The notes below the pieces were generated by a model. That model was not told the origin of the DNA and did not search any database. It saw only the letters and a list, made by a program, of their open reading frames with translations. 64,000 nucleotides of DNA from Candidatus Pelagibacterales bacterium. GTDB lineage: Bacteria > Pseudomonadota > Alphaproteobacteria > Pelagibacterales > Pelagibacteraceae. The position numbers were made by a program, and so were the translations under genes. Shown here in pieces: positions 1 to 64,000 of this stretch; position 1 is the first letter of the stretch; every line of letters starts with the position of its first letter. The DNA lies in NCBI GenBank assembly GCA_947497305.1, contig CANMFY010000001.1, forward strand, positions 1 through 64,000, written 5' to 3'.

Positions 1-1726
1 CTTTACCATTTTTGTCTTTACCAAGCGCATCCTTATAAAGATCAAACGTCATTGAACCTGCGATAGCGTAAGCTACAACAAGTGGAGGTGATGCTAAATA
101 ATTTGCCTTAACTTGAGGGTGCACTCGTCCTTCAAAATTTCTATTTCCTGAAAGGACTGAGGCAACATATAATTCACCCTTTATAATTGCATTACTAATA
201 TTATCATTCAATGGTCCAGAGTTTCCAATACAAGTCGTACAACCATATCCAACTAAATTAAAACCTAATTGATTTAGATAAGTATCAAGTCCTGCTTTTT
301 CTAAATAATCTGTAACTACTTTTGAACCTGGCGCTAGTGAAGTTTTAACCCAAGGCTTTGAAGACAATCCTTTTTCAATTGCTTTTTTAGCAAGAAGTCC
401 TGCAGCAATTAAAACACTAGGGTTGGAAGTATTTGTGCAAGATGTGATTGCAGCAATGACAATATTTCCATCTTTTAATTTATAATTTGCATTTTCAACT
501 GCATATTCTTTTAACGCAGTTCTTTTTATTGTTTCTTTAAAGTTTCTATTAAAATCTTTTGCAGCATCCGTTAATAAAACTTTATCTTGTGGACGCTTTG
601 GTCCTGCGATTGTTGGAACTACTGTGCTCACATCTAAACTTAAAGTATCCGTAAATACCATGCCAGAACTAGTCCATAGCCCCTGCTCTTTCGCATAAAC
701 CTCTATAAGTTTAATTAAGTCTTTATCTCTTCCAGTAAATTGTAAATATTTTAATGTCTCTTCATCAATTGGAAAAAATCCGCATGTCGCTCCATATTCT
801 GGCGCCATATTTGCAATAGTTGCTCTGTCTGCAAGGGATAAATTTTTTAAACCTTCGCCATAAAATTCTACAAATTTTCCAACTACGCCTTTTTGTCTTA
901 ACATTTGTGTAACTGTTAAAACTAAATCTGTTGCAGTTGTGCCTTCTGGTAATTTTCCTGTAACTTCAAACCCAATAACTTCTGGAATTAACATTGAAAT
1001 GGGTTGTCCTAACATTACAGCTTCAGCTTCAATTCCACCAACCCCCCAACCTAAAACTGAAAGACCATTGACCATTGTTGTGTGACTATCAGTGCCTACT
1101 AAAGTATCTGGATAAGCGGTTAATTCTCCGTTTACTTCTGAAGACCAAACTACTTTTGATAAGTATTCTAAATTAACCTGGTGACAAATTCCTGTTCCTG
1201 GAGGAACCACTTTAAAATTATCAAATGCTTGCTGACCCCATTTTAAAAACGAATATCTTTCACCATTTCTTGAAAATTCTTTTTCAACGTTTAAGTCAAA
1301 TGAATCTTTGTTTGCATAATTATCAACCATTACTGAGTGATCGATGACTAAATCTACTTGAGATAATGGATTAATTTTTTTTGGATCTTTATTTTTTGCT
1401 TTTACTGCATCACGCATTGCAGCTAAATCTGCAACCGCTGGAATTCCTGTATAGTCCTGCATTAAAACTCGAGCTGGACGATATGCAATTTCAGTATCTG
1501 ATGTTTTAGTATTTAACCAACTTTGAATGGCATTAATCTGTGTCTTATCAACTGTCTTGTTATCCTCATATCGAAGTAAATTTTCTAATAAAACTTTAAG
1601 GGATTTTGGAAGTTTGCTTATATCTTTAAGGCCATTGTTCTCAGCCTGTGTTAAACTATAAATAACATAATCTTTTCCATTAACTTTTATTTTTTTTTTT
1701 GATTTAAAAGAATTTATTTCGCTCAT
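1..1726 (-). CDS. acnA: Aconitate hydratase, 3' part beyond window
   Basis: Aconitase interconverts citrate and isocitrate in the TCA cycle using a [4Fe-4S] cluster. About 575 N-terminal residues are visible of the roughly 890 usual for AcnA; the gene continues off the left edge. I read an open frame with no stop from the ATG at 1726. Cluster-ligand motifs are present: SCTNTSNPS near residue 430 and [10 protein letters not shown] near residue 495. The early GTDSHTTM motif is also present. The start codon overlaps the stop of the upstream DUF1850 gene as TAATG, implying translational coupling to the TRAP transporter genes. A run of eleven A (coding strand, 1690-1700) lies near the N-terminus and encodes lysines. 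Confidence 0.95.
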
Positions 1727-2106
1727 TAGAAAATTTTGAATTTTTTACTATCGCAAACATATAACTTCAACGGTTTATTTTCATTTTTTGGTAACTCTTG
1801 GCACTTACCATTAAAACACACACTCCAATTCTTTATATTCGTCTCAGATGTCGCAAGTAGAATTTCATCCTTTGTGCTTACTTTTGGACTATAAACATAC
1901 CATCCTTTTACTAATTTTGAATTCTCAGGCGGTTCCATGCCGGCACCAGAACCTTTAATGCGAGCTTCAACAATTTTAAGTTTGGAATTAATAATTTTCC
2001 AGTCTTCCTGCCACTCAGTTTTTTCAACAGAATGAAACCATGTCAAAGTAAAAAAAGAAACTGCAAAAGTTGTTATTTTGGTTCCTGCTAAAACACAAAG
2101 ACTCAT
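1726..2106 (-). CDS. DUF1850 domain protein, TAXI-TRAP associated
   Basis: A 126-residue protein of unknown biochemical role that matches the DUF1850 family, usually found next to TAXI-type TRAP transporters. Recognisable family features are the [14 protein letters not shown] segment (residues about 19-32), the GAGM motif near residue 54 and the GW pair near residue 68. The hydrophobic N-terminus may be a membrane anchor or signal. Both ends use TAATG overlaps: the start is fused to the permease stop and the stop to the aconitase start. A role as an accessory factor of the transporter is inference from neighbourhood only. Confidence 0.8.
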
Positions 2107-4205
2107 TAAGTTTTTGAATTTACCCTTCTAAATTTTAGCCATCTGTAAATTATAAATAATATCATTAACCCAAAGCCTAATTCATCAGTAATTGGAATTG
2201 CAGCTATCAGTAGTATGGAAACACAAAGACAAATAATTCTCTCAAGTATATTTAGTGGCGCGTTCATATAACCAACGGCGCACATCCCTAAAAATAACAT
2301 TGCGATAAGAGCTTTAATTGAAATATAGCTGACGGAAGTTATAATAGTAAAAACATCTTTGTTTTCAAGTCCCTGCAACATCAATTCTGGACTATAAACC
2401 GCCATAAAAGGTACAACAAATCCTGCCACTGCTAATTTTACTGCTTGTAAAGAAATCTTAAAACCACTTTCCTTTGCGAACGGAGCTGCAGCAAAACATG
2501 CCAAAGCAACTGGAGGTGTCAGATCAGCCATAATACCAAAATAAAATACGAACATATGACTAACAAGAAGCGGAACGCCTAATTTTAATAAAGCTGGTCC
2601 AGCGATCGCAGATGTTATTATATAATTTGGTATAGTTGGAATTCCCATTCCAAGAATAAGACAAACAATCATTGTTAAGATTAAGGATAATAACAAACTG
2701 TTTTCTCCGACTTTTATTATGTACTGACCAAAAGTATTTGCTGCACCTGTTAGTGTTAATGTACCAATCACCACTCCTATTACTGCACATGCAACGCCAA
2801 CTGGTAAAGCAGCTTTTCCACCTTCAGCAAGAGCGTCTCTACACGAAAGTAATGTTTCTCTGCCACCTTTAAATACAAAATTAATAAAAACTAATATTGA
2901 TATTGAAATTACGATAACTTTTATTCCAATTTCAAAAAATGATGCGGAGACTAAACCTAATATAATCCAGAACAGTACTCTTTTGTAACTCGAAAGCTTA
3001 CCCGCTATCGGAGCTCCGAGAATTAAAAAAACTACAAAAGCTAGACCAATAGTCCCAGCATATAAAGGAGTAAAACCTGAAAAAAGTAAATAAACTAATA
3101 TGATTAAAGGAATAGTTAAATACCAATTTTTTTTTAAAGCTTGATAAGCAGAGGGAAGTTGATCTTTGGGAATTCCAAGTAAATTTTTCTTACCTGCCTC
3201 TAAATAAACCATCCACCAGCATGCTATATAATAAAGAATTGCAGGTATAATTGCAGCTTTTACTATTTCTATATATTTTACGCCTAAAGTTTCTGCCATA
3301 ATGAAGGCAACTGCCCCCATAACCGGAGGCATAATTTGTCCCCCCATGGATGAAGTTGCCTCTACGCCTCCCGCAAAAGCCGATGAGTAGCCATACTTTT
3401 TCATTAAAGGTATTGTAAATTGACCTGATGTTACAACATTTGCGATTCCTGATCCTGAAATTGTTCCCATTAACGCAGAAGATGCAACGCATACTTGAGC
3501 TGGACCGCCCCTTGTATGACCAAACAAACCTAAGGCGACATCATTAAATAATTTTATCATTCCAGCACGCTCCATAAATGAGCCAAACAAAATAAATAAA
3601 AAGACAAAAGTGCTCGAAACATAAGTTGGAATTCCATAAATACCCTCTGTTCCATAGCTCATATGTTCAACGATTTGTCTAAAATCATAGCCACGATGCT
3701 GAAGCATCCCAGTCAAGTAGTTGCCAAAAAAACAATATAATAAAAAAATTCCTGCGATTAACGAAAGGGCATAGCCCATAACTAACCATGCGGCGATAAA
3801 AACAAGAATAACTGCTGTTACACCAAAAATTATATCTATTAACAGTAAGTCAGTAGTACGAATAAGAAGAGCGTCATACTGAACAGTTTGATAAATTGCA
3901 ACAAACAAACTTAAAAGTCCCCCTGCCCAAGAAATAATTTTTAAAAATTTATTATTTTTTTTAAGTGCACAAACTAACGGTAATGCCAATAACCCTAAAA
4001 AACCTACATGCACTGCTCTTAATATTTGACTTGGTAAATCTAATAAATGTGCAGCGGTTACAACTTGAAAAACTGAAAACGTGATAGCAATATAAAATAA
4101 TACTTTTCCCTCAAAAGAGCTTGGAAAACTTGCAATAGAAGGATCGTAATATTCAGCCGAGCTAAACTCGGCTGAGTCTTTAGTGGTATTTTGGTTTTTA
4201 TTCAC
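2106..4205 (-). CDS. TRAP transporter permease, fused 4TM/12TM (TAXI type)
   Basis: Large inner-membrane protein of 699 residues with many hydrophobic segments, matching the fused DctQ-DctM permease of TAXI-type TRAP transporters. These use ion gradients and a periplasmic binding protein to import small, often carboxylated, solutes. The TRAP large-subunit signature is visible around residues 230-300 (GSGIANVVTSGQFTIPLM followed by GGQIMPPVMGA) and again near 510-525 (GMGIPTIPNYI). The start is GTG at 4205. A GGAAGA stretch abuts it too closely to be an ideal ribosome binding site, but no better in-frame start is seen. The binding-protein gene lies 45 bp upstream and the DUF1850 gene overlaps downstream. 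Substrate cannot be assigned. Confidence 0.9.
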   Translation of the reverse strand: MNKNQNTTKDSAEFSSAEYYDPSIASFPSSFEGKVLFYIAITFSVFQVVTAAHLLDLPSQILRAVHVGFLGLLALPLVCALKKNNKFLKIISWAGGLLSLFVAIYQTVQYDALLIRTTDLLLIDIIFGVTAVILVFIAAWLVMGYALSLIAGIFLLYCFFGNYLTGMLQHRGYDFRQIVEHMSYGTEGIYGIPTYVSSTFVFLFILFGSFMERAGMIKLFNDVALGLFGHTRGGPAQVCVASSALMGTISGSGIANVVTSGQFTIPLMKKYGYSSAFAGGVEATSSMGGQIMPPVMGAVAFIMAETLGVKYIEIVKAAIIPAILYYIACWWMVYLEAGKKNLLGIPKDQLPSAYQALKKNWYLTIPLIILVYLLFSGFTPLYAGTIGLAFVVFLILGAPIAGKLSSYKRVLFWIILGLVSASFFEIGIKVIVISISILVFINFVFKGGRETLLSCRDALAEGGKAALPVGVACAVIGVVIGTLTLTGAANTFGQYIIKVGENSLLLSLILTMIVCLILGMGIPTIPNYIITSAIAGPALLKLGVPLLVSHMFVFYFGIMADLTPPVALACFAAAPFAKESGFKISLQAVKLAVAGFVVPFMAVYSPELMLQGLENKDVFTIITSVSYISIKALIAMLFLGMCAVGYMNAPLNILERIICLCVSILLIAAIPITDELGFGLMILFIIYRWLKFRRVNSKT

Positions 4206-4250
4206 TCTTCCAATCTAAACCAATAGAAATAATTAGTTTATTTTTTGGTA

Positions 4251-5198
4251 CTACTTAATTAACCCCTTTTCCTTGTAATATTTTGTAGCGCCAGGATGAA
4301 GAGGTAGTGGCGGATTACTTGCCGCATCTTTCACATTGATATCTTTAGCTGCAGAATGTGCTGCTACTAAAGCTGGAAGATTCTCATAAAACAACTTAGT
4401 CATTTGGTAAGCTGTTGCATCAGATACATCTTTTCTTGTAACCAAATAATTTACAATTGCTGTTGTGCTTACAGCTGCAGTTTGTCCTTTATAAGTTTCG
4501 GCAGGAATTGTTCCTGGAATAAATGGAGCTCCCATTTTTTTAACAACATCCGCAGGGACGGCTACAACATTTATTTCAACAGAGTTTGCTAAATCTTTAA
4601 GTGAAGCAACACCCAGTCCGGCTGATTGTAAAGTTGCATCTAATTGCCTATTTTTAATAAGCTCAACTGATTCAGCAAAAGGTAAATACTCAACTTTACC
4701 TAAATCTTTATAACTCATGCCTGCAGCAGCAAGAACTGCGCGTGCATTTAATTCAGTTCCAGATTTTGCGGCACCAACAGAAATTCTTTTTCCTTTTAAA
4801 TCTGCTAAAGTTTTTATATTAGATCCTTTTGAAGCAACTATTTGAACGTAATTTGGATAAATAGCTCCAATAATTCTCAATTTGTCCAATTTGTTTTTAA
4901 AACCTGCATCTTCATTACCTGCCCAAGCATCTTTTGCTGAATCACCCAAAACGAAAGCTATTTCTCCTTTGCCTTCTTGTAGTAAATTTAAATTTTCTAC
5001 AGATGCCTTAGTAACTTGAACTTGCACTTTAGAACCTTTGATATTATCACCGTAAATCTTAGTTAATGCCGAACCAAGAGGATAGTAAACACCTGCGGTT
5101 CCACCAGTAAGAATATTTATAAATTCCGCTGACTGCGCCTTAGCAGCATTTGAGGTTAATAATAAAGCAGCTATTAAAGCTGATATTTTTTTTAACAT
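4251..5198 (-). CDS. TAXI family TRAP transporter solute-binding protein
   Basis: Periplasmic substrate-binding subunit of 315 residues. It has a typical signal peptide (basic start, hydrophobic core, likely cleavage after AKA near residue 21) followed by the family opening INILTGGTAGVYYPLGSAL. Other TAXI hallmarks are KGKRISVGAAKSGTELNA (about residues 130-150) and the CC-free, glycine-rich ligand cleft. First gene of a transcript that continues into the fused permease, the DUF1850 gene and aconitase. TAXI proteins in other organisms have been linked to glutamate and 2-oxoglutarate; the ligand here is unknown. Confidence 0.9.
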   Translation of the reverse strand: MLKKISALIAALLLTSNAAKAQSAEFINILTGGTAGVYYPLGSALTKIYGDNIKGSKVQVQVTKASVENLNLLQEGKGEIAFVLGDSAKDAWAGNEDAGFKNKLDKLRIIGAIYPNYVQIVASKGSNIKTLADLKGKRISVGAAKSGTELNARAVLAAAGMSYKDLGKVEYLPFAESVELIKNRQLDATLQSAGLGVASLKDLANSVEINVVAVPADVVKKMGAPFIPGTIPAETYKGQTAAVSTTAIVNYLVTRKDVSDATAYQMTKLFYENLPALVAAHSAAKDINVKDAASNPPLPLHPGATKYYKEKGLIK

Positions 5199-5308
5199 AT
5201 TGATCCTTTGAAATTTGTTAATACAGTTATTAAATTATAAAAGGTTTAAAAAGGCAATCTTATAGAAAACATACAACCTTAAGTCGTAAAAAATGAAATT
5301 AAATGAGA

Positions 5309-5314
5309 TATAAT
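5309..5314 (+). promoter_or_regulatory. Predicted -10 element for msrB
   Basis: A perfect TATAAT lies 19 bp before the msrB start in the 135-bp divergent region between the TAXI binding protein and msrB. No good -35 hexamer sits at standard spacing. The rest of the intergenic region shows no clear palindrome or terminator. Confidence 0.4.
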
Positions 5315-5333
5315 ATATTAAACTATAAAAAAT

Positions 5334-5738
5334 ATGACCAAAGAAAAAATTAGTAAATCAAATTCAGAATGGCAGACAATTCTATCTGAAAATGAATATA
5401 AAATTTTACGTGAAGAGGGAACAGAGCGGGCGTTTACGAATAAACTTTACAACGAACATAGAGAGGGAAATTATTATTGCAAGGGCTGTAACTCAAAACT
5501 ATTCAGCTCTAAAATGAAATTTGATAGTGGCACAGGCTGGCCTTCTTTTTTTGATTCATACAAAGATGCTTTCGAGACAAGCACAGATTATAAATTGATC
5601 TATCCAAGGACAGAATATCATTGTGCAAAGTGTGGTGGACATCACGGACATTTATTTAATGATGGCCCAGAACCTACAAATAAAAGATACTGCAATAACG
5701 GAACTGCATTAAGATTTGTTCCGGAAAACTTAGATTAA
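5334..5738 (+). CDS. msrB: Peptide-methionine (R)-S-oxide reductase
   Basis: Reduces the R epimer of methionine sulfoxide in proteins. The 134-residue length fits a single-domain MsrB. Zinc-binding cysteines are present as CKGC (49, 52) and CAKC (97, 100). The catalytic cysteine is C120 in RYCNNGTALRF, which varies from the more usual RYCINSASLRF. GTGWPSF (about 66-72) is also conserved. No signal peptide is visible, so it should act in the cytoplasm. It is followed after 2 bp by a thioesterase gene, and msrA lies convergent just beyond. Confidence 0.95.
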   Translation: MTKEKISKSNSEWQTILSENEYKILREEGTERAFTNKLYNEHREGNYYCKGCNSKLFSSKMKFDSGTGWPSFFDSYKDAFETSTDYKLIYPRTEYHCAKCGGHHGHLFNDGPEPTNKRYCNNGTALRFVPENLD

Positions 5739-5740
5739 TT

Positions 5741-6133
5741 ATGAATATAAAATCAGAAGTTAGTAAAAAAGGTTTTATAAAACATATTGGAGGAATTGAA
5801 TTTAAAAAAATATCAGAGAATAATTTTGAATTTAAAACTTTAGTAAAAGAATTTAATTTAAATTCTCAAGGCATAAGTCACGGAGGTTACTTAGCAACTA
5901 TTCTCGATAGTGGAATGGGGTCAGCAGCACATATGGTAATTGGTGAGGGTAAAAATTGCGTCACAATATCATTAGATATAAAATTTATAGGAGGGTCTAA
6001 AGAAAATGATATTTTAGTTGGCAAGGTACTAATTACTAAAAAAACTCAATCTCTAGTTTTTGTAAAAGCCGATTTATTTAAATCTGAAAATATTATTGCT
6101 TCTGCATCTGGTATTTGGAAAATTTTAAAATAA
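5741..6133 (+). CDS. PaaI-like hotdog-fold thioesterase
   Basis: A 130-residue single hotdog domain of the PaaI/YbgC-like acyl-CoA thioesterase group. The active-site region is visible as GISHGGYLATILDSGMGSAA (about residues 44-63), with the family's HGG followed by the acidic residue in the long helix. Substrate is unknown; the family hydrolyses aromatic or medium-chain acyl-CoA esters. It starts 2 bp after the msrB stop, so the two are probably co-transcribed, and it ends 1 bp before the convergent msrA stop. Confidence 0.85.
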   Translation: MNIKSEVSKKGFIKHIGGIEFKKISENNFEFKTLVKEFNLNSQGISHGGYLATILDSGMGSAAHMVIGEGKNCVTISLDIKFIGGSKENDILVGKVLITKKTQSLVFVKADLFKSENIIASASGIWKILK

Positions 6134-6134
6134 A

Positions 6135-6704
6135 TTAATTCCAAACTTCTTTTAATCTCTCTAAACGTCTGCAACCCTTAACATATGCAAAATATTGGGA
6201 CGGGTTTTTTTTATAATATTGTTGATGATATTCTTCCGCAGGATAGAAATTTTTAAATTCTGTGAATGATGTTTTAATCTTATCAACTTTTAAAGATTTA
6301 AATTCTTTAATAGACTGATCAATAAATCTTCGCTCAGAATTGTTTTGATAAAATATAGCTGATGAGTAAGATTTGCCGCGATCGCAAAATTGCCCACTTC
6401 CGTCATAAGGGTCTATATTTATCCAGAAATTCCTAAGTAATTCTAAATAAGTAATTTTGTTTGGGTCGTAAGAAACTTTTACAGTTTCTATATGACCTGT
6501 GCGGCCGGAGACAACTTGTTGGTAAGTTGGATTTACAACTGTACCTCCACTATAACCAGAAACAACTTTATTAACTCCTTCTAGTTTGTCAAAAACAGGT
6601 TCCATGCACCAAAAACAGCCACCTGCAAAATAAGCTAGCTTCTCTTTAGAAAAACTATTTTGATTAAAAAAAAATATAAGAAATATTATTAATAGTTTTT
6701 TCAA
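6135..6704 (-). CDS. msrA: Peptide-methionine (S)-S-oxide reductase, exported
   Basis: Reduces the S epimer of methionine sulfoxide. The catalytic motif GGCFWCMEPVF is present with nucleophile C30. The length of 189 residues is normal for a single-domain MsrA plus leader. The first 20 residues (two lysines, a strongly hydrophobic core, then NSFSKE) look like a signal peptide, so the enzyme is probably periplasmic, unlike the leaderless MsrB nearby. The start overlaps the csiD-like stop by 4 bp (ATGA), making this the last gene of a seven-gene minus-strand operon. Confidence 0.93.
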   Translation of the reverse strand: MKKLLIIFLIFFFNQNSFSKEKLAYFAGGCFWCMEPVFDKLEGVNKVVSGYSGGTVVNPTYQQVVSGRTGHIETVKVSYDPNKITYLELLRNFWINIDPYDGSGQFCDRGKSYSSAIFYQNNSERRFIDQSIKEFKSLKVDKIKTSFTEFKNFYPAEEYHQQYYKKNPSQYFAYVKGCRRLERLKEVWN

Positions 6705-7618
6705 TTATAAAAAACTCCGCGTTGGCGCAAAAGTTCTCTCTGTAAATCTTTGTTTTCAACAAAAGGTTGTCGTCCATGAAGCATAAAATAATTATTTGAA
6801 AAGATTGAGCAACCTGGAGGAAGCTTAAATATAATTTTATGTTTACTATTTTCTAAAGATTGTGAAAGATTATTTAAAAATAAGCCTTGGTCCATATTTT
6901 GGGGCTCGGGGAATTGATCAATATAAGAAATCACTGGCTTTCCATTGCTATCTTTAAAAAAAACTGGATGAGTTACTTTATAATCTACGTTTTTACTTTT
7001 TGGTGAACCCCAAATAAAATCACTTTGCCCAACAGGATGGTTAAAAAATTTATTGCAATCTTCCCAATCATCCAAATGAAGTAATACGCTTTCACCTCCT
7101 TGGACGTTTTTTTCTTTGATTTTAGTCATTAACAACCAATCTGTTTTTTCTTTAACGTACGTTCCGTCTGTATGAAGATCTAATCTTTTGTAAGCTTTTC
7201 TTAAATAGGAGTCGCTACTATCTACATGTTTTACTTCAAAACGCGCATAATACTTTCCAGTCATTGCATCAAAATTTGGTAGACCCACCAAATGGGTAAG
7301 CGCTGTTGAAAGTTTTACTAAAAATTTATCATCTGTAACATCTGAATTAAATTTTTCAGGACCCACAACAAACGCTCCGTAATCTCTATCTATTAATATT
7401 TTTTTAAATAAATTTCTAATTTTATTTTCAAAAATTTTATTAAATTCATCAGCGACGAAAAATCTTAGGAATGGCTTAAGTTCAAGATCTTGAATGTCAA
7501 TGGGAGTAAATTTTTTCACAAGTTCCTCAATTGCGGATTGTGAAATATTTATTGAAACGAGTCTTTTACTTTGAGAGTGAGTGGAAATTTCTAATCCTTT
7601 TATATTTTCAAATGTCAT
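6701..7618 (-). CDS. glaH: CsiD/GlaH-family 2-oxoglutarate Fe(II) dioxygenase
   Basis: Matches the CsiD family; E. coli CsiD (GlaH) hydroxylates glutarate to L-2-hydroxyglutarate with 2-oxoglutarate and O2. The iron triad is visible as H149-x-D151 in LDLHTDGTY and H281 in MLHGRQPF. The C-terminal RELLRQRG carries the likely 2-oxoglutarate-binding arginine. Length is 305 residues against about 325 for E. coli, with a shorter N-terminus. It abuts azlD upstream with no gap and overlaps msrA downstream. No L-2-hydroxyglutarate oxidase (lhgO) or lysine-degradation gene is next to it, so the true substrate in this context is open. Confidence 0.85.
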   Translation of the reverse strand: MTFENIKGLEISTHSQSKRLVSINISQSAIEELVKKFTPIDIQDLELKPFLRFFVADEFNKIFENKIRNLFKKILIDRDYGAFVVGPEKFNSDVTDDKFLVKLSTALTHLVGLPNFDAMTGKYYARFEVKHVDSSDSYLRKAYKRLDLHTDGTYVKEKTDWLLMTKIKEKNVQGGESVLLHLDDWEDCNKFFNHPVGQSDFIWGSPKSKNVDYKVTHPVFFKDSNGKPVISYIDQFPEPQNMDQGLFLNNLSQSLENSKHKIIFKLPPGCSIFSNNYFMLHGRQPFVENKDLQRELLRQRGVFYN

Positions 7619-7951
7619 TTAATTAAAATATAAATTTAGTATACCAAATAAAATTACTCCGAATAAAGAGGAAAAAAGTACATTTTTTTTACTTGCAAAA
7701 AGTACTAAAATTGTAATTGCAGCAACCAGAAGCCTTACTAATGTTGATGTTTCCTCTAATGCTCCTACTGGGTGAATAAATATTCGTGCAATTAAAGCGG
7801 CTAAAATGCCGTATGAGATACAGGATACAAATTTAAATATTTTCCCCTCTTCATTAACAAATTCTGATGAGAACACTCCCAAAAATCTTGGTAAATAGGT
7901 TGCTAAAGCCGAAATTACAATTGCTGAATAAATATAAGTATCGAACATCAT
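7619..7951 (-). CDS. azlD: AzlD family amino acid transport protein
   Basis: Small 110-residue membrane protein with three to four hydrophobic segments, fitting the AzlD subunit of branched-chain amino acid exporters. It opens with a conserved ALATYLPRFLGV-type segment (residues about 15-26). It directly follows azlC with no intergenic bases and directly precedes the csiD-like gene. AzlC and AzlD are expected to form a two-component exporter, possibly for branched-chain or other hydrophobic amino acids. Confidence 0.85.
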   Translation of the reverse strand: MMFDTYIYSAIVISALATYLPRFLGVFSSEFVNEEGKIFKFVSCISYGILAALIARIFIHPVGALEETSTLVRLLVAAITILVLFASKKNVLFSSLFGVILFGILNLYFN

Positions 7952-8647
7952 TTATCTAATAAAAAACCAGTAAGAAATACTACCTCCAATAATTCCTGCA
8001 AAAAGTACTGACCAATCTGGTGTTAACAGAAAAAGAATTGGAGCCAAAATAGCTGACAAAAAAACTGTTAAAACAATATGTGGCTTGTTTAAAACCGAAA
8101 CAATCATACACATGAAATAAATTGGATTAAGAAATATCACTGCAACAAAAATTTCTTTGCTTATAATCTCAGCTGAAAAAAAACCAATAACAGTTGAAAT
8201 CGTTGATAAGATCCAAAGAGTTGATCCCAGTCCTAAAAAAAAGTTAAATCTATTTTCTTTAGTAATGCGATTGTAATTTGAAAGCATGTAAACCCAACTA
8301 GTTACAGCTATAAAATGTGCTAAAAAATAATAATGCCACCTAGGTCTATTCTTTTGCCTGATCACTGGAACAAGATTTACTGTCATTGGATATAATCTTG
8401 CATTTGTTAAAAAGACAGCAATTAAAATATTTAATAAGGTGCCATTTACAATTAAAGTTTCTGCCATCACTACTTGTCCGGGAAGAGCAAAACCAATAAG
8501 TGTAGATAGAAAACTTTGTGTAACATTTAAACCTGTATTTTTAAAAAGTGCTCCTAATGCAAAGAAACTTGCAGCAAGACTTATCCCTGGTATTCCAAAA
8601 CCAGCAAGACAACCTCTTTTAAAGTTATTATCAAAAGTTTTAATCAC
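7952..8647 (-). CDS. azlC: AzlC family branched-chain amino acid permease
   Basis: Large subunit of the AzlCD exporter, 231 residues with about six to eight membrane segments. The family N-terminus is recognisable: GCLAGFGIPGISLAASFFALG, then the GFALPGQVVMAETL segment and NARLYPMTVNLVPV (about residues 75-95). It overlaps the upstream LysE gene by 4 bp and abuts azlD. Two different amino acid exporters in a row point to removal of a metabolite, but the substrate is not evident. Confidence 0.88.
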   Translation of the reverse strand: MIKTFDNNFKRGCLAGFGIPGISLAASFFALGALFKNTGLNVTQSFLSTLIGFALPGQVVMAETLIVNGTLLNILIAVFLTNARLYPMTVNLVPVIRQKNRPRWHYYFLAHFIAVTSWVYMLSNYNRITKENRFNFFLGLGSTLWILSTISTVIGFFSAEIISKEIFVAVIFLNPIYFMCMIVSVLNKPHIVLTVFLSAILAPILFLLTPDWSVLFAGIIGGSISYWFFIR

Positions 8648-9261
8648 AAATTAATTTTTGTGCTTAAAATTTTATATGCTAATAACATCAAAATACATCC
8701 GGATAACCTACTTATAAGGTTTGGATAATTTTTTAGGAAATTAGAAATTTTGCTTGCAATACCAGCATAAGTAGCCAAAAAGAAAAAATCTAAACTCACA
8801 TGAGTAATTAATAAGATTATAAAATGAATTAAAAAATTATTATTTGGATCTAAAAAAGTTGGAAACATCACCAAAAAGAAAACTAAGGCACCTGGACTAA
8901 ATAATGCTGAAATAAACCCGTCTTTAAACAAGTTATAAGAAGAACGAGTATTGATATTTTGATTAACATCAATACTTGTTTTTCTTTTTAAAAAATTTAT
9001 GGCTAAATATATTAAGTAAAGTCCTCCAATCCATTTAAAAATATCTAAAATTTGCGGATATGCTTTCATTAAAGCATACATTCCAAATGTTGCGCAAATC
9101 ATTTGGATTATATTGGCAGAAACATCCCCTAAACCTGTCCATAAACTTTTGCTAAATCCATAGTTCATGGAATTGGTAATAATTAAAATTCTCTGGGGCC
9201 CTGGTGTTATTAAAAGAACAGTAATTACTTGGAGAAATAAGACGTAGTTATTTGGGATCAT
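8644..9261 (-). CDS. LysE/RhtB family amino acid exporter
   Basis: Inner-membrane exporter of 205 residues with about six hydrophobic helices. The LysE/RhtB signature TPGPQ near residue 20 varies slightly from the usual TPGPN, followed by GLGDVSANIIQM. The conserved GALVFFLVMFPTFLDP segment appears mid-protein. Family members export lysine, threonine, homoserine or related compounds. It sits 10 bp after the ferredoxin gene and overlaps azlC by 4 bp, so it belongs to the same transcript. Confidence 0.88.
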   Translation of the reverse strand: MIPNNYVLFLQVITVLLITPGPQRILIITNSMNYGFSKSLWTGLGDVSANIIQMICATFGMYALMKAYPQILDIFKWIGGLYLIYLAINFLKRKTSIDVNQNINTRSSYNLFKDGFISALFSPGALVFFLVMFPTFLDPNNNFLIHFIILLITHVSLDFFFLATYAGIASKISNFLKNYPNLISRLSGCILMLLAYKILSTKINL

Positions 9262-9271
9262 AAATTTAGAA

Positions 9272-9577
9272 TTATATTTTTAATCTCTCAACAACCTTAT
9301 TATTTATCAGATGAGACTCTAAAATCTCATTAATATCGTCTAAATTTTTATATGAATACCATATCCCCTCTGGATAAATCACCATGACCGGTCCAAGCTC
9401 ACACCGATCTAAACAGCCAGATTTATTAATTCTTATTTTTTTATTTAATTTCAAACTCTTAATTTTTATTTTTAATTCTGTCTGTAATTTCTCTGAGTCT
9501 TTTAGACTACAACAACCTTTCGGATTAGATTCTGGTCTTTTATTAATACAGCAAAAAACATGCTTCTCAAAAAACAT
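9272..9577 (-). CDS. Thioredoxin-like [2Fe-2S] ferredoxin
   Basis: A 101-residue thioredoxin-fold ferredoxin of the family that includes the NuoE C-terminal domain and the small (2Fe-2S) ferredoxin proteins. Cysteines are grouped as CC at 9-10, CC at about 22-23 and SGCLDRC near residues 53-58, followed by ELGPVMVIYP, which is characteristic. It abuts the SDR stop with no gap. It may supply electrons to a neighbouring enzyme or buffer redox, but the partner is unknown. Confidence 0.82.
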   Translation of the reverse strand: MFFEKHVFCCINKRPESNPKGCCSLKDSEKLQTELKIKIKSLKLNKKIRINKSGCLDRCELGPVMVIYPEGIWYSYKNLDDINEILESHLINNKVVERLKI

Positions 9578-10330
9578 TTAAATATTTTTAGTTAAAATTT
9601 TTACTAATAAAAAATATATAGGTCTTGGTAAAATTTTTAAAAATTTGAAAAGAAACTTCATTTGAAATGGAAAAGTGATGTCATACTTTTTTTGCATCAG
9701 CCCTTCAAAAATAACTTCAGCGGCTTTATCTGCCTCCATAATAAAAGGCATATCGAAGGTATTTTTGTCTGTAAGTCTAGACTTAACAAAACCAGGATTA
9801 ATAATACTCAAATAAATATTATTTTTATCGCAGTCAATTTTGATAGACTCGAAATAATTTATCATCGCAGCTTTAGAGGGTCCATAGGATGATGAGTTTG
9901 GAAGTCCTCCAAACCCAGCAAGAGAACTAATAGCAGCAAGATGACCAGAATTTTGAGATTTTAAATGAGGTAATAAAATTGAGAAACAGTTTACCATTCC
10001 AAAAAAATTTACTGCGAATGTTTTCTCAAATAACTCTAACTTAATATCAAAAGTATCATGGGGCTCATAATAACCTGAGCAATAGACTGTAAGATCGATT
10101 GTTTTAAATTCTTTTACAATTTCCCTTAAAATTCTTTGACAATTTTCTTTATCGGTAACATCTAATGAAAAAGTTGATATTTTTGTTCTATTTGAATTAA
10201 ATTCTAATTTTAAATTTTGTAATTTTTCTTGAGTTCTTGCTAATAAAATTAAATTATCACACTGATCTAAGTATTTCTTAGATAGTTCATAACCTATGCC
10301 AAAAGTAGCTCCTATAATTATAATATTCAT
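9578..10330 (-). CDS. Short-chain dehydrogenase/reductase
   Basis: Classical SDR of 250 residues. The Rossmann nucleotide motif is GATFGIG (about residues 7-13), a variant of TGxxxGIG. The catalytic serine lies in ISSLAG and the YxxxK motif in SYGPSKA (about residues 148-154). The NAG motif is replaced by CSG. The hydrophobic C-terminal tail (residues about 220-250) may associate with the membrane. It is the first gene of the seven-gene minus-strand operon, divergent from fumC across 60 bp. Substrate is unknown. Confidence 0.85.
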   Translation of the reverse strand: MNIIIIGATFGIGYELSKKYLDQCDNLILLARTQEKLQNLKLEFNSNRTKISTFSLDVTDKENCQRILREIVKEFKTIDLTVYCSGYYEPHDTFDIKLELFEKTFAVNFFGMVNCFSILLPHLKSQNSGHLAAISSLAGFGGLPNSSSYGPSKAAMINYFESIKIDCDKNNIYLSIINPGFVKSRLTDKNTFDMPFIMEADKAAEVIFEGLMQKKYDITFPFQMKFLFKFLKILPRPIYFLLVKILTKNI

Positions 10331-10359
10331 AACTAAAATTTTATTAGCAACTATTAAAA

Positions 10360-10374
10360 ATCACTTTAAGTGAT
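10360..10374. promoter_or_regulatory. 15-bp palindrome in fumC/SDR divergent promoter region
   Basis: The sequence ATCACTT-T-AAGTGAT is a perfect inverted repeat around a central T. It lies in the 60-bp region between the SDR-led operon (minus) and fumC (plus). A GATAAT -10-like hexamer for fumC follows at 10379-10384. The position suggests an operator able to affect both promoters. The regulator is unknown. Confidence 0.4.
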
Positions 10375-10390
10375 ATAAGATAATACAGAT

Positions 10391-11779
10391 ATGGCATCAA
10401 GAATTGAATCTGATAGTTTTGGTAAAATCAAAGTCCCAGCGGATAAATATTGGGGAGCACAAACAGAACGTTCGTTAAAATACTTTAAAATTGGGAAAAT
10501 ATTAGTTCCGCTTGAGATAATAAAAGCCATAGCCATAATCAAAAAAGCCGCTGCCATTGTTAATTTTAAATCAAAGTCTTTAGATAAAAAAATTTCTCAA
10601 GCAATTGTTAAAGCCTCAGATGAGGTAATTAAGGGAAAATTTAATGATCATTTCCCACTAAAAGTTTGGCAAACTGGCTCAGGAACTCAAACTAATATGA
10701 ATGTAAATGAAGTTATTTCTAATCGAGCAATACAAATTTTAGGCGGAAAAATAGGATCAAAAAAACCTGTTCATCCAAATGATCATGTAAATAAATCTCA
10801 ATCTACTAATGACACGTATCCGAGCGCAATTCATATCGCTGTTGCTATTGACGTAAAGAAAAGACTTCTTCCTTCTCTACAATTATTAGAGAGAGAATTA
10901 TCCGTAAAAGTAAAAAAATTTAAAAATATAGTTAAGATTGGAAGAACTCATCTTCAGGATGCAACTCCGTTAACTTTAGGACAGCAATTTTCTGGCTATC
11001 ATATGCAAATTAAAAATTGCATTAAACGTATAGAGATAGCTTTAAAAGAAATGTATTTTCTTGCTCAAGGAGGGACAGCGGTTGGTACTGGCATTAATAC
11101 TAAAAAAGGGTTTGATAAAAAAATTGCATTAGAGATTAAAAAAATTACTAAACTACCCTTTAAAACTGCTCCAAACAAATTTGAGGCACTTGCAAGTCAT
11201 GAACCGATAGTAAATTTATCTGGTGCATTTAATACTCTAGCTGTTGCTTTGATGAAAATTTCAAATGATATAAGATTTCTTGGCTCAGGTCCTAGAGCTG
11301 GTTATGGGGAACTTATTCTTCCAGAAAATGAACCAGGATCGTCAATCATGCCTGGCAAAGTGAACCCAACCCAGTGCGAAGCTGTTACTATGGTTTGTAC
11401 AAGAGTAATTGGAAATCACGCAACAATTACCATTGCCGGATCAAATGGACATTTTGAATTAAATGTTTTTAAACCACTAATTAGTCACAGTATGATTCAA
11501 TCAATTGAGTTATTATCTGACTCTATAGAGTGCTTTGTTAAATATTGCCTTAAAGGCCTTAAAGCAGATACAAAAAGAATTTCTCAATTATTAAATAGTT
11601 CATTGATGCTAGTAACCGCACTTGCTCCAAAGATTGGTTACGACAATGCTTCAATGATTGCTAAAAAAGCTCATAAGAATGGAACATCATTAAAAGAAGA
11701 AGCTCTAAAAAGTGGGTTAGTTAATGAAAAAGAATATAATCGATTAATTAACCCAAGAAAAATGACACATCCAAACTAG
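10391..11779 (+). CDS. fumC: Fumarate hydratase, class II
   Basis: Iron-independent fumarase that interconverts fumarate and malate in the TCA cycle. The superfamily signature [11 protein letters not shown] is at about residues 316-326. [14 protein letters not shown] (about 94-107) and the substrate-binding [11 protein letters not shown] region (about 184-194) are intact. Length 462 matches the family. The start at 10391 gives the usual short N-terminus before the conserved [21 protein letters not shown] region. It is divergent from the SDR operon, and its stop overlaps the convergent AsmA-like gene by 4 bp. Confidence 0.96.
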
Positions 11780-13263
11780 AACAAGAAACTATAAATTCTT
11801 GGATCTAAAATATTCATAATATCTTTATTTAAGCGAAGATTAAGTTCCTCTTGAGCAGCATTAAGACTATTTTTATTAAATTTTTTATTACTATTTGCAA
11901 CAATTTCACTCAAAACTACTCGACCCTTTCTCATATTTAAATCTCCCTTCATTTTTCCAGAGAAACTATCATTTGGTAAAAGCGCTATCTTTTCTCTTGT
12001 TCCATTGGTATTTTTATAAAAATTTTTAATATTTACGAGATCAATTTGGGAACTAAAGAAGAAAATTGTTTCTTTATTTTGCGTAATAAAACGACCATTT
12101 ATTTTTAATAAATCATTAAATTTAGAAATTAAATTCAATTCTTTAATGTTCACATCTCCACCCTCAACAATAATAATAGCGTTAGCATCAGAAAAAAGAT
12201 TATGATTAGTAATCATATTTTTAAAATTTAATTTAAAAACACCATAAAAATCCTCATGAATATCAAATAATTTATTATTTACTAAAAAATCTTTAAGATT
12301 GTCGTTTGGTAATTTTTTAAAATTTGTATCAATAAAATTAAACTCACTAACAAATGCAAATCTTGGTTTAAAGTCAATTCTTGCAGAACCCTCTCCTTTA
12401 TAAAGAAAAGAATTAATAAAAATATCTTTTAAATCTACATATTCATCCTTTAAGTCAAAATTAAATTGCAAAATTAAACTATTTAATCCAATTGTACTTA
12501 AAGAATTTACAAATCTAATTTTTGCATTTCCTAAAAATTCATTTTTTAAAAAATTAATATCAGTTAAATCTGCTTCAAAATAAAACTTAAGAGCATTAGA
12601 CTTAATTGATAAATTACCAATTCTTCTGTTTTGATTTAATGAGCTTTGAAACCTACTTGTAAAAGGTAAATTAAAAAGACTTCCGGTAAAATCGAAACTT
12701 CTTAATTTCCCTTTCTTAAAAATAATATCAATATTAATATCGCTAATCTCAATAGTTTTTTTATTTATGGAATATTTTAAATCTAAATTATGAATTCTAA
12801 TTACTTTAAGATTTTTAATCAAATCAATGTTCTTGAAAAAATTATCAAAATTTTTTTTTTCTACTTCAATAATTCCATCAACAAACTCAACATCTGAAAT
12901 ATTAAAGTTTCTAAAAAGTATATTAAAAATATTTATGCGAAGATTTATTTTATAAATATTACCAATATAAACATCTTCTTTTTTATTATCTTCAAAAATA
13001 TCTACTGAAGGTAATTCAATATGAGGTCTTAAAAATGGTTTATAAGAAATCTTTTCATTAATTTTTATTTTTAAAGTAAATTTCTCCTGAAACTGATTTT
13101 CTATCTCAGGTTTATATCGTTCAAGATTAATGAAGAATGGTAATAGAAAAATAATAAAAACTATGAGCGCAAAAGCAACCATCGCTATGCTATAGATTTT
13201 ATGATTATAAAAAGACTGTAAGGAGTTTAATAACCTTGAAGACTGTAATTTCTTAAGAATCAT
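11776..13263 (-). CDS. AsmA-like family protein
   Basis: A 495-residue protein with one N-terminal membrane helix (about residues 26-46) followed by a long beta-rich periplasmic region, as in AsmA-family envelope proteins. The conserved opening is visible: [14 protein letters not shown] followed by the [17 protein letters not shown] segment. AsmA-like proteins are thought to form bridges for lipid movement between inner and outer membranes. The C-terminal [20 protein letters not shown] segment also fits. It is divergent from uvrD with a 45-bp spacer. Confidence 0.75.
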
Positions 13264-13308
13264 TTAATTTTTGGTATATTATGTTAACTACTTGATCTAT
13301 TTGATTTT

Positions 13309-15541
13309 ATGAATTCCACTAACCAAAATTACTTATTAAACCTCAATAATCAACAAAAAGAAGCTGTTATTCATACGGACGGACCGTTATTAATTTTAGC
13401 AGGAGCAGGTTCGGGTAAGACTAAAGTTCTAACAACTCGTGTTGTTCATCTTATCGAAACCAAAAAGTGTTGGCCTAATCAAATTCTTTGCGTAACTTTT
13501 ACAAATAAAGCTGCAAATGAAATGCGAGAGCGCATATTAAAACTTCTTGTCGCTCAATCTTCTTCTCTGCCTTGGCTTGGAACCTTTCACTCGATTAGCA
13601 ATAAAATCTTAAGGCGTCATGCAGAGGCTGTGGGCCTTAAATCTAATTTTACAATTTTAGATACTCTTGATCAATTAAGGTTAATAAAAAATATAATTGA
13701 ATCAGAGAACATTGATATAAAAAAAATACCGCCAAAATTAGTTGCTGCCTTTATAGATGATTGGAAAAATAAAGGTCTTATTCCTAGTGAAGTTAAAACT
13801 AACAAAGAGAACTACATTAAAGATACTGCATTAAAAATATATAAAATTTATCAACAAAGATTAAAGATTATGAACTGCGTAGATTTTGGGGATCTAATCT
13901 TACATTGCGTAACAATATTTAAAACTATGCCTGAAATTTTAGAATTATTTCATAACAATTTTAAGTATATTCTTGTAGACGAATATCAGGATACAAACTT
14001 TATTCAAAACATTTGGTTAAATTTATTATCTAAAAAAAATAATAATTTATGCTGCGTAGGAGATGACGATCAGTCTATTTATAGTTGGCGCGGCGCTGAA
14101 GTTAAAAACATTTTAAATTTTGATAAATTAAACGCTAATACAAAAGTTATTAAACTAGAACAAAATTATAGATCAACACAAAATATTCTAGATACGGCTT
14201 CTTCTTTAATTTCTAATAATGAAGATAGACTTGGTAAAAAACTATGGTCTGAAAATTCTAAAGGTGATTTGATAGAAGTGAATTGCTACAATAATGGATA
14301 TGACGAAGCAGTTTCGGTTGCAGATGAGATTGAAAAGAATTTATCAAAAGAACATTCGCTTAATCAAATATCCATATTAGTTAGAGCCGCTTTTCAAACA
14401 AGAGAGTTTGAAGACCGATTTATAAAAATTAATCTACCTTACAGAGTTATTGGAGGATTAAAATTTTATGATCGAGCTGAAATAAAAGATGCTATATGTT
14501 ATATTAGAATTATTTATCAAGAAAATGATGATCTTGCTTTTGAAAGAATTATCAATACTCCAAAACGTGCAATTGGAGATGCTACCTTAAAAGAAATTCA
14601 TAAAATTGCTAAGGAAAAAAATATTAATTTAGAACAAGCTTCACTTATATATTGCGAACAAGAAAATCCAACCGGTAAAACTATACTAAGTTTAAAAAAA
14701 ATTATTACCGATATTCAGTTATGGAGAAAATTATCAAAAGAAATAACTCATTATGAACTAACAGAAAGAGTCTTAGATGAATCTGGCTATTCCCAAATGC
14801 TTATGAATGAGAAAACGCCAGAGGCTGACAGTAAATTAGAAAACTTAAAGGAATTAATATTATCAATGAAAAATTATAGTAACCTTCAAGATTTTCTTGA
14901 AAATATCTCATTACAAACCTCCATAGATGAAGACTGGAATGGAGAGAAAATTAATTTAATGACGATGCATGCCGCTAAAGGATTGGAGTTTGATGTTGTT
15001 TTTTTACCTGGTTGGGAGGAGGGATTATTTCCGCATCAAAAATCAATTGATGAAAAAGGCCATCAAGCAATTGAGGAGGAAAGAAGGCTTGCCTATGTTG
15101 CAATTACCAGAGCAAAGAAAAAATTATTTATTTCCTTTGTAAATAATAGAAGAATTTATGGAGGCAAAAGGGATAGAGACATAGATTGGATGCCAACACT
15201 TCCCTCTCGATTTATTGAAGAACTTCCTAAAGATAACATCAACATGAAAAATCATTTTTCAGAGTATAAAAAAAATGATTTTGAGTTTAATCAGGAGATT
15301 GACTATGACGAACCCTCAAGAAGTCCTGGCTGGGAAAGATTAAAACAAGCAAGGAAAAATAAAAATAATTTTAATAAAATTAGTTACAGTAATAATAATA
15401 CTATTTTTAAAGTAGGGGAAAGCGTAACGCATGATGATTTTGGTAATGGAAAAGTAATTCATATTGAAGATAATAAACTTATTATTATTTTTAAAAAATA
15501 CGGCGAAAAAAAAATAATTGATAAATTTATAAAAAAAAGTA

Positions 15542-15555
<14 letters not shown>
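13309..15555 (+). CDS. uvrD: UvrD/PcrA family DNA helicase II
   Basis: Superfamily 1A 3'-5' helicase used in nucleotide excision and mismatch repair. The Walker A motif AGAGSGKT is at residues 31-38. Motif II (VDEYQDTN) lies near 224-231, motif III (GDDDQSIYSWRGA) near 252-264, and motif V/VI (TMHAAKGLEFDVVFLPGWEEG and VAITRAKKKL) in the second half. Length 748 is normal. A C-terminal Tudor-like segment (GESVTHDDFGNGKVIHI) resembles PcrA. The end overlaps the aminopeptidase P start by 14 bp. Confidence 0.95.
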
Positions 15556-19303
<3,748 letters not shown>

Positions 19304-20128
19304 TTAATTAAGTATTTTTTTAAAACCATCTAAAAGAGATTTATTTTTTTTAGGCAAAGCTGTCTGATTTGTTGACACTAATAAGTAACTTTTTTTATAC
19401 CACTCACTTGAATTAAAATTATAACCTAAAATTGCTGCAGCTTTACTAGCGTCTTCTTCCAATCCTAATTTATGGTAAATTTCAACCAGTCTATATAAAG
19501 CCTCTTCGATATAAATTGTTGTTTGATACTTATCTACAATTGTTTTTAATCTACTAATTGCAGCCGCCCATTTTCGTTTATTCATATAATATCTTGCAAC
19601 GTACATTTCTTTTCCTGCCATTAAATCATTTAGCAGATCTAATTTATATTTTGCATCCTCTGCATATTCAGTATTTGGATAATTATTTATTAGAGATTTA
19701 AATTGATTAATTGCTTTAACTGTTTTTTCTTGATCTTTAGAAAATTCACTAACCTCTTCAAAATAACAAACACCTTTTAAATACTCTACGTAAACTCTTT
19801 CAGGATTACTTGGATAAAATTTTACATACCGTTCGAGTATAGATAGTGTATCCGTACAACGATTTGCCTCATAATAAACATATGCTGTCATTAATAAAGA
19901 TTTGGGCGCCCACTCGGTATAAGAATAATCTTTTTCTACCATCTTAAATTTTTCGATTGCTCCTTCTGCATTGCCATTATTAAAATCCTCCATAGCAAAA
20001 CTCCATAACTTTGGCAGACTGATTTTTTCTTTTGGTGGCGGAACTAAAGGTTTATCCTTTGATGAGGAACAGCTTAAAATAAGTAAAAAAACTAATAAAA
20101 TCGAAAATATTTTTTTTAGTTTAAACAT
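19304..20128 (-). CDS. bamD: Outer membrane assembly lipoprotein BamD
   Basis: TPR lipoprotein of the BAM complex that inserts outer-membrane proteins. The signal peptide ends in a lipobox ILSC (cysteine at residue 20). TPR-like repeats are visible, including KFMVEKDYSYTEWAPKSLLM and the YPNTEYAEDAKYKL segment. Length 274 fits. It lies between lpxC and ligA, as is common in Alphaproteobacteria. Confidence 0.92.
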   Translation of the reverse strand: MFKLKKIFSILLVFLLILSCSSSKDKPLVPPPKEKISLPKLWSFAMEDFNNGNAEGAIEKFKMVEKDYSYTEWAPKSLLMTAYVYYEANRCTDTLSILERYVKFYPSNPERVYVEYLKGVCYFEEVSEFSKDQEKTVKAINQFKSLINNYPNTEYAEDAKYKLDLLNDLMAGKEMYVARYYMNKRKWAAAISRLKTIVDKYQTTIYIEEALYRLVEIYHKLGLEEDASKAAAILGYNFNSSEWYKKSYLLVSTNQTALPKKNKSLLDGFKKILN

Positions 20129-20131
20129 TAA

Positions 20132-20160
20132 AATTAAAAGTTTTATTATTTCTTTTAATT
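20132..20160. other. AT-rich hairpin between lpxC and bamD
   Basis: A 9-bp perfect inverted repeat (AATTAAAAG at 20132-20140 and CTTTTAATT at 20152-20160) with an 11-base loop lies just upstream of the bamD start on the minus strand. It could fold in the transcript close to the ribosome binding region. It is entirely AT-rich apart from one G:C pair, so chance is plausible. Confidence 0.2.
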
Positions 20161-20177
20161 AAGTTTTATCACTAAAA

Positions 20178-21095
20178 TTATAAATTCACTACAAGTTGAT
20201 TTGGTAAATAAGAAGTTACAGGCGATAAATTTTTTGATTTCTGAGAAGTTAAATTCCACGCACTTTTATTTTTTATTAAGGCTTCTAATAATTTACGCGT
20301 CATATCATGACCTCCTTGATAACATTTTACTTTTCCAATGAGAGAGTAACCAGCTAAATATAAATCACCTATACAGTCTAGAATTTTATGTCTTACAAAC
20401 TCATCTTTATGTCTTAATCCATCTTGATTTAAAACTTTATCTTCAGAGACAACAATTGCATTGTCTAAAGAGCCACCTTTTGCAAGTCCCATCTTAAATA
20501 TATTTTCAAGATCTTTTTGTAAGCAAAATGTTCTGGAGTCATGAACTTCCATAAATCCATTTTTCTCTAGATCTATTTTTTTACTTTGTTTTTTAATAAC
20601 ACGATCATGAAAATCAATTTCATAATCAATTTCTAATTTATTTTTATTTGTAGGTTCAATTGAAATTGTTTTTTCTTTATCTTTAACAGTAATTTTTTTT
20701 AGAATTCTAATATATTTCTTCTCATAACTTTGGACTGCAATTCCAGAATTCTGAATAGCAATCACAAACTCTTTTGAACTTCCATCTAATATCGGCAACT
20801 CCTGGGAATCGACTTCAACCGTTGCGTTATCAATGCCCATTCCTGATAAAGCCGACATTAAATGTTCAATAGTTGAAACTGAAACATATTTATTGGAAAT
20901 AGTTGTGCATAATTTTGCTGGTAAGGCATTACTAATATGAGCTTTGATAATTTTTTCTTTACCTTTATGGTCTGTTCTTACAAAATTTATTCCAGAATTA
21001 GCTGTTGATGGCTTAATTACAAGATTGGCAACTAATCCGCTATGTAGACCAATGCCTTTGAAATTGATTTTTGACTTTAAAGTCTTTTGATACAT
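20178..21095 (-). CDS. lpxC: UDP-3-O-acyl-N-acetylglucosamine deacetylase
   Basis: Zinc enzyme for the committed step of lipid A biosynthesis. Zinc-ligand motifs are visible: H78 in STIEHLMSAL, and H and D in RHKILDCIGDLYLAG in the C-terminal half. The catalytic histidine is probably that of QGGHDM near residue 265. Length 305 is normal. It follows ftsA directly, because ftsZ has left its usual place between them. Its presence indicates an LPS-containing outer membrane. Confidence 0.96.
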   Translation of the reverse strand: MYQKTLKSKINFKGIGLHSGLVANLVIKPSTANSGINFVRTDHKGKEKIIKAHISNALPAKLCTTISNKYVSVSTIEHLMSALSGMGIDNATVEVDSQELPILDGSSKEFVIAIQNSGIAVQSYEKKYIRILKKITVKDKEKTISIEPTNKNKLEIDYEIDFHDRVIKKQSKKIDLEKNGFMEVHDSRTFCLQKDLENIFKMGLAKGGSLDNAIVVSEDKVLNQDGLRHKDEFVRHKILDCIGDLYLAGYSLIGKVKCYQGGHDMTRKLLEALIKNKSAWNLTSQKSKNLSPVTSYLPNQLVVNL

Positions 21096-21160
21096 ATATT
21101 CTAAGCATCAAATATTTAGTAAAATTGATGACAATAGCTAATCACCTTTTGTTACGATTT

Positions 21161-22393
21161 CTACTTTTGAAAGATAGATAAAATTCTTGAGAAAAAGCCT
21201 GTATTTTTAAATTTAATTGGCAAAGCTTCTGAAGGAAACCCATAAAAATAGTTTTTAGCCATTCCATAACAAACTAGAAAATCTTGCGACAAATTATTAA
21301 CTAAGTTTTGATCCTCATGTTTTTTTTGCAAAATAAGTTCCGTTCTTGGTGAAAAATATTTTTTTATTAGATTTGTCAAGCCGACTAAATTAGATCCTCT
21401 ACCCGAAATATAAATTTTTTTACTTTTTATATCTATTAAATTATAAGATTTAATTTTTTTGTAAATTAATTGCAAAATTTCCTCAATTCTGGAATTAATT
21501 ATAGTATTAACCATCGTTTTAGAAATCTTTCTAAAATCATCATCTGGAAATAAATGCACTGGCAAATATTCAATTTTATCCTTGATATTTTCTTTTAATA
21601 CACATTCCCCACTTTCAACTTTAATTTTTTCAGCTACATCCATTGTAATATCTAAAACTTTAGCTAAATCTTTAGAGATTTGATTTGAACCATAAGGAAT
21701 AGTACCAACATATGAGAGTGTACTATCTGTAAGAATAGCAAAGCTTGTTTTATCTTTTCCAAAATCAATGCAAATAAAATCTTCATTTAAATCTTCTAAA
21801 TTTATAAAAGATAAAGCTAAAGCATATGTGCCAAAAATATAATTCTCGACTGACAATTCGCAAGAATTTATAATATTCTTAAGATTATTAATGGCTGTGT
21901 GATCTGCTAAAACAGCATGAATATCTAATGAAAATATATTTGCCTTAAAACCAACGGGACTTTCAACATTTATTTTTTTATCAATTTTATAATTAGACGT
22001 GAAAATATGTAAAATCCCTTTATCTTTATTATTCTTGATGATTTCATCTACAGCGATATGTATCAAACCCTGAATATCTTTCTCCTGTTCTACTTGATCG
22101 CCCTGTACACTTTTATATTCTGTTAATAAATTACTGGAAATATTTTCAAATTCTGCGCTTACAATAATATTATCTAACGAAATATTAGCCTGTTTTTCAG
22201 CAATTTCTAAACATTCACGGATAGCTAAATTTGCTTCATGAAAATTCGTAACTAATCCCTTATCAATTCCTTTTGATGTAACAATAGATTTTCCTAAGAT
22301 TTCAATTTTATTATTTTTTAATTTTGTAATTAGGCACTTTATTTTTGAAGAACCAATATCGATCGACGCAATTAATTCTTTTTTTTGAATCAT
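21161..22393 (-). CDS. ftsA: Cell division protein FtsA
   Basis: Actin-like ATPase that ties FtsZ filaments to the inner membrane. The opening IASIDIGSSKIKCLI (about residues 7-21) is the phosphate-1 motif, with FICIDFGKDKTSFAIL (about 205-220) and the ISGRGSNLVGL adenosine motif (about 325). The C-terminal FFSRILSIFQK resembles the amphipathic membrane-targeting helix. Length 410 is typical. It overlaps ftsQ by 1 bp. The next gene is lpxC, not ftsZ. Confidence 0.94.
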   Translation of the reverse strand: MIQKKELIASIDIGSSKIKCLITKLKNNKIEILGKSIVTSKGIDKGLVTNFHEANLAIRECLEIAEKQANISLDNIIVSAEFENISSNLLTEYKSVQGDQVEQEKDIQGLIHIAVDEIIKNNKDKGILHIFTSNYKIDKKINVESPVGFKANIFSLDIHAVLADHTAINNLKNIINSCELSVENYIFGTYALALSFINLEDLNEDFICIDFGKDKTSFAILTDSTLSYVGTIPYGSNQISKDLAKVLDITMDVAEKIKVESGECVLKENIKDKIEYLPVHLFPDDDFRKISKTMVNTIINSRIEEILQLIYKKIKSYNLIDIKSKKIYISGRGSNLVGLTNLIKKYFSPRTELILQKKHEDQNLVNNLSQDFLVCYGMAKNYFYGFPSEALPIKFKNTGFFSRILSIFQK

Positions 22394-23061
22394 TATTTGA
22401 TAAATATTTTATTCTTAAGTCTTAAGTCGACATACGTATATTTTTCATCTTTTGACTGAATAAGTAGTTTAGTTAGATTATTAATCTGTTGATTATAATC
22501 ATATCTGCCAAGCATAATTTTTTTATTACCTTTTAAAAATAAGTCCCATCTATCAGAATTTATAAATTCAAAACTAGCAATATTTGATAAATCAAAATTG
22601 TTATTGTTTAGGGCTTTATAAAGTTCTCTAAGATCCTCAATATTAAAATTTCCTTTTGCAGATATTTGATTAGAAAAATTGTTTAAATTATACTTTTCTA
22701 TCAATGTAAATTCCTTAGTAATTATTAAATTATTATTGCCTTTCCTCCAAATTATTAAAGGCTCATGTTCAACCACCGCAATATTAATTGTTGATGGAAA
22801 TTTTTTATAAATATTCACAAAATGTATCCATTCATTTTGTATTACGATTTCATTCATCTTTTTGTCATTTAAACTTAAGATGCTAGAGTTAACTAAAATG
22901 TTAAATTGTTTTTTAAGTTTTTCTTGATCAGTATTTTTTGAGCCAGAAACATTAACTGTCTTAATAACAAAAAAACCAAGTTTTAATAAAGGGAGTTGTG
23001 GATTAAATGTTGTTAGAAAAATAAATAAAGCGAGAAAAATATATCTCTTTGTTTTGATCAT
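22393..23061 (-). CDS. ftsQ: Cell division protein FtsQ
   Basis: Bitopic divisome protein of 222 residues with one N-terminal membrane segment (about 8-28). It has a POTRA domain (KTVNVSGSKNTDQEKLKKQFNI is its recognisable strand-helix region) and a downstream beta domain including IAVVEHEPLIIWRK. It lies between ddl and ftsA with overlaps of 4 and 1 bp, exactly as in other dcw clusters. The sequence is divergent, but position and POTRA pattern make the call firm. Confidence 0.88.
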   Translation of the reverse strand: MIKTKRYIFLALFIFLTTFNPQLPLLKLGFFVIKTVNVSGSKNTDQEKLKKQFNILVNSSILSLNDKKMNEIVIQNEWIHFVNIYKKFPSTINIAVVEHEPLIIWRKGNNNLIITKEFTLIEKYNLNNFSNQISAKGNFNIEDLRELYKALNNNNFDLSNIASFEFINSDRWDLFLKGNKKIMLGRYDYNQQINNLTKLLIQSKDEKYTYVDLRLKNKIFIK

Positions 23062-23978
23062 CTATTAATAGAAGCATCATTAATTATCCATTTAACTAAT
23101 TGATTAAAAGATATTCCATAATAATTTGCAATCTCTGGAACTAAAGATAAACTTGTCATGCCTGGTTGTGTATTTACTTCGAGAATATAAATTTTATTAA
23201 TTTTTTCAAATTCATTGTATCTAAAGTCTGACCTCGTTACTCCCCTACAACCTAAAATATTATGGGCCTGCAAAGCCATATCTAAAATCTTTTTATAATC
23301 AGTTTCATTTATTTTTACTGGCATAATATGTTTTGTTTTAGCTTTAGCTGAATATTTGGCCTCGTAATCATAAAATGATCTTGTTGGCACAATTTCTATT
23401 GCGCCTAAGGCCTTGGGGCCCATAACTGCAACTTGCACTTCTCTACCTGGAATATATTTTTCTAGAATCAATAATTTAAATTTTTTTAATAAAGAAATGA
23501 CTATTTTTTCATCAGATTTTTTAGGTTTAGTAAAAATGTAAACACCTACACTTGACCCTTCATTATTTGGTTTAATAACACAAGGATACCCAATATTTGA
23601 ATTTTGAAAATCTTGCAAAGTTCTAACAACTTGGTAGTCCGGTGAACTGATTTTAGCGCTCTTAAAAATTTTTTTTGAAATTAGTTTATCCATAGCAATT
23701 GCTGAGGATAAAATTCCAGAATGAGTATAAGGTATTTTTAAATGTTCCAATAAACCCTGAATGGAACCATCCTCTCCGAATCTTCCATGAAGAGCATTAA
23801 AAACTTTATCTGGTTTATTCTTAATTAACTTTTTAATAAAATCATCTTTTGCATCTAAACTTGTCACATCAAAACCAATTTCTGTGAGCGCTTTCGCGCA
23901 GGCCTTGCCGCTATCTAAGCTCACGTCCCTTTCAGCTGATGTTCCGCCCATTAAAACTGTAACTTTTTCTCTTTTCAT
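23058..23978 (-). CDS. ddl: D-alanine--D-alanine ligase
   Basis: ATP-grasp enzyme making D-Ala-D-Ala for peptidoglycan precursors. The opening VLMGGTSAERDVSLDSG and NALHGRFGEDGSIQG motif (about residues 62-76) are classic Ddl. VIKPNNEGSSVGV (about 134-146) and LEVNTQPGMTSLSLVPE near the C-terminus give the ATP/Mg and D-Ala-binding residues. Length 306 is normal. It overlaps murB and ftsQ by 4 bp each. Confidence 0.96.
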   Translation of the reverse strand: MKREKVTVLMGGTSAERDVSLDSGKACAKALTEIGFDVTSLDAKDDFIKKLIKNKPDKVFNALHGRFGEDGSIQGLLEHLKIPYTHSGILSSAIAMDKLISKKIFKSAKISSPDYQVVRTLQDFQNSNIGYPCVIKPNNEGSSVGVYIFTKPKKSDEKIVISLLKKFKLLILEKYIPGREVQVAVMGPKALGAIEIVPTRSFYDYEAKYSAKAKTKHIMPVKINETDYKKILDMALQAHNILGCRGVTRSDFRYNEFEKINKIYILEVNTQPGMTSLSLVPEIANYYGISFNQLVKWIINDASINR

Positions 23979-24883
23979 CTTTTTCCCACTACTTCTAATT
24001 CAAGTTCTAAGTTTATATTAGTTTTTTTAAAAACTTGCTGTTTTATATTTTCAATTAGATTTTCGGCGTCCTCTGAAGTTGCCCCATCTAAATTCTCTAA
24101 AAAATTACAATGTAATTTGGATAGTTTAATCCCACCAACTCGTAAATCAGCACAACCGGACTCTTTAATTAATTCCCAAGCTTTTTTATTTGAATTCCTT
24201 GGATTTTTAAAGGTACTACCTCCTGTTTTAATTTTCTGTGGCTGCTCGATATCTTTTTTATTTTTTAAATTTCTCATAATTTCAATAACTTTATCTTTTT
24301 TAAGAAAAGATCCTTTCATTTCAATATTAGTGATAATCTGATTTTTAGTGAGTGAACTTTTTCTATAAGAAAAATTAATATCTTCATTATTAATAATTTT
24401 AATTTCTCCGTTCATATCAATGACTGTGATGCTCAATACTATTTTCGATATATCACTTCCATAGCATCCAGAATTCATAACAATTCCTCCTGCAATTGTG
24501 CCTGGGATACAATATAAAAATTCAAAACCAGATAAATTGTTATTGGCTGCAGTTTCTGCCAAAAGCGATTTTTGCGTAGCAGGTCCACAATTTACAATAT
24601 CATTTTTAATTTTTATAAAATCAAAATTTTTTCCAAATTTAATAACTACTCCTTCAAAACCTTTGTCTCTAATCAATAAATTTGAGCCAGAGCCGATTAT
24701 AATAATTGGAAAATGTTGGTTATTATTTCTTAAAAAAATTTGTAAATCATTTAAATCATTTGGTTTAAAAAAAAAATTTGCTTTTCCTCCAATTCCAAGC
24801 CAATTAGATTTAGATAAATCAAAATTTTCTCTTAATTCTCCTTGAAGATCTTTTTTAAGTTGTGAATAAAAATTAATGCTCAT
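23975..24883 (-). CDS. murB: UDP-N-acetylenolpyruvoylglucosamine reductase
   Basis: FAD enzyme reducing UDP-GlcNAc-enolpyruvate to UDP-MurNAc. FAD-binding motifs are visible: IIGSGSNLLIRD (about residues 61-72) and GTIAGGIVMNSGCYGSDI (about 128-145). GGSTFKNP (about 220-227) contains the catalytic serine region, and the C-terminal glutamate lies in LELEVVG. Length 302 fits the shorter murB type. It overlaps murC by 11 bp and ddl by 4 bp. Confidence 0.95.
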   Translation of the reverse strand: MSINFYSQLKKDLQGELRENFDLSKSNWLGIGGKANFFFKPNDLNDLQIFLRNNNQHFPIIIIGSGSNLLIRDKGFEGVVIKFGKNFDFIKIKNDIVNCGPATQKSLLAETAANNNLSGFEFLYCIPGTIAGGIVMNSGCYGSDISKIVLSITVIDMNGEIKIINNEDINFSYRKSSLTKNQIITNIEMKGSFLKKDKVIEIMRNLKNKKDIEQPQKIKTGGSTFKNPRNSNKKAWELIKESGCADLRVGGIKLSKLHCNFLENLDGATSEDAENLIENIKQQVFKKTNINLELELEVVGKR

Positions 24884-26279
24884 TTTTTAAATTAACAGCA
24901 ATATCTCTAATCCAGCCACTAATACTTCCGGCACCCATACAAACAATAATCTCATTTCCATATGTATGACGTTTTATAAATCTTTCTAAATCAAATTGAT
25001 TTTCTATGCATATAACATCTTTTTTTGAATTCTTTTTAATAAGCTTAGCCAACTCATAATGATTAATATTTTTAATTGGTTTTTCACTTGCCGCATAAAT
25101 AGGACATAAAACAACTAAATCACTGTCTTTAAAAGCATTTGCAAATTCTTTTTTTAATGAAGCGACTCTTGAATATCTATGAGGCTGGAACACTGTTACA
25201 ATTTTTTTGTTAATAAAGCAGGATTTGATTGCACTTAAAACTGAGACAATTTCTGTTGGATGGTGTGCGTAATCGTCATAAATTATACTTCCTCTAAAAT
25301 TACTAATTTTAGTTAATCTTCTTTGTATACCTGAAAAATTTTTTAAAGTTGTTTTTATAACATTGTTTTTAATTCCTAAACTTTTAGCAACCCCTATTGC
25401 AGCAGTTGCATTAAGCACATTGTGTTTGCCTAATAAATTTAACTCAATATTTTTAATGTACTCAACTTTATCATTTAGTTTTATAGAGATATTAAAGCTC
25501 ATCATTTTTTCTAAGTTTTTCACATTGTAAGGACGAAGGTTTGATCCATTTTCGAAACCATAGGTAATTATGTTAGACTTATTTCTTTTTTTTAAAATCT
25601 TTTTTAAAAATTTATCGTCTGTACAAACAAATGATTTACCAATTAAAGGTGTTTTATTTATAAAAGTTTCAAAACTTTTATATAAATTATTGAAATTTTT
25701 ATAATAATCTAAATGTTCCTTATCAATATTACTCACAACGGAATAGGTAATTGGTATTTTTAAAAAGCTACCATCAGATTCGTCAGCCTCAACAACTGCC
25801 CAATCTCCTTTTCCAAATAATGCATTTGAATTAATAGAGTTCAATATACCCCCATTAATAATCATTGGATCAAGTTTTGCTTTAGATAAAATGGTTGATA
25901 TCAGTGAAGTAATTGTAGTTTTGCCATGGGCTCCACTTATAACTATATTTTTTTTTAACCTTACAATCTCAGAAAGCATCTCTACTCTCTGCATTGCTGG
26001 TATTTTTTTTCTTTTTGCCTCACGTAGCTCCGGATTATCTTTATGTATTGCCGATGAAAATACAACTAATTTGGAGTTACCTATATTTTTTTTTTCATGA
26101 TTAAAAAAAATTTTTAAACCATGCTTTTGTAATCTTTTTATATTTTTATTATTTCTTGAAGTATCGCTTCCTTGAACTTTAAAACCAATATTGTGCATAA
26201 TTTCTGCAATACCGCTCATGCCTATTCCCCCTATGCCTATAAAGTGAACTTGATCGCTAGTTGTGATTTTAAAAGTCAT
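24873..26279 (-). CDS. murC: UDP-N-acetylmuramate--L-alanine ligase
   Basis: Adds L-Ala to UDP-MurNAc, the first Mur ligase step. HFIGIGGIGMSGIAEIMH (about residues 12-29) is the UDP-binding Rossmann motif. The ATP loop is SGAHGKTTITSL (about 115-126), with EADESDGSF (about 173-181) and YDDYAHHPTEI (about 325-335). Length 468 is normal. It overlaps murG by 4 bp upstream and murB by 11 bp downstream. Confidence 0.96.
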   Translation of the reverse strand: MTFKITTSDQVHFIGIGGIGMSGIAEIMHNIGFKVQGSDTSRNNKNIKRLQKHGLKIFFNHEKKNIGNSKLVVFSSAIHKDNPELREAKRKKIPAMQRVEMLSEIVRLKKNIVISGAHGKTTITSLISTILSKAKLDPMIINGGILNSINSNALFGKGDWAVVEADESDGSFLKIPITYSVVSNIDKEHLDYYKNFNNLYKSFETFINKTPLIGKSFVCTDDKFLKKILKKRNKSNIITYGFENGSNLRPYNVKNLEKMMSFNISIKLNDKVEYIKNIELNLLGKHNVLNATAAIGVAKSLGIKNNVIKTTLKNFSGIQRRLTKISNFRGSIIYDDYAHHPTEIVSVLSAIKSCFINKKIVTVFQPHRYSRVASLKKEFANAFKDSDLVVLCPIYAASEKPIKNINHYELAKLIKKNSKKDVICIENQFDLERFIKRHTYGNEIIVCMGAGSISGWIRDIAVNLKNEH

Positions 26280-27349
26280 GATAAAATCTCATTAATTTCT
26301 CTTTCAAAAATTTCATTAACGTTTGTATTGATTAGTTCTTTTAATTTGGCCTTTTTTTCAAGTAATTTTTCTTTATTAAGTATAAGTTCATTTACTAAAC
26401 CAAATAATTTTTCACTGTTTAGATCTTGTTGTTCAATAAGCCAACAAGCCTTCATTCTAAAAAAATAATCTGCATTGTAAAATTGATGATTGTCCAAAGA
26501 ATCTTTAAATGGAATAGCTATGAATGGTATTTCTAGAAAAGCCAACTCTGCTAATGTTGAGGAACCAGCTCTTGTAATAACTAAATCTGATATCATCATA
26601 TATTTTTCAATATTTGGTTCAAAATTAAAAATAGTAACATTAGAATTATTTTTATAAAAGGGATCTATTTTCAGTTCTTGTTCTTTATTGCCAACTTGAT
26701 GAATAATTCTTATCTTTTTATTAAGTTTAAATAATTTATTTAATTACTGTGGTAATTGTTGAATAAAACTCTCAGCCCCTTGACTTCCACCTATAACAAG
26801 TAGGGTGAAATCGAAATTATAATCTTTTTTAAAATAATTATTATTTTTAGCTAAATAAATTTGCTCTCTTACTAACTGACCAACAAAAGTACTTTTATCT
26901 TTATCAATATTTTTTAAAGGATATCCCGTTAATACTTTTATCGAACTATTTAAAAAAAATTTATTTACCCTACCTACTACAGAATTAGTCTCATAAATAA
27001 TAAATTTTTTACCAAGTAATCTTGCTGCTAATAAAATTGGAAAAGAAGCATAACCACCAGAACCTATAATTAATTGTGGTTTTTTTGTTATAATAAGAAC
27101 AATTGAATATAAAAATGAAATTAATATTAAAAAAAGTGAATAAATTAATTTTAATCCTTTTTTTCCTGTGGGTGTTTTAACATTTATAAAAGTTAAATTT
27201 TTTAAATTATTATTATTTATAAATTTTTTTGCTCTAAAATCGGTAATAAGATCAATGTCAAAGTTTTTTTTTTTAAGATATTCTACTAATGCTACAGCTG
27301 GAAATATGTGACCTCCTGTTCCTCCAGTGCAAATAAAAATTTTTTTCAT
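26276..27349 (-). pseudogene. murG: murG interrupted by an in-frame TAA
   Basis: MurG is the membrane-associated GlcNAc transferase that makes lipid II from lipid I. Starting at the ATG at 27349 (MKKIFICTGGTGGHIFPAVAL), the frame stays open to codon 201. It then meets TAA at 26744-26746 (codon 202) and continues in the same frame to 26276. The total is about 357 codons, normal for MurG. The interrupted part reads LPQ-stop-LNKLFKLNKKIRIIHQVG, which aligns without gap to the family. Both the N-terminal GGTGGH loop and the C-terminal RAGSSTLAELAF motif are intact. There is no ATG, GTG or TTG in frame from the stop until 26599. The start overlaps the ftsW stop as TAATG. A sequencing or amplification error is as likely as a true lesion. 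Confidence 0.85.
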
Positions 27350-28473
27350 TATGATAATTTTCTTTTGGTAAAACCAAGTAATATTCCACATATTATTCCA
27401 CAACCAATCATGGATGATCCACCGTAACTTATAAAAGGAAATGTCATTCCTTTATTTGGAAGAATATTTAATGTAACTCCTAAATTAATAATAGATTGCA
27501 AATAAACCAGGCATGACAATCCTACTAAAGCTAGTTTCCTAAAAGAATTATTTTCAATACTAAATTGTGTAAAAATTCTTAAAAAGATAAAAGTTATTGT
27601 TAAAAAGATTATTAATATCATCAAAATCCCGAACTCCTCTCCTATGACTGCTAAAACAAAATCTGTATGCGCTTCAGGAACTCTTTCTTTTAATACTCCC
27701 TCTCCTATCCCTCTTCCTGTAAATCCACCTTGCTTAATTGACTCTAGAGCTTTTTGAGTTTGTAAATTATCTCCCTTACTTGGATCAATAAAAGTTTTTA
27801 ATCTTCTAAAAATATATGAAAATCGTTCATTAAATAACAATAATGTTGAAGCTATTCCTATAAAGATAGCAAGACCTAAAGAAATAATTAGAGCAATACT
27901 AATCCCCGAAACAAATATTAAAATTAACCAGACAGAGAAAATTAATAAACTCTGACCAACGTCAGGTTGATTTAGTAATAATAATAAAGAAAAAAACAGT
28001 ATACAAAAAGAATAAAAAATTCTTAATTTAAGATCTCCTATTTGTGAATTAGAAATAATTAAAGAACATAGTAATACAAAAAAAGGCTTATAAATTTCAA
28101 CAGGTTGAAATCTAAAAAAAATTAAATTTATCCATCTCTTGGAGCCTTTAACCTCGACTCCTAAGATTAAGACTAATAACAATAAAAAAGCTGTAATAAT
28201 AAAACCTAAAATACAATATTTCTCAATTTGTTTTGCATCTAAAAAAGATAATAAAGTTAAAATTAAAAAGCTAAGGAGTGCAAATAAAATATGCTTTATA
28301 ATTAAAAGGTAATCTGTTTTATATATTCTTTCAGAGGCAATATTAGAAGTTGAGGTATAAGCAAAAAATATACCTAGAAACATTAAAAAAATTATTGATA
28401 TAAAAAGAAGCTTATCAATATTTCTCCACCACAAGGCAAATTGATCTGTATTGGTTCTGCCAAAATTAATCAT
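27349..28473 (-). CDS. ftsW: Peptidoglycan glycosyltransferase FtsW
   Basis: SEDS-family septal peptidoglycan polymerase with about ten membrane helices in 374 residues. Family landmarks are KGSKRWI (about residues 110-116), FRFQPVEIYKP (about 121-131), QPDVGQSLLI (about 169-178), RVPEAHTDFVLAVIGEEFG (about 263-281) and FPFISYGGSSM (about 345-355). It lies between murD (4-bp overlap) and murG, in standard order. The partner transpeptidase FtsI is encoded upstream in the same cluster. Confidence 0.95.
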   Translation of the reverse strand: MINFGRTNTDQFALWWRNIDKLLFISIIFLMFLGIFFAYTSTSNIASERIYKTDYLLIIKHILFALLSFLILTLLSFLDAKQIEKYCILGFIITAFLLLLVLILGVEVKGSKRWINLIFFRFQPVEIYKPFFVLLCSLIISNSQIGDLKLRIFYSFCILFFSLLLLLNQPDVGQSLLIFSVWLILIFVSGISIALIISLGLAIFIGIASTLLLFNERFSYIFRRLKTFIDPSKGDNLQTQKALESIKQGGFTGRGIGEGVLKERVPEAHTDFVLAVIGEEFGILMILIIFLTITFIFLRIFTQFSIENNSFRKLALVGLSCLVYLQSIINLGVTLNILPNKGMTFPFISYGGSSMIGCGIICGILLGFTKRKLS

Positions 28474-29771
28474 GCGTATTTCTTTACCAATTTCTTAAAA
28501 ATATTACCTCGATGTTCGAAATTTTTGTATTGATCGAAGGAAGCAGCTGAAGGACTTAATAATATAACTTGTTTTAGTCCTGGATTTTTTTTTGCCTCAC
28601 TCAAAGCCGATAACAAAGCATTTTTTAGAGAGTGACTAGTATTATATTTTATAATGCTTTTAATTTGATTTAAAAAAAATTTGATTTTTTTTCCTATAAT
28701 ATAAGCTTTTAAAATAGATTTTTTAAATTTATTAATAATTATCTTATCTTTTTCTTTGGCAAGTCCTCCAACAATCCAATGAATATTTTTATAATTACTT
28801 AAGGCAACTTCAGTTGAGGAAAAATTTGTTGCCTTAGAGTCGTTTATAAAAGTTAAGTTATTTTTTATCTTGATAATTTCTTGTCGATGCGGAAGCCCTT
28901 TAAAGTTTTTTATTGTATTCAAATAAATATTGGTTGGAATTTTAAAATGTTTCGCAATTTTTGATAAAATATAAAGACAATTCTTAAAATGACTTCCTTT
29001 AAGTGAATTACTAATTAAATTATCTCTAATATTAAAATGAAAATTTCTTTTGATTAATTTAATATTTTTTAAATTATATTTCTTAAATTTAATAACTCTT
29101 AATATTTTAGATTGTTGATTATTACTCAGATCTAAAAAACCAACGCCTTCTTTAGTTAATCCCTTAAAAATTTTTAGTTTTGCTGAAATATAATTATTAA
29201 TATTTACATGCCTTTCAATATGATCTGGGCTTACATTTAATAAAACTGAAACTGTACTTGGTAACCGCGAGGAGTAATCTAGTTGATAAGAGGATAACTC
29301 CAGTACAAAAATAGCAGATTTTTGTTTATATGGTAAATCTAAGACAGGTGTTCCATAATTGCCTCCAATAAAAACATCTTTTTTTGCATTTTTTAATAAT
29401 TCATAAATCAATTTGCACATTGTGGATTTACCATTTGTGCCTGTAACCATAATAACTTTTTGATTGGTAATGGAGCTACAAAATAAATCTAAATCTGTAA
29501 TAATTTTATTTTTGTTTTTCTCAAAAAAAAATTTTTTAGAATGTGTGTAAATATTAATTCCTGGGGACAAAACTATAAAATCATAACTACAATCAAACCA
29601 ATTCTTATTTACTCGATATTTTTTTTTGAATTTTTCTCTTAACCTTTTATTATCATCCCAGCATTCGATATTAGCTTTATTTTTTTTTAATTGAGATAAA
29701 GTTGCATTGCCACTTATGCCAAGTCCAAAAACTAAAAATTTTTTTTGGCTACACTGTTCTAGTGAGAGCAT
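28470..29771 (-). CDS. murD: UDP-N-acetylmuramoylalanine--D-glutamate ligase
   Basis: Adds D-Glu to UDP-MurNAc-L-Ala. The N-terminal Rossmann motif is FGLGISGNATL (about residues 16-26). The ATP-binding loop VTGTNGKSTMCKLI is near residue 111. LELSSYQLDY (about 153-162) and the LLNVSPDHIERH motif (about 178-189) are intact, and LSPSAASFDQYKNFEHRG marks the C-terminal domain. Length 433 is normal. It overlaps mraY by 1 bp and ftsW by 4 bp. Confidence 0.95.
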   Translation of the reverse strand: MLSLEQCSQKKFLVFGLGISGNATLSQLKKNKANIECWDDNKRLREKFKKKYRVNKNWFDCSYDFIVLSPGINIYTHSKKFFFEKNKNKIITDLDLFCSSITNQKVIMVTGTNGKSTMCKLIYELLKNAKKDVFIGGNYGTPVLDLPYKQKSAIFVLELSSYQLDYSSRLPSTVSVLLNVSPDHIERHVNINNYISAKLKIFKGLTKEGVGFLDLSNNQQSKILRVIKFKKYNLKNIKLIKRNFHFNIRDNLISNSLKGSHFKNCLYILSKIAKHFKIPTNIYLNTIKNFKGLPHRQEIIKIKNNLTFINDSKATNFSSTEVALSNYKNIHWIVGGLAKEKDKIIINKFKKSILKAYIIGKKIKFFLNQIKSIIKYNTSHSLKNALLSALSEAKKNPGLKQVILLSPSAASFDQYKNFEHRGNIFKKLVKKYA

Positions 29772-30859
29772 TATCTTAATTTAAGAGATGCAAGACCTAC
29801 TAAAGCAAAAACTATCGCTATGATCCAAAATCGAATTACAACTGTAGACTCGCTCCAACCCTTTTTTTCAAAATGATGATGTAAAGGTGCCATTTGAAAA
29901 ACTCTTTTTCCTGTTAATTTAAATGACATAACTTGAATAATAACTGACAAAGCCTCTAACACAAAAAGTCCACTCACAATTGCTAAAACTATTTCATGTT
30001 TGGTTATAATTCCAATTGTTCCAAGTGCTGCACCTAAAGATAAAGAACCTGTATCTCCCATAAAAACTTTAGCTGGAGGAGAATTAAACCATAAAAATCC
30101 TAAACCAGCTCCGATCATTGCTCCTAGAAAAATACAAATTTCACCTGTATTTTTAATATAAGCTATCTGAAGATATTTTGAAAAAACGATATTACCCGAA
30201 ACATAAGCTATAAATGCAAAAGTTAACGCAACAAGAATAACTGGAACAATTGCAAGTCCATCAAGCCCATCTGTTAAATTAACAGCATTAGAAGTTCCAA
30301 CAATAACCACTAACCCAAATATAAAATAAAAAATCCCAAAGTTTAAAACAAAATTCTTAAACAATGGAAAGTAAACTTTATAATTAAGTTCTGGTCCAGT
30401 ATTTAAAATTACTAAATATATAACAATTATACCGCTTAAAAATTGCAAGAATAATTTCAATTTCGCACTAATACCTTTGGAATTATTTTTTATGACTTTT
30501 AAATAATCATCAACAAAACCTATTGCTCCAAAACTTAATAAACAAAAAATTAATATCAAAACATATTTATTCGTAAGATCAGCCCATAATAAAGTCGAAA
30601 ATAAAATACTTAAAATAATTATTAATCCTCCCATAGTAGGAGTTCCTGATTTTTTTATAATATGGGATAAAGGCCCGTCATCACGAATAGGCTGGCCGTA
30701 TTTTTGAAATGTTTTTAATTTAGCTATTAAACTTTCTCCGACTAAAAGTATAAATGCTAGTGAAGTTACAACTGAAATACCTGTTCTAAAAGTAATATAT
30801 TTAAAAACATTCAAAACACTAACGTCTGAGGAAAAATATTTAAAAAAAAAATAAAGCAT
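29771..30859 (-). CDS. mraY: Phospho-N-acetylmuramoyl-pentapeptide-transferase
   Basis: Integral membrane enzyme that makes lipid I from UDP-MurNAc-pentapeptide and undecaprenyl phosphate. Active-site motifs are GFVDDYLKV (aspartates near residue 116-117), NLTDGLDGL (near 194-202) and [12 protein letters not shown] (near 325-336). The [11 protein letters not shown] segment near residue 72 is diagnostic. Length 362 and about ten membrane helices fit. It sits between murF (2-bp gap) and murD (1-bp overlap). Confidence 0.96.
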
Positions 30860-30861
30860 TA

Positions 30862-32208
30862 CTAAAATTTCTTGAAAAAATTAAATAACCCAATTCTATT
30901 GGATGATTTGACTAACAAAATATCATTATTCTCAACAAGTTTGAAAAGATTTTGTTTGAGCAGACTAATATTTTTAATCAATAGGCCTTTTTTGCTGTGG
31001 TTTAGCTTTTGATAAGTATATCTAACCTCCGAACCTACGCAAAAAACTTTATCTATATTAGTTTTGTTTAATATTTTTGCTACTTGCTGATGATAATATT
31101 TTGATTTTTTACCAAGCTCTAGCATATCTCCCATAATTAAAATTTTTCTATAACCTTTTTTTTTTCTTAATGAGAAATTAAAAATTGACTGCTCAAGAGA
31201 TGCTGGATTGGAATTATAACTATCATTAACTAGAAGAATTCTTTTATTTTTAATTCTAATATTTTTTTCATTTCCCCTGCCTTCAGGAATTTTAAAATTA
31301 TTAAATTTATTTTTTAAAAGATTAATATTATGATTTAAATAATAATGAACGCATAATGTTGCTGCTACATTATATAAATAAGACTTATTCAAATTATTTA
31401 TTTTAAAATTAAATATTTTATTCTTTATTTTAAAAGATACTTTTGCTGAACTTTTTATAATTTGAATATCTGACTTTAAAAAACCAAAAGTTATAATTTT
31501 AATATTTTTTTGATTCGCAATTTTTTTTAAAGAATTAAAAAATTTATCATCTTTATTCAAAATAATAATTCCATTCTGGCAAATCCTATTCATAATCTCC
31601 GCTTTTGCCTTACAAATACCATCTATATTATTAAAATTTTCTAAATGCGCTGGGCCAATATTGGTTATTATTGCAATGTGCGGTCTTACTACATTAACAA
31701 GTTTATCAATTTCACCTTTAAAACTCATTCCTAGTTCAAAAACTCCATATTTATTATCAGAGCTTAGGTTTGCTAAGGAGTATGGAACTCCAAAATGATT
31801 ATTAAAAGATTTAGGTGAGGAGTGTGTTTTTCCAAATCTACTTAATGAACTTTTTAATAAATTTTTCAATGAGGTTTTTCCACAGCTACCGGTCACAGCT
31901 ATAATTTTAGCTTTGCTTCTCTGTCTTGCGTAAGATGCTAAATTTATTAAACTTTCTAAAGTATTTTTGGTCCTTATCGATCTTAAATTATTAGACTTTG
32001 TACTAATGACGGCTAAATTATTTTTTTTTTTTAATACTGTTTTAACATATCTATGGCCATCATCATTAACTCCTTTTATAGCAAAAAAAATTCCTCTATT
32101 TGAAACCTCTCTGCTATCTATTGCAACTTTATTAAAAAATAACTTTTTATTTATATTTGAATTAAAAACTAAATTAATTTCTTCGCTTGTATAAAGCTTT
32201 GATGCCAT
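30862..32208 (-). CDS. murF: UDP-N-acetylmuramoyl-tripeptide--D-Ala-D-Ala ligase
   Basis: Adds the D-Ala-D-Ala dipeptide to finish the cytoplasmic muropeptide precursor. [16 protein letters not shown] (about residues 31-46) is the UDP-substrate motif. The ATP loop is [14 protein letters not shown] (about 104-117). [11 protein letters not shown] (about 155-165) and [10 protein letters not shown] (about 325-334) are conserved. Length 448 is typical. It lies 1 bp after murE and 2 bp before mraY. Confidence 0.95.
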
Positions 32209-32209
32209 T

Positions 32210-33619
32210 TTATTTTAAGAAAAATTTAGATACTTTTTGATCGGAAAAATATTTTTTTTGATCATTTATAATCTGATAATTTTCATGTCCTTTGCCAGCA
32301 ATCAGTAAAGTACAATCGTTTTTAAGATTTTTAATGGCCAATTTAATTGCCATTTTTCTATCTAATATAATCTTTGATCTTAAACACCCTTTTTTAATTT
32401 GTTTAATAATTGAAGTAGGATTTTCATGTCTAGGATTATCATTTGTTAAATATATTTTTGAGGCAAATTGATTAGCTATTTTGCCCATTTTATATCTTTT
32501 TCCTTTATCCCGACCACCACCACAACCAAATACGACATCTACTTTCTTATTAAACTGTTTTGTTAAAGTTTGAAGACTTTTTTTTAAAGCATCTGGAGTA
32601 TGAGCATAATCAACTACTACAGCAGATTTTTTTTTATTACCCACATACTGCATTCGTCCAGTTGCAGTTTTTATTTTTATTAAAGTATTAATAATCTTAT
32701 CAGGATTTTTAATAGTTAAATATGAGGCTAACATTGCTGCAAATAAATTTTTGATTTGAAAGTCTCCTATTAGATTAACACTAATATTATATATTTTATT
32801 TAAAAAATTAATTTTTATTGCTTGTCGTTTTCCTAAAAAAAAATGTGAAATTAATTTAATGGTATTTCCTCTTGATCCAAAGGATAGAATTTTTATTTTT
32901 CTTTTATTGCAAATTTTTTTTAGTAATAAATATTCAGGAATATCTGTATCTATAATCGCAAAAGAATTTTTTTTTAACAAGTTTTTAAAAAGATAAAGTT
33001 TGGCATTTAAATAATTTTTTAAATTTTTATGATAATCTAAATGATCTTGTGTAAAATTAGTAAATATTCCTGCGCTGAAATTAATATTATCTAATCGATT
33101 TTGATGAAGCCCATGGCTTGAGGCTTCTAAGCACACATTTTCAATTCTTTTTTTTTTTAATAAATATAATTCTTTATGAACGGTAATAGTATCTGGAGTT
33201 GTAAGATTAGTTTTTTTAAATTTATTCTTAAAATTAATACCAAGTGTCCCAATTGCTGCTGAATTTATTTTAAGATTATTCAAAATCTGGTAGTAAAAAT
33301 TAGCAACTGATGATTTTCCATTTGTTCCAGTGACCGCAATTATATTATTTGGCTTTTTTTTATATTTAATAGAACAAGCTTCTGCTAAAAATTTTCTAAC
33401 ATTGCTGACTTTTAAATAATTTTTATTTTTAATATTTTTACTTGTTACAACTTTAGAAGCACCTTTGCTTAATGCCTCTGAACTATATAAGTTTCCTGAT
33501 TCCGTTAAACCATTAATTGCAAAAAAAATATCATTTTTTTTTATTTTTTTAGAATTGATAGAAAAATTTCTATTTTGATATTTTAAAGATTTAATTTTTT
33601 TACTTAGCATTGAAAGCAA
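32210..33619 (-). CDS. murE: UDP-MurNAc-tripeptide synthetase (meso-DAP type)
   Basis: Adds the third residue of the stem peptide. The ATP loop VTGTNGKSSVANF is near residues 94-106. The DNPRHENP motif (about 390-397) is the recognised indicator of meso-diaminopimelate specificity. The LEASSHGL motif (about 159-166) is also conserved. Length is 469 residues from 33619, or 466 from the second ATG at 33610, which would reduce the overlap with ftsI. It overlaps the ftsI end by up to 20 bp. Confidence 0.95.
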   Translation of the reverse strand: MLSMLSKKIKSLKYQNRNFSINSKKIKKNDIFFAINGLTESGNLYSSEALSKGASKVVTSKNIKNKNYLKVSNVRKFLAEACSIKYKKKPNNIIAVTGTNGKSSVANFYYQILNNLKINSAAIGTLGINFKNKFKKTNLTTPDTITVHKELYLLKKKRIENVCLEASSHGLHQNRLDNINFSAGIFTNFTQDHLDYHKNLKNYLNAKLYLFKNLLKKNSFAIIDTDIPEYLLLKKICNKRKIKILSFGSRGNTIKLISHFFLGKRQAIKINFLNKIYNISVNLIGDFQIKNLFAAMLASYLTIKNPDKIINTLIKIKTATGRMQYVGNKKKSAVVVDYAHTPDALKKSLQTLTKQFNKKVDVVFGCGGGRDKGKRYKMGKIANQFASKIYLTNDNPRHENPTSIIKQIKKGCLRSKIILDRKMAIKLAIKNLKNDCTLLIAGKGHENYQIINDQKKYFSDQKVSKFFLK

Positions 33620-35300
33620 TATTATAATTCTTTGAAGCTAAAATAGGGCCAATCCTTTTTATAATACTCCCTGCAGTTGGAACAGCATTCCAACCTGAGT
33701 CTGATCTATATAAACCCTTACTAGGAATAACTTTTGGTTCATCAATCATAACTAATAATAAATATTCTGGCTTTTCCTCTGGATACGCGGATACAAAAAC
33801 AGTCATTACTTCTTTGGAATAACCTTTTGATGTTTTAGAGGCTTTGATAGCAGTTCCAGTTTTTCCAATAACCCCATAACCACCAATATCTGCTTTTTTG
33901 GCAGTCCCTTGCATAGGATCATCTTTATCTACTACTTTTCTAAGCATTTTTACCATTTTTTTACTTGTTTCCTCACTAATAACTCTCTCTTTTTTTATAT
34001 TCTGACTTTGTTTAATTAAAGTTGGATAAATTTTATATCCACCATTTACTAAGGTTGCATAAGCAGACGCTAATTGAATTGGAGTCGTGCTAACTCCGTG
34101 TCCATAAGAGGCCGTTGCTAAAGTACAATTATCCCATTTCATTGGTAAAGATTTTCCCTTTTCTGGAAGTTCAATAGATGTTTTTTCAAATATACCTAGT
34201 TTGGTTAAGAAATTTTTATAATTTTCAATACCAATCTTTTCTATTATTTTTATTGTTCCAATATTTGATGATTTAACTAAAATTTCTGAAGTAGTTAAAT
34301 CCCTTTTTAAATTTTTATCATGTTCATCGATAGGCTGTGAATAACCACAATTATAAACTTGTTTTTCAAGATTTTTAAATAGTGTATTTTCATCAATAAG
34401 TTTTAGTTCTAATGCATTAGCAATGGTAAAAGTTTTAAATACAGAGCCTAATTCATAAACACCAAGTGTAATTTTATTTAAATATTTCTCATCATTTACT
34501 AAAGTTCTTCTGTTAATGTCAAAATCAGGCAGAGAAACTAATGAAATTATTTCTCCTGAATTAACATTCATTAATAACGACGCAGCCCCTTTTGCTGAAT
34601 AATCTTCAATGGCTTTCTCCAGAGTATCTCTAACTTGTGATTGTATCAAAGTATCAAGTGAAATTTGGAATGAACTTTGTGAAAATTTTGTATTTAAAAT
34701 TTGATTATTAAAATAATTCTCAACTCCTGAAACTCCTTTATTATCTTCATCTGTTTGGCCCAGCACATGACTAAATAAATTTCTTTGAGGGTAAATTCTA
34801 ACCTGCCTACGACTTAATTCTATAGCAGGCTCCCCAAGCATAATTGCTTTTTTATATTCAATATGATCAAGTTTTTTTTTTAGTACTAATCTTTTTTTAT
34901 CCACGCTCTCTCTTTGAATTTCGTTTACATTTAATCCTGGAAATTGCGTCTTTAATTTAATTAAAAGTTCAGGCAAATTTTTTACCTTATCGACTTTTAA
35001 AACAAGATCATAAATATCTATATTTTTTGCTATTAATAAATTTGCTCTGTCAAAAATATCTTTTCTTTGATTATAATCTTTATTAATAATTGAATCTTCA
35101 AAATTAATTTCACTACTCTTATTAAAGCCAAGATACAAAAGCTTTAATAAAATAATCAAGAAAACTAAAAAAAATATTTTAAATACAAAATTTGCTCTCG
35201 AATTAAAAAGCGAATTACTAGTATTTATATTAATTTTGTCGTCATTGGTAAAATTTTGAAAATAAAAATTTTTTTGCATATTGGTAATTTTATTTTTCAT
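33600..35300 (-). CDS. ftsI: Penicillin-binding protein 3, septal transpeptidase
   Basis: Class B PBP that cross-links septal peptidoglycan together with FtsW. One membrane helix is at about residues 38-58. The pedestal domain follows, then the transpeptidase motifs: S286-x-x-K289 in GSVFKTFT, SSN near 344-346 and KTGTA near 476-480. Length 566 is normal. The N-terminal cytoplasmic tail of about 37 residues starts MKNKITNM; a second methionine at residue 8 is an alternative start. It lies 28 bp after ftsL. Confidence 0.95.
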   Translation of the reverse strand: MKNKITNMQKNFYFQNFTNDDKININTSNSLFNSRANFVFKIFFLVFLIILLKLLYLGFNKSSEINFEDSIINKDYNQRKDIFDRANLLIAKNIDIYDLVLKVDKVKNLPELLIKLKTQFPGLNVNEIQRESVDKKRLVLKKKLDHIEYKKAIMLGEPAIELSRRQVRIYPQRNLFSHVLGQTDEDNKGVSGVENYFNNQILNTKFSQSSFQISLDTLIQSQVRDTLEKAIEDYSAKGAASLLMNVNSGEIISLVSLPDFDINRRTLVNDEKYLNKITLGVYELGSVFKTFTIANALELKLIDENTLFKNLEKQVYNCGYSQPIDEHDKNLKRDLTTSEILVKSSNIGTIKIIEKIGIENYKNFLTKLGIFEKTSIELPEKGKSLPMKWDNCTLATASYGHGVSTTPIQLASAYATLVNGGYKIYPTLIKQSQNIKKERVISEETSKKMVKMLRKVVDKDDPMQGTAKKADIGGYGVIGKTGTAIKASKTSKGYSKEVMTVFVSAYPEEKPEYLLLVMIDEPKVIPSKGLYRSDSGWNAVPTAGSIIKRIGPILASKNYNIAFNAK

Positions 35301-35328
35301 TCATATATCTATAATTATTTTTATCCAT

Positions 35329-35559
35329 TTAAATATAGTCTGTGGATAAGTGTAATTTGGCTAACTTTTTTACTCTTTCTGGGGAAGCAAGGTAATTATT
35401 CTCCAATTTTTCGTTTTTTAATTTCTCAACTAAATTTTCCTGTTCCTCCTTTAATTTTAATATTTCTTTTTCGACATCACGCGTTTTATTTTTTATGTAA
35501 GAAACGCAGACTGTTCCAAAAATAACAATAAACAATATAATGGCTATTTTTTCACGCAT
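35329..35559 (-). CDS. ftsL: Cell division protein FtsL
   Basis: Small 76-residue bitopic divisome protein. It has one N-terminal membrane helix (about residues 4-22) and then a coiled coil (heptad-like KEILKLKEEQENLVEKLKNEKLE in 31-53). The sequence is too short and divergent for a motif, so the call rests on this architecture and its position between rsmH and ftsI. Its start overlaps the rsmH stop by 8 bp. Confidence 0.85.
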   Translation of the reverse strand: MREKIAIILFIVIFGTVCVSYIKNKTRDVEKEILKLKEEQENLVEKLKNEKLENNYLASPERVKKLAKLHLSTDYI

Positions 35560-36574
35560 ATATTGCTTCCTCTAATTGAAAATATTTTTCAAGATTTAAA
35601 TATGATCTTTTAAATTCAAAAGAATTATCTTTAATTTTAATTGCGAATCTTAATTTAGCAGATCTTGCTCTATTATTTTTGTTTACTTCTTTTTCAGATG
35701 CAACAATAGGCTTTCTACTTTTAATCTCTAATATATTAAAATTTTCATTTTGCTTATTTTCGGGCAAATATCTAGAAGTTCCTTTTTTTTTATTTGAAAA
35801 AAAATCAAAGATTTTTTTAACTATTTTATCTTCTAAAGAATGAAAGGTGATAACAATGATCTTTCCATTAATAGATAAGTTTTTGATAGCAAAAATCAAA
35901 CCTTCATAAAGCTAAGTTAATTCCTGGTTTACAATCATTATAATTGATTGAAATATTTTTGCACAAGAATCAATTTTGTTATATTTATTATTTTTATATC
36001 TTTTTGCTCTCAAAATAATCTCTGCTAATTCATGTGTTGAACTTATTTGTTTGTCTTGTCTTTTTTGTATTATTAGTTTTGCAATTAATGCTGAATCTTT
36101 ATCTTCTCCAAATAAATTGAAAATATTTTTTAAATCTTTTTGATCAAGTTTATTTACAATATCGTGAGCTGAAATATTATTTTTTCCCATAGTCATTTTT
36201 AATAATCCATCTTGTCGATATGAAAAGCCTCTTTCAGGGTCATCAATTTGAAAAGAAGAAAGACCAAGATCAAAAATTATTGCAACAGGAATTTTCTGTA
36301 AATTTCTTTCTTTTAAAATATTTTGTAAATTACTAAACTTATCAACTATAAATTCAAATCTATTATTATATTCTTTACTTATTTCTTTAGAAAAAGAATC
36401 GACAAAATTATCTCGATCTATAGAAATAATTTTTGTATTTTTTTTAGATAATATTCTTCTAGTAACTCCTCCGCCACCAAACGTGCAATCGATATATAGA
36501 CCGGATTTATAAGGGGCTAATATATTATCTATTTCTTCCGACATCACTGGAATGTGATTCAATTCCAGTGACAT
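35552..36574 (-). pseudogene. rsmH: rsmH (mraW) interrupted by an in-frame TAG
   Basis: RsmH methylates N4 of C1402 in 16S rRNA. From the ATG at 36574 the frame runs 220 codons, hits TAG at 35912-35914 (codon 221), and continues in the same frame to 35552. The total is about 340 codons, near the family's 310-340. The stop falls in NQELT-stop-LYEGLIFAIKNLS, which aligns without gap to the conserved NxEL region. The SAM motif DCTFGGGGVT (about 29-38) is upstream of the lesion, and ITFHSLEDKIVK is downstream. The only early restart is a TTG at 35899. One base change would restore the gene. It follows ftsZ by 27 bp and overlaps ftsL by 8 bp. Confidence 0.85.
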
Positions 36575-36601
36575 AAGAAGAATTTTTTCTTTAATTAATC
36601 T

Positions 36602-38059
36602 CTAATTAGTTTGACGTCTTAAAAAAGCAGGAATTTCTAAATCTACTTTTTCTTCATCTGTAAGATCGTGTCCCAAGTCTTTAAAAAACTGAGAGGAACC
36701 TTCTTTGTTATTAGAAATATCTTTTAAATTTTCATCCTCAGAAAATAATTTTGGAAAGGATGTGACCTCTTCAACTATTTGAGTATTTTCTATCTTGTTT
36801 AATGCGCTTAAATCCTGAGAAGAAATATTCTGTTCTTTGGTAGCACTAGAACTAGCTGCCTCCTGTTGAACATTCATATGATTCAATGCTTGATTATTTA
36901 TCTCAGCTACATGGGACGGTTCCTGAAACATATCAAGAGCTGTTGCCCCATTAGTCATTGCTTGCGGAGTTGATTGAGCTACATAATTTGGAACAAAAGA
37001 TTGTTGGGGTTTATTGAAAACAGTGCTGTACCCATTGTTTCTGTTATTAATATGTCTCATCATACTAACTACTGGCTTATTATTAATAGCAGCTTCTCCA
37101 CCTAGACCGGTTGCAACAATTGACACTCTCATTTTTCCATCTAAAGCATCTTCAAAAGTAGAACCTACTAAAATTTCAGCTGAAGGATCAACTTCCGCTC
37201 TTATTTTATTAGCTGCTTCATCGACTTCGAAAAGTGTAATGTCATTACCACCAGTAATATTAATAAGAAGACCTCTTGCTCCTTTTAATGAATACTCGTC
37301 AATCAAAGGATTAGCCAATGCTGCTTCTGCAGACATTATTGCTCTCTTATCTCCCTCTGCTTCTCCAGTTCCCATCATAGCTTTGCCCATACCTTTCATT
37401 ACTGTTTCGATATCTGCAAAATCAAGATTGATAAGACCTGGCTTAACAATTAAATCCGTTATTCCTCTAACGCCTTGCATTAGAACATTATCCGCCATTT
37501 TAAATGCTTGAGGAAAAGTAGTTTTCTCATTAGCAACTTTAAATAAATTTTGATTAGGAATTATAATACTGGTATCAACATATCTTTTTAATTCCTCTAA
37601 GCCTCTTTCAGCAGCCTTTAGTCTTCCAGGGCCTTCAAAAATAAAAGGCTTTGTTACCACCGCTACTGTTAATAAATTTAAATCTTTAGCTGCTCGAGCA
37701 ATTACGGGTGCAGCACCTGTTCCTGTCCCACCACCCATTCCAGCAGTGATGAAAACCATATTAGCGCCTTGTAAAAGATTTATTAATTCATTTAAAGACT
37801 CTTCCGCTGCTGCTTGTCCAATATCAGATTTTGCTCCAGCTCCAAGTCCTCTAGTTAGGTTTGTTCCAAGTTGTATTTTGCATGAAGCTTTATTATATTT
37901 TAAAGCTTGCGCGTCAGTATTGGCTGCAACGAATTCAACACCCTGAACTCCGCAATCTATCATGTTATTAATCGCGTTACCGCCTGCTCCTCCAACTCCT
38001 AGAACAACTATTCTAGGTTTTAACTCTCTTAATTCTGGTACGTTTATTTTTATTGCCAT
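36602..38059 (-). CDS. ftsZ: Cell division protein FtsZ
   Basis: Tubulin-like GTPase that forms the division ring. [15 protein letters not shown] (about residues 19-33), the tubulin signature GGGTGTGA (109-116) and the T7-loop region [11 protein letters not shown] (about 206-216) are intact. The variable linker is rich in Asn, Gln and Ser (about 330-460). The conserved C-terminal peptide IPAFLRRQ, which binds FtsA and ZipA-like partners, is at the end. Length 485 is long, as in many Alphaproteobacteria, because of the linker. It is unusual in lying between mraZ (35 bp upstream) and rsmH instead of after ftsA. Confidence 0.97.
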
Positions 38060-38094
38060 TTGTTTCTCCCTTTATTGTTATTTATTAATTTTCA

Positions 38095-38535
38095 TTAAGA
38101 CCATTTTAAATCTGATCTTAATGTCTTAGCTTTTTTTCTTGCCTCGTCTCTAAATTTTGAGAACTTATAAGGTTCCCACATTTGAAATGTTTTTCCCTGT
38201 CCAACAAAGACAACTGTTTCTTTAATTCCAGAATGATCTAAAAGTTTTTTTGGAAGAACTACTCTTCCATCAGAGTCAAAATTTAATTGAAAACTATCTG
38301 CAAGAATTGACGTTGCAAATGTATCTCTATTTTCTTCAAATGGACTGAGGCTATCTATGCTATCGCTTAATTTTTCAATTCTGCTTTGAGGACAAAATTC
38401 AATTGATGAATTTGTAAATGAAGGGTAACAAACAACACTATTATATCCTAAGGATGATAAATGAGCTCTAAAGCTAGCTGGCACAGACACTCTGCCTTTC
38501 TTGTCTAACTTGTTTTCGTAAGTTGATATAAACAT
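38095..38535 (-). CDS. mraZ: Transcriptional regulator MraZ
   Basis: DNA-binding repressor of the dcw cluster with two AbrB-like SpoVT domains. The repeats are visible as ENKLDKKGRVSVPASFRA (about residues 6-23) and FDSDGRVVLPKKLLDHSG (about 87-104). Length 146 is normal. It is the first gene of the cluster and is followed by ftsZ. Three 10-bp-spaced TGGG-like repeats lie upstream and are the probable self-regulatory site. Confidence 0.95.
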   Translation of the reverse strand: MFISTYENKLDKKGRVSVPASFRAHLSSLGYNSVVCYPSFTNSSIEFCPQSRIEKLSDSIDSLSPFEENRDTFATSILADSFQLNFDSDGRVVLPKKLLDHSGIKETVVFVGQGKTFQMWEPYKFSKFRDEARKKAKTLRSDLKWS

Positions 38536-38598
38536 TTGTTTTTTTTAAAAAAAAATTCCCACTAAATTTATTCATAAAATAGTTAATATTTATCATTT

Positions 38599-38640
38599 AT
38601 GGGTTACTATGGGATAGCATGGTATATAATAGTAAGTCAA
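38599..38640 (-). promoter_or_regulatory. Predicted mraZ promoter with MraZ-box repeats
   Basis: Three direct repeats with exact 10-bp period lie upstream of mraZ on the plus strand: ATGGGTTACT (38599), ATGGGATAGC (38609) and ATGGTATATA (38619). E. coli MraZ binds TGGGN repeats with 5-base spacers, i.e. the same period. On the minus strand a TTGACT -35-like hexamer occupies 38635-38640. The -10 is poorly defined (CTATCC or TATCCC at 38611-38617) and falls within the repeats, consistent with repression. The rest of 38536-38757 holds no gene that I can see. Confidence 0.45.
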
Positions 38641-38727
38641 TGGAGAAACGCTTTAAAAGTATAATTAATTTAATAACGTTGTTCTTATTTTGTTCTAATA
38701 AAAATTATTAAATATCAATTAAAATAA

Positions 38728-38743
38728 TTAGATAAAAATCTAA
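38728..38743 (-). terminator. Weak hairpin downstream of rnpB
   Basis: A 6-bp inverted repeat TTAGAT/ATCTAA with a 4-base loop lies about 15 bp past the RNase P RNA 3' end, followed on the minus strand by T-rich sequence. The stem has a single G:C pair, so it is only a weak terminator candidate. Confidence 0.2.
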
Positions 38744-38757
38744 GGAAAGTTATTTAA

Positions 38758-39123
38758 TTGCCAGTTAGTCTGTAAGCTGGGTTCTGTCATTGAAAACGGT
38801 AATTTATCTAGGTCTATTGTCGCCAATAGACTCGAGCAACCAACCCAAACAACTCACCCAAGATTAGGCTAGATTTAAATAAATTTAAATCATGTTGCTT
38901 CTATTTGGTCTTGCTCCCAGTGGGGTTTTCCATGCGGTTTTTGTTACCAAAAACCCGGTGTGCTCTTACCACACCTTTTCACCCTTGCCTTGATAAGGCG
39001 GTTTATTTTCTGTGGCACTATCCCTGAGGTTACCCTCGCCAGCTATTAGCTGGCACTGTCATCTTGTGGAGCCCAGACTTTCCTCTTTGAAAATATCAAA
39101 GCTACCATTCAACTAACTGGCAA
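38758..39123 (-). ncRNA. rnpB: RNase P RNA, bacterial type A
   Basis: Catalytic RNA that matures the 5' ends of tRNAs. On the minus strand the 5' P4 region reads GAGGAAAGTCTGGGCTCC and the 3' P4 region reads GACAGAACCCAGCTTAC, both diagnostic. The conserved AGGGTGAAAAGGTG and GGTAAGAGCACACCG internal segments are present. The ends pair perfectly over 11 bp (38758-38768 with 39113-39123) to form helix P1, which fixes the length at about 366 nt. It lies upstream of mraZ. Confidence 0.97.
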
Positions 39124-39129
39124 TAAAAT

Positions 39130-39156
39130 ATTATATTAGACTAAATCAAAATTCAA
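39130..39156 (-). promoter_or_regulatory. Predicted rnpB promoter
   Basis: A perfect TATAAT on the minus strand at 39130-39135 lies 6 bases before the first base of helix P1, the expected distance to a transcription start. A TTGAAT -35-like hexamer is at 39151-39156 with a short 15-bp spacer. The promoter abuts the ampD stop. Confidence 0.5.
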
Positions 39157-39159
39157 CTA

Positions 39160-39882
39160 TTAAATGAATTTTTGTAAATTTCTTAGTATTAAGTAACATT
39201 CTTGATCAAAAATACCATTGATCAACTGCTGCCTATATCTTCTTTGAAAAGCCTTAATAAAATTTTTATCTAGATAATTTACTGAAAAAATCTTTGAATA
39301 TCCTAATTTTTTGATCATTTTAACAATATTTTCCTTATTAAAATTGATTAATTTTTTAGATCTAAAATTACTTATAAATTTTTCATTAAGTGAATGCCCA
39401 ATTGCTAAATGATTTTTATAAAGTTTATTCCAAGGAAACTTTTCTCCAGGATCTTTTTTTCTATTTGGCGCGATATCTGAATGGCCAGTAATATTAATAT
39501 TTTGAATCTTAAATTTTTTTTTTAATACTCTTAATAATTTAATAAGTTGATTTATTTGTTTATTAGTAAAATTTTGATACCCATGCTGATGCCCTTTGTT
39601 TTCAAGCTCGATACCAATAGAATTATTATTTAAATTTTTAAAATTAAACCAATTTGAAATTCCCGCATGCCAAGCAATATTGTTATCTTTAACTAATTGT
39701 AGAATTTTTCCAGTTCGACTAATTACATAGTGACTGCTTACTTTGTATTTATTAAATAAAAGTCTTTCTACCGCTGATTGCAAGGTCTTCATTCCTGTAT
39801 AATGGATAATAATCGACTGAATTCTTCTTTTTTTTGTACTGGGGGATGTATAATTTTCCGACTTTAATTGCCTAATTCTCAT
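39160..39882 (-). CDS. ampD: N-acetylmuramoyl-L-alanine amidase, AmpD family
   Basis: Zinc amidase that removes stem peptides from muropeptides, used in peptidoglycan recycling or remodelling. Likely zinc ligands are H27 (IIIHYTG), H134 (ITGHSDIAPNRK) and D144 (KKDPG). The C-terminal 75 residues resemble a peptidoglycan-binding domain (KLGYSKIFSV...FQRRYRQQ). No signal peptide is visible, which suggests the cytoplasmic AmpD role. Length 240 fits. It is divergent from mlaA across 97 bp. Confidence 0.88.
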   Translation of the reverse strand: MRIRQLKSENYTSPSTKKRRIQSIIIHYTGMKTLQSAVERLLFNKYKVSSHYVISRTGKILQLVKDNNIAWHAGISNWFNFKNLNNNSIGIELENKGHQHGYQNFTNKQINQLIKLLRVLKKKFKIQNINITGHSDIAPNRKKDPGEKFPWNKLYKNHLAIGHSLNEKFISNFRSKKLINFNKENIVKMIKKLGYSKIFSVNYLDKNFIKAFQRRYRQQLINGIFDQECYLILRNLQKFI

Positions 39883-39979
39883 TAATATTTATAAAAAATA
39901 CAATTAAAAACGTCAAATTTATCAAGCATTTTTAGTATATAATTATTGGAAATATGTATATATAGACAATTTTAATATT

Positions 39980-40735
39980 ATGAAAAAAACATTATTAGCT
40001 ATAACTTTTTTAGTTCTATTTAATTCAAAAACTATTTACGCAGCCAATCTACCCGATTGCAACGAAAATATTAATAGATCTATTTTTAGTTTTAACATGA
40101 CGGTTGATAAATATTTATTTAAACCAGTCGCTGAAGTTTATAATGTATTACCAGTAGAAGTAAGAAGCGGAATAAATAATGCCTTATTAAATATTGACTC
40201 CACTCTTTCTGTTCCAAACCAAATTTTACAAGGAAACTTTAGTGAAGCAGCAGTATCTATTTCACGATTTGCAATAAATTCTACTGTTGGAATTCTTGGA
40301 TTGTTTGATCCGGCCACAGCTCTTGGGATTGAAAAAACAAATAGAGAAGACTTTGGTCAAACTCTTGCTGTTTGGGGTGTTGATCATGGTTGTTATGCTG
40401 TAGCACCATTTTTTGGACCAACAAGTCCTAGAGATTTAGTCGGAAGAGTTCTTGGAGTTTATGGAGACTACTTTTATATGATATCAGCTGGAGATAAAAC
40501 CGCTTTTGGAGAAAATCTTGGTGATACAGTTTACTGGTCAACAAAGGGTACGGAAATAGTTAACTTTAGATCACAAAATATTAAAAGTTCAGAAAATTTA
40601 GAAAAGAATTCTTTAGATCTTTATTCTGCATATAAAAGTTTATATTTACAAAGAAGAGAAAACTTAGTTAAAAACATCAAAAGATCGGATACTCAATACG
40701 GAGCAAGTGAAGACGAGTGGAAAAAAATTAGATAA
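39980..40735 (+). CDS. mlaA: MlaA (VacJ) family outer-membrane lipid transport protein
   Basis: Outer-membrane component of the Mla pathway that removes misplaced phospholipids. The signal peptide ends at about residue 22 (TIYAAN). No clear lipobox cysteine is present, so it may not be a lipoprotein as it is in E. coli. Family segments are visible: NRSIFSFNMTVDKYLFKPVAEVYN (in part), the RFAINSTVGILGLFDPA region (about 95-111), EDFGQTLAVWGVDHGCY (about 120-136) and FFGPTSPRDLVG. Length 251 is normal. It is followed by mlaC after 18 bp; mlaBDEF are not in the window. Confidence 0.92.
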   Translation: MKKTLLAITFLVLFNSKTIYAANLPDCNENINRSIFSFNMTVDKYLFKPVAEVYNVLPVEVRSGINNALLNIDSTLSVPNQILQGNFSEAAVSISRFAINSTVGILGLFDPATALGIEKTNREDFGQTLAVWGVDHGCYAVAPFFGPTSPRDLVGRVLGVYGDYFYMISAGDKTAFGENLGDTVYWSTKGTEIVNFRSQNIKSSENLEKNSLDLYSAYKSLYLQRRENLVKNIKRSDTQYGASEDEWKKIR

Positions 40736-40753
40736 TCTTTCTAATTTCAAATA

Positions 40754-41353
40754 ATGACAGCTATTTTTAAAAAAATATTTTTTTATATTGGTTTAATTCT
40801 ATTTACTTACACAAATTCATATTCTTCAGAGACTAGTGCCGAGGCTTTTGTTCTTAAATTAACTAATGAAGCAAAATTAATATTCAATGATAAATCTCTT
40901 AATACCGACTCAAGACTAAAAAAGCTTAATGATCTTTCACAAAGCTATTTGGATTTGGATGCGCTTGCTGGTTATACACTAGGTGATTACCGAGATAAAG
41001 CAACAGCTTCTGAAAAAGATAATTTTAATAAATTGTTTAGAGAATATTTTATAAAAAATATGTCTTCAAAATTAAATGATTTTGCAGACCAAGAACTAAA
41101 AATTTTAGATTCAAAAAAAATTAATGAAAATAACATTATTGTTAGCACTAAAATATTTTCCAAAAAAGATGCCCAAGAAATTAAGGTTGAATGGAGAATT
41201 TACACAAAAGAATCTAAATTTCTTGCAAGAGATTTAGTTGTTGAGGGATTGAGTTTAGCAAGAACTCAAAAAGAAGAATTTGCATCAATTATTGCTAGCA
41301 AAGGTTTTGTGGGTCTAATAAACGCCTTGGAGAATTTCAATAAATCAAATTAG
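40754..41353 (+). CDS. mlaC: MlaC/Ttg2D family phospholipid shuttle
   Basis: Periplasmic carrier that moves phospholipids between MlaA and the inner-membrane MlaFEDB complex. A signal peptide (about residues 1-25) precedes a typical Tol-tol Ttg2 domain: DLDALAGYTLGDY (about 72-84), FNKLFREYFIKNMSSKL (about 95-111) and LVVEGLSLARTQKEEFASII (about 160-180). Length 199 is normal. It lies 18 bp after mlaA and converges on the tRNA gene. Confidence 0.88.
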   Translation: MTAIFKKIFFYIGLILFTYTNSYSSETSAEAFVLKLTNEAKLIFNDKSLNTDSRLKKLNDLSQSYLDLDALAGYTLGDYRDKATASEKDNFNKLFREYFIKNMSSKLNDFADQELKILDSKKINENNIIVSTKIFSKKDAQEIKVEWRIYTKESKFLARDLVVEGLSLARTQKEEFASIIASKGFVGLINALENFNKSN

Positions 41354-41360
41354 ATTAAAT

Positions 41361-41437
41361 TGGTGGGCCCGCAGGGATTTGAACCCCGGACAACCCCGTT
41401 ATGAGCGGGGGGCTCTAACCAGCTGAGCTACAGGCCC
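41361..41437 (-). tRNA. tRNA with CAU anticodon, probably tRNA-Ile2
   Basis: A 77-nt cloverleaf on the minus strand with CCA encoded. The D-arm GCTCAGCTGGTTAGAGC, anticodon stem CCCCG/CGGGG, anticodon CAT (41401-41403) and T-arm GGTTCAAATCC are all clear. CAU could be Met or lysidine-modified Ile2. The acceptor stem GGGCCTG with C4 and C5 resembles TilS-recognised tRNA-Ile2. Its position 46 bp after rpoD also parallels ileX near rpoD in E. coli. Confidence 0.93.
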
Positions 41438-41483
41438 TTTTTAATGGGATATAACATTAAAAATATAGTTTATTAACTAAATT

Positions 41484-43355
41484 CTAACTATCAAAGAAAC
41501 TTTTTAACTGTCTTGATCTACTAGGATGCTTTAATTTTCTTAAAGCCTTTGCTTCGATTTGTCTTATCCTTTCGCGCGTGACTGAAAACTGCTGCCCCAC
41601 TTCTTCTAAAGTGTGATCGGTATTCATACCAATTCCAAAACGCATTCTTAATACTCTTTCTTCTCTTGGAGTTAATGTTGCAAGAATCTTTGTAGTTGTA
41701 TTTCTAAGTCCACTTTGGATTGCAGCATCAACAGGAATTAATGCATTTTTATCTTCTATAAAATCTCCTAAGTTACTATCCTCCTCATCTCCAACCGGTG
41801 TCTCCAAAGATACGGGCTCTTTTGCAATTTTTAATACTTTTCTTACTTTATCTAAAGGCATAGCTAATTTTTTAGCTAATTCCTCAGGAGTAGGTTCTCT
41901 TCCAAACTCACTGAGCATTTGTCTAGATGTTCTTACAATTTTATTAATTGTTTCGATCATGTGCACAGGTATTCTAATAGTTCTGGCTTGGTCAGCTATT
42001 GATCTTGTAATAGCTTGTCTAATCCACCATGTGGCATACGTTGAAAATTTATAACCTCTTCTATATTCAAATTTATCAACTGCTTTCATAAGACCAATAT
42101 TACCCTCTTGAATTAAATCTAAAAACTGCAGTCCTCTGTTTGTATATTTTTTTGCAATTGAAATAACTAATCTTAAATTAGCCTCGATCATTTCTTTTTT
42201 AGCAATTCTAGATTCTCTCTCGCCTTTTTTAATTTTATTAACTAGAATTTTAAAATCCGATACTGGTAATCCAATATCTTTGCTAATCTGAATTAATTTA
42301 ATTTTAATATTTTCGTATTCTTTCTTTTCTTTCGTAAAAAAATTATGCCATTTTTTATTTTCTCCTAAAAAACTTTCAAAATTTGGATTAATTTCATTTC
42401 CTACGTAAAATTTTATAAATTCTTCTCGAGGAATGCCATGCTTAGAAGAAAGTCTCAAAAGTTCTCCATCAAAATTAATTAATTTTTTATTCTCAACATA
42501 ATTCAGCTGCACCAACTCTTCTTGAGTTGCTGGATTTAATTGCAATTGCAGAATATCCTGGCTGATTTCCTCTTTAATTAATTGGTAATTTTTTTCTTTG
42601 CTTGGACTAAATTTTGATCTAGCGAGTACAGTGTCGAGCTTTTCTTTTTGATAAGAGATAAGTTTTTTGTAATTTTTTGATAGTTTTTCAAAAGTTTTTA
42701 AAATTTTTGGCTTAAGCTCTATTTCAAGAGCGGCTAAAGAGATGTTATATTCATCATTCTCTTCCTCAATGACTTCAACACTTTTATTATCTGGATCTTC
42801 CTCTTTATCTTTTTTTGTTTTAGTTTCTTTAACAGTTTTCTCTACAGATTTTGCAGCTAAAGCTTTTGTAAAATTCTCATCCTCTAAGTAGTTACTATCA
42901 AGATCAATAATATCTCTAACTAACATCTCGTTAGCGTTTAACTTGTCTTTCCACTCAAATATTTTTTTTGCCATCAATGGGCTTTCCGCCAAGGCGGAAA
43001 CCATTACATATTTTCCAGACTCTATTCTCTTAGCAATTGCAATTTCACCTTCTCTGGATAGAAGCTCAACTCCACCCATCTCTCTAAGATACATTCTAAT
43101 TGGATCATCACTTCTTTCAGAAGTTTTTTCAGCTTTAGGGGCCTCCTCTTTTGTCTTAACTTTAAAGTCAGATTTTTGCTTAACTAGCGTAATAAGGTTA
43201 TCAAAAATATTTAAAACGGCTTTTTCCAAGCTTTCAGGATTACTATTTCTTTTTCCTAAAGATTTTTTTAACTCTTCGTGAGTAATAAATCCTCGAGCTT
43301 TTCCACGCTCAAGTAGTTTTTCAAATGATTTTGAAATAAGCTTGTCTGCTTTCAC
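41484..43355 (-). CDS. rpoD: RNA polymerase primary sigma factor (sigma-70)
   Basis: Housekeeping sigma factor of 623 residues. Region 1.1 is at the N-terminus, then [21 protein letters not shown] (region 1.2, about 80-100) and a long non-conserved region rich in Lys and Glu. Regions 2.1-2.4 include [23 protein letters not shown] and [13 protein letters not shown] (about 395-440). Region 4.2 has [20 protein letters not shown] near the C-terminus. It lies 54 bp after dnaG in the order yqeY-dnaG-rpoD common in Alphaproteobacteria. Confidence 0.97.
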
Positions 43356-43409
43356 TTTTAAATATCTGTTTATTGAAGCAGTATATATATTTACTAGGAT
43401 GCAAAATTA

Positions 43410-45170
43410 CTAGACTTTTTTTGAAGCTACAATCTGATCTTTTAAGGATAAAAGTTCATTATAGTGGGCCTCATTCATATTTTTAGACAATGATTCTTCG
43501 GCATCTTGCAATTTACTCTGAAGTTTCAAATTATTAACTTGTTCAATTAAATCTTTTAAAAAATTATCAAACTTTTCATCATTTAAATTCTCTGAAATTC
43601 CCTTTATCGAAGAAAATTCATTTATATCTTTAATAACTTGTCCAAAATTATTTTCTTCTAAATGTTTTAATAAATTAAAATCTTTAAATGTTTGAATCTT
43701 TCCTAAAATATTTATCAAAACTTTTCTTAATTCTTCTAAATTTTTATTGTGAAAATTTATTAACAAAACTTTTTCAAATTGATTTCTTAAAATTGTAAAA
43801 TTATTTAAAAAAAGATACATTAGAGAAAATTCCTTAAGTTCAAATGAAGAATATCTAGTAATTTTTCTAGTAAGCTCTTTAGTTTTGTTTAATGGTTTAA
43901 TATTTTTATTTTTTCTATTTGAAAATTGTTCAAAAATTTTATTTTTAAAGAAACTAACATAGTATTTTTTTACCGTGGAATCTTGGATCAATAAACATGT
44001 ATCGATCAATTTTTTTTCAAATCCAGCTCTTTCTTCAGGTTGCGTAGATTGTAAATTTTGTAAATTGTTTTCAAAAATAAAATTACCAATATCAATTTTT
44101 TGATCTAAAAGACTTTCAAAGTTATTTTTACCATTTTTTCTTATAAAAGAATCTGGATCAAACCCATTTGGTAAAATTAAAAATGACAAAGAATAACCTG
44201 GCTTCATAAAAGCAATTAATTTTTCAGAAATTTTTTGAGCAGCATTTTGTCCGCTTCTATCCCCATCAAAACAAACTACTGGGTCATTAAAATAGCGCCA
44301 TACTAAATTTAGATGAGATTCTGTCATTGCAGTACCAAGTGTTGCGACTACATTTTTAAAACCAGCCTGATAAAGACTAATCGCATCCATATACCCCTCA
44401 ACAACAAAAATAATCCCACTTTGTTTGTTTTCACTTTTGGCATTATTCAAGTTATATAAATTAAAACCTTTCTTAAAAAATTCAGTTTCTGGAGAATTAA
44501 TATATTTTGCTAAATAATTTTGGCCCAAAGCTCTTCCTCCAAATCCAATAACTTTATTGTTATAATCAAAAATTGGAAAAATTAGTCTGTTTTTAAATCT
44601 ATCAATAAGTTTATTATTTTTTTCATCATGGAAAAATACTCCACTTTCAATAAGCTCTTTTTGATTAAAATTACTAAATAACGAAACATTCAAACCATAT
44701 TCTCCCGAATATCCTATTTTGAATATGGACAATATTTCCTGGGTCAAGCCTCTATCAAGAACATATTTTTTAACAAATTGATTTTCAAAAAAGTTTTTCT
44801 GATAATTTTGTAAAGCAATTGTTAATATTTCGTCATATTTTTTTCTTTTATTTTCTACTTCAATATTTTCTTTCGTAAATTTAAATGCTGGCATTCCAGC
44901 TTTAGCTGCTAATTTTCTAACAGCGTCACCAAAATTTAATTTTTCAACTTTAACTAAAAAATCGAAAATATTTCCATGCTCTCCTGAACTAAAACAATGA
45001 TAAAACCCCTTTTCATCATTAATAGTAAATGATGGTGTCTTTTCTGTAGAAAAAGGAGATAAGCCAACGAATTCTTTTCCTCTTCTTTTTAATTGAACTG
45101 CAGCTCCTACTACATCGGAAACTTTTACTCTTTGTTTAATTTCTTCTAAATACTCTTTTGGAAATTTCAT
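43410..45170 (-). CDS. dnaG: DNA primase with degenerate zinc-finger
   Basis: Makes RNA primers for replication. The N-terminal CHC2 domain is present, but its ligands read SPFS and CFSS (positions 38, 41, 59, 62 are S, S, C, S). Only one of the four zinc ligands remains. The TOPRIM core is intact: VVEGYMDAISLYQAGF (about 255-270), ATLGTAMTE (about 276-284) and CFDGDRSGQNAAQK (about 298-311). The C-terminal helicase-binding region is divergent. Length 586 is normal. It overlaps yqeY by 4 bp. Confidence 0.94.
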   Translation of the reverse strand: MKFPKEYLEEIKQRVKVSDVVGAAVQLKRRGKEFVGLSPFSTEKTPSFTINDEKGFYHCFSSGEHGNIFDFLVKVEKLNFGDAVRKLAAKAGMPAFKFTKENIEVENKRKKYDEILTIALQNYQKNFFENQFVKKYVLDRGLTQEILSIFKIGYSGEYGLNVSLFSNFNQKELIESGVFFHDEKNNKLIDRFKNRLIFPIFDYNNKVIGFGGRALGQNYLAKYINSPETEFFKKGFNLYNLNNAKSENKQSGIIFVVEGYMDAISLYQAGFKNVVATLGTAMTESHLNLVWRYFNDPVVCFDGDRSGQNAAQKISEKLIAFMKPGYSLSFLILPNGFDPDSFIRKNGKNNFESLLDQKIDIGNFIFENNLQNLQSTQPEERAGFEKKLIDTCLLIQDSTVKKYYVSFFKNKIFEQFSNRKNKNIKPLNKTKELTRKITRYSSFELKEFSLMYLFLNNFTILRNQFEKVLLINFHNKNLEELRKVLINILGKIQTFKDFNLLKHLEENNFGQVIKDINEFSSIKGISENLNDEKFDNFLKDLIEQVNNLKLQSKLQDAEESLSKNMNEAHYNELLSLKDQIVASKKV

Positions 45171-45631
45171 TTGCTTAGTAATTCTTTTAGAAAAGCCCCA
45201 GCCTTAGAAAAGTCTATGCTGCCAGAATATTTAGACTTTAAAATGGCCATTGCTTTTCCCATATCCTTAATTGAAGCTGCTCCGGTTTCCTTGATTGCAC
45301 TTTCGCATGCTTTCTTTGTATCGTTATCATCTAATTGTTTTGGAAGAAATTCTTGAATAATATTTATTTCTTTACTTTCTTTTTCAGCCAAATCATCCCT
45401 GGAAGCTTTTTTATAAATCTCCAATGACTCTCTTCTCTGTTTTAACATTTTATTGAAGACCGTAATTACATCGTCGTCTTTAATTGAAGTATCTTTTACA
45501 CCAGCTCCTCTTTTTTCAATTTCTTTATCTTTAAGGGCAGATATAATAAGTCTTAGAGTAAGAACCTTGTCTTTGTCTTGTTTAAGTGCCGATTCTTTCA
45601 ATTGAGCATTTATCTTATCTAATAAATTCAT
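45167..45631 (-). CDS. yqeY: GatB/YqeY domain protein
   Basis: Small 154-residue protein of the YqeY family, related to the tRNA-binding tail domain of GatB. The family pattern is clear: LRLIISALKDKEIEKRG (about residues 26-42), MLKQRRESLEIYKKASRDDLAEKE (in part, about 62-85), IIQEFLPKQL (about 92-101) and the MGKAMAILKSKYSG segment near 126-139. A tRNA-linked role is inferred from homology only. It is the first gene of yqeY-dnaG-rpoD and is divergent from carA. Confidence 0.9.
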   Translation of the reverse strand: MNLLDKINAQLKESALKQDKDKVLTLRLIISALKDKEIEKRGAGVKDTSIKDDDVITVFNKMLKQRRESLEIYKKASRDDLAEKESKEINIIQEFLPKQLDDNDTKKACESAIKETGAASIKDMGKAMAILKSKYSGSIDFSKAGAFLKELLSK

Positions 45632-45683
45632 AAGTTTAAATTACTCTAAATAATTCAATTGCTCAAAAGAAAATATTAGCAAC

Positions 45684-45718
45684 TTGACTGGCGTTTAACT
45701 TTTTCATAATGTTCGCCA
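45684..45718 (+). promoter_or_regulatory. Predicted carA promoter with spaced inverted repeat
   Basis: TTGACT at 45684-45689 and CATAAT at 45705-45710 form a promoter-like pair with a 15-bp spacer in the 122-bp yqeY/carA divergent region. Inverted pentamers TGGCG (45689-45693) and CGCCA (45714-45718) flank the -10. They could be an operator or a chance match. Confidence 0.4.
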
Positions 45719-45753
45719 ACTTTTAAATAACTTAAAAGCTCTTAACTCATGGG

Positions 45754-46953
45754 TTGTATTTGTCTAAAGAAACTAATTTAGAAAATAAATACAAAATTAA
45801 AAATTCAATTGATACTAATGCTATTTTAATTCTTGAAGATGGAGAGGAATTTTATGGATTTGGAATTGGTGCTTACGGAATTTCTTCTGGTGAAATATGT
45901 TTTAACACTTCAATTACCGGCTACCAAGAAATATTAACTGACCCCTCTTACTCTGGACAAATTATAAATTTTACTTTTCCACACATCGGTAATGTAGGTA
46001 CTAATAATGAAGATTTTGAAGCTGAAAAAGCCTGGGTTAAAGGTGCAATATTTAGCGCGGAAGTATCTCATTCATCAAATTACCGAGCTTTGGAAAATTT
46101 AGATGATTGGTTAAAAAGAAATAGTATCACTGCAATTTATGGGATTGACACTAGAAAACTTACTTTAAAAATAAGAAAATTTGGTCCAAAAAAAGCAACA
46201 ATAGCTTTTAATGAAAATAATAATCATAACGTCAAACACCTTTTGGATATTACGAAAAAATTACCAAGTTTAGAAAACTTAGATCTTACACAAGAAGTTA
46301 CCTGTAAAAAATCTTATCAATGGGTTGGTAATAAATTATGGAATACTAAAGGTTACGAAATTCAAAAAAATCAAAAATATAATATTGTCGCAATTGATTA
46401 TGGAATCAAAACTAATATTTTAAGAAACTTTTCTGAACTAGGTTGTAAAGTAATAGTTGTTCCCTCTATAACTTCGTCTAAGGATATACTTGCTTTAAAA
46501 CCAGATGGAGTTTTTTTATCTAATGGGCCTGGAGATCCTGATCTTACAGGAAAATATGCAATTAAAACCATTCAAGAAATAATATCCGCAGATATTCCAG
46601 TATTTGGAATATGCTTAGGTCATCAATTGCTTGCTTTAAGCCTTGGTGCAAAAACAAAAAGAATGCACCAAGGACACAGAGGCGCAAATCATCCAGTTAA
46701 AAATTTGATGAATAATAAAGTAGAAATCACAAGTCAAAATCATGGCTTTGAAGTTACAAAAAACAGTTTACCTAAAGATGTTGAGGTTACTCATGTATCT
46801 CTTTTTGATACTTCCATTGAAGGTATAAAATCAAAAATCAAACCGGTATTTTCTGTACAATATCATCCAGAAGCATCTCCTGGACCCCATGATAGCAATT
46901 ATCTTTTTAAAGATTTTATAGATTTAATAAAAAAAAATAAAATTAATGCCTAG
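45754..46953 (+). CDS. carA: Carbamoyl-phosphate synthase small subunit
   Basis: Glutamine amidotransferase subunit that feeds ammonia to CarB for arginine and pyrimidine synthesis. The N-terminal CPSase domain has [14 protein letters not shown] and [18 protein letters not shown]. The class I amidotransferase domain has the catalytic cysteine in FGICLGHQ (about residue 287) and the histidine/glutamate in [13 protein letters not shown] near residue 370. The frame begins at a TTG at 45754; no ATG occurs in frame before the conserved domain, so the start is uncertain. Length is 399. It overlaps carB by 8 bp. Confidence 0.95.
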
Positions 46954-49900
46954 AAGAAAAGATATAAAATCAATTTTAGTTATCGGTGCTGGTCCAATAA
47001 TTATTGGTCAAGCATGCGAGTTCGATTATTCAGGAACGCAAGCATGTAAAGCATTGAGATCTGATGGATATAAAATTATCCTAATCAATTCAAACCCAGC
47101 AACTATTATGACTGATCCTGACGTTGCTGATAAAACTTATATTGAGCCTATCACTACTGAAATTATTGAAGAAATTATTAAAAAAGAAAAACCGGACGCA
47201 ATACTACCAACTATGGGGGGGCAAACTGCACTTAATGCGGCCATGGCACTAAAAAAAGAAGGAATACTAAAAAAATATAATATTGAATTAATAGGAGCAA
47301 ACTCTGAAGCGATAGAGAATGCTGAGGATCGGGAAAAGTTTAAAAAAAATATGACTGATATTGGTCTTGAGTGTGCAAAGTCTATCATTTGTAGATCAAT
47401 TGAAGATGCAAAAAAAAGTTTAAAATTAATTGGACTGCCCGCAATTATCAGGCCTTCTTTTACACTTGGAGGATCTGGGGGTGGAATTGCCTATACAGAA
47501 GAAGAGTATTTAAAAATTATAGCAAATGGTCTTGATCTTTCTCCAACAAAAGAAGTTTTAATTGAAGAGTCTTTATTAGGATGGAAAGAATTTGAGATGG
47601 AGGTCGTTAGAGATAAAAACGATAACTGTATTATTATTTGTTCCATTGAAAATGTAGACCCAATGGGGATTCACACTGGTGATTCTATTACTGTAGCTCC
47701 AGCATTAACTTTGACTGATAAAGAATATCAAATCATGAGAGATGCTTCTTTTAAATGTATTAGAAAAATTGGAGTTGAAACAGGAGGTTCTAATGTTCAG
47801 TTCGCAATCAATCCAAAAAATGGAAGAATGATTATTATTGAGATGAATCCAAGGGTTTCTAGATCTTCTGCACTAGCTTCAAAGGCAACTGGATTTCCAA
47901 TAGCAAAAGTGGCGGCAAAACTTGCTGTTGGCTATACTTTAGATGAGTTAAAAAATGAAATCACGGGAACAACCCCTGCCTCATTCGAACCGACTATTGA
48001 TTATGTAGTAACTAAAATTCCAAGATTTGCATTTGAAAAATTCAAAAATACTGAGGCAATATTAGGAACGTCGATGAAATCTGTTGGTGAAGTAATGTCT
48101 ATAGGAGGAAACTTTAAAGAGTCCATACAAAAAGCATTGTGTTCATTAGAGATTGGACTTGATGGTTTTGATCAATATGAGGAAATAAATATACAGGATT
48201 TAAAAAAAAAACTTATAGAAAGGACTCCTCAAAAAATACTTTTTGTAGCAGAGGCCTTTAGAAGAAAATTAAAGCTTGAAGAAATTTATCAAATGACAAA
48301 AATAGATAAATAGTTTTTAGAGCAAATTCAACAACTCATTATTGTAGAAAATAATATTAAAGATGAGGAGGTTCTAAATAGTAAAGAAAAACTACAATAT
48401 ATTAAATCAATAGGTTTTTCAGATAAAAAAATTGCAAAGATTTTAAAAATAAAAAGTAATGATGTCAGGTCTGCTAGGAATAAATTTAAAATTCACCCTA
48501 TATATAAAAAAATAGATACATGTGCTGGAGAATTTGAATCTAAAACTCCTTACATGTACTCTACTTATGGAAGTAACGATCTAAGTACATGCGAATCTGA
48601 ACCTACAAATAAAAAAAAAGTTATTATTCTAGGTAGTGGACCAAATAGAATAGGACAAGGGGTAGAATTTGATTACTGCTGCTGTCAAGCAAGTTATGCC
48701 TTAAAAGAAATTAATTATGAGACTATTATGATTAACTGTAATCCCGAAACAGTTTCAACAGATTATGACACAAGCGATAGATTGTATTTTGAACCTTTAA
48801 CTGAAGAGCACGTCATTGAAATAATTAATAAAGAAAAAAGTAACGGTTTCCTTTTTGGGGTTATAGTTCAATTTGGAGGCCAGACTCCATTAAAACTTGC
48901 AAAATTTATTCATGAAAATAATATTCCGATTTTAGGTACACAACTAGAATCTATTGATCTTGCTGAGGATAGAGAAAAATTTAAAAATTTTGTAATCAAA
49001 GAAGAGTTGCTTCAAGCTGAAAGTGGACTTGCAAGATCTGAGTCTGAGGCAATTGAAATCGCAAAAAAAATAAATTTTCCAGTTGTAATCAGGCCTTCTT
49101 ATGTTTTAGGCGGCAGAGCAATGGAAATTGTGTACGATGAAGATCATCTTAAAAAATATATAAAAGAAGCAGTAAAAGTTTCAGGAAAAGATCCTGTTCT
49201 AATAGATAAGTTTATTAATGATGCGATTGAAGTTGATGTTGATGCTATTTGCGATGGTTCGGAAGTATTTATTGCAGGTATAATGGAACATATTGAAGAA
49301 GCAGGAATTCATTCTGGAGATTCTGCATGCTGCATTCCTCCATATTCACTTAAACAGAATATTATTGATGAAATTTCAAAACAAACAAAAAAAATTGCCT
49401 TTGGTTTAAAAGTCTTAGGACTTTTAAACATTCAATTTGCCATAAAAGATGATCGAGTTTATGTCCTAGAAGTAAATCCAAGGGCTAGCAGAACTGTTCC
49501 CTTTGTTGCTAAATCTATTGGAATTGCAGTTGCAAAAATTGCAACTAAAGTAATGACCGGTTTAAAATTAAAAGATCTAAATTTAAATAAAAAAAACCAT
49601 AAGTTATATTCTGTTAAAGAAGCTGTGTTTCCTTTTAACAAGTTTCCAAATGTAGATACGTTATTGGGACCTGAAATGAAATCAACTGGAGAGGTTATGG
49701 GGATTGATAAAACCTTTGGCCTTGCTTTTGCCAAAAGTCAATTTGCAACTGGTAATAAAATACCAAAATCTGGCATTGCTTTTTTATCTGTGAAAAAAGA
49801 AGATAGAAAATATATTTTAAAAATTGCACAAGAACTTAAAAAATTAGGATTTACTATTCTAGGAACCTCAGGAACTTCTGATTTTTTAAATTCATCAGGA

Positions 49901-50161
49901 GTTGATTGTAAAAAGATAAATAAAGTTATGGAAGGAAAACCTCATATCGAGGACTCTCTTAATGAAAAAAAAATTTCTTTAGTCATAAATACATCTCAAG
50001 GTAAGCAATCTATTAAAGATTCTTTTTCACTTAGAAGAGCGGCGCTCACAAGTGGCACCCCCTACTACACGACCATTGCTGGAGCCAATGCAATTACTGA
50101 AGCTATTAAATCTTTAAAAAATTCTAAATTTGAAGTTCTTGCTTTACAGGATATTAATTAA
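46946..50161 (+). pseudogene. carB: carB interrupted by an in-frame TAG
   Basis: Large subunit of carbamoyl-phosphate synthase. The full frame is 1,071 codons, almost the same as E. coli CarB (1,073), and is open except for TAG at 48311-48313 (codon 456). Around the stop it reads KID-K-stop-FLEQI, where the family has KIDPWFL, so TAG replaces the conserved Trp (TGG to TAG is one base). Both synthetase halves are intact, including [13 protein letters not shown] and RPSYVLGGRAMEI. No ATG, GTG or TTG occurs in frame between 48314 and 48553, making an independent second gene unlikely. The C-terminal allosteric domain is complete. It overlaps carA by 8 bp and the convergent oxygenase gene by 4 bp. 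Confidence 0.9.
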
Positions 50162-50814
50162 TTTACTTTCCAATCAGTCTCAAATGTTACATAATTTACT
50201 TGAAGACATCTTCTGTCTCTTTTTATCTCTTTTTTTTCTAATCCATGCCAAGTGTCAGGGCCGCTTGTAAAAACATATCCATAATTATTTTTATAAGGAA
50301 CAGTTTTTACTAACTTTAAATTCTTATCATAAAAATCTGTGCCTAACTCTTCAGACTCATAATTATTTGGATTTGCAAATAATAGGCAGGACATTAATTT
50401 TTCTTTAATATCACAATGAGGCTTAAGCCAAAAACCAACTCTATCAGCAATAATCTCAACTCGCACGTAAGCTTTTGTTAAATCTTTTTTGATTTTGGAA
50501 CCTACATATTTTGCTGTTTCCATCTTACATAGTTCATCAATAAATTTTTTTAAATGTGGGTAGTCTTTATAATTATCCTTTGTAACAAATTCTCTTATCT
50601 TCCCTGCTTTGCCACCTGTTGGATCCCCAGATCTATATGCTCCCGCACCTCCATCTACTGCTCTGGTACCGTCAAAATCAATTTTTACTTCTGGTACTTT
50701 TGCCTCACAAATCTCTCTTATTTGTTGGTCCGTTAAAGGTTCTGTTAATTCCCAATGATCAAATGGGTAGGTTGAATGTGCTGAATTATTTTGAAATGAT
50801 TTTAAAAAACTCAT
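50158..50814 (-). CDS. 2OG-Fe(II) oxygenase superfamily protein
   Basis: A 218-residue protein that fits the small 2-oxoglutarate/Fe(II) dioxygenase fold. The probable iron ligands are H133-x-D135 (LKPHCDIKEK) and H190 (DTWHGLEKK), with R201 or R202 in RRCLQVNYV as the likely 2-oxoglutarate anchor. Related proteins occur in marine bacteria and phages, but I cannot assign a substrate. It lies 5 bp after the ELM1-family gene and converges on carB with a 4-bp overlap, so it is probably co-transcribed with the ELM1 gene. Confidence 0.72.
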   Translation of the reverse strand: MSFLKSFQNNSAHSTYPFDHWELTEPLTDQQIREICEAKVPEVKIDFDGTRAVDGGAGAYRSGDPTGGKAGKIREFVTKDNYKDYPHLKKFIDELCKMETAKYVGSKIKKDLTKAYVRVEIIADRVGFWLKPHCDIKEKLMSCLLFANPNNYESEELGTDFYDKNLKLVKTVPYKNNYGYVFTSGPDTWHGLEKKEIKRDRRCLQVNYVTFETDWKVN

Positions 50815-50819
50815 TAAAT

Positions 50820-51764
50820 TTAATTTAACCTTTCTTTTATTATTGTTGCAATCCGATTAGTCTCATCTAAAACTGGATATTGCCAATAATCTGTATTTTC
50901 ACCAAGAAATCTAATAATTCCTTTTTCTCTAAAGCTATTAAGAAAATACTTAAATCGATTATTCTTTCTCTTTGCATTCATTTTAGCCACAAATATTGGC
51001 TTTTGTGTGATTGCACACTCAGAAATCATTGAAGTAGAGTCGCAAGTTACAACAATTATTCTAGATAGCTTAAGAGCTGATAAATAAAATTCTTTGCTCA
51101 CAAAATCAATAATGACTGCAGAATTTAAAAAAAACTTTTTTGCAAAATCAATAATATTATCCGGCGTTCTTCTTGATCTAATAAGAATTAGTTTAAAACC
51201 TTTGTCTAAAAAACTACTCTTTATTAATAAAAAAATATTCCCAAGATCAATCTCATTAAAATCATAATACCTATTAGGACCTCCTAAGATTAAAGAAACA
51301 ATCTTATCTTTTTCTGATAAATTATATTTCGAAAAAAAATTATTACTATTATCTACCTCTTGTTTTGTAATATAATGAAGGGCTCCAAATGTACTTAATA
51401 CGTTTTTTCCATTTATTTGATCATGCTCTGGAGCAACAATTAAATCAAAATTTGAAAAATTTATCTTAGGATTTTGAATATGAATACTAAATAAATTTTT
51501 ATTATTTCTTTTTAAAAACAAAGAGGAAATAACGCTATTTTTCCCACATGAAATAAGAACTTGATTTTCTATTTGATCTGGAATTTTTCCGTCTATTACA
51601 GACCTGCTAACAGGAACTAAATTTATAGGAAAATATCTCCATGGTCTTTTTAAACTTACAAAACAATGATTAAAATCTAATTTTAGAGCTTTAGCTAAAC
51701 CTTCTGCTTGGCTCACCATACCATGAGCGCCTTCGGTTAATAATAATGCTTTAAAATATCTCAT
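50820..51764 (-). CDS. ELM1-family (DUF1022-like) protein
   Basis: A 314-residue protein resembling the family named after plant mitochondrial fission factor ELM1, widespread in Alphaproteobacteria, with a glycosyltransferase-B-like layout. Seen features are LLTEGAHGMVSQAEGLAKAL at the N-terminus, HIQNPKINFSNFDLIVAPEHDQ (in part, about 134-155), SLILGGPNRYYDF (about 192-204) and VTCDSTSMISECAITQKPIFV (about 238-258). The bacterial function is not established; GT-B similarity suggests a sugar-nucleotide-related or envelope role. It is divergent from trxB and followed by the oxygenase gene. Confidence 0.75.
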   Translation of the reverse strand: MRYFKALLLTEGAHGMVSQAEGLAKALKLDFNHCFVSLKRPWRYFPINLVPVSRSVIDGKIPDQIENQVLISCGKNSVISSLFLKRNNKNLFSIHIQNPKINFSNFDLIVAPEHDQINGKNVLSTFGALHYITKQEVDNSNNFFSKYNLSEKDKIVSLILGGPNRYYDFNEIDLGNIFLLIKSSFLDKGFKLILIRSRRTPDNIIDFAKKFFLNSAVIIDFVSKEFYLSALKLSRIIVVTCDSTSMISECAITQKPIFVAKMNAKRKNNRFKYFLNSFREKGIIRFLGENTDYWQYPVLDETNRIATIIKERLN

Positions 51765-51811
51765 TGTTTAAAACAATAATTAAATATAAGTATTATTAGT
51801 TAAAATCTACA

Positions 51812-52753
51812 ATGAATGTTCATAAGACTCATAAACTAGTTATTATTGGATCCGGGCCAGCTGGTTATACGGCGGCTATTTATGCTGCAAGAGCTATGCT
51901 TGAGCCAATTTTAATTGCAGGCTCACAACCAGGTGGTCAATTAACCATCACTACAGATGTTGAAAATTTTCCAGGATTTGCAGATGTCGTTCAAGGGCCA
52001 TGGTTAATGGAACAAATGAAAGAACAAGCCACGAAAGTTGGAACAAAATTTATTGAAGATCATATTTCTAAAGTTAATTTAAATAAAAAACCTTTTGAAA
52101 TAATTGGAGACTCGGGAACACATTATTTTTCGGAAAGTATAATTATTTCAACTGGCGCTCAAGCAAGATGGCTTAATTTGGAGTCTGAGGAAAAATATAA
52201 AGGATTTGGAGTATCTGCATGCGCAACTTGTGATGGCTTTTTTTACAAAAATAAAGACGTCGTAGTAGTTGGCGGAGGAAACTCTGCGGTCGAAGAGTCA
52301 TTGTTTTTAACCAATTTTGCAAAAAAAATCACTCTTGTTCATAGAAAAAGTGAATTAAGGGCTGAAAAACTATTACAAAAAAAATTATTTTCAAATCCTA
52401 AAATTAATGTCATTTTTGATAGCGTTATTTCAGAAATCATCGGAACAGAGAACCCTAAAGGTGTAACCGCTGTGAAATTAAAAAATCTAAAAAATAATTC
52501 AGTAACAGAATTACAAACACATGGTCTTTTTGTTGCAATAGGACACGATCCAGCAACAGGGTTATTCAAGGGGCAAATTAATATGGATAATGGTGGTTAT
52601 ATAATAACTCAGCCTGACTCTACCAAAACAAATGTGCCCGGAGTATTCGCTGCTGGTGATGTTAAAGATAAAATTTTTAGGCAGGCTGTCACTGCGGCTG
52701 GAACAGGTTGCATGGCCGCATTAGAGGCTGAAAAATATTTATCTAATCATTAA
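51812..52753 (+). CDS. trxB: Thioredoxin-disulfide reductase
   Basis: FAD/NADPH enzyme that reduces thioredoxin. The FAD motif IIGSGPAGYTAAIYAARA is at about residues 10-27. The redox-active cysteines are C135 and C138 in CATCDGFF, the NADPH motif is VVVGGGNSAVEE (about 150-161), and GVFAAGDV lies near residue 280. Length 313 is normal. It is divergent from the ELM1 gene and ends 2 bp from the convergent aminotransferase. Confidence 0.97.
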   Translation: MNVHKTHKLVIIGSGPAGYTAAIYAARAMLEPILIAGSQPGGQLTITTDVENFPGFADVVQGPWLMEQMKEQATKVGTKFIEDHISKVNLNKKPFEIIGDSGTHYFSESIIISTGAQARWLNLESEEKYKGFGVSACATCDGFFYKNKDVVVVGGGNSAVEESLFLTNFAKKITLVHRKSELRAEKLLQKKLFSNPKINVIFDSVISEIIGTENPKGVTAVKLKNLKNNSVTELQTHGLFVAIGHDPATGLFKGQINMDNGGYIITQPDSTKTNVPGVFAAGDVKDKIFRQAVTAAGTGCMAALEAEKYLSNH

Positions 52754-52755
52754 TA

Positions 52756-53973
52756 TTATTTTAAACTTTCACAAAAACTTTTAATTTTTAATAACGCCTT
52801 CTCTAAAATTTGCATTGAGGTCGCATAGGAAACTCTAAAATAACCTTCAAGACCAAATGCCGAGCCCTGAACAATTGCAACGCCCGTTTCTTCTAATAAG
52901 AAAGTTGCAAAATCAGTGTCATCTTTAATAATTTGTCCACTTAAAGTTTTTTTAAACATTAATTTTTTACAATTTGGAAAGACATAAAATGCTCCTTGTG
53001 GATTAACACATGTTAATCCTTTGATATTATTAAATGCATTAACGACAAAATCTCTTCTCTTTTTAAATTCAAGAGCCCTAGGATTTATAAAGCTTTGATC
53101 TCCATTGAGGGCCTCAACTGCAGCTGCCTGACTTATGGAAGATGGGTTTGTTGTTGATTGTGATTGAATCTTTTGGATTGCTTTTATTAAATTTTTTGGT
53201 CCAGCACCATATCCAATTCTCCATCCTGTCATCGCATAGGATTTGCTAACGCCATTAACTATTAAAGTTCTGTCTTTTAAAGAATTTTCAATTTCAAGAA
53301 TACTAATGAATTTTGAGTCATTTTTATTTTTCTCCTGATAATAAATATGCTCGTAAATATCATCACTTAAAATATTTACATGTTGGTATTTTTTTAAAAT
53401 TACAGCCAGTTCATTTAATTCTGATCTTGAATAACACATCCCGGTTGGATTACCTGGAGAATTTAAAATAAACCATTTCGTATTCTTGGTGATAGATTTA
53501 TCAAGTTGTTCCGGTGAAATTTTAAAATTACTTTGCTCGTCGCACTCTACAAATTTTGGTGTTCCCCCAGCCAACAAAACTATATCTGGATAAGAAACCC
53601 AATAAGGCGCTGGAATTATAACTTCATCTCCAGGATTTATAGTAGCAATTATAGAATTATAAATTACCTGCTTTCCGCCGGTACCGACTGTAATATTGTC
53701 TAGATCAAAATTTAAATTGTTTTCTCTTTTAAATTTTTTAATAACAGCTTTTTTTAACTCAGGCGTACCATCGACGGTGGTATATTTGGTCTGGCCATCT
53801 CTAATTGCTTTAATTGCCGCACTCTTAATATTGTCTGGAGTGTCAAAATCTGGTTCCCCAGATGCTAAAGCAATCACTTCTCTTCCACTTTCTTTTAACA
53901 ATCTGGCTTTCTGCGTAATTGCAATTGTAGGAGATTCTTTTATTCTCGATAAAGAAGTTGATAATATAGACAT
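52756..53973 (-). CDS. aspC: Class I aminotransferase, aspartate aminotransferase type
   Basis: PLP enzyme of the subgroup I-gamma used as aspartate (often also prephenate) aminotransferase in Alphaproteobacteria. The opening [17 protein letters not shown] and [11 protein letters not shown] (about 36-46) are family hallmarks. The PLP lysine is in [16 protein letters not shown] (about residue 243), with NSPGNPTG near 172-179 and FRVSYATS near the C-terminus. Length 405 is normal. It is convergent with trxB and divergent from uvrB. Confidence 0.9.
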
Positions 53974-53996
53974 CTAAATTAATTATATTTTGGAAT

Positions 53997-56147
53997 ATGC
54001 AAAATCTTTTACAAACTAATATATTAGATAAATCAAATGCAAAAGAACTTTCTTCTAATAAATTAGAAGGGGGAAAAAAATTTCAACTAATAACTGAATA
54101 CACTCCCGCTGGCGACCAGCCAAAGGCTATCTCTTTTTTAAAAACAGAAATATTAAACAAGAAAAAAAATCAAGTTTTACTTGGCGTGACTGGTTCTGGA
54201 AAAACTTTCACAATGGCTAAAATCATTGAAGAGTTAAATCGTCCAGCTTTAATACTTGCTCCAAACAAAACTTTAGCTGCACAATTATATGGGGAAATGA
54301 AAAATTTTTTTCCCAATAATGCAGTTGAATATTTTGTTTCTTATTATGATTACTACACGCCCGAAGCTTACGTTCCAAGATCGGACACTTATATAGAAAA
54401 AGAAGCTTCTATAAATGAACAGATAGATAGAATGAGACATTCGGCTACCAGATCGCTCTTGGAAAGAGATGATGTAATTATTGTTTCAAGTGTTTCTTGT
54501 ATTTACGGATTAGGATCTGTCGACTCTTATAGTAAAATGACTTTAGTTTTTAAAAAAAACGAGAGTTATGAAAGAGAAAAAATTATTAAAGGACTAGTTG
54601 AACTACAATATAAAAGAAATGACCAAAATTTTTATAGAGGAACTTTTAGAGTCAGAGGTGAAAATATAGAAATTTTTCCATCTCATTATGAGGACGAAGC
54701 ATGGAGAATTACAATTGAGGATAATAAAATAACTCAAATAAAATCTTTTGATCCATTAACTGGAGCTGACAATAAAGAAATTAATTTAATAAAATTATAC
54801 GGAAATAGCCACTATATTACTCCAAGACCAACGGTAGAAAAAGCAATTAAAGAAATAAAAAAAGAATTAATTGTTACTCTAGAAAAATTTAGAAATGAAA
54901 AAAAACTTTTAGAAGCCCAAAGACTAGAGGAAAGAACTAGATACGATCTTGAAATGATAGAAGCCACGGGAAGTTGTGCTGGAATAGAAAACTATTCTAG
55001 ATTTTTATCTGGAAGAGATGCCGGCGAGCCCCCTCCAACATTATTTGAATATCTTCCTGACAACTGTTTGGTATTTGTTGATGAAAGCCATGTTACAATT
55101 CCCCAATTAAACGGGATGTACAAAGGAGATTATACTAGAAAAAAAACTTTATCTGATTATGGTTTTAGACTTCCTTCATGCATGGATAATAGGCCGTTAA
55201 AATTTGAAGAATGGGATATGATGAGACCTCAAACAATTTTTGTTTCTGCAACTCCAAGTGAATGGGAATTAAAACAAAGTAAAGGAGTTTTTGCAGAACA
55301 AATTATAAGGCCAACTGGACTTATTGATCCTCAAATTTTTATTCGTCCTGCAAAAAATCAGGTCGATGATTTATTGAATGAGTGCATTACGGTTTCTAAA
55401 AATAATCAAAGAATATTAGTTACTACTCTTACAAAAAAAATGGCTGAGGATTTAACTGAATACCTTGATGAAAATGGAATTAAAGTTCGTTACATGCACT
55501 CTGATATTGATACGCTAGAAAGAATAGAAATAATAAGAGACTTAAGACTCGGCATATTTGATGTTTTGATTGGTATTAATCTTTTAAGAGAAGGACTGGA
55601 CATACCAGAATGTGCTCTTGTTGCAATTTTAGATGCTGATAAAGAAGGTTTCTTAAGATCTGAAAGATCCTTAATACAAACAATCGGAAGAGCAGCTAGG
55701 AATATTGATGGCAAAGTTATTTTATATGCAGATAAAGAAACGGAAAGTATTAAAAAGGCTATCAATGAGACTAATAGAAGAAGAACTAAGCAAATAGAAT
55801 ATAATAAAAAAAATAATATAACTGCTCAGTCTATCAAATCAAAAATTAACGACATTTTAGAGGGTGTTTTTGAAAAAGATTACGTTACTTTTGATAACGA
55901 CATCCCAATAGGCGATAATCTTAAAAAACACTTAAAAATGCTAGAAAAAGAAATGAAAAAAGCTGCCGACAATTTAGAATTTGAGCAAGCAGCAAAAATA
56001 AGAGATGAAATTAGAAAACTTCAAGAAAGAGAATTGGAAATTAATATGAGCAGTAAAATAAAAGTTTATAACAACGATGTAAAAAAAGAATTAATTGGAC
56101 GATCTACTCAGGGCAAAGCTGGAATGATTGCAAAAAAGAAAAGGTAA
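53997..56147 (+). CDS. uvrB: Excinuclease ABC subunit B
   Basis: DNA-damage verification helicase of nucleotide excision repair. Walker A GVTGSGKT is near residue 62. The beta-hairpin region [20 protein letters not shown] lies about 115-135. Helicase motifs include [13 protein letters not shown] (about 358-370) and QTIGRAARN (about 560). The C-terminal UVR domain that meets UvrC is at about residues 640-680. Length 716 includes a short N-terminal extension. uvrC lies three genes downstream on the same strand. Confidence 0.97.
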
Positions 56148-56148
56148 A

Positions 56149-56904
56149 ATGAATAAGAATATTTTGATTACTGGATCCTCACAAAGAATTGGCAAAGAAC
56201 TATGTTTATATTTTGCAAAAATGGGATGGAATATTGCTATTCATTTTAATAAATCGAAAAAACAAGCTGAGGTTCTTAAAAAAGAAATTGAAAGTTATGG
56301 AGTAAAATGCATTCATATTCAAGGTAATCTTTTAAACACAAAAATAATAAAAAAAATAATCACTTTAGTAAAAAAAAAATTGGGCAATATTGATTGTATA
56401 ATTAACAATGCTTCTATTTTTAACAATGATAGTATTTTAAATTTTAATGAAAAAAGTTGGAATGAACATTTAAAAATTAATCTTTTCGCCCCAGCTACTC
56501 TTATTAAAGAATTTTCTAAAATTAAAAATTTATCTGGAGATAAATCTATTATAAACATTCTTGATCAAAGAATATTTAAACTAACTCCATATTTCTTTTC
56601 ATATACTATTAGCAAAACAGGGTTACACACTTTGACAAAAACTACGGCTATGAAATTAGCCCCCAACATTAGAGTGAATGCGATAGCTCCTGGTCCTGTC
56701 TTTAAAAATAAAAGACAAACTCAAAAACATTTTAATAAGCAATCAAAAAATACTTTGCTAGGCAAGTCTGTTAAAATTGAAGATATATGTAAAACCGCCT
56801 ATCTTTTAGCAAATAGTGAAACAATTACTGGTCAAGTAATTGCTGTAGATAGTGGACAAAGTCTGAATTGGAAAACTCCAGATATTATTGGGATAAATGA
56901 ATAA
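56149..56904 (+). CDS. Pteridine-reductase-like SDR (FolM type)
   Basis: Short-chain reductase. I chose the ATG at 56149, 1 bp after the uvrB stop and preceded by AAGAAAAGG, giving MNKNILITGSSQRIGKEL; the upstream ATG at 56128 lies inside uvrB. The nucleotide motif has the arginine typical of pteridine reductases (SSQRIGKE). INNAS and the YxxxK motif in SYTISKTGL are intact. The adjacency to folB (8-bp overlap) supports a dihydromonapterin/dihydrofolate-type reductase in folate metabolism. Length 251 is normal. Substrate is inferred. Confidence 0.82.
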   Translation: MNKNILITGSSQRIGKELCLYFAKMGWNIAIHFNKSKKQAEVLKKEIESYGVKCIHIQGNLLNTKIIKKIITLVKKKLGNIDCIINNASIFNNDSILNFNEKSWNEHLKINLFAPATLIKEFSKIKNLSGDKSIINILDQRIFKLTPYFFSYTISKTGLHTLTKTTAMKLAPNIRVNAIAPGPVFKNKRQTQKHFNKQSKNTLLGKSVKIEDICKTAYLLANSETITGQVIAVDSGQSLNWKTPDIIGINE

Positions 56905-57313
56905 GACAAATATAATAAAAATTTTAGATTATAAAAAAAATATTAAATCTAAAGAAATAATCTTTATCAAAAACTATACTTGCAAAGCAATTATAGGTTA
57001 CCATGCTTTTGAAAAAGTAAAACCTCAAAAGTTAAGATTTAATGTAGAAATTTTAAGTAAAAAAAAAAAAGTGATTGATGGGAAACTTAATTCGGTCATT
57101 AATTACGAAGAAATTATTAACAAAATAAATTTTTTTTTAAAAAAAAAATATAACTTTCTAGAATCTTTCGCAAATGACTTTATTTATGAAATTTTTAAAA
57201 ATCAAAATATTCTTAATATTAAAATAAAAATTGAAAAACTAAATATCATTAAAAATACAGAATCTGTTGGAATAGAATTTTTTAAAACAAAAAATGATTA
57301 TGAAAAACCTTGA
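56897..57313 (+). CDS. folB: Dihydroneopterin aldolase
   Basis: Folate-pathway enzyme that splits dihydroneopterin. The family core is visible: CKAIIGYHAFEKVKPQKLRFNVEI (in part, about residues 29-51), INYEEIINKI (about 69-78) and LESFANDFIYEIF (about 88-100). Length 138 is slightly longer than usual because of an N-terminal extension of about 20 residues. The gene carries a 12-A run (57059-57070) and a 10-A run (57139-57148), which are prone to slippage. It overlaps the SDR gene by 8 bp and uvrC by 20 bp. Confidence 0.85.
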   Translation: MNKTNIIKILDYKKNIKSKEIIFIKNYTCKAIIGYHAFEKVKPQKLRFNVEILSKKKKVIDGKLNSVINYEEIINKINFFLKKKYNFLESFANDFIYEIFKNQNILNIKIKIEKLNIIKNTESVGIEFFKTKNDYEKP

Positions 57314-59150
57314 GCAAGGCAGAAAAATCATTAAAAATATAATTCAATTTTTACCTAATGGTCCTGGTGTTTATAAAATGCTAGATGACAAAAATACCAT
57401 TATTTATGTAGGAAAGGCAAAGAACTTACCTAATAGAATTAATAGTTATATTTCATCTTCTTATTTGCCTATCAGGACAGAAAGAATGATTTCTAGTACA
57501 AAAAATTTAGAATTCATTTCAACACAAAACGAAGCCGAGGCCTTACTGCTAGAAGCTAACTTAATAAAAAAAAATCAGCCTCGATATAATATATTATTAA
57601 AAGATGATAAATCTTTTCCCTATATTCAGCTAAGAAAATCACATAAATTTCCACAATTAACTAAATTTAGAGGCAAACAAAATAAAAATGATATTTTTTT
57701 TGGTCCTTTTGCATCATCTGGAGCAGCTGGATGGGCAATAAAAACTTTGCAAAAAGTATTCTTGTTGAGAGTTTGTGATGACTCAATTTTTAACAATAGA
57801 AAAAGGCCGTGTATTTTACATCAAATTAAAAGATGCTCTGCGCCGTGTACAAACGAAATCAGTGAAGAAGATTACAATAAACTTGTTGTAGACAGTATTA
57901 ATTTTTTAAATGGAAAATCAGCTCTTATACAAAAAAAACTTTCTAAAGAGATGGAAATTGAAAGCAAAAAATTTAGCTATGAAAAAGCAGCAACAATTAG
58001 AGATAGAATTAAAGCATTAACTCAAATTCAATCATCACAACAAATAAATAAAAATAATTTTAATAATGCTGATTTAATTGTCGAATTTCAAAAAAATAAT
58101 ATTACGTGCATTGAAGTATTTTTTTATAGATCGAAACAAAATTGGGGTAATCAAGCTTTTTTTCCTAAACACGATAAAGACGATAATATAGACGATATTA
58201 TTTATTCATTTTTAATACAATTTTATGAAAATAAAATACCGCCAGCAGAAATTATTTTAAGTAAAAAAATTAAGGATTTAGATTTAATAAAAGCAGCTTT
58301 AGAAAAAAAATATAATAAAAAAATTAATATAAAAACTGCAAAAAATAATATTGAAAAACTTTCAATAAAATTAGCTATTAAAAATGCACAATTAGCTTTA
58401 GATAAAAAACTTTTAGAGAATGAAAATAATGATCATTTTTTATCCTTAATTAATAAAGAGTTTAATTTAGGTTTTAATCCGAACTTGATTGAGGTTTACG
58501 ATAATAGTCATATCCAAGGGCTTAATGCTGTTGGGTCTTTTGTAGTATTTGGAAAAAATGGATTTATTAAAAGAAAATACAGAAAATTTAACATAACAAA
58601 AACAAATATTAATCCTGGGGATGATTATGGAATGTTAAAAGAGGTTCTTTCCAGAAGATTTGCTAAAATTAAATCAAATAATGAAGATGAGTCTCCTGAT
58701 TTAATTATAATTGATGGTGGCAAAGGTCATTACAATGCCGCTAGAAAAGTTTTAGATGAATTAGGACATTTCAATCTCAATATGATGGCGATTGCAAAAA
58801 GTGAAAGAAGAAATCAAGGAGATGAAACTTTTTATTATAACAATAGAGAAATAAAAATTCATAATAACGTATTGTTATTTTTCCTACAAAGGTTGCGAGA
58901 TGAAGCTCACAGATTTGCAATCTTTTCACACAGGGTTAATAGAAAAAATACTTTTAGCCAATCTGCACTTGATAATATTGAGGGGATTGGAAAAACAAGA
59001 AAAAAATTACTTTTAAATCACTTTGGATCTGTAAAATTAATAGAGAGCGCAAGCATTGAGGATATGAAAAAAATAAGTGGAATAAGTGATTTTGTTGCAA
59101 ATAAAATTTATAATTTTTTTAATAAAAATAGCTTAATGTCAAAAAAATGA
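57294..59150 (+). CDS. uvrC: Excinuclease ABC subunit C
   Basis: Dual-incision nuclease of nucleotide excision repair. The GIY-YIG domain (GVYKMLDDKNTIIYVGKAKNL in part) occupies about residues 25-105. The cysteine-containing segment CILHQIKRCSAPC is at about 170-185, the UVR domain is near 205-235, the RNase H-like nuclease domain (EVYDNSHIQG and LIIIDGGKGH) is at about 400-490, and tandem helix-hairpin-helix motifs are at the C-terminus. Length 618 is normal. The start is 57294 or the second ATG at 57300. It overlaps pgsA by 4 bp. Confidence 0.96.
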   Translation: MIMKNLEQGRKIIKNIIQFLPNGPGVYKMLDDKNTIIYVGKAKNLPNRINSYISSSYLPIRTERMISSTKNLEFISTQNEAEALLLEANLIKKNQPRYNILLKDDKSFPYIQLRKSHKFPQLTKFRGKQNKNDIFFGPFASSGAAGWAIKTLQKVFLLRVCDDSIFNNRKRPCILHQIKRCSAPCTNEISEEDYNKLVVDSINFLNGKSALIQKKLSKEMEIESKKFSYEKAATIRDRIKALTQIQSSQQINKNNFNNADLIVEFQKNNITCIEVFFYRSKQNWGNQAFFPKHDKDDNIDDIIYSFLIQFYENKIPPAEIILSKKIKDLDLIKAALEKKYNKKINIKTAKNNIEKLSIKLAIKNAQLALDKKLLENENNDHFLSLINKEFNLGFNPNLIEVYDNSHIQGLNAVGSFVVFGKNGFIKRKYRKFNITKTNINPGDDYGMLKEVLSRRFAKIKSNNEDESPDLIIIDGGKGHYNAARKVLDELGHFNLNMMAIAKSERRNQGDETFYYNNREIKIHNNVLLFFLQRLRDEAHRFAIFSHRVNRKNTFSQSALDNIEGIGKTRKKLLLNHFGSVKLIESASIEDMKKISGISDFVANKIYNFFNKNSLMSKK

Positions 59151-59698
59151 AAATTCCTAACATCTTAACCATTGGTCGAATTCTAATTGCACCAATATTA
59201 GTAGTTATCTTCTATTTTCCTGGAGAACTAAGTGATTGGTTGTCTTGCATTGTATTTGTAATAGCCGCCTTTACTGATTATCTCGATGGGTTGTTTGCAA
59301 GATTATATAAGCAACAATCAAAGTTTGGCGAATTACTAGATCCAATTGCAGATAAAGTTTTAGTTGCAACAGCCCTTGCGCTTTTATTAATGAGTCAAAC
59401 TATAAAAGGTATTCATGTAGTTGCGGCAATTATAATAATAACAAGAGAAATTTTAATTTCAGGGTTAAGAGAATTTTTAGCAAAAGCAAAAATTTATATT
59501 CCGGTAACGAGCTTATCTAAAGGCAAAACCGTAATACAAATGGTAGCTATTTCTATTTTATTAGCCGGTAACAGTGGTGATAAATTTTTATTTAATTATG
59601 GAATTGAATTAGGAATATATTTACTTTGGATGTCTGCAATATTAACACTTTGGACAGGGTATGCTTACTTAAGAAAGGGAATAGATCTTATTGATTAA
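59147..59698 (+). CDS. pgsA: CDP-diacylglycerol--glycerol-3-phosphate phosphatidyltransferase
   Basis: Membrane enzyme that makes phosphatidylglycerol phosphate. The CDP-alcohol phosphatidyltransferase motif is complete in FTDYLDGLFARLYKQQSKFG followed by LLDPIADK (about residues 43-70). About five membrane helices fit the 183-residue length. It overlaps uvrC by 4 bp (ATGA), a pairing common in Proteobacteria, and ends 6 bp from the convergent ilvE. Confidence 0.95.
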   Translation: MKIPNILTIGRILIAPILVVIFYFPGELSDWLSCIVFVIAAFTDYLDGLFARLYKQQSKFGELLDPIADKVLVATALALLLMSQTIKGIHVVAAIIIITREILISGLREFLAKAKIYIPVTSLSKGKTVIQMVAISILLAGNSGDKFLFNYGIELGIYLLWMSAILTLWTGYAYLRKGIDLID

Positions 59699-59704
59699 TT
59701 ATTG

Positions 59705-60586
59705 TTAATTTTTATTAACTAGTTTTGAATAATTATCATCTAACTTCTTAATTATATCGACCACAGAAAACTTAATATCTCCAATCTGAGATACTGGCGT
59801 CACTTCGGCTGCAGTGCCAGTTAAAAAACACCCATCAAATGTATTAAGTTCATCGAGTTTTATTTTTCTTTCTAAAACTTTAATCTGAAGTTGTTTTGCA
59901 ATTTCTATAATTGATCTTCTGGTAATTCCGTCTAAAAAAGAATCTGCTATTGGGGTGTGAATCTCATTATTATTAGTTTTAGTAAAAAAAATATTTGCAC
60001 CAGTGGCTTCTGCAATATTACCTTGATAATCCATCATTAAAGCATCATGATAACTTTTTTTTTCTGCCTCATGTTTGGATAAAGTTGAAATCATATATAG
60101 ACCTGAAGCTTTTGTATCCCATGGTATGCAATCTGGTGGTGGTTTTTTCCATTTAGAAATGTCCAATCTAATTCCTTTAATTTTAATTTGCGGATCAAAA
60201 TAAGAACCCCACTCCCAAGTTGCTATAGCTAAATGAATCTTACTTTTCTGAGCAGATATTGCCATCATTTCACTTCCTCTCCAAACAACTGGTCTCACGT
60301 AACCATTCTGAACACTCTGTGCAAAAATAATTTCTTTGCATGCATTATCTATTTGTTCAGCTGAATAAGGAATCTTCATACCCATTCTATCTGCTGAATA
60401 AATCAATCTATTTGTGTGTTCCCTTAACTTAAAAATTTCTCCGTTATAGACTCTTTCGCCTTCAAACACGCAGCTAGCATAATGAAGTCCATGACTCAGA
60501 ATATGTAAATTAGCTTCTTTCCAATCAACTAATTTACCATTGTGCCAAATTTTTCCTGATCTTTTATCAAAAGGGACTAGGTCCAT
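59705..60586 (-). CDS. ilvE: Branched-chain amino acid aminotransferase
   Basis: Fold-type IV PLP aminotransferase for valine, leucine and isoleucine. The opening MDLVPFDKRSGKIWHNGKLV and LHYASCVFEGERVY (about residues 34-47) are typical. The PLP lysine lies in DTKASGLYM (about residue 158), EATGANIFF is near 194-202, and TGTAAEVTPV is near 256-265. Length 293 is normal. It is divergent from the marR-type gene and shares a promoter region with it. Confidence 0.94.
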   Translation of the reverse strand: MDLVPFDKRSGKIWHNGKLVDWKEANLHILSHGLHYASCVFEGERVYNGEIFKLREHTNRLIYSADRMGMKIPYSAEQIDNACKEIIFAQSVQNGYVRPVVWRGSEMMAISAQKSKIHLAIATWEWGSYFDPQIKIKGIRLDISKWKKPPPDCIPWDTKASGLYMISTLSKHEAEKKSYHDALMMDYQGNIAEATGANIFFTKTNNNEIHTPIADSFLDGITRRSIIEIAKQLQIKVLERKIKLDELNTFDGCFLTGTAAEVTPVSQIGDIKFSVVDIIKKLDDNYSKLVNKN

Positions 60587-60633
60587 TAGAGTAAATAATT
60601 ATTAAAATTGTATTGGTAAATAAGTAAAGTAGA

Positions 60634-60654
60634 TATGTCAATAAAACTGACATA
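60634..60654. promoter_or_regulatory. Inverted repeat operator candidate at ilvE/marR
   Basis: TATGTCA (60634-60640) and TGACATA (60648-60654) form a perfect 7-bp inverted repeat with a 7-base spacer, ending 15 bp before the MarR start. It overlaps a TACAAT -10-like hexamer for marR (60653-60658). On the opposite strand it contains a TTGACA -35-like hexamer facing ilvE (60636-60641). The layout fits a MarR autoregulatory site that could also affect ilvE. Confidence 0.5.
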
Positions 60655-60669
60655 CAATAAAATTTTAAA

Positions 60670-61107
60670 ATGAAAGATCTTTTATATTTAAGAGAAAAAA
60701 GTTTAAAAGAAATTTTAGAACTGATTTTTCAAGCTTACATAGACTCTTATTCTGATCCTAGCGAGGTATTAAAAAAAAATTCATTTGGTAGAGCTCATCA
60801 CAGGTTGCTTTGCATTATAGAAGGAAGTCCAAATATTACTATTGCTGATATATTAAGAAAATTGAAAATTACTAAACAAAGTTTAAGTAGAGTTCTTCAA
60901 GATCTTATAAAAAAAGATATTATATCACAAAAAAAAGGCACAAAGGACGCTAGACAAAGAGAATTAGTTCTAACAGAAAAAGGAATTAAGCTTTGTCATG
61001 AAATATATAATAAGCAAAAAAAAAGAATAATTAATGCCCTTAAAAATTCAAGTTCAGATGAAGTTTCAAATTTTAAATCAATAATGAAAAAGATAATTTA
61101 TGGATAA
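60670..61107 (+). CDS. MarR family transcriptional regulator
   Basis: Winged-helix regulator of 145 residues. The core is clear: AHHRLLCIIEGSPNITIADILRKLKITKQSLSRVLQDL in part (about residues 42-80), then DARQRELVLTEKGIKL (about 97-112) for the wing and following helix. It overlaps the response-regulator gene by 8 bp. A MarR gene followed by an OmpR-type gene next to ilvE matches the petP-petR arrangement known in other Alphaproteobacteria. The effector is unknown. Confidence 0.88.
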   Translation: MKDLLYLREKSLKEILELIFQAYIDSYSDPSEVLKKNSFGRAHHRLLCIIEGSPNITIADILRKLKITKQSLSRVLQDLIKKDIISQKKGTKDARQRELVLTEKGIKLCHEIYNKQKKRIINALKNSSSDEVSNFKSIMKKIIYG

Positions 61108-61780
61108 TTCAAAAATACACATTTTAATTATTGATGATGATGAAAAAATTAGAGATTTATTAAAACAATATTTAAAAAATAATAATTTTTTCGTATCTAC
61201 GGCGATCAACGCTTCTGATGCAGAGGAAAAGTTAAAAATTATCAAATTTGATTTAGCAATTATTGATATAATGATGCCTGGCAAGGACGGTTTACAACTT
61301 ACGAAAGAAATTAGAGAAAAAATTGATCTTCCTATAATTCTTCTTACCGCAAAAGGCGAGCCTGAGGATAGAGTGAGAGGATTAGAATTGGGAGCAGAGG
61401 ATTATTTGCCCAAACCTTTTGAACCTAAAGAACTTTTATTAAGAATTAAAAATGTAATAAAAAGAATAAAAAAAAATAAGCATGTAATAACTTCAATTAA
61501 AATAGGAAAGGCCCACGTAAATATTAAGAAAATGGAGATTCAAAAAGAAAAGAAAATAATTAAAATTAATGCTAGTGAAAAGATCCTTTTAGAAAATATG
61601 ATCAGTTCTGCAGGAAAAATATTTTCTAGGGAAGAGATATCAAAAATTACAAATCTAACCCAAGAAAGAAGTATAGATGTATTGGTTACAAGACTTAGAC
61701 AAAAGATTGAACCTGACCCTAAAAATCCAAAATACCTTCAAACAGTTAGAGGAACAGGATACGTTTTATGGCTAGACTGA
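61100..61780 (+). CDS. ompR: OmpR-family response regulator
   Basis: DNA-binding response regulator of 226 residues. The receiver domain has the acidic cluster D12-D14, phospho-acceptor D56 (IIDIMMPGKDG), the switch threonine in LLTAKGE and the lysine in LPKPFEPKEL. The winged-helix output domain follows (about 130-226), with SREEISK, RSIDVLVTRLRQKIEPDPKNP and VRGTGYVL. It lies between the MarR gene (8-bp overlap) and its probable sensor kinase (1-bp gap). It is PetR-like by context. Confidence 0.92.
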   Translation: MDNSKIHILIIDDDEKIRDLLKQYLKNNNFFVSTAINASDAEEKLKIIKFDLAIIDIMMPGKDGLQLTKEIREKIDLPIILLTAKGEPEDRVRGLELGAEDYLPKPFEPKELLLRIKNVIKRIKKNKHVITSIKIGKAHVNIKKMEIQKEKKIIKINASEKILLENMISSAGKIFSREEISKITNLTQERSIDVLVTRLRQKIEPDPKNPKYLQTVRGTGYVLWLD

Positions 61781-61781
61781 A

Positions 61782-63092
61782 ATGTTAAGAAAAATATTTC
61801 CCAAAACTTTACTTTTTAGATCCTTATTAATTATAGTGGTCCCAATTATACTTATTCAAGTTGTAATTGGCGCTGTTTTTTTTGATAGTATTTGGTTTAA
61901 AACCAATAGAGGATTGGTAAGAGGCGCCACAAACGAAATTAACACATTTTTAGCTCTCTATCCTGAATTCAAGCAAAAAAATAAAGTTAATGAATTAATT
62001 AACACATTTAAAAATAACACTGGGCTAATAGTTTCAATCAAAAAAGAAACTCAACAACTACCATCTGCAAATGCAGTTAAGTGGTACAGCTTATATGATA
62101 AAATTGTTACGGAAGAGTTTTCGGATAAAATAAAAAATCCATATTGGCATAACGTAAGATTTGATAGCTCAAACATTCAAGTATTAGTAATGCTAAATAA
62201 GAATGAAATTATTGAATTTTTAATAGCTAAATCAAAAATAAGGTCGACATCAGGAAGAATATTTGCGCTTTGGATTACTATTCCTTCATTTATATTTCTA
62301 ATTATTTCAATAATATTTTTGCGTAATCAAATAAGACCTATTGTTCACCTATCTCGAGCTGCAGAAAAATTTGGTAAGGGACAATTTGATATTGATTTTA
62401 AAATTTCTGGTGCTCTTGAAATTAGACAAGCCTCTTATGAATTTGAAAAAATGAAAAGAAGAATTTTAAAACACATTAGTCAAAGGACAGCAATGTTATC
62501 AGGTATTAGCCATGATTTAAAAACGCCTCTCACACGACTAAAATTACAAATTGAACTTTTAAATAAAAATCAAAAATTAAATTCTTTAAAGGAAGAAATC
62601 AATGAAATGGAAAAAATGATTAATGAATATCTCGATTTTGCAAGTAATCAATATTCACAACCTTTGGAAAAATTTAATATTTTTCAAGTAATTCAAAATT
62701 TAATTGATAAGAGTTTTAAAAAAAATATCAAAATAAATAGTCCTAAAAACTTAATATTTTCTGGAAGAAAAAACCTTATAAGAAGATGTATTGCTAATAT
62801 TATAAATAACTCTCAAAAATATGCTGAAAATATTTTAATTACTTGTAAAAAAATCAAAAATACTACTCTAATTACTATTGATGACGACGGTCCGGGAATT
62901 GAAGACGAACACAAAGATAAAGTATTTCGGCCATTTTATAGAATTGATAAATCAACAGCTTTTAAGGACAGTAATTTTGGGTTAGGTCTTTCGATTGTGG
63001 AAGATATCGTTAATTCTCATGGCGGGACCGTGAAATTATTTAATAATCCAAAAGGTAAAGGCTTACGAGTTATTTTATCTTTTCCCAACTAG
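61782..63092 (+). CDS. envZ: Sensor histidine kinase, EnvZ-like
   Basis: Membrane sensor kinase of 436 residues. Two membrane helices (about 14-35 and 158-179) enclose a periplasmic domain of about 120 residues; a HAMP domain follows (RPIVHLSRAAEKFGKG). The phospho-acceptor histidine is in SGISHDLKTPLTRLK. The ATPase domain has IINNSQKYA (N box), DDDGPGIED (G1) and FGLGLSIVEDI (G2). It starts 1 bp after the regulator gene and overlaps the convergent ubiK-like gene by 18 bp. The stimulus is unknown; EnvZ is used by architecture only. Confidence 0.9.
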   Translation: MLRKIFPKTLLFRSLLIIVVPIILIQVVIGAVFFDSIWFKTNRGLVRGATNEINTFLALYPEFKQKNKVNELINTFKNNTGLIVSIKKETQQLPSANAVKWYSLYDKIVTEEFSDKIKNPYWHNVRFDSSNIQVLVMLNKNEIIEFLIAKSKIRSTSGRIFALWITIPSFIFLIISIIFLRNQIRPIVHLSRAAEKFGKGQFDIDFKISGALEIRQASYEFEKMKRRILKHISQRTAMLSGISHDLKTPLTRLKLQIELLNKNQKLNSLKEEINEMEKMINEYLDFASNQYSQPLEKFNIFQVIQNLIDKSFKKNIKINSPKNLIFSGRKNLIRRCIANIINNSQKYAENILITCKKIKNTTLITIDDDGPGIEDEHKDKVFRPFYRIDKSTAFKDSNFGLGLSIVEDIVNSHGGTVKLFNNPKGKGLRVILSFPN

Positions 63093-63305
63093 TTTTTTTA
63101 ATTTTTGTATTTCTAGTTTTAGCTTATTAATTTTATTTTTTATCTCTTCTAAATCGCTGCTAAGTGAATTATTTAATTGATTAATATTTTTTTCTTTTTT
63201 AAACTGAATAAGATTTCTTATTTCTTGCTTGATATCTTTTGTAGTTAAAAGACTTATTTGAAATAAATTTGTTAAATTATTAATAATTTTTTTATAATTA
63301 ATCAT
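63075..63305 (-). CDS. ubiK: UbiK/BMFP-like accessory protein
   Basis: A 76-residue, highly charged protein with a C-terminal coiled coil (about residues 50-72). It resembles the UbiK (YqiC, BMFP) family, whose members assist ubiquinone biosynthesis and trimerise through such a coil. In Alphaproteobacteria this family is frequently encoded next to lgt, and here it is divergent from lgt across 47 bp, which supports the call. The N-terminal ISLLTTKDIKQEIRNLIQ segment fits the amphipathic region. Sequence similarity by eye is modest. Confidence 0.65.
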   Translation of the reverse strand: MINYKKIINNLTNLFQISLLTTKDIKQEIRNLIQFKKEKNINQLNNSLSSDLEEIKNKINKLKLEIQKLKKLVGKR

Positions 63306-63352
63306 ATATTCTTCCTGGTAATATAGTTATAAATAATTTTGAGATTATTTAA

Positions 63353-64000
63353 ATGTATATTCACAATCTAAGTCCCGTCATAATTAATTTTGGTTTACTA
63401 GAAATACGCTGGTACTCTTTAGCCTATATTTTTGGCATATTTTTAGGCTTTTACTATGCAAAATATGTAATTAAAAAATTCTGGGGTAAAGAAAATATTA
63501 ATACTCAAAATCTAGATAATTTTTTAATTTATTTAATTTTAGGAATTATTTTAGGAGGAAGATTGGGTTATATTTTATTTTACAATTTCTACTATTACTA
63601 CCAGAAACCTCTAGAAATATTATTTTTATGGCAGGGTGGAATGTCTTTTCACGGTGGAGCTATAGGCGTTTTAATTGCCTCAATAATTTTTGCAAAAAAA
63701 AATAACATAAAAATATTTGTTTTAACCGACATAATCGTCTGTGCGGCACCAATTGGTATATTTCTTGGAAGAATTGCTAATTTTATAAATGGAGAGTTAT
63801 ATGGAAAAAAAACCTTTGCAGATTATGGCGTTATTTTTCCCAAAATTGATATGGAACCCAGACATCCTTCACAACTCTATGAGGCTGCCCTTGAAGGTAT
63901 AATGCTATTTTTTTTACTTAATATTATTTTAAAATCTAAAAAAAAATTATTTAATGGAGAGTTATCTTGTTATTTTCTAATTTTTTATTCAATATTTAGA
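63353..64000 (+). CDS. lgt: Prolipoprotein diacylglyceryl transferase, 3' part beyond window
   Basis: Membrane enzyme that attaches diacylglycerol to lipobox cysteines. About 216 residues are present before the right edge of the window, out of roughly 260-290. Diagnostic motifs are IRWYSLAYIFG (about 18-28), GGRLGYILFY (about 64-73), GGMSFHGGAIG (about 94-104), the signature GRIANFINGELYG (about 140-152) and RHPSQLYEA (about 170-178). BamD, with its lipobox, is one likely client in this window. Confidence 0.95.
   Translation, partial: MYIHNLSPVIINFGLLEIRWYSLAYIFGIFLGFYYAKYVIKKFWGKENINTQNLDNFLIYLILGIILGGRLGYILFYNFYYYYQKPLEILFLWQGGMSFHGGAIGVLIASIIFAKKNNIKIFVLTDIIVCAAPIGIFLGRIANFINGELYGKKTFADYGVIFPKIDMEPRHPSQLYEAALEGIMLFFLLNIILKSKKKLFNGELSCYFLIFYSIFR

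Follow-up and report, generated by a model that had tools for sequence, protein, structure and literature searches.

We analyzed a 64,000-nucleotide stretch of DNA (here called the window) from a SAR11 bacterium that belongs to the freshwater genus Fonsibacter and whose assembly consists of 74 contigs and is about 74% complete. Between positions 6135 and 10330 lie seven open reading frames (ORFs), all on the minus strand and at the coordinates given by the initial annotation, which had been made from the sequence alone. In the order of transcription, from the short-chain dehydrogenase/reductase (SDR) gene to msrA, the gaps are 0, 10, -4, 0, 0, and -4 bp. Both the tight same-strand run and the gene identities proposed earlier were confirmed, the latter because Pfam and NCBIfam models matched the named families (Table 1). 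The ferredoxin scored 81.2 bits against the 2Fe-2S ferredoxin model NF041612, below the cut-off of 150. The closest NCBIfam models of the LysE protein were of the RhtB type, with scores under the cut-offs of those models. AzlC and AzlD are adjacent, and each passed its Pfam cut-off. MsrA has a TTG start and a hydrophobic N terminus. According to the neighborhood maps, the convergent msrB gene is a conserved neighbor within the genus. Among the genes identified at 5334-10330, neither gabD, gabT, or gabP nor csiR was found beside csiD.

TABLE 1 Coordinates and model scores of the features at the csiD locus
Feature	Position	Strand	Size	Score (cut-off)
MsrB (convergent with the run)	5334..5738	+		TIGR00357, 144.5 bits (113.05)
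4HBT/PaaI-like hotdog thioesterase (convergent neighbor)	5741..6133	+		Pfam 4HBT, 38.9 bits
MsrA, methionine-S-sulfoxide reductase	6135..6704	-	189 aa	TIGR00401, 178.1 bits (108.1)
CsiD/GlaH-type 2-oxoglutarate/Fe(II) oxygenase, probable glutarate 2-hydroxylase	6701..7618	-	305 aa	Pfam CsiD, 450.7 bits (27); NCBIfam GlaH NF002814, 434.1 bits (333)
AzlD, small subunit of LIV-E type amino acid exporter	7619..7951	-	110 aa	Pfam, 55.7 bits (23.7)
AzlC, large subunit of LIV-E type exporter	7952..8647	-	231 aa	Pfam, 82.5 bits (32.1)
LysE/RhtB-type amino acid exporter	8644..9261	-	205 aa	Pfam LysE, 106.9 bits (25.6)
10-bp ferredoxin-LysE junction	9262..9271			
Thioredoxin-like 2Fe-2S ferredoxin	9272..9577	-		PF01257, 22.2 bits, just under the cut-off (24.8)
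SDR	9578..10330	-		adh_short, 138.9 bits (26.6)

The tight gaps had been taken as a sign that the genes form one unit. Such spacing is ordinary here: when ORFs of at least 80 aa were counted, no more than 10 bp separated the two genes in 30 of the 41 pairs of same-strand neighbors, and another run of seven genes was present at 26744-35300. Scans gave 22 promoter-like sites (23.6 expected) and 1 terminator-like site (2.0 expected), both at chance level.

SAR11 CsiD proteins keep the active-site residues of GlaH

The presence of a GlaH-type oxygenase, as annotated, was borne out by the score against the GlaH model. The best structure matches of the window CsiD were to GlaH of Escherichia coli (E value of about 1e-81), with which it shares about 45% identity. 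In the available part of the published work on GlaH (PMC6265302), H160, D162, and H292 are the iron ligands, R309 contacts 2-oxoglutarate, and R311 and G163 contact glutarate. We aligned 97 SAR11 CsiD sequences, of which 94 were distinct and which included those of the genera g9 and g12. All six residues (E. coli numbering) were identical in 97/97 sequences and are conserved in the window CsiD. CsiD is therefore most likely a glutarate 2-hydroxylase, as judged from its sequence, and would convert glutarate, 2-oxoglutarate, and O2 into L-2-hydroxyglutarate, succinate, and CO2.

Of the 297 genomes of the order, 147 had a CsiD match above the cut-off, as did 4 of the 385 of the class, and all matches above the cut-off belonged to the family Pelagibacteraceae. 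From the 119 matches in the family, 8 with an E value of 6.8e-5 or weaker were dropped as other oxygenases (genomes G007, G051, G092, G130, G148, G163, G187, and G193), leaving 111 CsiD-bearing genomes; neighborhood maps were obtained for 95 of these, the remaining 16 being without a full map. In a CsiD tree the genus clades were monophyletic, and g1, g9, and g12 were grouped with a support of 0.943. CsiD thus appears to have been inherited rather than recently acquired.

An AzlC-AzlD-CsiD core is old and widespread in SAR11

Whether the neighborhood is conserved received a divided answer. The seven-gene version occurred in 0 of 10 sister genomes (see below), whereas the AzlC-AzlD-CsiD core is old and widespread in SAR11: of the 91 SAR11 genomes that could be assessed, 87 have AzlC no more than five genes upstream of CsiD, and 71 have AzlD or AzlC immediately upstream of it. 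The usual order is LysE, a LivKHMGF-type importer, AzlC, AzlD, and CsiD, with LysE at the head of the cluster. Among the 41 genomes with 7.5 kb of sequence upstream of CsiD, 36 have LivHMGF and 37 have LysE. The five without Liv were the window genome (G000), G005, G028, and two with DctPQM; the importer is missing from the CsiD locus in Fonsibacter. MsrA after CsiD was found in 6 of 91 assessable genomes, plus two loci on contigs that end early, and this arrangement belongs to Fonsibacter and some related genomes. Several genes of 352 to 362 aa near CsiD were considered as candidate dehydrogenases and rejected: of the four tested, three encode PF05145 proteins, and the fourth matched nothing. 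A search of the main texts in a literature collection for a CsiD-AzlC link and for glutarate in SAR11 yielded no description of the cluster, and a search for papers on ligands of the SAR11 binding proteins gave no result.

A conserved linkage of this kind is what would be expected if CsiD and AzlCD, perhaps with LysE, acted jointly as a dedicated SAR11 diacid system. AzlCD/LysE would then transport across the membrane an amino acid derivative of C5-C6 size, L-2-hydroxyglutarate, or glutarate itself, and the uptake part would vary among HAAT-ABC, TRAP, and TTT types. Besides the 87/91 linkage, two loci (G032 and G048) have DctP-Q-M in place of Liv upstream of AzlC, with solved C4-dicarboxylate-binding proteins as the best matches of their DctP, and TctC lies directly or nearly downstream of CsiD in 43 of the 91 genomes. 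The cluster LivK, however, shows weak matches to Leu/Ile/Val- and urea-binding proteins, and BrnFE/YgaZH (AzlCD family) and LeuE (RhtB family), the exporters of known substrate, are reported in the consulted portion of PMC8140960 to export methionine and branched-chain amino acids. In addition, in three Fonsibacter sisters (G045, G059, and G076), csiD alone is missing and azlD is joined to msrA. Since these sisters keep azlCD-msrA without csiD, a role of the exporters and MsrA in methionine/branched-chain amino acid homeostasis is a better fit than diacid export. We consider a dedicated diacid system unlikely.

LhgO is missing from most CsiD-bearing genomes of the family

We searched for LhgO, the enzyme that would consume L-2-hydroxyglutarate. 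At an E value of 0.001, the LhgO model NF008726 gave no match in the window genome (about 74% complete) or in the 12 other genus genomes sampled, one of which, G005, is about 99% complete. The lack of lhgO noted earlier therefore holds for the window's own assembly. It is, however, no trait special to this operon: in a profile search, 102 of the 111 CsiD-bearing family genomes gave no LhgO match. The model scored at least 276 bits in 13 of 197 genomes, all of them g9 and g12, and a divergent homologue was rejected as an explanation, the best match outside these 13 being at most 168 bits. Other candidates were also examined. Mqo as a stand-in was found in 0 of 12 genomes, five of the genus among those tested. 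The Ldh_2 family was present in 6 of 12 genomes and absent from the genus members G000, G005, and G019, so it was rejected as a general stand-in. The DAO family has many members in marine genomes, and four genus genomes had partial matches only (at most 146 of 353 positions). Because neither LhgO nor Mqo was detected in the genus genomes tested and the DAO hits were partial, the CsiD product has no known consumer there.

This pattern could also arise if CsiD of the LhgO-less SAR11 had switched its substrate, for example, to an amino acid imported via Liv. A published survey, as far as its available part goes and restricted to proteins of >50% identity, found both CsiD and LhgO in 448 of 454 genomes, against the 102 of 111 unmatched here; amino acid transporters are the neighbors of CsiD, and an identity of about 45% to E. 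coli GlaH leaves scope for change. Against a switch, R311 and R309, the contacts of glutarate and 2-oxoglutarate, are invariant in all 97 sequences, including those of the LhgO-bearing g9 and g12, and we regard a changed substrate as quite improbable.

The ferredoxin-LysE junction is found in a single genome

The ferredoxin was found in 11 genomes of the genus Fonsibacter. In all 11, the SDR-ferredoxin pair lies next to fumC, from which the SDR gene is divergent. In the 10 sisters, metZ, on the opposite strand, follows the ferredoxin-SDR pair (10/10); the joining of this pair to LysE was seen in the window genome only and in 0 of 10 sisters. In sisters with contigs reaching that far, metF-metE-metZ lies between the ferredoxin and LysE or AzlC. 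From the protein lengths, this insert had been guessed to encode a glutaryl-CoA route, which was rejected once the genes were identified as metF, metE, and metZ. In G005, about 180 bp separate LysE from metF; a SAM riboswitch in this region was discarded (SAM_alpha, 16.3 bits, gathering threshold of 36, E value of 0.32).

The seven-gene row thus looks like a rearrangement known from one genome. The junction might instead be an assembly join, in which case the run would be absent from any cell: it comes from one genome of 74 contigs and about 74% completeness and has no counterpart in the 10 sisters. However, it is clean at the gene ends and lies within a 75.7-kb contig, and metE of the same assembly is on a different contig (C30) in another gene order. 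An artifact is accordingly very improbable in our estimate. The comparison with the sisters, where metZ, not LysE, is beside ferredoxin-SDR, did not support a reading of the run as a single conserved unit of function. CsiD-type 2-oxoglutarate oxygenases require no ferredoxin, and given this, the sister arrangement, and the commonness of close spacing in the window, a single pathway in which ferredoxin and SDR work with CsiD is hardly credible despite the unbroken same-strand run with gaps of at most 10 bp.

DISCUSSION

The explanation that we favor, with a probability of roughly 60%, is that a working glutarate hydroxylase lies in a remnant of the SAR11 cluster, that the exporters serve amino acids, and that ferredoxin-SDR was joined to them by rearrangement. 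The window CsiD locus would be the remainder of the SAR11-wide LysE-LivKHMGF-type importer-AzlC-AzlD-CsiD cluster. AzlCD and LysE would most likely be overflow exporters for amino acids (methionine, branched-chain, or related) and, together with MsrA, MsrB, and, in the sisters, metF-metE-metZ, could make up a methionine/amino acid homeostasis neighborhood that CsiD accompanies as a separable passenger. The ferredoxin and the SDR would have entered the run in the window genome alone, upon loss of the met block that lay between them and LysE. The run may now form one transcript, in which case the SDR promoter would drive both the exporter genes and csiD. Counting against this explanation, the CsiD product has no known consumer in the genus, a passenger would not need its adjacency to AzlCD kept through most of the family, and the junction is known from a single assembly, with a completeness of about 74%.

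We also weighed, more tentatively, whether a SAR11 glutarate hydroxylase parted from LhgO and fixed to an amino acid import/export cluster represents an undescribed 2-oxoglutarate-oxygenase system, which we think possible but doubtful. Such a system could involve a new consumer of L-2-hydroxyglutarate, its release (perhaps through AzlCD), or a new substrate supplied by the importer. SAR11 bacteria are among the most abundant aquatic bacteria and dominate many waters; a pathway for L-2-hydroxyglutarate or a C5 diacid that is shared across the clade, if true, would therefore matter for carbon turnover.

Several known systems touch on this locus. For strains HTCC1062 and HTCC7211, a polyamine pathway leading from cadaverine to succinate has been drawn that names a SAR11 glutarate 2-hydroxylase ("gab") and an L-2-hydroxyglutarate dehydrogenase (ygaF) (PMC8437039). 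The accessible part of that paper presents a pathway figure only; it describes no gene cluster, does not link the enzyme to AzlCD, and covers neither a freshwater form nor the distribution of LhgO. The SAR11 rhtB RNA element (Rfam RF01814) has been described upstream of rhtB in "Cand. P. ubique," with livK, livM, and proC nearby (PMC2704228). Its locus corresponds to the marine cluster that is also present at L044 and at many named loci; the available text of that paper leaves CsiD and AzlCD unmentioned. The element was not found at the window, where the closest 22-mer had 7 mismatches. With the AzlCD/BrnFE/YgaZH (LIV-E) and LeuE/RhtB exporters, the proteins of the locus share Pfam family membership. 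A further related system is the CsiD/GlaH-LhgO pathway of E. coli and Pseudomonas putida, with which SAR11 shares the GlaH family and the iron and substrate residues; it differs in that csiD is tied to amino acid exporters, mostly without LhgO, and at the window without gab or csiR genes. Our survey sharpens the question, since the CsiD-bearing family is nearly all without LhgO whereas the published CsiD genomes nearly all have it, and the LhgO-bearing genera g9 and g12 provide a natural control group.

Two units in contact at the window locus

The initial annotation had read seven genes as one operon and one pathway. The seven tightly spaced genes were confirmed (Table), but this spacing carries little information by itself because 30 of the window's 41 pairs of same-strand neighbors are equally tight (≤10 bp) and a second run of seven genes is present. 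In site scans, promoter-like and terminator-like sites were at chance level. The TAXI-type TRAP transporter beyond MsrB, whose binding protein is close to 1us4, holds the same position next to MsrB in several Fonsibacter genomes.

Table. Features of the window and of extracted loci (L)
Feature	Position	Strand	Remark
SDR, thioredoxin-like 2Fe-2S ferredoxin, LysE/RhtB-type exporter, AzlC, AzlD, CsiD, MsrA (run order)	window 6135-10330	-	gaps -4 to 10 bp
Hotdog thioesterase and MsrB			downstream of run, convergent
fumC			upstream of run, divergent
TAXI-type TRAP transporter, membrane and binding protein	window 2106-5198		just beyond MsrB
Second seven-gene same-strand run	window 26744-35300		gaps ≤10 bp
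RNase P RNA (class A)	window 38757-39120	-	
tRNA-Met	window 41361-41437	-	
SAM-V riboswitch	L249:2883-2948		51.4 bits (gathering 41)
PF01053 enzyme, QueF-like protein, MetE, MetZ-like, alpha/beta hydrolase	L249		met cluster of contig C30, behind SAM-V riboswitch
SAM_alpha-like match	L033:10596-10667		not accepted
rhtB RNA element	L044:15919-16001		
Inverse autotransporter beta-domain (PF11924)	L179:6353-7222		

The window's genus is the freshwater SAR11 group Fonsibacter, also labeled LD12; HIMB114 is assigned to subclade IIIa. According to a published abstract, IIIa and LD12 have a common ancestor. Ferredoxin was found in 11 of the 13 genus genomes, and in all 10 sisters carrying it, metZ comes next, on the other strand and at a distance of 3 to 5 bp; the window alone had LysE after ferredoxin, with a 10-bp gap. 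The run was therefore not borne out as a conserved unit. Where contigs suffice (G005, G028, G045, G059, G076, G080, and G085), the intervening block was metF-metE-metZ; the G065 contig stops within metZ, and in G019, where no ferredoxin match was found, SDR directly adjoins metZ. LysE and metF were about 180 bp apart in G005. A SAM_alpha-like match between them was rejected (16.3 bits versus a gathering threshold of 36); a terminator-like hairpin follows it. In the window genome (734 kb, 74 contigs, ~74% complete), metE was on contig C30, in a different gene order behind a SAM-V riboswitch, with 71% identity to G005 MetE. The presence of metZ beside ferredoxin in sisters and of metE on C30 thus indicates that the met block is gone from the window locus. 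Two units that are separate in sisters are now in contact there, on the basis of one assembly, and the seven-gene interpretation fails. LysE-AzlC-AzlD-CsiD-MsrA is the five-gene Fonsibacter remnant of a SAR11-wide cluster.

A conserved SAR11 cluster around CsiD

A profile search gave CsiD matches in 119 of 197 family genomes; 8 with E values of 6.8e-5 or weaker were left out, giving a set of 111. Neighborhoods were mapped for 95 of these, 91 with sufficient upstream sequence. AzlD or AzlC was immediately upstream of CsiD in 71/91, and AzlC was within the five nearest upstream genes in 87/91. Among the four exceptions, G140 and G149 had AzlCD one insertion farther upstream, and no AzlCD was found upstream up to the contig end in G046 and G129. 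With 7.5 kb of upstream sequence (41 genomes), LivHMGF-type ABC genes were found in 36 and LysE in 37. Liv genes were not found in three Fonsibacter genomes (G000, the window's own, G005, and G028) or in G032 and G048, which had DctP-DctQ-DctM at the Liv position. Downstream of CsiD (n = 91) were TctC (43), a P5C-reductase-like gene (37), MsrA (6), a 2-hydroxyacid dehydrogenase (2), or other genes (3). Some marine genomes had extra genes between azlD and csiD, one with a PF11924 domain.

CsiD exceeded the GlaH cut-off in 147/297 genomes of the order and 4/385 of the class, all within the window's family. Matches in a second family of the order were weak throughout, with an E value of 9.3e-5 at best, and a single further member of the class, G247, had a 205-bit relative under the cut-off. 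On a tree of SAR11 CsiD rooted with E. coli, each tested genus was monophyletic, and genera g1, g9, and g12 clustered together (support, 0.943). Tree and distribution fit a gain near the family base followed by descent with the genomes. In the E. coli GlaH structure, H160, D162, and H292 are the iron ligands, R309 serves the co-substrate, and R311 with G163 serves glutarate (PMC6265302). All six residues were identical in 97/97 SAR11 sequences (94 distinct), the window's included; position 161 was T in place of N. SAR11 CsiD is taken as a predicted glutarate 2-hydroxylase.

Exporters and MsrA

CsiD was present in 5/13 genus genomes (G000, G005, G028, G065, and G080, the last with split fragments). 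In G045, G059, and G076, where genome searches found no csiD, msrA directly followed azlD (1 bp), so the predicted exporter pair would work without CsiD. G059 also lacked LysE; G019 lacked both csiD and LysE at the locus, with MsrA on the opposite strand. Export of methionine and branched-chain amino acids has been reported for BrnFE/YgaZH, of the AzlCD family, and for LeuE, of the RhtB family (PMC8140960), and export of several amino acids for B. subtilis AzlCD (PMC11005379). MsrA, MsrB, and met genes lie near the AzlCD-LysE locus, and metE is about 9 to 14 kb from csiD in G009 and G012. Given the relatives' substrates, the csiD-less azlCD, and these neighbors, the simplest reading is that the exporters and MsrA would serve methionine or branched-chain homeostasis. 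Counted against it is a shared diacid theme for the CsiD cluster, favored by the long association of CsiD with AzlCD elsewhere in SAR11 and by dicarboxylate-type transporters in some clusters (DctP best matched C4-dicarboxylate-binding proteins, and the nearest matches of TctC included BugD and terephthalate-binding proteins), but not by the retention of AzlCD without CsiD in the three sisters.

Comparison with known systems

The initial annotation had noted the absence of lhgO, the usual partner of CsiD, and proposed a co-occurrence check. The absence held throughout the genus (no LhgO-model match at E 0.001 in 13/13 genomes), and no match of at least 276 bits was found in 102 of the 111 CsiD-bearing family genomes, nor in 47 of the 54 listed as ≥90% complete with ≤5% contamination (same match tables). 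Such matches occurred in 13/197 family genomes (10 above the cut-off of 299), all in g9 and g12; 9 of the 13 had CsiD. In genus genomes, the general DAO family gave partial matches at most (four searched), Mqo was not found (0/5), and Ldh_2 occurred in 1/4. What stands out is the occurrence across SAR11 of CsiD without LhgO. A 2018 survey reported CsiD in 454 genomes, 448 with LhgO, at a threshold of >50% identity that would exclude sequences like SAR11 CsiD (PMC5974017). A SAR11 polyamine study considers that cadaverine is likely metabolized to succinate via the lysine degradation pathway; its pathway figure lists glutarate 2-hydroxylase and ygaF, with gene presence marked by bold type that the text version does not display (PMC8437039).

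The rhtB RNA element (RF01814) is known from published work. Its core was found in 61/68 LysE-bearing loci from named database records and 3/53 from sampled genomes; neither the window nor any g2 or g5 locus had it. At L044 and in many named loci, the element stands at the head of the marine LysE-Liv-AzlCD-CsiD cluster. A 2009 paper already described it together with its rhtB/liv/proC surroundings (PMC2704228); the passages on it there leave CsiD and AzlCD unmentioned.
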